A stretch of 26,955 nt of DNA from a virus, in the IMG/VR virus record IMGVR_UViG_3300028800_000278, positions 1 through 26,955 of that record; one strand, 5' to 3'. Both the position numbers and the translations under genes were made by a program. Positions 1 to 26,955 of the stretch are shown here, in pieces (the first letter of the stretch is position 1; the number at the start of each line of letters is the position of its first letter). Below the pieces are notes generated by a model. That model was not told the origin of the DNA. It did not search any database and was given only the letters and a program-made list of their open reading frames with translations.

Positions 1-1250
1 CCTTGCAACTTTCGCACAAATCCCGCGCGCTCCCCGTATAGATGCCCCAGGAACCCAACCCCGTAGCGCTTCGACACTTCCGGCATAGGGCGAAACACTT
101 CCGTATCAACCCCGAAAGGCAACCAAAAGCCGCGCCAGCGAATAGCGTCCTGCAATGCCGGATAGAAAGAATAAGCGCCGCCGGCGCGCGCCATAGCATC
201 ATAACGGGGAGAAAATTCCTCATCGGCCCGCCCGGCAGACTCTACGTGCCAAAGCGCTACCGGGCAAGCGAGCCCCTTCCACCAGTCCGCCGAAATTCTA
301 TCCGAAGCAAGAGCGATTGCCAGGTCTAATTTCTCGCCCTTCAATTGCTCTATCGCGCCGCGCGATTCGGGCAAGCTTGGACCGTAATCCCGATCAGGAA
401 CGGGTACGCTTAAGACGTCGTATCCCATGCGCCGCAAGACCGCCGCCGCCCCGAAAGAATGATTCCAGGAAATCCACTCGTTCGAACAGAAAATGCAAGC
501 GATACGCTTTGCCCCTACGGGCAAAGCTACGGGGGCTTGCTTCGGGCTCTCAACCGCAACGGAAGTTGCCGTAAGGTCGGAGAGAAACCCGGCGGGTAGG
601 CTTTCGCGGGGCATTTTCCGCCAGGGAGGGTCGGTATACCGGAATTGCCAAGTATTACCACCATGCCGGCGCGCGACCATCATATCCCGCCCGCTCTCCG
701 CCGCGACAAAATCCCGGCCCCGGCTTGCCGCCTCGCGCAAAAAGCGCGAGTCTTCCCCCTGCTTAAGCTCTTCGTGGTAAGGGTGTCTTTCCCACCAGGT
801 TCTATGAAAAAGAAACGAAGTCCCGCAAAGGTTTTGCCCCGGAATATTGGGAGCGTCAAACCAGTAAGCAGAACCGTCCCGCATATCCCAAAACCAAAGG
901 GAAGAATACCCGGTAAGCGTTGCCCCCGAAGACCGTAACCGCCTCACCTGGTCTTCGATTCGCCCCGAAGCCGACCAATCGTCGTCGTCCCATACGCAAA
1001 TAAACTGCCCCTTCGCTTCCCGGCAAGCGGTATTATGCTTTTTTCCAATCAGGCATTTCTCCGGCAAGCGAATATAGCGGATTCGCTCGTCTCGGATAAG
1101 TTCCGGGCTTAGCGGTTGCTCGCCGTCGTCGACCACGATCAATTCCCGAGCCGCATAGGTTTGATTGAGAAAAGCGCGCAAAGCGAGCGGGGCTAAATCC
1201 GGCCTATCCGCCGTCGCCATAATACAGGTTACAAGACCGTCAACGCCCAT
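1..1250 (-). CDS. Two-domain glycosyltransferase (GT2 + CgeB-like GT-B), 3' end cut by window edge
   Basis: The frame opens at ATG 1250 after a strong ribosome site (GTGAGGGGGG) and is still open at base 1, giving at least 416 residues. Residues 1-100 are a GT-A family 2 glycosyltransferase: a nucleotide-sugar binding start (VTCIMATADRPD), LIVVDDG near 38-43, and WDDDDW near 87-92 carrying the metal-binding aspartates. From about residue 242 a second domain begins. It includes PFGVDTEVFRP (about 379-389) and VGFLGHLYGERA, the signature of CgeB-like GT-B transferases. The protein probably transfers two sugars or builds a disaccharide; the acceptor is unknown. The first ~215 residues are clearly paralogous to the glycosyltransferase at 12695-13396 (shared DDDDW, MMVAR..H..NTW and PR..LPA.F..D blocks). 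Its start overlaps the end of the small gene 1240-1383. The GT2 and GT-B calls are confident; the target (virion protein, DNA or host surface) is inference. Confidence 0.88.
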   Translation of the reverse strand, partial: MGVDGLVTCIMATADRPDLAPLALRAFLNQTYAARELIVVDDGEQPLSPELIRDERIRYIRLPEKCLIGKKHNTACREAKGQFICVWDDDDWSASGRIEDQVRRLRSSGATLTGYSSLWFWDMRDGSAYWFDAPNIPGQNLCGTSFLFHRTWWERHPYHEELKQGEDSRFLREAASRGRDFVAAESGRDMMVARRHGGNTWQFRYTDPPWRKMPRESLPAGFLSDLTATSVAVESPKQAPVALPVGAKRIACIFCSNEWISWNHSFGAAAVLRRMGYDVLSVPVPDRDYGPSLPESRGAIEQLKGEKLDLAIALASDRISADWWKGLACPVALWHVESAGRADEEFSPRYDAMARAGGAYSFYPALQDAIRWRGFWLPFGVDTEVFRPMPEVSKRYGVGFLGHLYGERAGFVRKLQ

Positions 1251-1383
1251 AAGCCCCCCTCACCTTTCCAACCCGGAGCCCGATACTCCGGGTTGCCGCT
1301 TCCCAGCCGTCTAAAACGTCCCAGGTACATAAGCCCTCGTCAATCGCTACGCCGTCAATAATGCTGTCTTGCCGCCGCCGCAT
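1240..1383 (-). CDS. Small hypothetical protein (47 aa)
   Basis: I do not recognise this family. The frame fits exactly in the gap between two well-supported genes. Its ATG (1383) lies 10 bases after the stop of the metallophosphoesterase, and its TGA overlaps the start of the glycosyltransferase by 11 bases. This suggests translational coupling, because no strong ribosome site precedes it. The product starts with basic MRRRQ and continues with an acidic, tryptophan-containing middle (CTWDVLDGWEAATRS) and a basic tail. It has no membrane segment or cysteine pair. The frame extends upstream to another ATG at 1437, but that start has no ribosome site and would overlap the preceding gene by 44 bases, so I chose 1383. 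It could still be chance open reading, since the tight spacing is the main support. Confidence 0.55.
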   Translation of the reverse strand: MRRRQDSIIDGVAIDEGLCTWDVLDGWEAATRSIGLRVGKVRGAYGR

Positions 1384-1393
1384 ATCGCCGCGC

Positions 1394-2392
1394 TTACCAA
1401 CGTGGGTATTTCTCACCTTGATAAAACCCCTTGTCATAATACCGGAAGAATTCCGGCGCGATTCGCGCGATATGTCCGTCGGGGGCTTGCGTTATTTTGA
1501 CAAGCCAGCCGCCGACGTGGGCTTGAAGCTTTTGCTTTCGCATGAACGGGGTTTGATCTTGCGTGCATCCCATTTGAACGCAAAGCACTTCGCGCGGGAA
1601 ACAAAAGTCTGCCTTGTGGTAGTGGCCCAGGAGCAAGAGCGCGGGCTTCTCGCCACCTTGGAAACTCTCAACAATCTTTTGCGGAGCGTAGGAAATCGCA
1701 TAGGCGGAGCCGCCGCCTGGGTGCATAACCTTAATCCAGGTCTCGCCCTTCGGAGCCGGCAAGAGAATATCCGCCTCAAGGTACCCGAGATAATGCAAGT
1801 CGCGCCGGCCCGCCCGGTTGAATTCGTCTTGCATGACCTGGCCGATATTCAAGCCTTCGCGCTGAGCGTACCAGCCCTCGTGGTCATCGCCCGCGATAAA
1901 ATGCGTAGTGATACCCTTGCGCTTCGGGTAGTCGCGCGCCGCAACCTTGCATTGCGCCGTCAAGCCGGAAGCGCCGGGAATAAGGTCAAACTTGTTAAAG
2001 CGACACTCTCCGTCAATCAGGTTTCCGCCGTGATAGACGTCCCGGATACCTTCCGACGCGAACAGGTCATAGAGCGAATTCAGAACGTCAAGGCGCGCGT
2101 ACTTCGACCCCAGGTGAGAGTCCGCCACCGCTCCGAACCTGTAAACCTCGCCCGAAATCCGCGCCGGGTCAATCTTGAGCAACCCGCCCGGTCTCATATC
2201 GCGAAGGATTTCCGCCCGCCCGTCTTCCGAGACTTCGCAATTAAACCCGCGCTTTTTTAGCTCTTTGATTGCGCTTTGCAGTTGCCCGACGCCCCGGTCT
2301 AACTTTGTGGAGAGTTCGCGCAAGCTTGCCGGCCCCGCTCCCAGCGAGCGCTTGAGCCTTCCTAGAAATTTCTCGTTGTCTCGTTTCGTCAT
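1394..2392 (-). CDS. Winged-helix / calcineurin-like metallophosphoesterase
   Basis: 332 residues from ATG 2392, chosen because AAAGGGAAGGG precedes it; the open frame further upstream (to 2488) reads as noise. Residues 1-65 look like a winged helix-turn-helix (LRELSTKLDRGVGQLQSAIKE followed by a short wing). Residues 83-330 carry metallophosphoesterase motifs: D91-S-H93, G-N-L-I-D at 123-127, DDHE at 169-172, H224 and GHYH at 256-259. Canonical proteins have GDxxD and GNH(D/E), so here an Asp/Asn pair appears swapped between motifs. Such enzymes hydrolyse phosphomono- or diesters (nucleotides or DNA ends); the HTH suggests DNA binding. The gene follows the MazZ-like gene with a 152-base overlap and precedes a small unknown. 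Family call confident, substrate unknown. Confidence 0.85.
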   Translation of the reverse strand: MTKRDNEKFLGRLKRSLGAGPASLRELSTKLDRGVGQLQSAIKELKKRGFNCEVSEDGRAEILRDMRPGGLLKIDPARISGEVYRFGAVADSHLGSKYARLDVLNSLYDLFASEGIRDVYHGGNLIDGECRFNKFDLIPGASGLTAQCKVAARDYPKRKGITTHFIAGDDHEGWYAQREGLNIGQVMQDEFNRAGRRDLHYLGYLEADILLPAPKGETWIKVMHPGGGSAYAISYAPQKIVESFQGGEKPALLLLGHYHKADFCFPREVLCVQMGCTQDQTPFMRKQKLQAHVGGWLVKITQAPDGHIARIAPEFFRYYDKGFYQGEKYPRW

Positions 2393-2789
2393 TCCCTTCC
2401 CTTTCTTTTCGGCAAGCCCGCAAAAACACAGTAAGAGCGTCGTCGCCCTCGTCTTTTTGATAGGCGCGCCGCTCGCGCAAAAGTTCAAACAGATAGCCGG
2501 AAGCGTTGAATATCACCGCGCAAAGCGCGTCCTCGATAGGTTCCCGGCCCACTAACCCCCGATGGGCAAGCCACCAGTCGAAAACGTGACGCAACCCCGA
2601 CTTGATATAAGCGCCCTTCGGTATTCCCTTTTGCCAGTTATCCGACTCGCGAACCTTGCCGTCCGCCTGGACGCGATTCCGGTTCATGTATTCGGCATAA
2701 CGAGCCATTACCGCCGGAGAAAGAAAACCCTCATAATCGGGCTTCGTTGCGTCATTGTCGCGCGTAGCGCCGGTTTTGAATTGCCGCAC
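2241..2789 (-). CDS. dATP/dGTP diphosphohydrolase-like protein (MazZ type)
   Basis: 182 residues from GTG 2789, which has GGAAAGGAA just upstream; no ATG fits. Residues 1-115 match the dATP/dGTP diphosphohydrolase N-terminal family as I remember it: FKTGATRDND near the start, DYEGFLSP, RYAEYMNRNR, SDNWQKGIPK, a helix ending HVFDWW, and IEDALCAVIFNASGYLFELL. In cyanophage S-2L and Acinetobacter phage SH-Ab 15497, MazZ of this broad group converts dGTP (and dATP) to the monophosphate, feeding 2-aminoadenine synthesis. Related proteins also occur in phages with ordinary DNA. The tail beyond residue 130 is basic and low in order, and it overlaps the winged-helix start of the next gene by 152 bases. 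The start overlaps the deoxyribosyltransferase-like gene by 38 bases, so the three genes form one nucleotide-metabolism unit. Confidence 0.8.
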   Translation of the reverse strand: MRQFKTGATRDNDATKPDYEGFLSPAVMARYAEYMNRNRVQADGKVRESDNWQKGIPKGAYIKSGLRHVFDWWLAHRGLVGREPIEDALCAVIFNASGYLFELLRERRAYQKDEGDDALTVFLRACRKEREGNDETRQREISRKAQALAGSGAGKLARTLHKVRPGRRATAKRNQRAKKARV

Positions 2790-3195
2790 GGTTGTTCCTT
2801 TCCAGCCAAGCGCACGCCGGCCCCCAAGAATCGAAACGCCGGAGACCCGGCAGATAATGGAAAATATGTTGCCTCGGCCCGACTACCGCCAGAGTCTTAC
2901 ACAACCCCCAGGCTATGCCGTTTTCAACGCAATGCCCGCCGCGCGTAAATTTCACGTCGGGTTCAAACGTAAATAAAACAAAGTGTGTCGCCGCCGTGAG
3001 TTCACGGACGTCTCGCTTGGCAGTTTTCCTACAAAAGCTTTCGGAAACCGCCTTCATGCAGACATTCGGAGCGAAGCTTTCCCGGAACCAGGTTGACGTT
3101 ACCTTAATGCCGAGCGCTTCCAGTTCGCGCGCCGCCGCCGCAATTTCAACCTTGCGCGAGTAATGACCCGCGAGATAAACGCGAATACCTATCAT
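2752..3195 (-). CDS. Nucleoside 2-deoxyribosyltransferase-like protein
   Basis: 147 residues from ATG 3195, preceded by GAGGGGGAG. The fold is a small Rossmann-like one: IRVYLAGHYSRK at the start, LEALGIKVTSTWF, then RDVRELTAATHFVLFT and GGHCVENGIAWGL with a glutamate (E in VENG) in the place of the family's catalytic Glu, then TLAVVG. Members exchange or hydrolyse the base of deoxynucleosides or deoxynucleotides. Phage members are thought to supply nucleotide precursors or remodel unusual ones. The start overlaps the stop of the upstream small membrane gene (ATGA) and the end overlaps the MazZ-like gene by 38 bases. It therefore joins the lysis genes to the nucleotide module in one transcript. 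The broader annotation 'DUF4406-like' is also possible. Confidence 0.72.
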   Translation of the reverse strand: MIGIRVYLAGHYSRKVEIAAAARELEALGIKVTSTWFRESFAPNVCMKAVSESFCRKTAKRDVRELTAATHFVLFTFEPDVKFTRGGHCVENGIAWGLCKTLAVVGPRQHIFHYLPGLRRFDSWGPACAWLERNNRAAIQNRRYARQ

Positions 3196-3443
3196 TGCTC
3201 CCCCTCTTTCCTTTCTGCGAATTTCTCCGCCGCCTCTCCCAGCTTGCCGCAACCGTACACGCTTGAGATAAAGACCGCTTGCCCGATAAGCGCGTCCCGA
3301 GACAAGCCCGCCGCAACCCCGCGCGCCCTAAGAACGGAATAAACGTCAAGCGCCAGGAAGACTAGGACCGCGAGCCCGGAAGCCGCGCGCGCGTAACTTG
3401 CAAGCGGGTCATTCGACATTACCCGTTTGAGCCATGCCAGCAT
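3192..3443 (-). CDS. Small membrane protein, possible holin (83 aa)
   Basis: 83 residues from ATG 3443, with AAGGGGGC upstream. The N-terminus is short and amphipathic. A clear membrane segment follows at residues 23-40 (GLAVLVFLALDVYSVLR), with a weaker hydrophobic stretch at 52-68 (LIGQAVFISSVYGCGKLG), and the tail is highly charged (EKFAERKEGEQ). Two segments and a charged end fit a class II holin, but no family signature is visible. The start shares a base with the previous stop (TAATG) and the stop overlaps the next start (ATGA), so translation is coupled on both sides. Function is inferred from location downstream of the endolysin. Confidence 0.68.
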   Translation of the reverse strand: MLAWLKRVMSNDPLASYARAASGLAVLVFLALDVYSVLRARGVAAGLSRDALIGQAVFISSVYGCGKLGEAAEKFAERKEGEQ

Positions 3444-3619
3444 TATTTGAGCCCCCTTGAAGTCTTCACCAGGAAATCAATTTCCCAGGCTTGTTCTTTG
3501 ATAATTTGACTTTGGGTGTAAATCTGAGCCGACGCGAGCGCGAGCGCGACTAAAAGTAGAATGGCAAACTTCCGGCTCTTCCAGTCGCGCACATAGAAAA
3601 ACTCTAGCGCCTCCCTCAT
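3443..3619 (-). CDS. Small single-pass membrane protein (58 aa)
   Basis: 58 residues from ATG 3619, preceded by GGGGGCGGAT. The frame continues upstream, but the sequence there is the shadow of another gene (3616-3771). Residues 1-17 are mixed and charged (MREALEFFYVRDWKSRK), 18-33 form a membrane segment (FAILLLVALALASAQI), and the rest is a short polar, partly acidic tail. The start overlaps the preceding stop (ATGA), and the stop overlaps the following start (TAATG). The order, size and topology suit an accessory lysis protein or a short spanin-like piece, but no lipobox or family motif is visible, so the role is inference. Confidence 0.65.
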   Translation of the reverse strand: MREALEFFYVRDWKSRKFAILLLVALALASAQIYTQSQIIKEQAWEIDFLVKTSRGLK

Positions 3620-3771
3620 AATCCGCCCCCGAGTGGCGCGAGAACCGCGCGCAAGATTAGACCCAACATGTCCCCGACCCCAGCCGCCGCCGCGAGCATG
3701 AAGGCCGGCCAGGCCAGAAACGAGAGCAACGCCGATACTCCGACACAAGCCCACAAGAGCCAGGACCGCAT
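3616..3771 (-). CDS. Very small hydrophobic membrane protein (51 aa), possible holin
   Basis: I read this gene directly from the minus strand. ATG is at 3771, with GGAGGG five bases upstream, and TGA is at 3616-3618, overlapping the next ATG (ATGA). The product is almost entirely hydrophobic: a first segment WLLWACVGVSALLSFLAW and a second LGLILRAVLAPLGGGL, joined by an alanine/glycine-rich turn with one Asp. With two short membrane helices and hardly any charge it could be a holin or pinholin-like protein; no family is recognised. The overlap chain with the two genes that follow supports reality, because the alternative frames in this stretch read as noise. Confidence 0.6.
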   Translation of the reverse strand: MRSWLLWACVGVSALLSFLAWPAFMLAAAAGVGDMLGLILRAVLAPLGGGL

Positions 3772-3808
3772 AGGAGCCCTCCGGCTATCTCAGATTGGAA
3801 ATTTGAAA

Positions 3809-4561
3809 TTAGAGAAAATGCGCGAGAACCGTAAGCGCGCCGGAAAGGAATCCGCCCGCCGCCCATCGGAATTTAGAGCGCGCCGCGTCCCGCTTAACCT
3901 TCGTCACTTCGGCTTGAAGGGCTTGCTTGTCCAACTTGCAAGCCGCGTTGTCGGACGCGTGCGCCGCTTGCTCCGACCCGAGCGCCGCCGCGTTGTTGCC
4001 GGCTATGGCTTGCTCTTTCGAAACCTGCGCCGCCAGGTCTTGCTTGTCCCGCGTCAAAGTCTGAACAGCCTCAAGCGCGATAAGCGACTTCTGAGCCAGG
4101 GGCAAGGTCGCGATAAAGCCGCCCGCCGGAGTTAGAACCGGAGCCGGCTCGCCCGCCGCCGCCCCCCACTTTGTAGCAAGTTCGGACGGGGGCAAGCTGA
4201 TAACCGTTTGCTTCTCGCGCTCAAGCGCCGCGTCCCGCGCCGCCATAGCTTGAGCGAGCCCGCCGATCTGAGCCTGTAAGCCCCGGTTTTGCTCCGCCAG
4301 GTTCGCGATTTCACGCGCCGTTTCCTGCTGTACCGCCTGGTTCGCGCTGTCGCCGGCCCGCGCCTTTTGCTCCGCGAGCGCCGCCCGCGAGTCCGCCCGC
4401 TCCGCCCGGATTGAATCATAAAGATAGACGCAACCTAAGAGCGATACGAAGCAAGCCACAATCAAAACCAGGTGACTTGCCCCGAACGCGAGAAGCTTTT
4501 TCTCTTCGGCTTTCGCCGCCGCCGCTAAATCGGAAGCCGCTAAAATCGATACGGAAGCCAT
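3809..4561 (-). CDS. Membrane-anchored coiled-coil protein in lysis cassette
   Basis: 250 residues from ATG 4561, with GAGGG upstream; an in-frame extension upstream has no ribosome site and odd composition. Residues 31-49 form a membrane segment (LVLIVACFVSLLGCVYLY). Residues 52-110 are a long heptad-like helix rich in Ala, Glu, Gln and Arg, then comes a Pro/Gly region (about 125-150), a second helix (about 155-225), and a hydrophobic C-terminus (GGFLSGALTVLAHFL). It follows the endolysin and precedes the small membrane proteins. The layout resembles an inner-membrane spanin or another lysis or envelope structural protein, but two membrane segments flanking the coil is atypical of i-spanins. 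No named family recognised. Confidence 0.72.
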   Translation of the reverse strand: MASVSILAASDLAAAAKAEEKKLLAFGASHLVLIVACFVSLLGCVYLYDSIRAERADSRAALAEQKARAGDSANQAVQQETAREIANLAEQNRGLQAQIGGLAQAMAARDAALEREKQTVISLPPSELATKWGAAAGEPAPVLTPAGGFIATLPLAQKSLIALEAVQTLTRDKQDLAAQVSKEQAIAGNNAAALGSEQAAHASDNAACKLDKQALQAEVTKVKRDAARSKFRWAAGGFLSGALTVLAHFL

Positions 4562-4883
4562 AATTTTACCCTCTTTTCTTGCGTCCTTTTCCTTCCCCGC
4601 GCATCCACGACGCGTGGGGGTCTCTATGACACAACCACATTGCGACATTTGCACAAGCTGTAAGTACTACCTTATGTCGACGGGGTACACCGCCGCGCTC
4701 AAGAGCGCAAAGAAAACCGGGGTAGCCGCCGCGCTCTTCGCCGCCACAAGCGGAGCGCTTGTTACCGCCGTCCTGTTTTGGGTCTTTCGCCGGCACCTGT
4801 GCGGGTAAGGCTGAAAACTAGCCGAAATTTCGCGCACGTCGGGGTCGCGCCGCGCCGTTCGGGGGTAACGCAGTACGATTGCC
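4562..4883. other. Gene-poor stretch between endolysin and coiled-coil gene
   Basis: This 322-base stretch has no convincing minus-strand gene. The best minus frames (4566-4796 and 4667-4897) have Arg/Gly-rich, unordered products. The only frame with plausible protein character is on the plus strand (4626-4808, listed separately). Bases 4620-4680 are noticeably richer in A and T than the surroundings, which could mark a regulatory region or transferred DNA. I see no good promoter pair and no strong hairpin. Confidence 0.5.
4626..4808 (+). CDS. Possible small plus-strand membrane protein with Cys cluster (60 aa)
   Basis: This is the only plus-strand frame in the window with credible protein features. 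From ATG 4626 (GGGGG six to ten bases upstream; an in-frame GTG lies at 4614) it encodes 60 residues. A polar start holds three cysteines in C-x2-C-x2-C spacing (HCDICTSCKYY), then a basic linker, then one membrane segment (VAAALFAATSGALVTAVLFWVF), ending in RRHLCG. Third codon positions are about 72 % G or C. It lies opposite the operon, in the gene-poor gap after the endolysin. A minus-strand frame over the same bases also looks partly hydrophobic because GCC/GGC codons mirror each other, so chance is a real alternative. Confidence 0.35.
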   Translation: MTQPHCDICTSCKYYLMSTGYTAALKSAKKTGVAAALFAATSGALVTAVLFWVFRRHLCG

Positions 4884-5411
4884 CTACCCCTCCGCATAAA
4901 TCCTCATGCGGGCCAAACCCTTGCTAACATACCCCTCGTCAAAGGTCTTTCCGTTCGGCCCGCCGGTATTCCAGCATCGCAAGAGCGCCTCGGGGTTCGC
5001 CGCCGGGTCAAGCCCCCACTTGCGCGCGAATTCCGAGAGCATGAGAACGGTTAAAGGCATAGACACCGCCGGGTTGCCCAAAGCGAGATAGTCAACCTTG
5101 TGGCATACCGCGTTGTATCCCATAATCTGAGTTGCCCCCCAGCTTGACGCCAAACCGCGCAAGGCTTCGTCACCGAGCCCGGCCAGGTCCGCTTTCGTTA
5201 TAGAGCCGTACCGGGGAGCCGTTCCCACTTGAACCCGCACCAGGTCCGCGTACACTTTCGGCTCAAATCGCCGCGCGTCGTCTCGCCCGCCGCTTTCGTT
5301 CGCGACTAGAGCCCCCACAAGCGCCTCGGGTATGCAGGTATCTTTCACCGCATCCCGGATAAATGCCCCCCACTCAAGCCGTATTTTCGCCACCATTTCA
5401 AGTTCGCGCAT
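4884..5411 (-). CDS. Endolysin, lysozyme/transglycosylase-like fold
   Basis: 175 residues from ATG 5411, preceded by GAGGGGGGAG. The sequence has lysozyme-fold (SLT/muramidase-like) landmarks: IPEALVGALVANESGGR with the likely catalytic Glu39, a middle SSWGATQIMGYNAV (about 88-101) matching the conserved G-x-x-Q-I motif, and LLRCWNTGG (about 144-152) in the position of the family's Y/W-N-x-G motif. The enzyme would cut the glycan strands of peptidoglycan at lysis. No signal peptide is seen, so export must depend on a holin. Upstream (12 bases) is the coiled-coil/anchor protein 5424-5735, and downstream are the small membrane proteins. The alternative is a virion-associated transglycosylase, but its position after the fibre favours an endolysin. 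Confidence 0.8.
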   Translation of the reverse strand: MRELEMVAKIRLEWGAFIRDAVKDTCIPEALVGALVANESGGRDDARRFEPKVYADLVRVQVGTAPRYGSITKADLAGLGDEALRGLASSWGATQIMGYNAVCHKVDYLALGNPAVSMPLTVLMLSEFARKWGLDPAANPEALLRCWNTGGPNGKTFDEGYVSKGLARMRIYAEG

Positions 5412-5423
5412 AACTCCCCCCTC

Positions 5424-5735
5424 TTAAAGCCAGTGAAAGAAATGTTTCAGAAAAGCGAGGATCATTGCCGCCGCCACCACCGCTCCCGCCGCTCGAATAA
5501 CGGTCAATATCGCGCCTAGCCACGCCGCCCGCTTGCGAACGTCCTCAAGGGCTTGAACGCGCTCCGCCAACTCTTCCCGCGCCGCGCGCTCGTTCTGGCA
5601 TCGGCCCGGTTGCCCATTGCCGTCGAATTTCTTGCACCACTTATCAAAGTTCTTTCCCAGGTCTTTGACCCCTTGTTCAAGCGCTCCGAAGCGCGAGCTA
5701 AGGTCATAGAGCAAGTTTTGTTCTTCGTTTGACAT
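5424..5735 (-). CDS. Coiled-coil protein with C-terminal membrane anchor, holin-like
   Basis: 103 residues from ATG 5735, with AAAGGT about nine bases upstream. Residues 1-70 are charged and helical, with leucine/valine spacing typical of a coiled coil (LSSRFGALEQGVKDLGKNF; LAERVQALEDVRKR) and two cysteines. Residues 72-98 are one strong membrane segment (LGAILTVIRAAGAVVAAAMIL...) followed by KHFFHWL. This layout, soluble coil first and anchor last, is common in phage proteins sitting just before the endolysin and annotated as holin-like or tail-proximal membrane proteins. It probably forms or regulates the lysis hole; no exact family can be named. Confidence 0.72.
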   Translation of the reverse strand: MSNEEQNLLYDLSSRFGALEQGVKDLGKNFDKWCKKFDGNGQPGRCQNERAAREELAERVQALEDVRKRAAWLGAILTVIRAAGAVVAAAMILAFLKHFFHWL

Positions 5736-5778
5736 TCGAAAATACCTTTAAGAGAATTTCGTACAGGAAGGAACCGGC

Positions 5779-7080
5779 TTACACGTTTACAGCGTAGGCA
5801 CTCACTACCGCGTTCGCATTTCCGCTTGCGTTGTTGTAAGTGTAAATGCTCGTTACGCCGGCCACACTCAAGTTGACCGCCGTATCAATTCCGCCCGCAA
5901 GGGCCACGTTCCCGACTTGAGCATAGAGAATGCTTGAACTAGAACCTAGAACGCAAACATTAAACGCGAACCCGACATAGCCCGAAAATGTCGGCAATGC
6001 AACCGACCATAGACCCGTGTAAGTGTAATTGCCGCCGCTGTAAGTGACCTTCTTAATGGTGACAAGGTGGTCCGATTGCTCAATGTTGAGGTAGTATCCG
6101 TTATACCCGTCATTAGAAATGAAAAGAGCGACGTCGTGGGCGGAAGGGGAGTTGATTACCCCTTGTATCCTTAGCGCCTTCCAACCGCTCGCCAGGGTTT
6201 GGTTTGCCGTATAAACCGGAGTAACTCCAAACTTCGCAACCCCTGAACCCCAGGTCAATCCTTGCGCCGTCTCTCCCGGATAACCCCCGCCGCCGCCGGA
6301 ACCCGCCGGCCCTTGTGGACCTTGTATATTCCCTTCTTTTGTCCAGGCTCCCGTAATCAGTTCATAAACGTCACCGTTCGCCGTATTTAGGTACCAGTCA
6401 CCATTCGCTTGACCTGAAATCGTACCGGGAGCCCCCGAACCGTAATACCAGAGAGACCCGCGCGCGCCGGCGGAACCGTTCGTTCCGTTTGTTCCGTTTG
6501 TTCCGTTCGTTCCGTTCGCTCCCGCCGCGCCTTGAATATTCCCAACCTTAACCCAGGCTCCGCTTTGCAGTTGATACACGTCGCTGTTTGACGTGTTCAG
6601 GTACATATCACCGTTGAGTTGCCCCGCAATCGTACCGGGAGCGCCGGCCCCCTCATTCCAGAGCGAGCCGCGCGCGCCGGTATTGGTGGGCGGAACCGCG
6701 AACGTACCGTCCGCCTTCAAATACTTTCCCGCCGCCGCCGCCCCCGCCGGCGGAGCCGGAGCGTAGCCGGCCACTCCGCCCGCGCCGGAGTCTCCCACCA
6801 TAACCGGGGGTACTGCGAATGCTCCGCCCGCGTGCAGGAATTTGTTCGCCGCCGCCGCCCCCGCCGGCGGAGCCGGAACCGTTCCGTCCGCTCCGCCGCT
6901 TCCCGCGTCTCCGGTAAAGTCCGGGACATTCGCGGAAACGTCACGAACCCATAAGTTAGGGTTGTTTGGGTCCGGGTAAGGCGCGCCGGCTTGCCACTTG
7001 ACCCCAGCCGCCCCGGAGGGTTTGGCTGGGGTCGCGTCGTTCAAATGTACTTCGGTTGGTTGCTGTCCTGAGACCGCCAC
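5779..7080 (-). CDS. Collagen-like tail fibre with duplicated modules
   Basis: 433 residues from GTG 7080, with GGAGGG a few bases upstream. Residues 1-50 form a probable attachment segment. Two copies of a ~27-residue module (PAPPAGAAAA-K-x-A-x-G-x-FAVPP) follow at about 67-93 and 104-130. Then come two copies of a ~50-residue module (GARGSLW...GAPGTI.GQ.NGD.YLNT...DVY.L..GAW.K.GNIQG) at about 135-184 and 205-254. Between these copies lie collagen-like triplets (NGT repeated four times), and after them GPQGPAGSGGGGG. The last ~155 residues are Ser/Thr/Tyr/Asn-rich and beta-strand-like, probably the receptor-binding tip. The protein likely trimerises and binds the cell surface. It sits right after the tip protein, as tail fibres usually do. 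Confidence 0.82.
   Translation of the reverse strand: MAVSGQQPTEVHLNDATPAKPSGAAGVKWQAGAPYPDPNNPNLWVRDVSANVPDFTGDAGSGGADGTVPAPPAGAAAANKFLHAGGAFAVPPVMVGDSGAGGVAGYAPAPPAGAAAAGKYLKADGTFAVPPTNTGARGSLWNEGAGAPGTIAGQLNGDMYLNTSNSDVYQLQSGAWVKVGNIQGAAGANGTNGTNGTNGTNGSAGARGSLWYYGSGAPGTISGQANGDWYLNTANGDVYELITGAWTKEGNIQGPQGPAGSGGGGGYPGETAQGLTWGSGVAKFGVTPVYTANQTLASGWKALRIQGVINSPSAHDVALFISNDGYNGYYLNIEQSDHLVTIKKVTYSGGNYTYTGLWSVALPTFSGYVGFAFNVCVLGSSSSILYAQVGNVALAGGIDTAVNLSVAGVTSIYTYNNASGNANAVVSAYAVNV
6478..6518 (-). repeat. Nine-base tandem repeats encoding NGT collagen-like triplets
   Basis: Four to five nearly identical 9-base units, plus-strand TTCGTTCCG or TTTGTTCCG, encode Asn-Gly-Thr in the fibre gene. 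Since the unit is a multiple of three, slippage changes fibre length without breaking the frame. Imperfection between units (C/T) indicates some age. Confidence 0.75.
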
Positions 7081-7109
7081 AAACCCTCCAGGGGTCTTGA
7101 GATTTGAGA

Positions 7110-10100
7110 TTAGTTGATATAGAAGGTACCGGAAACGGGGAGAGAAACCGGAGCCGTGGTACTTGCCGGTACGGTTGCCGCGCCGGGAAAGCCCCGACCA
7201 ACCGCCGCCGACATTTGATAGACCTTGACGTTATAGCTCGCTTGAACCGCGCCGAAGTCCGTCACTTGCTCCGCCTGGGAGTAAACCGCGCTCGCGGTTG
7301 TGGCGGAAAGGGTCCGCACCACCGCGCCGCCGGCCCCGAGAATGTCAACCTGGTAAGCTTCGGATTGCTCCGACACCGGCCCCGAGAGCCCGTCGCAAAG
7401 CGCGAAAGCCCCGGAACCGTAAGAGCCCCCCAGCCGCGTGCGCCGGGTCCAACTCAGAATTAGGTTCTGCGCGCCGTCAAAAGCCCCGCCGATGCTCACC
7501 GGGGAGTAAGGCATTAAATCCCGGCCCGCGATAGTAAAGTCTTGAGAAGCCACCGCGTCGACGGTCTGCCCGTTCGATACCGGGCGATAATAACGGAGCG
7601 CCCCGAGAACCGAAGCCGGGAGCGCTTGACGGGTAAATCCGCCGGAGCCCAGGACTATAACCGACTCGTTCGAACCGTGAGAGCCGCAAGCCGCGTCCGT
7701 ACCGCGCCGGCCCCGCAAGAGCCCCGAGACCGTCCAGGAGCCGTCCGTATTTTGGGTTGCGGTTGTGAATTGAACTAGCTCGCTTCCCACCATAAGCGCG
7801 TTAATACCGGTTGCGATAAGTTGCGCCTGGGTCGCGCTCGCGAGCGAACCCGAGAGCCCTTGTATCGTTAGTGTGTTTACTGAATCAAGAGCCCAGGGGC
7901 TTGCCGGAGCCCCGAGAATAGAAGCCGCCGTCCCGATATTGAGCGACCTTCCCCCGGAGTTCTCCGCCCCAAAGGTCTGATTATCGGTTGCAACATAGAG
8001 AACGCCGCCCGACCAACCCGCCGCCGCCACAAAGCCGAAGTAATATCCCGTCCCGCCGGGGTTCGCATCGGAATCTTGCAAGAGCGGAATGTCAAACAGA
8101 ACCAGGGTACAAACCACAAGCGAAGCGCTAGAGCCGCCGGCATAGTTCAGGGTCGCGCCGCCCGATGCAACCGAAAGGTAAGCCGCCGGCATTTCCGAAA
8201 CCGCCCCGAGCGCGATTGTCCGCCCGGCCCCTTCCGTTGTCTTGACAATACGAATTTGTTCCGTCGTTCCCTGCCCCACAAACCGTACCACGTCCGTAGG
8301 GGTCAAGACCGTATAGAGCGCCTTCCAGAGATTCAGGTTAAACTTGCGCCGCTCAAGGTAGGAAAGAAAAAGCCCTTTCTCCGCTATCGCCGCCGCCATA
8401 TCCCCGTCGAGCGCGTAAGGTACCTCAAGAATGCTTTGGTTTTTGGTCTTGACCGCCGCCCCGCTCCGCCGCTTGGCTTGCTTCGATTGCTGATAGTCAA
8501 TTGCCGGGTCTGCGTAAATAACCTGCATCTCTCGCGGAAGGTCTTGCTCTTGCCCCATTTCCTCTTCAAATTCTGCCCGATCATCGGCTAAGCCTAAATC
8601 CGATTCCGGTATGGTCATTAGGGAAGACTGCCCGCGCGGAACGAACACAAGCCGCCCGTCGATTTCCGCCGCGTCAAAGAAGTAACCGCCCGCGAGCGCC
8701 TTCAAAATCGCCGCTCCGGTTGTGGGTCTGCCGATAACGTAGCCGATAACGGGTTGCCCGACCAACCGCGAAACGTCAACCTGCTCCGCCGTCAATCCCG
8801 AGCGCAAGCAAACGTCAAGAACCACGGCCGCCAGGTCGCTCCCGCTCCCATCGGAAACCACTACGCCGCCGCTAGGGAAGGTTGCGGTTATCGTTACATA
8901 GACAACCGCGCTCGTTCCGTCGCTGACATAGTTGCTCCGCAATGATGCGGAAATGTCGCCGGATACCGGAGCGCTTCCGGCCACTCCGATTAGTGAAAGA
9001 AAGCCGTCGAAAGCTACGGAAAAGTTAATAGTCGGAGAATTGAGCGCGCCGGGAGTGTAACTCCCCGCCTGTATCGCTCCGTCGTAGTAACTCGCGAAGC
9101 CGCTGAGCACAAGCGAAGGCCCGCTAACGTCAACCGCGCCGCCCACGAGCCCCACCGTGCTATAGTGGGGCTCTTCAATGCCAGCCCCGCCCGCTTGCGC
9201 CGCAACTACCGGGGTACCCAAAATCTCAATAATCGTACAAGAAACCTCACCGTAGCCGCCCGCGTTATAAGGCGACGGCCAGGGAGAGCAGGGAAACAGC
9301 CAGGCTGTAGCATTGCCTACGTTAGTAACTTGCGCCACTCCCACAACACAACCGCCGCCGTAAGGCGCGTTTCCGATTGACTTGAGCAACTCAAAGCCCG
9401 TAGGTATGCCCGCGCTTACCGCCCAGGGAGAGGCAAAGAGAGCAACCGCAATCAGGGTGTTCCCCGGAGTCGGAGCCCGGTCAAGCGTTACCGTGATATT
9501 GCCGTTACACCCGGTTGCGTTTTTGTATTGAACGACGTTTGGAATTTGCGCCATGCTCGTGCCGGAAAAGGAAACCTCCGCGCGCAAGGTGGGAATTCTA
9601 TTCCCGAAATTCGCAACCGGAAAATTCTCGAAACCCGCGTAGCATAGCCCCCGGAAAGCCGGGGTCAAGTCTTCGCCTTCGTTCTCCTGAATCAACTCGT
9701 ACACGTCCTGGTCTTCGGTTCCCTGGAAAATATCGGGAGCCGGGTATATGCTTGCCGGGGGTCCGCTCATCGTCCCGCCGGTCTCTATGTGTGTGTCGCC
9801 ATCCGGCCCCCACCATTGCACAGGGTTGCCGGTTGCCCGCCCTTCGGCATCCGTCGCCGCTTCGCTATTAATTGTAATCTGCCCCAGGTAGCCGCCGGAG
9901 CCGTTCGGCTCCGCCGCTATCGTTACGCTTTGCCCCGCCGTAAGGTTTTGCAAGACTACAACCGGAGCCGTTCCACCGACATTTCCGAACGGGAAAGCCG
10001 CGTTTTCCGCTCCGACAACTTCCCAAGGTACCGCTTGCGCCGGGATATATGCCTGGGTCTCTCGCCCGCCATTGACGGAAACTAGAACCGGGAAGCCGCC

Positions 10101-10676
10101 GGCAGATAACGCCTGATAGTTGTTGTTAATCCCGAGTTGCAGAACGCTTGCCCCCGCCGGAACCGTTACGGTTGTGCCGTGTCCGACCCAAAACGCCTCA
10201 ATCAAATTCCCGTCGACGTCCGCGAATGCTCCGCAAATTCCGCCCGCCCAACCGGGAGCGCTCCCCGCGACAAACCACTTTGACGGGTAGTAAGCCGGCC
10301 CGCCGGCTTCATAAATAATCTTAGTGTCGCCCCAAATCCGAATGATGTTTGCCGGCCCTTGACAGAAAGACACCGCGAACGAAGCGTAGTAATGATATGT
10401 CGTTGTACTGGTCGAGAGCCCTTTTTTAGTTTCCGAATTCTCAACTAAGCCGGGACACCATATCACGTTTCCGCCGACGCGAAAGGTTCCATATCCCCAA
10501 GCAACCGGAATCCCGTTCGCCGAAGACACTACTTGTAGGTCGCTCAACCTCGGCCCCTTGTTGTCTGTCGGAAAGAGCAAGCCGCCGGCTAAGCTTCCCA
10601 CCATTGCCCCGAGTTCCGGTTGCCCGATTAGAGCCCCCACCGCGAACCCCGCAACCGTTAATGCTATTCTCGCCAT
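7110..10676 (-). CDS. Tail tip / host-specificity protein (lambda J and GTA-like)
   Basis: 1188 residues from ATG 10676, overlapping the previous stop (TAATG). Residues 8-36 are a Gly/Ala-rich hydrophobic segment. Residues 42-120 (LSDLQVVSSANGIPVAWGYGTFRVGGNVIW) and 327-370 (YELIQENEGEDLTPAFRGLCYAGFE..., PVANFGNRIPTL; quoted in pieces) are hallmarks of the J/GTA tail-tip family. Residues 610-830 hold the Phage-tail_3-like core (SRLVGQPVIGYVIGRP, EIDGRLVFVPRG, DLPREMQVIYAD). Two stretches appear inserted. The first, about 150-320, contains WVGHGTTVTVPAGASVLQLG, like PA-IL-type lectin sandwiches. The second is beta-rich, about 371-608. The C-terminal ~130 residues look fibronectin III-like. The protein closes the tail tube, contacts the receptor and anchors the fibre encoded next. 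Confidence 0.88.
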   Translation of the reverse strand: MARIALTVAGFAVGALIGQPELGAMVGSLAGGLLFPTDNKGPRLSDLQVVSSANGIPVAWGYGTFRVGGNVIWCPGLVENSETKKGLSTSTTTYHYYASFAVSFCQGPANIIRIWGDTKIIYEAGGPAYYPSKWFVAGSAPGWAGGICGAFADVDGNLIEAFWVGHGTTVTVPAGASVLQLGINNNYQALSAGGFPVLVSVNGGRETQAYIPAQAVPWEVVGAENAAFPFGNVGGTAPVVVLQNLTAGQSVTIAAEPNGSGGYLGQITINSEAATDAEGRATGNPVQWWGPDGDTHIETGGTMSGPPASIYPAPDIFQGTEDQDVYELIQENEGEDLTPAFRGLCYAGFENFPVANFGNRIPTLRAEVSFSGTSMAQIPNVVQYKNATGCNGNITVTLDRAPTPGNTLIAVALFASPWAVSAGIPTGFELLKSIGNAPYGGGCVVGVAQVTNVGNATAWLFPCSPWPSPYNAGGYGEVSCTIIEILGTPVVAAQAGGAGIEEPHYSTVGLVGGAVDVSGPSLVLSGFASYYDGAIQAGSYTPGALNSPTINFSVAFDGFLSLIGVAGSAPVSGDISASLRSNYVSDGTSAVVYVTITATFPSGGVVVSDGSGSDLAAVVLDVCLRSGLTAEQVDVSRLVGQPVIGYVIGRPTTGAAILKALAGGYFFDAAEIDGRLVFVPRGQSSLMTIPESDLGLADDRAEFEEEMGQEQDLPREMQVIYADPAIDYQQSKQAKRRSGAAVKTKNQSILEVPYALDGDMAAAIAEKGLFLSYLERRKFNLNLWKALYTVLTPTDVVRFVGQGTTEQIRIVKTTEGAGRTIALGAVSEMPAAYLSVASGGATLNYAGGSSASLVVCTLVLFDIPLLQDSDANPGGTGYYFGFVAAAGWSGGVLYVATDNQTFGAENSGGRSLNIGTAASILGAPASPWALDSVNTLTIQGLSGSLASATQAQLIATGINALMVGSELVQFTTATQNTDGSWTVSGLLRGRRGTDAACGSHGSNESVIVLGSGGFTRQALPASVLGALRYYRPVSNGQTVDAVASQDFTIAGRDLMPYSPVSIGGAFDGAQNLILSWTRRTRLGGSYGSGAFALCDGLSGPVSEQSEAYQVDILGAGGAVVRTLSATTASAVYSQAEQVTDFGAVQASYNVKVYQMSAAVGRGFPGAATVPASTTAPVSLPVSGTFYIN

Positions 10677-11098
10677 TATTCAACCCCTGGGATTGCATAA
10701 CACCCGGCAACCCGCCGCAACCACTTCGCGTTTAGTTTGTGTTCAAAGACCCGACCAACCCCCGAGTAAGCGTGGATGATTCCACGATCTGTCACTATCG
10801 CCGCATGACAAACCGACACCGGCATTCGCATTGCCAGCACGTCGCCGGGCTCGCGCGCTTGAATCGGCTTCCCTATAAGCCGCTCTCGGCAAACTTTCTC
10901 AACCGGGCCATCGACGGGTTGTTCCGGGTATACTGCGTACTCCGCGAGCCAGTCGCCCAGGAGCAGGTCGCGCATAACGCAGAGAACCAACCCGACACAA
11001 TCAACCCCGCGCGAGAGAAGCCGCCCCTGGTGCTGAAAGGGTGTGTTAATCCACCGGCGCGCCTGGTTCACTACCACTTGACGCGAAACTGTAACCAC
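10676..11098 (-). CDS. NlpC/P60-family tail peptidase
   Basis: 140 residues from GTG 11098. An in-frame stop lies 27-29 bases upstream and no ATG intervenes, so GTG is the best start even though its ribosome site is weak (GGACG). Motifs: NTPFQHQGRLLSRGVDCVGLV with the nucleophile Cys34, a helix after it, then VCHAAIVTDRGIIHAY with the catalytic His98. This is the tail-associated cysteine peptidase that cleaves cell-wall peptide or processes the tip, equivalent to the NlpC/P60 gene between DUF2163 and the tip protein in gene transfer agents. Its stop overlaps the tip-protein start. A 122-base non-coding gap separates it from DUF2163. Confidence 0.88.
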   Translation of the reverse strand: MVTVSRQVVVNQARRWINTPFQHQGRLLSRGVDCVGLVLCVMRDLLLGDWLAEYAVYPEQPVDGPVEKVCRERLIGKPIQAREPGDVLAMRMPVSVCHAAIVTDRGIIHAYSGVGRVFEHKLNAKWLRRVAGCYAIPGVE

Positions 11099-11220
11099 GT
11101 TAACGTCCGTTTCAGGGGCAAGGGGTCATAGCGAAAGAGCCGCGCTTGAGCCGCGCGCGCTCCCCTATCACTATGGCCCCAGCCCCGCCGCCGGCGGAAC
11201 CGGCTAGAATCGCACACCCG

Positions 11221-12150
11221 CTAAGGTGTCGCGTTTGGATAATTCAAAACTAAGTCTTCGCCGGGTATGAAGGGCTCGCCCCTGAAATTAAGAATGTTGC
11301 GGTACCTCATACAACCCGTCGAGGCGCTTACCGTTCTGTCACAACCGGGGGTAATTGTGAAAGTGTCGCCCGCCGCCGGCGCGATTGGAAAGGGAAGAAA
11401 CATTTTAAGGTCCGCCCCGTCCCAGGTCTTAACCTCAAACGATTTCCCCCTAAGCGCCCCCGAAGTGAAAGTAACAAGCCCGTTGTCAAACCAGTGAACC
11501 GGAGCCGGAGACAGGGGAGAGCCGCCGGTATTCTGCAAACCCGCCGCCGGGGTAAGGGTCATTGCATCCGGGCTTGACGCAACCGAGCCGGATTGAGAGT
11601 AGAGCGACAAATCAATGTTGCAATAAAACCTCTGATTAAAAACGTCGCCCGCCGCCATGCTCCCGAATTCCGCGCGACATACCGGCCCGTAAGTATGAGC
11701 GATTCCCGTCGAAAGCTTTTGCGAGAGCCCGCGCAGTTCCGCCGTAAAGAGCCCGTTTAACATTTTCACGTTCCCGAGCCAACCGGCGCGCACGCACATA
11801 TCACCCATGCTCAAATCGGCCCAATTGACTACCCGCTCTTCAACCCGCGCGTTGTCATATACGCCGGCGCGAATGTCGGAAACCGTGATAGACGCCGAAT
11901 CAAGAAAGCCCGTCACTTCGGCATTGTCGACGGAAAAATCCGAACCCGACTCGCTCGCGGAATTTGAAAGCCCGGTTTCCGCCGCGTAAAGTACCGGCGC
12001 GCTGTCGCCGGAAGCCTGATAAAGCAAGTCTCGATCATGGGTTGTGAACCCCATAACCACGCCGTCCGTTCTCGCCACCTTCCACAAGACCGCCAGGGTT
12101 GTACAATCCGCGCCGAAATGCGCGTAGAGTTCCGCTGAAATTGTTTTCAT
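11221..12150 (-). CDS. DUF2163 baseplate-like tail protein
   Basis: 309 residues from ATG 12150 (weak GCGGGCAG upstream). The sequence follows the DUF2163 / phage BR0599 pattern: a start similar to LYAHFGADCTTLAVLWKVARTDG, GFTTHDRDL, FSVDNAEVTGFLDS, GDMCVRAGWLGNVK, then CRAEFG in the middle and a C-terminal CDRTVSASTGCMRYRNILNF ending in RGEPFIPG. The cysteines near the end are conserved in the family and may hold a cofactor site; in the Rhodobacter gene transfer agent the homologue is a hub protein of the baseplate. Its neighbours (DUF2460 upstream beyond two inserted genes, NlpC/P60 downstream) confirm the identification. Confidence 0.9.
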   Translation of the reverse strand: MKTISAELYAHFGADCTTLAVLWKVARTDGVVMGFTTHDRDLLYQASGDSAPVLYAAETGLSNSASESGSDFSVDNAEVTGFLDSASITVSDIRAGVYDNARVEERVVNWADLSMGDMCVRAGWLGNVKMLNGLFTAELRGLSQKLSTGIAHTYGPVCRAEFGSMAAGDVFNQRFYCNIDLSLYSQSGSVASSPDAMTLTPAAGLQNTGGSPLSPAPVHWFDNGLVTFTSGALRGKSFEVKTWDGADLKMFLPFPIAPAAGDTFTITPGCDRTVSASTGCMRYRNILNFRGEPFIPGEDLVLNYPNATP

Positions 12151-12214
12151 TTGTCTGCCCGCAATGTTTCGACGTTGAGCGCGACCCGCCCGATGCGAGC
12201 CGCGCCTCTTGAGT

Positions 12215-12682
12215 CTAGCTCGCTGCCATCGACGCGAGTACCGCGTCCAGTGTTGCGCCGCCGCCTTGCTGCCTTATCTTTTGCATAACGCTCCACTTGT
12301 TAAGGTATTGCAGATAAGCATCGGGCGAAGTCTCCGCCGCAAGACATACCGCGCAAGTACCCGGCAAAGACTCTTCCGTCGCCGTTTTCCATGTTGGATA
12401 ATCAAGCGGAAGTCCCGCAATTGCCGGAGAGCAAGCCGCGCCCGCCGCGCCGGGAGTGGAATAGACCGTCGCCGGAGCCGGAGCCGGAGCCGCCGGAGGG
12501 TTGAGTACCGGGTTAAGAGCCTTCAAGGTTTGAGCGGTAGTGTCAACGGTTCCGCCGCCCCCAAAGGGCGTGCCCGACCCCGCCGCGTTTGCTGTCGGCA
12601 AGGTCTCAGGAGTTGCCGGAGCCGCCGGAAAGATAGAAGACTTGAACCGAGACACTGCCTCGGTGAGTCGCGAGAAAGTCAT
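12215..12682 (-). CDS. Pro/Ala-rich hypothetical protein in tail-tip operon
   Basis: 155 residues from ATG 12682, with GTGAGG about 11 bases upstream (long spacing). No family is recognised. Residues 1-15 are helical, 20-90 are low-complexity Ala/Pro/Thr/Gly (for example NPPAAPAPAPATVY), and 90-155 form a more ordered domain with a C-x-x-C pair (CAVCLAAE) and a helical end (YLQYLNKWSVMQKIRQQGG). It starts 12 bases after the glycosyltransferase stop and lies in a place where related phages and gene transfer agents have DUF2460 and DUF2163 adjacent. A long linker plus a small folded domain suggests a virion protein or an acceptor/partner of the glycosyltransferase, which is inference only. Confidence 0.72.
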   Translation of the reverse strand: MTFSRLTEAVSRFKSSIFPAAPATPETLPTANAAGSGTPFGGGGTVDTTAQTLKALNPVLNPPAAPAPAPATVYSTPGAAGAACSPAIAGLPLDYPTWKTATEESLPGTCAVCLAAETSPDAYLQYLNKWSVMQKIRQQGGGATLDAVLASMAAS

Positions 12683-12694
12683 AATTGAAAAACC

Positions 12695-13396
12695 TCACTT
12701 TAAATTGTCGGTTGCCGCGCTTCCAGGGGTTCGGCTCCCTTCCATATCGCGGAAAAACTCCGCCGGGAGCGCGGAGCGGGGTACCTCTGGAAATGCTTTT
12801 GACCGCCAGGGTTGTTTCCAGGTGTTCCGAGAGTGCCCGCGAGCTACCATCATTTCGCCCGCCGGCTTAGAGGCAAGTTGCCCCGCGCGCGCCGCCCCCA
12901 TTGCGAATGTCGAGTCTTCCGCCGTTTTCAAATCGGGGTACTTGTGGCCCAACCACCAGGAACGGCGAAAACATTGCGTGCTTCCACTCGCGTAGGCTCC
13001 CGGCCCGGTATAGCGGTATTCATAGGCTCGCGAGTCGCCCTCATTCCAGTAATAAAACCGATGATAGCCGGCAACCGCCTTGCCGGAAGAAATGAGAAGC
13101 CCTACCACGTCCGCAATCCGGCCCGGCGCGTACCAGTCGTCGTCGTCCCAACTTAAACAAATTTCTCCGCTCGCGAGCCGGCAAGCCCAATTGCGCTTAT
13201 TCCCAAGCGAACCTAGACCCAAAACAAATGCGTAACGGATTCGCGGGTCATAGGGAATTATTCCGGCAACCGGCTCCGCTCCGTCGTCAACAATGATTAG
13301 CTCCCGGTCTTCCCAGGTCTGCGAAAGAAAGCAATGTATAGCCAGGGGAATGTATGCCGCGCGGTTCGCTGTCGGCATAATGCAAGAGACTTTCAC
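12695..13396 (-). CDS. GT2-family glycosyltransferase within tail operon
   Basis: 233 residues from GTG 13396; AGGAGGGGAGA just upstream overlaps the stop of the DUF2460 gene and decides the start. GT-A landmarks: VSCIMPTANRAAYIP at the N-terminus, ELIIVDDG (32-39), LGNKRNWACRLASGE, and LSWDDDDWYAPGRI (81-94) with the DxD-type metal site. Then come ST-CFRRSWW and EDSTFAMGAA, and MMVAR-H-RNTWKQ near the end. The enzyme would move a sugar from a nucleotide donor to an unknown acceptor. It is compact, with no membrane segment, so it is probably cytosolic. It is a paralogue of the first half of the protein at 1-1250. Its position between two tail-tip genes suggests that the acceptor is a virion protein, but this is inference. 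Confidence 0.88.
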   Translation of the reverse strand: MKVSCIMPTANRAAYIPLAIHCFLSQTWEDRELIIVDDGAEPVAGIIPYDPRIRYAFVLGLGSLGNKRNWACRLASGEICLSWDDDDWYAPGRIADVVGLLISSGKAVAGYHRFYYWNEGDSRAYEYRYTGPGAYASGSTQCFRRSWWLGHKYPDLKTAEDSTFAMGAARAGQLASKPAGEMMVARGHSRNTWKQPWRSKAFPEVPRSALPAEFFRDMEGSRTPGSAATDNLK

Positions 13397-13405
13397 TCTC
13401 CCCTC

Positions 13406-14065
13406 CTACGTTGACGGTTGAATCCGCCTTTCAATTAGCGCCACATCGGGCCATGTAACAAGAGCCTTGCCACCCGCCACGTCACTAGGCTCGATAGCCG
13501 CCTGGCACTTGTCCATATCAAACCTAACCGGGTAATGAAACTCTCCCGACCAGGTGACTGCCCCCGCCGGCGGAGCGTTGAAAGTCAGGAGTCCGGTTGT
13601 CTCGTCAAGCGTCCAGCCGGAATGTTGAACCACGCCGGCAATCGCAACCGAGACCGTATCCCGGCAATAGGTACCGTCAAACTTCTTGACCGCCGAAGTT
13701 ACCGGCTTAAAGATAGGCTTCGGAACGTCGAGCGCGCCGGCATAGCTGTTTTGCAATTGATAAACACACCGTGTATAAGGCGAGTCTTGAACTAACGCGC
13801 AGGGTTCGTTCTCCGCCTGGCAGTCCAAAACATCATAGAACCGGAATATCTGAGCCCGGCCCCTTGCCTTGAGCCACATTGCCCGCACTTGGCAGAAATA
13901 TGAAAACGCCTTATGGTCAAGGGCAATTTTCCACTCCCCCAAAGGGAGCGCCCAATTCTGATTAGTTTGTTCAAACCCCGAGAAGCCTTGATTGACCTGA
14001 GTTGACCAGGAAAGCCCGCCTTGCGCCTGATAAGCAATGTCGCGCGGGAATTCGATTTCAAGCAT
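13406..14065 (-). CDS. DUF2460 tail protein (TIGR02217-like)
   Basis: 219 residues from ATG 14065 (weak GTGGG upstream). The typical DUF2460 pattern is visible: FPRDIAYQAQGGLSWSTQV at the N-terminus, a Phe-Gln-Asn-rich segment, WKIALDH, a region with RFYDVLDCQAENEP, YQLQNSY, ikPVTSAVKKFDGT-like, and a C-terminal WSGEFHYPVRFD followed by IEPSD. In gene transfer agents this is the distal tail protein that caps the tube at the tape-measure end and joins the hub. It follows the tape measure after a 126-base structured gap and precedes the glycosyltransferase. Confidence 0.92.
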   Translation of the reverse strand: MLEIEFPRDIAYQAQGGLSWSTQVNQGFSGFEQTNQNWALPLGEWKIALDHKAFSYFCQVRAMWLKARGRAQIFRFYDVLDCQAENEPCALVQDSPYTRCVYQLQNSYAGALDVPKPIFKPVTSAVKKFDGTYCRDTVSVAIAGVVQHSGWTLDETTGLLTFNAPPAGAVTWSGEFHYPVRFDMDKCQAAIEPSDVAGGKALVTWPDVALIERRIQPST

Positions 14066-14096
14066 AGTTGGAAACCCACAAGTGAGAAGTTGGGAA

Positions 14097-14147
14097 CGGA
14101 CGCGCGGAGTGGGGTAGAGAATCGCCCTACCCCCGGAGACCCGTCCG
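14097..14147 (-). terminator. Hairpin in tape measure / DUF2460 gap
   Basis: Inner stem 14111-14117 with 14127-14133 (seven pairs, 9-base loop) and outer arms 14097-14102 with 14142-14147 (six pairs). On the minus strand it is followed by CCACTCCGCGCG and a pyrimidine-rich run, but there is no clean U-tract, so it may be a weak terminator or an RNA-processing site. The flank shares GGCGATT...CCACTCCGCGCG with the gap at 18.0 kb. Confidence 0.35.
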
Positions 14148-14191
14148 CCTCCGTAGCGACCCGCAAGCCGCTTATTCCGCGCGCGAAAGTG

Positions 14192-16570
14192 TTAGGAATT
14201 TCTGGAATGAGCGCGCGTTGCAGAACGCACGCCGTCGGTAATGATCTGAGATTGAGACCGCCGGAAGGAATTCGCGTCGGGTGTCGAAATGTTGTACTGC
14301 TGATGTATCGTTAGGGGTCTCATTTGCTGAACGGAAAGCGAAGGAATAACCGTGCCCGATGCGCCGGGTACAAATAGCTCCGGGTGTCTTTCCCCGACAA
14401 CATAGGCTTTACCCGGCATTGCTTCGCCGCCGCCGGCCAGGAACCCGCCGAAGACACCCGCGAGCGACCCGAGCGCGTGCCCGATGCCCCCGAGAATTCC
14501 CTTGAACCCCGAGCCCAGGGAAGACATAAGACCGCTAAGCCCGCCGCCTTCGCCGCCTTCATCGTCGCCGCCCGTATCGCCGCCGGCCCCGCCGAATAAG
14601 CCGCGCGTCCCATCGGCTATTTTCACATAAAACGGGTTGCCTTGAGAGCCGTCCGCCTTCCCGCCGATTCCCAACTTGCCCAGGATACCAGAGACCGCCT
14701 TTTGCTCTCCGGCCTTGATAATTGACTCTTCAAGCTGTTGCGCGACCTGTTTAAAATTCGCCTTGCCCGTCACCACAAGCCGCGCGAATTCATCCTCGAT
14801 CTGGTCAATGGAACGGGTAAAAGCGTTCGCGATTTCCGCCCCGGTTTGCTCTCCGGCTATCTTTATTTCTTCAAGGTTGCGCCGGAGAGTCTCCCCGAAG
14901 GTAAGATTACCCCCGAGCCGGTCAAGCTTCGCTAGCCAGGCTATCAGCTTTTGACCTTCCGGGTTCGCCGCTATCATCTCTTTCGTCAAACCAGGGAAAG
15001 AGTCGGCTAGCTGTTTAAACGACCTGTCGGAAAGTTCCGTCTCTTGCTCAAGCGCCTTAAAGTACGAGCGGAGTTTGTCGGTTTGAGTCCCGAGCGCCGC
15101 CTCCTGTTGCGCCGTCAAGTCAAGCGCCGGCCCATGCGTGAAAGTCCCGAGACCCGGAACCGGGGGCATCATTTTCTTAGTGAAGTCAATTTCCGGCGCG
15201 CCGCCCGCCGCCGCGAAAGCCTGGCCCCACTTCGGAAGCTTCGGGATTACGTTGGCAATGTCTTCATACTTCTTTCGGAGAATCTCAAGCGCAAGCGCCT
15301 GGGCTTGTGTCGCCTCAACCTGAGACCCGCCCGCCTTGACATACTTTTCGATTTCCCGGATAGTCCGGTCATACTCAAGTGTAATCGCGCGCGCTTTGCT
15401 GTCGTGTATGTCAAGCGCCGCAATTTCATCTTTCTCTTTCTCGATTAGAGCCGCGAGCGCGTCCGCGTGGGTCTTTGTGGTAGTGGTAAGCTTGTTGCCG
15501 GTTTCGGACGCCGCTTTCTGCCCTTGCGTCAAGCTATTAATACGTGTTTCGAAATCGGTTTGACCCTGTATCGCGTCCTTAACCGCTTTGTCAAGGTCGC
15601 GAATGTCTTGCGGAATTCTCCAGGGAACGTGGTACAAGTCCCACCAAAGCTTAGACGTTTTCGCAATGACCCCGCCCAAACCTTGTAGCCCTATCATCCA
15701 ATCTCGGATATAAGGAATAGCCTCCTGGCCGATAGTAAGCGCGAGCGCGCTAACTTGCGCCTTCATTTCGGAAACAGCGATAGTAAATTGCCGGGCTTGC
15801 GCCGCGCTCGCCGCGTCAAAGTACATTCCGAATTTTCGGGCTTGCTCAATCGCCGGCCCGTAACCCTGCTCCGCGAGTATTTTCAGGGTTGAAATGTTCT
15901 CTTGCCAACCCTTACCCAGGAGTTGATTAAGGGCTAGGTTTCGCTGTCCTTCGTCATGCAACGCAAAGATGTGAGCCAGGACGGTCTGTATCCTGTCGCC
16001 CATCGGCTGTAAGCCAAGCTCCGCCGCGCCGCGCGCGCTTCCCATCATTTGAAAGAGCGCCTTGTTTGTCTTGCCCCCGCCCTCGGCTGTCTTTTCCAGG
16101 TTCGCGCTTGCCCGCGCAAGCGTAGTTGTAAGCGATTCAAAGTTGCCGCCGGTCTCTTTCGTTAGGGCCATAAGCCCCGACATTTGACCCGCCGCAATTC
16201 CGGTTTTCTCGGAAGACTCGAATACCTTAGAGCCAACCTCCGCCGCGTGCACCGCGAGCGCGAACATACCGCCCGCGAGCGCCGTTACTCCGCCCAGGAC
16301 CGTACCCGAGAGAGCAACCCCGAGCCCCCGCCCCTTGCTCGCCGCAATGTCGAAAGCCCCCGCCGCCTTGTCGCCTACGCCTTCCAGGAGCAATCCGACC
16401 CGCTCCGCTCCCGGCCCGAGAGCCCCGAGCGATTCCCCGATGCCGGCAAAAGCCCCGCGAATGTCCCGCCCAGTCTTGCGCGCCGCTTGCGACCCCTTGT
16501 CCATTCCGGTTAGGAATTTCCCGGTATTGCAAGTCAGTTCAACAAAAATCGTTCCGAGTGACCACGCCAT
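14192..16570 (-). CDS. Tail tape measure protein
   Basis: 792 residues from ATG 16570, with AAAGGTAAT upstream, four bases after the chaperone frame. N-terminal residues 1-60 are mixed helical. A hydrophobic stretch at about 88-115 (GLGVALSGTVLGGVTALAGGMFALAVHAAE) is followed by long helical segments with the TP901-type pattern (GQMSGLMALTKETGG, ASAAQARQFTIAVSEMKAQ). Middle and late segments are coiled. The end carries FLAGGGEAMPGKAYVVGERHPE and LFVPG, the classic C-terminal motif of tape measures. At about 0.15 nm per residue it would set a tail of roughly 120 nm. It is scaffolded by the chaperone encoded just upstream. Confidence 0.93.
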   Translation of the reverse strand: MAWSLGTIFVELTCNTGKFLTGMDKGSQAARKTGRDIRGAFAGIGESLGALGPGAERVGLLLEGVGDKAAGAFDIAASKGRGLGVALSGTVLGGVTALAGGMFALAVHAAEVGSKVFESSEKTGIAAGQMSGLMALTKETGGNFESLTTTLARASANLEKTAEGGGKTNKALFQMMGSARGAAELGLQPMGDRIQTVLAHIFALHDEGQRNLALNQLLGKGWQENISTLKILAEQGYGPAIEQARKFGMYFDAASAAQARQFTIAVSEMKAQVSALALTIGQEAIPYIRDWMIGLQGLGGVIAKTSKLWWDLYHVPWRIPQDIRDLDKAVKDAIQGQTDFETRINSLTQGQKAASETGNKLTTTTKTHADALAALIEKEKDEIAALDIHDSKARAITLEYDRTIREIEKYVKAGGSQVEATQAQALALEILRKKYEDIANVIPKLPKWGQAFAAAGGAPEIDFTKKMMPPVPGLGTFTHGPALDLTAQQEAALGTQTDKLRSYFKALEQETELSDRSFKQLADSFPGLTKEMIAANPEGQKLIAWLAKLDRLGGNLTFGETLRRNLEEIKIAGEQTGAEIANAFTRSIDQIEDEFARLVVTGKANFKQVAQQLEESIIKAGEQKAVSGILGKLGIGGKADGSQGNPFYVKIADGTRGLFGGAGGDTGGDDEGGEGGGLSGLMSSLGSGFKGILGGIGHALGSLAGVFGGFLAGGGEAMPGKAYVVGERHPELFVPGASGTVIPSLSVQQMRPLTIHQQYNISTPDANSFRRSQSQIITDGVRSATRAHSRNS

Positions 16571-16574
16571 AAGA

Positions 16575-16955
16575 TTACCTTTTCACTTTCGCCGGCCCGC
16601 ACTTGAAAGCCGCCGTTACCGCCGCGATTTGTTCCTGTAAGGTCTGCCGTGTTTCCGGTTTTTCGCCGGGAATAAATTCCAGGGGGCTTACCAGATTCGC
16701 GTCTTTCCCCCTGAACGGGCTCGCGTTGTAAATCGCCGCCGCGATAATACCGCTCCGCAAAAAGGCCCGCCGCTCCGCCTCTTGCTTGCGCTTGAGTAAC
16801 GCATCAAAAGCCGCAGGAGACAGTCGGCCAAATTCGCTATCAGTAAGTCCAAGGTCAAACCTCGCTATGCTCCAATAGTCAAGCCAGGTTAAAGGCTTTT
16901 CGCTGTCTCCGCCGGGGGCTCCGCCGCCGGCGGTTTCGTAGGGTTTGCGCCGCGC
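16575..16955 (-). CDS. Tail assembly chaperone, second frame (probably made by -1 frameshift)
   Basis: This frame is open from just after a stop at 16956-16958 down to TAA 16575 and overlaps the previous gene's end by 67 bases in the -1 frame. The product is protein-like throughout: EKPLTWLDYWSIARFDLG, SEFGRLSPAAFDALLKRKQE, AERRAFLRSGIIAAAIYNAS, PFRGKD, ending CGPAKVKR. It has the character of the second tail chaperone (lambda T-like) usually found just before the tape measure. I found no ATG or GTG in the frame; the only TTG is at 16760, in mid-domain without a ribosome site. Expression as an extension of the upstream protein is therefore the simplest reading. The start given is the limit of the open frame, not a start codon. 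Confidence 0.72.
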   Translation of the reverse strand, partial: ARRKPYETAGGGAPGGDSEKPLTWLDYWSIARFDLGLTDSEFGRLSPAAFDALLKRKQEAERRAFLRSGIIAAAIYNASPFRGKDANLVSPLEFIPGEKPETRQTLQEQIAAVTAAFKCGPAKVKR

Positions 16956-17347
16956 TTAGCCTTCTCCCAGATGTCAAGTAATGCCTTGCGTGGCTTCTCG
17001 GAGAGTACCGCCGCGTAAGCTTCAAAAAGTTTCTCCCCGATCAAATCCTCGTTGGAAATGTCCATATAGGAGCGCAAAACCCCGAGCCCCTCCTCGCCCT
17101 TATATTCCGGGCTATTCCCGATAACCGCCGCCCAAAACATGATAGAAAGCGTTGCCGGGTTCAGGTTTGACCACGCGCGAAGCCCGGTCATATCAAAGCC
17201 GGTTTTTTCTTGAATAAGCGCAAAAGTGTTGAAGTCAAACGAGAGTCGGAACGTCCGCGAGAATTGCTCTCCCGAATCATCGGCCAGGTCAAGCTGCAAT
17301 ACAACCGCCGGAACAATGCGCCGGCGGAGCGCCTCAGTCTTTGCCAT
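16889..17347 (-). CDS. Tail assembly chaperone, first frame
   Basis: 152 residues from ATG 17347, preceded by AAGGGGGA. The protein is mainly helical after a beta-rich start: VVLQLDLADDSGEQFSRTFR, LSFDFNTFALIQEKTGFDM, LRAWSNLNPATLSIMFWAAV, EYKGEEGLGV, ISNEDLIGEKLFEAYAAVL, then a Lys/Pro/Ala-rich tail (KPPAAEPPAETAKSL). This matches the tail-tube/tape-measure chaperones (GTA gp10-like, lambda gpG-like) that lie between the tube and the tape measure. Its low-complexity tail overlaps the next frame, where a shift would join the two parts. It lies downstream of the intrinsic terminator that follows the tube gene. Confidence 0.8.
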   Translation of the reverse strand: MAKTEALRRRIVPAVVLQLDLADDSGEQFSRTFRLSFDFNTFALIQEKTGFDMTGLRAWSNLNPATLSIMFWAAVIGNSPEYKGEEGLGVLRSYMDISNEDLIGEKLFEAYAAVLSEKPRKALLDIWEKAKRGANPTKPPAAEPPAETAKSL

Positions 17348-17365
17348 ATTTCCCCCTTAGACAGT

Positions 17366-17410
17366 CAAGAAAAGTAGGGGAGCCGGAAGGGGTCAACCCG
17401 CCCCGGCTCC
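17366..17410 (-). terminator. Intrinsic terminator after tail tube gene
   Basis: On the minus strand, eight perfect pairs (17379-17386 with 17403-17410, GGAGCCGG/CCGGCTCC) enclose a 16-base loop that can pair further, and are followed by CCTACTTTTCT. It lies 30 bases past the tube stop and just before the chaperone's ribosome site. It should reduce read-through from the highly expressed tube gene into the chaperone and tape measure. Confidence 0.72.
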
Positions 17411-17440
17411 AAAATCACCGCCCGAAAACCCGCGCGCCGG

Positions 17441-17923
17441 CTATGCCGCCTCGGGGGTATAAGTTGGAAGCCCGGAAACCTTAATCTTGATAGCAACCGT
17501 GGATTCCTTATCAAGAGGCATATCGACGTTGTACTCCGTCACGAGACCGTCAAAAGACCAAAATCCGGGGGTCTTGTTGCTGGGGTCCGCAATCGAAGCC
17601 GGAGGAAGGGAGAGAGTGAAGGGTGTAACCGCTTTTGCGATAAGCGCGTCCTTGACCGCCTGTTGCCCCGCATCGCCCGGAACATAGTTGACCGTCGTGG
17701 AAACTTCGCCGGGGTCCGTCAAGGTCGAAATAAATTCCTTGACCCCGTTTGGACTCTGCGTATTAGTCACGTCGGCTGTATCGTTTTTCAGGTTCGGCCC
17801 CGCGAAAGACTTCGTTTCGCCAACCGTCGTAAATTCGGGAAGCGTTCCAACAACCGTCCCGATTTTCAAAATGAGCCCCACTCCCGGAAATGCGTGGCTC
17901 TTTGTGTAAGTGTCATCGCTCAT
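17441..17923 (-). CDS. Major tail tube protein
   Basis: 160 residues from ATG 17923, with GAGGAG about ten bases upstream. The sequence is beta-rich with a tail-tube pattern: a short N-terminal arm, LILKIGTVVGTLPEFTTVGE, FAGPNLKNDTADVTNTQSPN, EFISTLTDPGEVSTTVNYVP, a helix AGQQAVKDALIA, then FTLSLPPAS and a final strand pair ending VSGLPTYTPEAA. It forms the rings of the tail tube. It stands alone between a structured leader and its own terminator, which fits its need for high expression and for independence from the chaperone that follows. Confidence 0.88.
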   Translation of the reverse strand: MSDDTYTKSHAFPGVGLILKIGTVVGTLPEFTTVGETKSFAGPNLKNDTADVTNTQSPNGVKEFISTLTDPGEVSTTVNYVPGDAGQQAVKDALIAKAVTPFTLSLPPASIADPSNKTPGFWSFDGLVTEYNVDMPLDKESTVAIKIKVSGLPTYTPEAA

Positions 17924-17943
17924 GCAAATTAAACTCCTCGTAA

Positions 17944-17977
17944 GGATTCAGGATTCAGGATTCAGGGAAACCCTGAA
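17944..17977 (-). repeat. GGATTCA tandem repeats and hairpin in tail tube leader
   Basis: Three perfect 7-base units (plus-strand GGATTCA at 17944-17964) run into a hairpin of seven perfect pairs (TTCAGGG 17961-17967 with CCCTGAA 17971-17977, 3-base loop). On the minus strand the hairpin comes first, then the repeats, then the ribosome site of the tube gene about 20 bases on. It could protect the 5' end of the tube mRNA or tune its translation. Confidence 0.6.
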
Positions 17978-17985
17978 CCCTCAAG

Positions 17986-18054
17986 CCCGGCCCCGCCGGG
18001 TTATGTAAGATTGAAAGTGGAAAGCGCGCGGAGTGGAAATCGCCGGCGCGCGCT
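17986..18054 (-). terminator. Possible weak terminator between DUF3168 and tail tube
   Basis: Eight pairs (18023-18030 with 18047-18054) overlap the DUF3168 stop codon and are followed on the minus strand by TTTCCACTTTC, a poor U-tract. A second small GC stem lies at 17986-17990 with 17996-18000. The flank carries the CCACTCCGCGCG motif seen in other gaps of this genome. Confidence 0.4.
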
Positions 18055-18481
18055 AAGCCGGGTTGATAATCCAGATATTGAAGTCAAGTACCGCGCAATA
18101 CAGGAAGGGTCCGTACTCAAAAGCGTCAAGTTCGCTGTTTACAAACACGCCGGCAACCCTTGTTCCTTCGGAAAGCGTGTAGCCCTTTAAGGGCTCAAGC
18201 TCCTTTCTAACTGGCAATTGCAATTGCTTCGCGTCTCCGTAACTCCGCCCGTAACAGTCGATTTGAACGCGCTTCATTGCCGTCCGGTTGGTTCCCTCTG
18301 TCGAGTTAACGCTTTGCCGGCCCACAATCGCATAAACGAGCGCCGGCATGGTGGAACCTTCCGGGAGTTGTTGAGGGAAAACCCCAACCGTACCGTCCGC
18401 GCGCGCGTAAGGGCTCCCCCCGAGTTGCGCCGCGATTGCCGGCGCGCCGGAAAGGAAAGCGAATAAGCCTTGCTCAAACAT
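18053..18481 (-). CDS. Tail completion / terminator protein (DUF3168)
   Basis: 142 residues from ATG 18481, overlapping the previous gene by 8 bases, with GGAGAT upstream. Family landmarks: FEQGLFAFLSGAPAIAAQL at the start, RADGTVGVFPQQLPEG, MPALVYAIVGRQS, KRVQIDCYGRSYGDAKQLQL, then VAGVFVNSELDAF and a final strand pair DFNIWI. DUF3168 proteins cap the tail and join it to the head connector. This is the last gene of the head-tail joining block before the tube. Confidence 0.88.
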   Translation of the reverse strand: MFEQGLFAFLSGAPAIAAQLGGSPYARADGTVGVFPQQLPEGSTMPALVYAIVGRQSVNSTEGTNRTAMKRVQIDCYGRSYGDAKQLQLPVRKELEPLKGYTLSEGTRVAGVFVNSELDAFEYGPFLYCAVLDFNIWIINPA

Positions 18482-19004
18482 TTTTGCGAATCTCCTCGGT
18501 CACTATCCGGTTTGCCTCTTCCACAAATCGGTTCAGAACCTCTTCGGCTTTCGACTCGAAAGCCGGTCTAACGAACGGTTGCGCGCGCATAAATGAAGCG
18601 CCGTCGCTCCGCCGGCCCTTGCCGCCCCCGAGTAGCGCCGGAAGCTTTGAGCCCGCCGCGCTCGCGCGCCGGCCGATTTCCTGAAAGAGCCCCCAAAAGG
18701 TATGCTTCGACGGGCCAACCCTCACCGACGCCTGTAAATCGGAATTCACTTCAACCCGCGCGCCGATATGCCGGGCCAAGTCTCCCGGTATACGTACCTC
18801 TTTCGGGTTTTCGCTCAGTTTTACCTTGTCAAGCTTAGGCGCGCGCGCTTCCATTTCCGACCGCCACACCTCGCCCGCCGCGCGGAGCGCTTCGCGAAAG
18901 AGCCGGCGCGCCACCGCGAGCGGAAAGCGTTCAAGGTTCCGCTGCAATTGCTCAAGCCCGTCGACCTTGACGGTAAATAATTCATTCCCGAAAGTGCCCG
19001 CCAT
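18474..19004 (-). CDS. HK97 gp10-like head-tail protein
   Basis: 176 residues from ATG 19004, overlapping the upstream stop (TAATG). It follows the HK97 gp10 family: FTVKVDGLEQLQRNLERF, LPL-like spacing VARRLFREALRAAGEVW, MEARAPKLDKV, LARHIGARVEV, VRVGPSKHTFWGLFQEIG, and a C-terminal helix FVEEANRIVTEEIRK. These proteins take part in joining head and tail. Gene order (head closure, gp10-like, DUF3168) is the usual one. Confidence 0.9.
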   Translation of the reverse strand: MAGTFGNELFTVKVDGLEQLQRNLERFPLAVARRLFREALRAAGEVWRSEMEARAPKLDKVKLSENPKEVRIPGDLARHIGARVEVNSDLQASVRVGPSKHTFWGLFQEIGRRASAAGSKLPALLGGGKGRRSDGASFMRAQPFVRPAFESKAEEVLNRFVEEANRIVTEEIRKNV

Positions 19005-19399
19005 TATCGCCCCGCCACTTCATACGCGCTGTCGTTGCGTTCAATGCACATAAGCCAGAGTACGTGGTGTTTCTCGTCCGGGTTCTGAACGTCGAGAATT
19101 TGAAATTTCCGCGTCACTGGAACCGCCGGGCTTCCGATGTTCTCCGTAAACCAAACGTCCATTTTCGCCTTGACGCCGGCAAGCCATCGCACCGTAACCC
19201 GATGGGTAACTTGTGACACTACCTGTTGCGCCGCGTACATTTCCCGCCCGTTGACCGCCTCAATTTTAGCGGGTACCGTTGCGAAGACCGTCGCGTCCGC
19301 CGTCACCGGCCCGCCGAACGTGTCTTGCTCGCTCGCCAGGTTCATAATCTGAACCGCGTGCCGGAGTTGCCCCGCCCGTATTCTGTCGTTTCTCGCCAT
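19004..19399 (-). CDS. Phage head closure (head-tail adaptor) protein
   Basis: 131 residues from ATG 19399; GGAGGCG five bases upstream decides this start over the in-frame GTG/ATG-like option at 19432. Family pattern: AGQLRHAVQIMNLASEQDTF, DATVFATVPAKIEAVNGRE, AAQQVVSQVTHRVTVRW, KFQILDVQNPDEKHHVLWLM ending in ECER-like CIERND. These proteins plug the connector after packaging and accept the tail. It overlaps the next gene by one base and probably also the end of the small gene 19266-19532. Confidence 0.88.
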   Translation of the reverse strand: MARNDRIRAGQLRHAVQIMNLASEQDTFGGPVTADATVFATVPAKIEAVNGREMYAAQQVVSQVTHRVTVRWLAGVKAKMDVWFTENIGSPAVPVTRKFQILDVQNPDEKHHVLWLMCIERNDSAYEVAGR

Positions 19400-19532
19400 T
19401 GCGCCTCCGCTCCGCGATTCGCCCCAAGTCAAGCGCCGCCGTCTCCGCGCCGCGCATCCACGCCGGCCACTCTAATACCTCGCGCGCCGCCGCTTCAATT
19501 TCCCGACCTACCGGCCCGTTAATTGTTTTCAT
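19266..19532 (-). CDS. Small hypothetical protein between connector and head closure
   Basis: 88 residues from ATG 19532, whose first bases overlap the connector stop (at 19519-19521). No clear ribosome site is present, so coupling is assumed. Residues 1-45 look like a real helical protein (INGPVGREIEAAAREVLEWP, RGAETAALDLGRIAERRRNG); the remainder overlaps the head closure gene by 134 bases and reads as Arg/Gly-rich disorder. It fills the otherwise empty 119-base gap. The family is unknown. It may be a short connector accessory, or the second half may be chance extension. Confidence 0.42.
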   Translation of the reverse strand: MKTINGPVGREIEAAAREVLEWPAWMRGAETAALDLGRIAERRRNGEKRQNTGGATPARGSDYEPGERARHVRRAGDGGRDGLRNGTR

Positions 19533-20199
19533 ATGCGAACATTTCAACCATTTCCGATTGTAGTAATGCCTTAACCCCCATCGGAAGCTCAATAAGCCGC
19601 GCGTCCGTGGTCGCTTCGCGGTTCTCGTACAGGTGCCCCGTCATTAGCAGAATTGCAACTTGAACATTTTCCGGGCAGTGATTCTCTATCACTCCGTCGC
19701 CGTAACTCCCCGCCACAAACTGAACCTTGACGGAGCCCGGCAGGTACTGTTGCGTGTAGGGCCAACAAAGCCCCGGTTGCGGTACGATGCAACCCGGCTC
19801 CGAATCCGCGTCCGCGTAGTAAAGCGAAGGGTCAAGGGTTTGAACCGTTCGGGAAGGGTCAAGGTAAGTAATGCTCTTGACGGAAACCAGGGAAGGTCTC
19901 GGAAGTTGTATGCGGTACCCCTTCCGGATATTCGAATAATTCCACGCGTCGTGCCGATCTGTCGCCCGCCCGGTACCACTCCAAAACGGGTACAGGGGAA
20001 AATGGTCAAGGGCTCGTTGCCAGGTCTGATTAAAAAACGCGCGCCGCGTCTCGTTTTCGCAAAGCCGGCGCGCCGCCGATATGTAGGCTTGAATTATCGC
20101 GTCGTCGTTGTCATTCGCAACCCGGCAATGTTGCTTCGCCAGGTCAAGCGTTATCGGCTCCGCTTCGGGCGGAGTAATCAGTTTCAAATTGAGTATCAT
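19519..20199 (-). CDS. Head-tail connector protein (HK97 gp6-like)
   Basis: 226 residues from ATG 20199 (weak GGGGC upstream). Landmarks: LKLITPPEAEPITLDLAKQH and CRVANDNDDAIIQAYISAAR at the N-terminus, a helix ENETRRAFFNQTW, IQLPRPSLVSVKSITYLDPS, and near the end PENVQVAILLMTGHLYENRE. This is the phage gp6 / phiE125 gp8 family that forms the adaptor ring below the portal. It is the first gene after the strong terminator following the capsid gene. That implies read-through or a separate promoter, none of which I can see. Confidence 0.9.
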   Translation of the reverse strand: MILNLKLITPPEAEPITLDLAKQHCRVANDNDDAIIQAYISAARRLCENETRRAFFNQTWQRALDHFPLYPFWSGTGRATDRHDAWNYSNIRKGYRIQLPRPSLVSVKSITYLDPSRTVQTLDPSLYYADADSEPGCIVPQPGLCWPYTQQYLPGSVKVQFVAGSYGDGVIENHCPENVQVAILLMTGHLYENREATTDARLIELPMGVKALLQSEMVEMFAYENN

Positions 20200-20207
20200 G
20201 GTTGCCC

Positions 20208-20262
20208 CAAAGAAAGAGAAAGCGCGGAGCCGGGAAAGGAGGAGGGAACCCGGCCCCGCGCC
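20208..20262 (-). terminator. Strong intrinsic terminator after major capsid gene
   Basis: Minus-strand stem of 13 pairs (20249-20261 with 20222-20234), one of them a G-U wobble, enclosing a 14-base pyrimidine-rich loop. It is followed immediately by TTTCTCTTTCTT. It lies 30 bases after the capsid stop. It should limit transcription beyond the most strongly expressed head gene. Confidence 0.82.
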
Positions 20263-20291
20263 TAACTACAAACGAAAGGAAACGCCGAAGG

Positions 20292-21512
20292 CTATTTCTG
20301 CACCAGGTTGACAATCGGGTGCGTGCCGGCATCGGTTCCCATACCGCCGGCGCGACAATAGCCGATAAAGCCCACTTCCAGGTTGTCCATATAGCGCTCA
20401 TTCAAGCGCACAATGGCGAGCCCCGGCTTGACTTCGCGGAGCAGGTACCCCTGTTTGTAATCGCCGTACTGTAAAGCGACATTACCCGTTGCAATATCGG
20501 GAAGGGACTGATTCAGCACAACCCGCTTGCCAAGCAACATATCAAACGAAGACGCCGTAGGAGCGGGAATGTACAGGGGACGCGAGAAGCCGTCGACAAC
20601 CCCCAAGAGATACGCGCGGGTGTTGCTGTTCATGCTGAAAACCGCGTCTTGCTCATAAGCCGGGTCAAGCGCGCCGTACAGCTTGGCAATGTCTCCCCAA
20701 GCGATAGCCGTGGAACTGGCCGAAGTCGCTCCGGTTGTTGCGGCAGTGATAATGCTTTCGATATTCTGCGCTACCGGAGTTGAGCCGCCGGAGAACGAAC
20801 CGTTCGTTACAAGATTCGTCAAGCCGCGATAGTAGCGCTTGCCGAACTGGTCGCGAATGAAAGCGTCGACGTCAAAGAAGGAATCTTGCAATTCCGGCAG
20901 AGAGACCTTGATAACATCGGTTTTCAGGTTGTCAACCGCCAGGACATCGTTAGAAAGCGAAGGGTCCGCCTCGCTCATGTTGGAAGGTTCGCTGTCAAGG
21001 GTCAACAGGTTCCCCGTGTCGTTGCTGAACGCAATTTTCATCGGAGCGCCATTGTCGGAAGTCTTCATATTGACCAGGTTGAGAATTCCGCCCCAGGCTT
21101 TCTTCGCTTCGATCAAAACAGGGTAGAATTCCTGGGGAATGAAAGCCCCAGCCGCGCCCGTGGTCAACAGGTCGCGCTGTTCAGCCCGATCATTACCGGA
21201 GAACCGGCAAATATCCGAGCGATCGCCAAAGCGGATAAACCGCTCAAACTTCGAACGGGTTTGCTTGCTCTGGTCGACGTCCGCATTACCTTCGCCCGGT
21301 TGAGCGCGTGGAGGGGCAATCGTTCGGCCCTCTTCGGCAAGCGCGCCGCCAACTTTGGAAAGCAAACCAATCCGCTCTTCCAGGGCGCTTGCGTCCTCGG
21401 ACATTTTCCGAGCGTTCGCCAAATCTTCCACCGTTACGGTCTCTTTCAGGAGAACCGCCTGGGCGTCATGCAGCAACCTATTCCGTTGGTCTTTCAGGGT
21501 TGTCAAATCCAT
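20292..21512 (-). CDS. HK97-type major capsid protein
   Basis: 406 residues from ATG 21512 (GAGGT about 12 bases upstream, slightly long spacing). Residues 1-75 are a coiled-coil delta domain (LKDQRNRLLHDAQAVLLKE, LEERIGLLSKVGG) that acts as internal scaffold and is removed by the protease. The mature part begins after a Gln/Lys-rich linker. It contains GAAGAFIPQEFYPVLIEAKK, the N-arm/P-domain pattern, and SLPELQDSFFDVDAFIRD. It also has LYGALDPAYEQDAVFSMN and, at the end, the E-loop/A-domain pattern GDYKQGYLLREVKPGLAIVR-LNERY. The protein builds the icosahedral shell. Portal and protease genes lie directly upstream. Confidence 0.95.
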   Translation of the reverse strand: MDLTTLKDQRNRLLHDAQAVLLKETVTVEDLANARKMSEDASALEERIGLLSKVGGALAEEGRTIAPPRAQPGEGNADVDQSKQTRSKFERFIRFGDRSDICRFSGNDRAEQRDLLTTGAAGAFIPQEFYPVLIEAKKAWGGILNLVNMKTSDNGAPMKIAFSNDTGNLLTLDSEPSNMSEADPSLSNDVLAVDNLKTDVIKVSLPELQDSFFDVDAFIRDQFGKRYYRGLTNLVTNGSFSGGSTPVAQNIESIITAATTGATSASSTAIAWGDIAKLYGALDPAYEQDAVFSMNSNTRAYLLGVVDGFSRPLYIPAPTASSFDMLLGKRVVLNQSLPDIATGNVALQYGDYKQGYLLREVKPGLAIVRLNERYMDNLEVGFIGYCRAGGMGTDAGTHPIVNLVQK

Positions 21513-21699
21513 AAAAGTTGAATTACCTCAAAGTGAATTTCATTTCCGGTTAACTGGAAATGCCGTACCGTTCTTTGCCTTGACAACCGATAGCCCAGGC
21601 TATAGCCTCAAGACCCGCGCCGCCGCGCTAGTCATCGAAGACCCCCGCCGTAGCGGACGCCGCCGCGCGCTTGAATCTCAATTGAAATGGGGAAACTTG

Positions 21700-22446
21700 T
21701 TATTTCGTTGCGGAGCGCTCAAGGTGCCAGTCAAGCCCGCTCGTTATGGTTGGACGGGTATGATTCAGAACCGAGTCAACGTCCGCGCGGCGCGCCGCGA
21801 TAACCGCCGCAAGCGCGTTCGCGCGAGCGCGAAGCAAGGAGGCTTCGGGCTCTTGCGCCGGCGGAGCCGCCGGAGCCGGAACCGAAACCGCCGGAGCGCC
21901 GCCGGCCCGATGTTCGCGAACCTCTTCCGGCTCGCCATCCGGCCAAAGGGAGCGCGCTGAAACTGTCGTTTGCGGGTACGCCGGATAAGTCACCGGGGAA
22001 ACGTCGTACAGGTCAACGTCAATCAACTCGCGGATAACCTGAAAGGTTCCGTCCGCCGCCTTCTCTTCCCGCCAGTTTTGCTTATTGACGGAGAAAGCGA
22101 AGGAACACTGGTCGACGTCCTTGCGCCGGATTGACGTTAGAACGTCTCGCCCGGTTTGGGTATCCGGGACGTCGCAATCGTAATTGAGCCCTACGGGGTC
22201 TTCGGCAAGCGAAAGGGTTCCCGCTTTGGTCCGACCTAAAATTAAGTTCGGGTCATGGTTGAAAAGACAGCGAACGTCGGGAGCCGCCCCGAGACACCGC
22301 GTAAAAGCGCCGGGAAGGATAACCTCGCGGAAGCCGCCCAGGTCTTCGGAAAGTTGATTATGTACCGCCGCGTAACCGCTAATGATCTTTCCGTCCTCGC
22401 TCGCGCGAATTTCCATACCCTTGAATACCCTAACTTCTCTTTTCAT
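21700..22446 (-). CDS. HK97-family prohead protease (peptidase U35/S78)
   Basis: 248 residues from ATG 22446, with GAGGGCGG upstream. The open frame extends to 22656, but that part mirrors the portal gene and is Arg/Ser noise. Landmarks: SGYAAVHNQLSEDLGGFREV, LPGAF, LFNHDPNLILGRTKAGTL with catalytic His64, a D/G-rich turn, and DVDQCSFAFSVNKQNW with catalytic Ser115. Then comes LYDVSPVTYPAYPQTTVSA. The last ~70 residues are Ala/Pro-rich and then helical. It cleaves the capsid delta domain during maturation and digests itself. Confidence 0.93.
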   Translation of the reverse strand: MKREVRVFKGMEIRASEDGKIISGYAAVHNQLSEDLGGFREVILPGAFTRCLGAAPDVRCLFNHDPNLILGRTKAGTLSLAEDPVGLNYDCDVPDTQTGRDVLTSIRRKDVDQCSFAFSVNKQNWREEKAADGTFQVIRELIDVDLYDVSPVTYPAYPQTTVSARSLWPDGEPEEVREHRAGGAPAVSVPAPAAPPAQEPEASLLRARANALAAVIAARRADVDSVLNHTRPTITSGLDWHLERSATK

Positions 22447-22480
22447 TTCCGCCCTCGTTACTCTTGATTTGTCCGCCGGC

Positions 22481-24190
22481 CTACTCCGCCGCGAGCGCCG
22501 CCGCTTCGCCGGCCCGCCGCGCCGTCTCAATATGAAGCGCCTTAAATGCGCGCTTGAGTTCCGCCATTGCCACCTGGTCCGTATCGTTCGCGTCCCATCC
22601 CGCCGCGCGCTTATGAAGCCCCGGCAAGTAATCCGAAACAACCGCGCTTGACTCATTCCAGCCGTCTAAAAGACCCAGCTTCGCCGCGTAAACGTCTCTT
22701 ATTTGCTCCGCCAGGCTGAGCAAAGCCGGCTTGAATACATCGGAAATAGAGCCCAAATCGCGCGAAGACCGACGGCATACGCGAGCCACTCCGTCGCGAA
22801 ACATCGCAATATACGCGAGCGCAAACCGCCGCGCTTGCCGGCCCTCTTGCTCTTCCGGCTTGTCACCGGGCTTTGCCATTGCCCCCGGCTCCGGCTTCGC
22901 CGCCGGCTTCCCGCCGCCGTTTTCCGGCAACAGGTTGTCAAGGTTCTGCATGTTTACCGGCGCGTAGTACACGTCGCCGGCCCCGCCTATCGGGTTCTCT
23001 CCCATATCGCGCCGAACGTCATTCGCGGAAAAGAAGCCCCATTGCCGGCCAAGCGCGTACCCTTGCATAGTCGTTGCAAAGTCGCCGCGTAGCCGCTCGC
23101 GCAGGTCAAACTCGATTTCATACCGGCCCGAATTCCGCCCGGTTGTCGGCAAAAGCTTGCGAGCTAACTCCTGCTCCCATCGCACTACGTAGGGTCTCAG
23201 GGTGTCAGTTACAAACTGCAAAGACTGTTGTTCGTGGTTGGAGTTGCTGAGCCGGGTTGTGTCGCCGGCCATATGCGGAGGTACGTTAAAGAGCGCGCAT
23301 ATATCCGTCCGGGTGTACTTCCGACTTTCAAGAAATTGCGACTCTTCCGGGCGAAGACTGATTTGTTGATACTTCCAATTGCCGGGAATAACCGCCGTCC
23401 TTCCCTGGTTAATTCCGGCTTGCATCGCTTGCCAAGAGTCTTTTACTTGCGAAATTGTTTTCTCATCGGGCTTCGAACCGTCCGCCGGAGAGAGAACCCC
23501 GCCGGGGGTACTGCCGTTGCCAAAGAAGCGCGCGCCGAATTTCTCCGCCGCCCGCCCTAGCCCGATAGTTTGTTTTGCCTGTTGTACCGGAGAAAGACCC
23601 AGGAGACCGTCAAACGAAAAGAGCGGAATATGCAAAACCGCTTCCGGGGGCAAGTACCGCGATTCCCCCATCTTTTCTCCGTCCGTGGTCTTGTAAGCGA
23701 TATTGCCGTCTTTGAGTCTAACCGGCTTTGTCTTGTGCGGGTGTAAGGGGTCAAGCCGCGCGACCTTGCCCGCCGCGTTTTTAGTAATCTGAGCGTAGCA
23801 ATTGCCGGTTAGAGCCGCGCTCCCCGTTAACGCTTCGAAGAAACTGAACGCCGTCATTTCGGGGTTAGGTTGGTAGCGCAAGAGCCCGTACAGGTCGTGG
23901 TCAATCGCTTCTTTCCGGCCCGCATCCGTCATTTCCTTAACCTTGACGGGAAGGGAGGCAATTGATTGCGCGATAATGCGAACGCAGACATAGACCGTGA
24001 TATGTTGGAGCGCGGTAAAGTCGTTAATATTCTCTCCGCTCTCCGTCAATTCCCCGGAAAACAACCACGCCCAAAAGCCCGGCCCCCCGAGCGGTACCGC
24101 CGGGTTGTTGAGTGGGTTTCCGTCTCGCGCCTGGCCATAGCCGTACACCGCCGCGCCGATACTCGCGCCTAGCCGTTGAAATAGGTTCAT
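22481..24190 (-). CDS. HK97-type portal protein with C-terminal extension
   Basis: 569 residues from ATG 24190 (AAAGAAA only as ribosome site; an in-frame TTG at 24205 has none). Landmarks of the portal family: FTALQHITVYVCVRIIAQS, PVKVKEMTDAGR, LRYQPNPEMTAFSFFEALT, GNCYAQITKNAAGKVARLDP, VLHIPLFSFDGLLGLSPVQQ, AEKFGARFFGNGSTPGGVLS, DICALFNVPPHMAGD, FVTDTLRPYVVRWEQELARK, and NDVRRDMGENPIGGAGDVYY. Beyond residue ~420 an extra ~150-residue helical extension continues past a PEPGAMAKPGDKPEEQEGR-like linker. The dodecamer forms the vertex for DNA entry and joins the connector. Portals of this family are usually ~400-450 residues, so the extension is unusual. Confidence 0.94.
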   Translation of the reverse strand: MNLFQRLGASIGAAVYGYGQARDGNPLNNPAVPLGGPGFWAWLFSGELTESGENINDFTALQHITVYVCVRIIAQSIASLPVKVKEMTDAGRKEAIDHDLYGLLRYQPNPEMTAFSFFEALTGSAALTGNCYAQITKNAAGKVARLDPLHPHKTKPVRLKDGNIAYKTTDGEKMGESRYLPPEAVLHIPLFSFDGLLGLSPVQQAKQTIGLGRAAEKFGARFFGNGSTPGGVLSPADGSKPDEKTISQVKDSWQAMQAGINQGRTAVIPGNWKYQQISLRPEESQFLESRKYTRTDICALFNVPPHMAGDTTRLSNSNHEQQSLQFVTDTLRPYVVRWEQELARKLLPTTGRNSGRYEIEFDLRERLRGDFATTMQGYALGRQWGFFSANDVRRDMGENPIGGAGDVYYAPVNMQNLDNLLPENGGGKPAAKPEPGAMAKPGDKPEEQEGRQARRFALAYIAMFRDGVARVCRRSSRDLGSISDVFKPALLSLAEQIRDVYAAKLGLLDGWNESSAVVSDYLPGLHKRAAGWDANDTDQVAMAELKRAFKALHIETARRAGEAAALAAE

Positions 24191-24224
24191 GGTTTTTCTT
24201 TGCAATGGAATTTAGGGTGAGAAG

Positions 24225-24256
24225 GGCGCGGAGCCTGAACGCCTCCGCTCCGCGCC
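24225..24256 (-). terminator. GC-rich hairpin between large terminase and portal genes
   Basis: Ten perfect pairs (GGCGCGGAGC 24225-24234 with GCTCCGCGCC 24247-24256) around a 12-base loop. The minus-strand flank reads CCTTCTCACCC, so the U-tract is weak. The arm shares CTCCGCGC with the terminators at 18.0 and 20.2 kb. Confidence 0.5.
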
Positions 24257-24275
24257 GCGATACCTGCCGTACCGC

Positions 24276-24327
24276 CGGCGGAGGGTCCGCTCCGCCGCTT
24301 CCCCGGCTCGCGCTTCGCGAAGCGCGA
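24276..24327. repeat. Two more inverted repeats in the terminase-portal gap
   Basis: 24276-24283 with 24290-24297 forms eight pairs around a six-base loop (CGGCGGAG/CTCCGCCG). A perfect 20-base palindrome, TCGCGCTTCGCGAAGCGCGA, spans 24308-24327, just before the terminase stop region. Together with the hairpin at 24225 they make this 129-base gap unusually structured. No function can be assigned from sequence alone. Confidence 0.6.
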
Positions 24328-24334
24328 AACTTGA

Positions 24335-26071
24335 TTAGATGGTAAAAGGCTTGAAGGGCTTCGCCTCTTCCGGCTCAATCATCGCCCGCGAGAGAGCCAT
24401 TATCGCCGCCACGACGCCGTCAATCTTGTTTTCAGGTCTTTCCTTGTTCGGGTAAATGTTGTCTTTTCTGTCATAGTGACAAACGATATTACTTATCATC
24501 CATGACATTACCGGATTGCCGTCGTGGTGAAACCGCCCGGCGCGAATGAGCGCGTCAAGTTCTTTCATCGGCTCCGAGAAGTTTAGAACGGTCGGCTTGA
24601 CTTCCACCATTTCAAGCCCCGACTCGATTAGATGGGTTGAAATCTGCGTAGCCTGAGTGGGGTCAAAAGCGATTTGTACAACTTCGAACCGCTCCGGCCA
24701 ACCCTTGATTTCTTCCTCGATTTCGTCAAAGCTTATGATTGTTCCCGGAGTAACCCGAAGGTGCCCCGACTTAACCCAGCCGACATATTGAGAGTTTTTC
24801 GAATCGCGAACCGTTTCCTCTGGCAGATAGAACCGGGGAAAGAAATAGTAATGTCGGAAGGTTTTGCCGGGGTCTTCTTTCCAGGCTTCGCCGCGTCCGT
24901 CCAGGTCTTTCCAGAAAATCTTGACAAGCGCCGCTATGTCAATCTTACTTGAAAGGTCAAGCCCTCCCATACACCGCGCGCCTTCAAAGTAACTTTCCTT
25001 TAGCTCCGCGTCCGAGCACGCCTTCCACTTGAACATATCCGCCCATGCAACGTCCGCATTGCACCATATGTTCAGGTGTTTCGTTAGGAAATTGTTTTGA
25101 GCGCTGGGGGTCTCAATCGCCTTTTGCGCGAGTTGCGCGACAACTTCCGGCATGACGCTAACCCTCCAATTAGGGTTAGCCTTCGCCCAAGTCTCCGGCT
25201 CCGTCCAGTCGTCTCCAGGGACGGGCGGGTCCGCCTTGTCATCCCCTTCGTCAATTGTGTAAATAATGCCAAAAACGGAATCATCTGAAATGGTACCGTT
25301 TAGAACCTTGACAGTATAGGAGCGAACCTCGAAACAAATCCCCGCCTGGTCCGTACCGGCGGTTGTAATGACCCATAGCAAAGACTGGTCGCGCTTGCCG
25401 GTTCCGGTCTCAAGAACGTCATAGACCGCGCGGGTAGGGTGTGCGTGCAGTTCGTCAATTATCGCAAGGTGAATGTTTTTTCCGTCAAGCGTATCCGCGT
25501 CCGCCGAAAGAGCCCGAAAGATACTTCCCGTTGACGGTTGAGTTAGCGCATGAGCGAGAACCTTGACCCCGAATTGCTTCCGGTAGCCCGCGCTCTTCCG
25601 GGCCATAGTTTGAGCAATTTCAAAAACAATTCGCGCCTGATCTTTCGTTGTCGCCGCTGAATAAACCTCGGCCCCGGCTTCGCCGTCCGCCGCCAAGCAA
25701 TAGAGCCCGATGCCGGCGGAAAGCGTCGACTTCGCGTTTCCGCGCGGTACTTCCGTATAGACCCGCCGAAAGCGCCGCTTGCCGTTGTCCTTCCGTACCC
25801 AGCCGAAGACCGACGCCACTATGAAGACTTCCCAAGGTTCAAGCTTGAGAAGTTGCCCCGCTTTCGGCCCCTTGATATGGGTTAGGAGTTGAAGAAAGTT
25901 GCAAGCCCGCGCCACAAGCGCCGGCTTCATAATATACGGAAACTCCGCCGACTCTTGCGCCGCTAGGTCTCTCAGGTGCCGCGCGCAAGCCGCGCGCGCG
26001 AAAGCACAAGCCGGCACTTCGCCCGCCGCCACTTGCCGCGCGTACTCGCTCGCCACTTGAAGGAATGTCAC
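24335..26071 (-). CDS. terL: Terminase large subunit (Terminase_1 / lambda-like ATPase-nuclease)
   Basis: 578 residues from GTG 26071, overlapping the small-subunit stop (GTGA). The ATPase half has a Walker A variant VPRGNAKST (108-116) and Walker B HLAIIDE (201-207). The coupling motif is WVITTAG near 233-239. The nuclease half begins with MGGLDLSSKID (Asp372), FDPTQATQ (Asp470), and ends KIDGVVAAIMALSRAM with a third acidic position near 558. The enzyme pumps DNA into the prohead and cuts the concatemer. HNH, small subunit and large subunit in this order are typical of cohesive-end phages. The downstream 129-base gap is rich in inverted repeats. Confidence 0.95.
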   Translation of the reverse strand: MTFLQVASEYARQVAAGEVPACAFARAACARHLRDLAAQESAEFPYIMKPALVARACNFLQLLTHIKGPKAGQLLKLEPWEVFIVASVFGWVRKDNGKRRFRRVYTEVPRGNAKSTLSAGIGLYCLAADGEAGAEVYSAATTKDQARIVFEIAQTMARKSAGYRKQFGVKVLAHALTQPSTGSIFRALSADADTLDGKNIHLAIIDELHAHPTRAVYDVLETGTGKRDQSLLWVITTAGTDQAGICFEVRSYTVKVLNGTISDDSVFGIIYTIDEGDDKADPPVPGDDWTEPETWAKANPNWRVSVMPEVVAQLAQKAIETPSAQNNFLTKHLNIWCNADVAWADMFKWKACSDAELKESYFEGARCMGGLDLSSKIDIAALVKIFWKDLDGRGEAWKEDPGKTFRHYYFFPRFYLPEETVRDSKNSQYVGWVKSGHLRVTPGTIISFDEIEEEIKGWPERFEVVQIAFDPTQATQISTHLIESGLEMVEVKPTVLNFSEPMKELDALIRAGRFHHDGNPVMSWMISNIVCHYDRKDNIYPNKERPENKIDGVVAAIMALSRAMIEPEEAKPFKPFTI

Positions 26072-26565
26072 TGCGTAACGTCACCGTCCGGGAGAACGTC
26101 TAGCGAATTCCAACCGCCGTCAAACAACCCCGGTTCCTCTTCCTGAGATAGCCGCTCCCGGCTCGCCGGGCTTAGTCCTAGTTCGTTCGCGAGCGCCCGG
26201 ATAAGTTCGGTTGCTTTCGCCAGGGTTGTAATTAGCGGGTTGGTCGCAACCCCGCGTTGAGTGGGAACCGCGATTAAAAGTTGCCCCTTGCCATCCGGCC
26301 CGCGCGTTGCGTTCAGTTGCCGCGAAGCGTCCCGCAAGATAACAACCCACCGGCAAAGCGCCGCAAGCATTTCCGAGTCCGCCCGCTTGATATGCGGAGC
26401 CACCGCGAGAACCTCACACCATACCCCGCGCTCAAGTTCCGCGAGATATTCCGGCGGGTCCGGTCTTCCGGCGGGAACAATTAGCCCCGATCTGTCAAGC
26501 GCGCGCTTGCCGGGGTTCCCCTCGGCAAGTTTTTGCTCTAACGGTTTTGGCTTTCTTCCCCTCAT
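26068..26565 (-). CDS. Terminase small subunit, P27 family
   Basis: 165 residues from ATG 26565, preceded by GAGGT. Starts with MRGRKPKPLEQKLAEGNPGK, the family hallmark, then DPPEYLAELERGVWCEVL, IKRADSEMLAALCRWVVILR, LITTLAKATELIRALANELG with helix-forming repeats and a final LSPASRERL. The small subunit binds DNA near the packaging site and directs the large subunit. It overlaps the large subunit by four bases. It is separated from the HNH gene by a 114-base gap that could hold the cos/pac region. Confidence 0.93.
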   Translation of the reverse strand: MRGRKPKPLEQKLAEGNPGKRALDRSGLIVPAGRPDPPEYLAELERGVWCEVLAVAPHIKRADSEMLAALCRWVVILRDASRQLNATRGPDGKGQLLIAVPTQRGVATNPLITTLAKATELIRALANELGLSPASRERLSQEEEPGLFDGGWNSLDVLPDGDVTQ

Positions 26566-26679
26566 AACCTCAATTTCAACCCTTTACAAATTCCCAATTT
26601 CGCGGGCATGTAAGTTTGACCAAGGCAACGGTCTACCGGCTCCGCCTGAAAACTTCATAGACCCCCCTACCCCTCTTGT
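26566..26679. other. Gap between HNH and small terminase; tiny ORF 26584-26658 possible
   Basis: Phage cos sites often lie near this position (between HNH and small terminase), but I cannot recognise one by sequence. A 24-residue minus-strand frame (ATG 26658, TAA 26584) has a strong ribosome site (GGGGGG six bases upstream) and could be a leader peptide; its product has no recognisable feature. The minus strand also carries GAAATTG twice just before the terminase start. Confidence 0.3.
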
Positions 26680-26955
26680 CTACCCAGGAGCCCGCCCGAA
26701 CCCGCCGTCCTCTTGCGCTGTCTTGCGCGAGTGGCAAGAGTGGCAGAGACCTTGTAAGTTGCCGTCGTCGTCGGTACCGCCGGCTTCTCTAGGTACGATA
26801 TGGTCAACGTCCGTACTCAGTACCAGGTGGCCAGGTAGGTTAAAGGGGTTCTTACATAGCGGGTCGCGCCGAAGTATCCGGGGTCTTGTCTTCTCTCGCC
26901 AATACCGCCCGTACCCGCGCTCCGCGCTTGACTCCCGGCTCGCGTCATAGACCCG
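26680..26955 (-). CDS. HNH endonuclease, 5' end cut by window edge
   Basis: The open frame runs from the right edge to TAG 26680-26682 (91 residues visible). Landmarks: RGYGRYWREKTRPRILRRDP-LCK, STDVDHIVPREAGGTDDDG, NLQGLCHSCHSRKTAQEDGG. The HNH core residues (D-H at the first His, the CxxC zinc pair at LCHSCHS and R/K after it) are all present. Free-standing HNH proteins next to terminase genes stimulate or specify cutting of cos ends with the large terminase subunit. The N-terminus lies outside the window; the only ATG near the edge is in another frame. Confidence 0.9.
   Translation of the reverse strand, partial: RVYDASRESSAERGYGRYWREKTRPRILRRDPLCKNPFNLPGHLVLSTDVDHIVPREAGGTDDDGNLQGLCHSCHSRKTAQEDGGFGRAPG

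Follow-up and report, generated by a model that had tools for sequence, protein, structure and literature searches.

A glycosyltransferase gene in the tail-tip operon of a GTA-like siphophage contig and a paralogue at a distal locus

Gene content of the contig

The window analysed here is the complete viral-contig record IMGVR_UViG_3300028800_000278, 26,955 bases long and classed as a likely fragment, in which nearly all long coding frames with known functions, assigned by Pfam and PHROG profiles, lie on the minus strand. Read in gene direction, the head end comprises small terminase-like, large terminase, portal, protease, capsid, adaptor and tail genes and the tape measure, the names of the head genes being partly our own reading of the sequences. 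The tape measure is followed by DUF2460, a glycosyltransferase here termed GT_B, a 155-aa ORF, DUF2163, an NlpC/P60-like peptidase, a megatron-like protein and a fibre candidate; lysis-type genes, nucleotide-metabolism-like genes, a phosphoesterase-like gene and a second glycosyltransferase, GT_A, which runs off the contig end, complete the order. A preliminary description had placed the two glycosyltransferases at 1-1250 and 12695-13396, and both are found there, on the minus strand. The features of the tail and distal regions are as follows.

14192..16570, minus strand: tape measure protein (PF09718, 36 bits), shares an operon with DUF2460, which it precedes
13406..14065, minus strand: DUF2460, distal tail protein (PF09343, 113.7 bits)
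12695..13396, minus strand: GT_B, tail-locus GT2 glycosyltransferase, 233 aa (PF00535, 67.0 bits)
12215..12682, minus strand: Pro/Ala/Thr/Ser-rich 155-aa ORF, no family match; possible acceptor
11221..12150, minus strand: DUF2163, baseplate hub (PF09931, 151 bits, and PF09356, 79 bits)
10676..11098, minus strand: NlpC/P60-like tail peptidase (PF00877, 17.3 bits, below cut-off; PHROG 329, minor tail protein)
7110..10676, minus strand: megatron-like tail tip protein (PF13550 and PF23666; PHROG 4271)
5779..7080, minus strand: tail-fibre candidate (PHROG 3904, E 1.6e-7) with collagen-like G-X-Y repeats, among them (GTN)n; possible acceptor
2241..2789, minus strand: dATP/dGTP-diphosphohydrolase-N-like gene (PF18909, 18.7 bits, below the 27-bit cut-off); syntenic marker of the distal locus
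1394..2488, minus strand: metallophosphoesterase-like gene with HTH-like N-terminus (PF12850 and PF25212 match weakly, under their cut-offs); syntenic marker that precedes the distal glycosyltransferase locus
555..1250, minus strand: GT_A N-terminal GT2 domain, residues 1-232 (PF00535, 60.8 bits; 42% identity to GT_B)
3..518, minus strand: C-terminal part of GT_A (residues 245-416), in all probability incomplete and the start of a CgeB/PF13524-type GT-B enzyme, cut by the contig end (match to a PF13524 protein, residues 373-416)

A glycosyltransferase between distal tail protein and hub

The DUF2460 family is presumably that of RcGTA g12. In RcGTA, g12 is the distal tail protein (PMC7296036), and the window retains both the gene families and the order of the RcGTA-type tail tip, namely distal tail protein (g12), hub (g13), peptidase and megatron (g15) (order from PMC7296036). 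Most relatives, however, have no glycosyltransferase between distal tail protein and hub: among the 82 viral loci with both neighbours placed, a count in which a few contigs figure twice, the gap between DUF2460 and DUF2163 is below 300 bases in 69, in agreement with the earlier statement that these genes are usually neighbours and that GT_B interrupts them. GT_B starts 9 bases past DUF2460, and the 155-aa ORF and DUF2163 come after it. A glycosyltransferase occupies this gap in 4 of the 82 surveyed loci, plus the window, and GT_B orthologues in the identical gap are 57% (L003), 51% (L142), 49% (L004) and 47% (L214) identical, so that the arrangement DUF2460-GT2-DUF2163 is present in five lineages, the window and these four; L144, L145, L147 and L148 are near-copies of L142, and L203 is the L003 contig. 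An HMM of the GT2 family run over 88 tail loci matched only L004, L142, L203, L214 and L227, the GT2 of L227 sitting at the head-tail adaptor position. L146 is without a tail glycosyltransferase, though its DUF2460 is 61% identical to that of the window. Found in few of the 88 loci and missing in L146, the gene is thus an accessory one that phages have acquired or lost at one set position.

The Pro/Ala-rich protein reported after GT_B proved to be as described, with 50% P/A/S/T in its 155 residues and no match in Pfam, PHROG or NCBIfam. It was considered as a conserved partner of the glycosyltransferase and rejected, since it occurs in the window only, an unrelated 125-aa ORF taking its place in L004 and none in L142. 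A host search with DUF2460 across 385 Alphaproteobacteria and 396 genomes from an Acidobacteriota-centred draw returned no close prophage and a single match of 37%.

Relationship and fold of the two GT2 enzymes

The proposal that the two GT2 enzymes are paralogues with shared motifs is borne out by BLASTP, which aligns residues 7-229 of GT_A with GT_B at 93 identities in 223 positions (42%; 164 bits, E 5e-53). All four motifs, VDDG, WDDDDW, MMVAR.H..NTW and PR..LPA.F..D, are present in both proteins, and both pass the PF00535 cut-off of 23.3 bits (GT_A 60.8, GT_B 67.0). GT_B is the best match of GT_A among 186 related domains, and the two are more alike than GT2 enzymes taken at random, the outcome that the preliminary description had sought in an alignment of the two. 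At the level of sequence, the paralogy is sound. In GC and GC3, both genes are similar to the remainder of the window.

How the two copies arose is less simple. In a tree of 88 rows, the tail glycosyltransferases form one clade (100/98) with GT_A as its sister (99/89), and a phage-only clade (99/92) holds 16 phage sequences; in a second tree, with L214 and L227 added, GT_A still falls outside the tail clade at lower supports, the phage clade receiving 93/93. Both GT2s belong to a largely phage-only GT2 clade, and in the best tree the tail enzymes are orthologues of one another with the left-edge GT_A as their sister. Forcing GT_A and GT_B together was not rejected by the AU test (p 0.13 with the first tree, 0.07 with the second). 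Given the position of GT_A outside the tail clade and these p values, a recent duplication private to the window phage seems disfavoured, though not rejected. The earlier claim that one gene is a duplicate of the other therefore stands as regards paralogy, whereas in the best trees GT_A falls outside the group formed by the five tail-locus enzymes.

The AlphaFold2 model of GT_B (pLDDT 95.4, from a 47-sequence alignment) has as its best solved matches SpsA (E 7e-13), TarP, TarS, RmlT, CgT and heparosan synthase 2 (Z about 21), which settles the class of GT_B as GT2 with a GT-A fold. Invariant among the 47 homologues are T9, R12, G65, N69, W83, D84-D87, W148, D161 and H188, and thus the Asp-rich metal/nucleotide-sugar motif W-D-D-D-D. 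GT_B shares with TarP, SpsA and RmlT the GT-A fold, a DxD-type metal site and the character of a soluble GT2, but it is only 17-24% identical to them, and these enzymes use other acceptors and lie in no phage structural operon. GT_A, modelled without an alignment, gave a poor structure (pLDDT 37.5).

The distal locus

Two relatives with a tail glycosyltransferase, L142 and L214, are the only ones found whose contigs reach the position of GT_A. At that position L142 has a homologue of the 2241-2789 gene (53% identical), a phosphoesterase, a 288-aa ORF and a GT-B gene (PF00534, 31.2 bits). L214 has both marker genes (the 2241-2789 homologue 58% identical, the phosphoesterase 84% identical to that of L142), then a DUF4254-like ORF, a 308-aa ORF, a 217-aa PF00535-like ORF (18.8 bits, below the Pfam cut-off) and, at the contig end, another PF00535-like ORF. 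From our reading of their motifs, the 288-aa and 308-aa ORFs are candidate glycosyltransferases. Genes of glycosyltransferase type therefore stand at the distal position in three lineages—the window, L142 and L214—and the distal marker genes had no match in any locus without a tail glycosyltransferase. The phosphoesterase-like gene of the window has no detectable relation to that of L142, its position being analogous in L142 and L214. The window gene at 1394-2488 seemingly fuses an HTH-like segment with the metallophosphoesterase-like domain, and in L142 and L214 a small separate ORF precedes the phosphoesterase.

Since the tail GT2 is fixed in five lineages and the distal genes differ, the layout consists of two loci: at the tail tip a GT2 locked in position, and distally a cassette with changing enzymes. 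Co-occurrence of both copies in relatives, named earlier as a check, is not supported: GT_A itself was found in no other contig, and L142 and L214 have other enzymes in its place. These observations also bear on the possibility that the two genes are independent, GT_B acting on the virion and GT_A being an unrelated accessory gene taken up from a different phage. Transfer would fit both the finding of GT_A in a single contig and its place as sister to the tail clade, but the sole tail-glycosyltransferase relatives found reaching that position, L142 and L214, have glycosyltransferase-type genes there as well, and we consider independence decidedly unlikely.

The second half of GT_A had been described as a CgeB-like GT-B domain fused to the GT2. 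Its ORF is still open at base 3, where the contig ends, at about the point where PF13524 would begin. Residues ~372-416 resemble a PF13524 protein (L182/L187) at 40% over 43 aa, a weak match to which hhalign gives a probability of 81; the matched protein has 350 aa, scores 78 bits with PF13524 from just past the start of the match and is among the two best in 385 Alphaproteobacterial genomes. The C-terminal half has no full-length similarity to this protein, no Pfam match even at E 10 and no PDB sequence match, and nothing beyond the weak PF13524 match was found in genome contigs, phages, plasmids and the 385 Alphaproteobacteria. A CgeB/GT-B identity is therefore plausible on the strength of the short match, for a half that is incomplete and shows no Pfam domain. 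Searches with the whole of GT_A found nothing in viral contigs or the phage collection. Among all these searches, a Pantoea phage match (E 0.9) inside a methyltransferase gene was dismissed as fortuitous.

The surroundings of GT_A raise the further question of whether it, and perhaps GT_B, glycosylates phage DNA at hypermodified bases. GT_A lies near dGTP-diphosphohydrolase-like and phosphoesterase/nuclease-like genes, and DNA-glycosylating enzymes of phages exist (Pyle 2024, as cited in PMC12619734; T4, PMC13216743). However, no gene of the hydroxymethylase type came to notice in three fragments, namely the window, the L142 contig and the outer part of the L003 contig; GT_A and GT_B match only GT2 models in Pfam (E 0.01), not the T4-type enzyme, and nothing in PHROGs; and GT_B is placed among tail genes. 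DNA as the substrate is, in our judgement, improbable.

Relatives in head-neck operons and in bacteria

The other members of the phage clade are mostly found in the head-neck operon. The GT2 follows a capsid-like gene in L005, L015 and L045 and lies among adaptor genes in L016, L026, L027, L036 and L043. In L045 the order is capsid, GT2, two further glycosyltransferase-like genes (one over the Pfam cut-off, PF13704 at 31.9 bits) and adaptor. A second glycosyltransferase-like gene is present in L016 and L043, with a Glyco_transf_7C match of 27.1 bits, over the cut-off, in L016. Methyltransferases over the cut-off come after the GT2 in L043 and L005, and an FkbM methyltransferase, likewise over the cut-off, lies three genes past it in L015. 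A natural reading of these neighbourhoods is a pathway that would produce a methyl-capped oligosaccharide.

Fusions are common in this GT2 family. Bacterial single-chain proteins of ~1,150 aa join GT2, GT9, GT4 and methyltransferase domains (L066, L068, L106), and Pfam identifies a GT2-Galactosyl_T fusion in a phage contig (L053, 9609-10958). By eye, a protein of L007 (7976-9550) joins a GT2 of the wider family to a half resembling the second domain of the L053 protein. Pedobacter clusters (L074, L081, L086, L111, L128, L130) hold up to eight GT2 genes of the GT_B family per 20 kb.

Such bacterial relatives, large multi-glycosyltransferase proteins and glycosyltransferase clusters among them, would accord with enzymes that modify a polysaccharide of the host surface, serving superinfection exclusion or receptor masking like the prophage-encoded TarP or gtr enzymes. 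The presence of TarP, TarS, RmlT and SpsA among the closest folds of GT_B points the same way, as does the 217-aa distal ORF of L214, which has relatives in bacterial glycosyltransferase clusters and, in L079, a homologue directly after a GT2 of the GT_B family. GT_B is, however, locked in a tail-tip operon that is probably expressed near lysis, its neighbourhood showed no gene for a flippase, a GtrA-like protein or an integrase, and the sister enzymes adjoin capsid genes; we regard action on the host surface as unlikely.

Comparison with known phage glycosylation genes

The nearest described arrangement is that of Corndog (cluster O), in which gp35-gp38 encode an O-methyltransferase, two glycosyltransferases and a GlcNAc-transferase in the structural operon and for which capsid modification has been proposed (PMC4351075). 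Compared by description only, the likeness lies in glycosyltransferase genes inside a structural operon, as GT_B lies between DUF2460 and DUF2163 in five lineages; in Corndog, by contrast, the genes stand between portal and protease, the host is actinobacterial and there is no tail-tip glycosyltransferase. Mycobacteriophage glycans have been reported on capsid and tail tube (Freeman 2023, as cited in PMC12619734). Tweety gp104, a cluster F1 GT2, aligns over most of GT_B (24%, E 0.003; hhalign probability 92) but lies far from the structural genes, and its similarity is far below ortholog level. The phage collection gave no match spanning most of GT_B or its L142 orthologue. A literature search, with most subscription papers lying outside it, found no published description of a glycosyltransferase at the distal-tail/hub junction. 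The kind of system is thus known from Corndog-type mycobacteriophage cassettes; what looks new is where the gene sits, the clade of the enzymes and the arrangement in two loci.

A possible glycosylation pathway on the virion

The tail gene of five lineages, together with the sugar-transfer-type genes at the second spot in three of them, suggests that these phages decorate their own particles. In the reading we prefer, GT_A and GT_B would constitute a phage-encoded glycosylation pathway acting on the phage's own virion, most likely on a tail-tip or fibre protein. It draws on the GT2 in the gap of five lineages, the phage clade in head-neck operons, the glycosyltransferase and methyltransferase neighbours, the distal glycosyltransferase-type genes, the fold of GT_B and the mycobacteriophage precedents. 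Against it count the window-only occurrence of both acceptor candidates, the 155-aa ORF and the collagen-like fibre repeats; the lack of a family match for the 288-aa ORF of L142 and the 308-aa ORF of L214; and the lack of detectable homology among the distal enzymes of the window, L142 and L214. The nearest solved structures to GT_B, moreover, are enzymes whose substrates are polysaccharides or teichoic acid rather than protein, and the bacterial relatives are multi-domain glycosyltransferase proteins and clusters resembling those for surface polysaccharides. Our judgement of this reading is evenly balanced.

GT_B would act as a soluble GT2 with a conserved DDDD metal site, presumably expressed late together with the tail-tip genes, and would add a single sugar, drawn from a nucleotide-sugar of the host, to its acceptor during assembly; the distal locus, with GT_A as a GT2 joined to a probable GT-B, would then add one or two further sugars. 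The multi-step phage glycan first envisaged gains support from the tail GT2 of five lineages, the head-neck sister GT2s with their glycosyltransferases and methyltransferases and the distal glycosyltransferase-type genes, whereas a private duplication, the co-occurrence of both copies and a function for the Pro/Ala-rich ORF are not supported. More generally, GTA-like siphophages might possess a two-locus system in which a glycan is begun on a tail-tip protein by the position-locked GT2 and lengthened by exchangeable distal glycosyltransferases, a tentative and somewhat doubtful extension. Related phages would in that case vary the sugar of the adsorption apparatus, much like bacterial O-antigen variation, and the variable distal cassette would offer ready material for work on the diversification of viral surface chemistry. 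Tail-tip glycosylation in GTA-related siphophages, if real, would link virion sugars to adsorption, beyond shielding, and the conserved position singles out one enzyme and a few candidate acceptors, namely the distal tail protein, the hub, the megatron and the fibre.

Two of these candidates have features of their own. The GTN triplet run of the fibre candidate (5779-7080) forms N-G-T/S sequons; its collagen-like repeats were rejected as a shared acceptor, being confined to the window among phages with a tail glycosyltransferase. The DUF2163 hubs of L214 (7637-10819) and L236 (7714-11058) are longer than 1,000 aa and have several hundred additional residues ahead of the N-terminal domain or within it; sizeable inserts, perhaps adhesive ones, seem to be accommodated by the hub.
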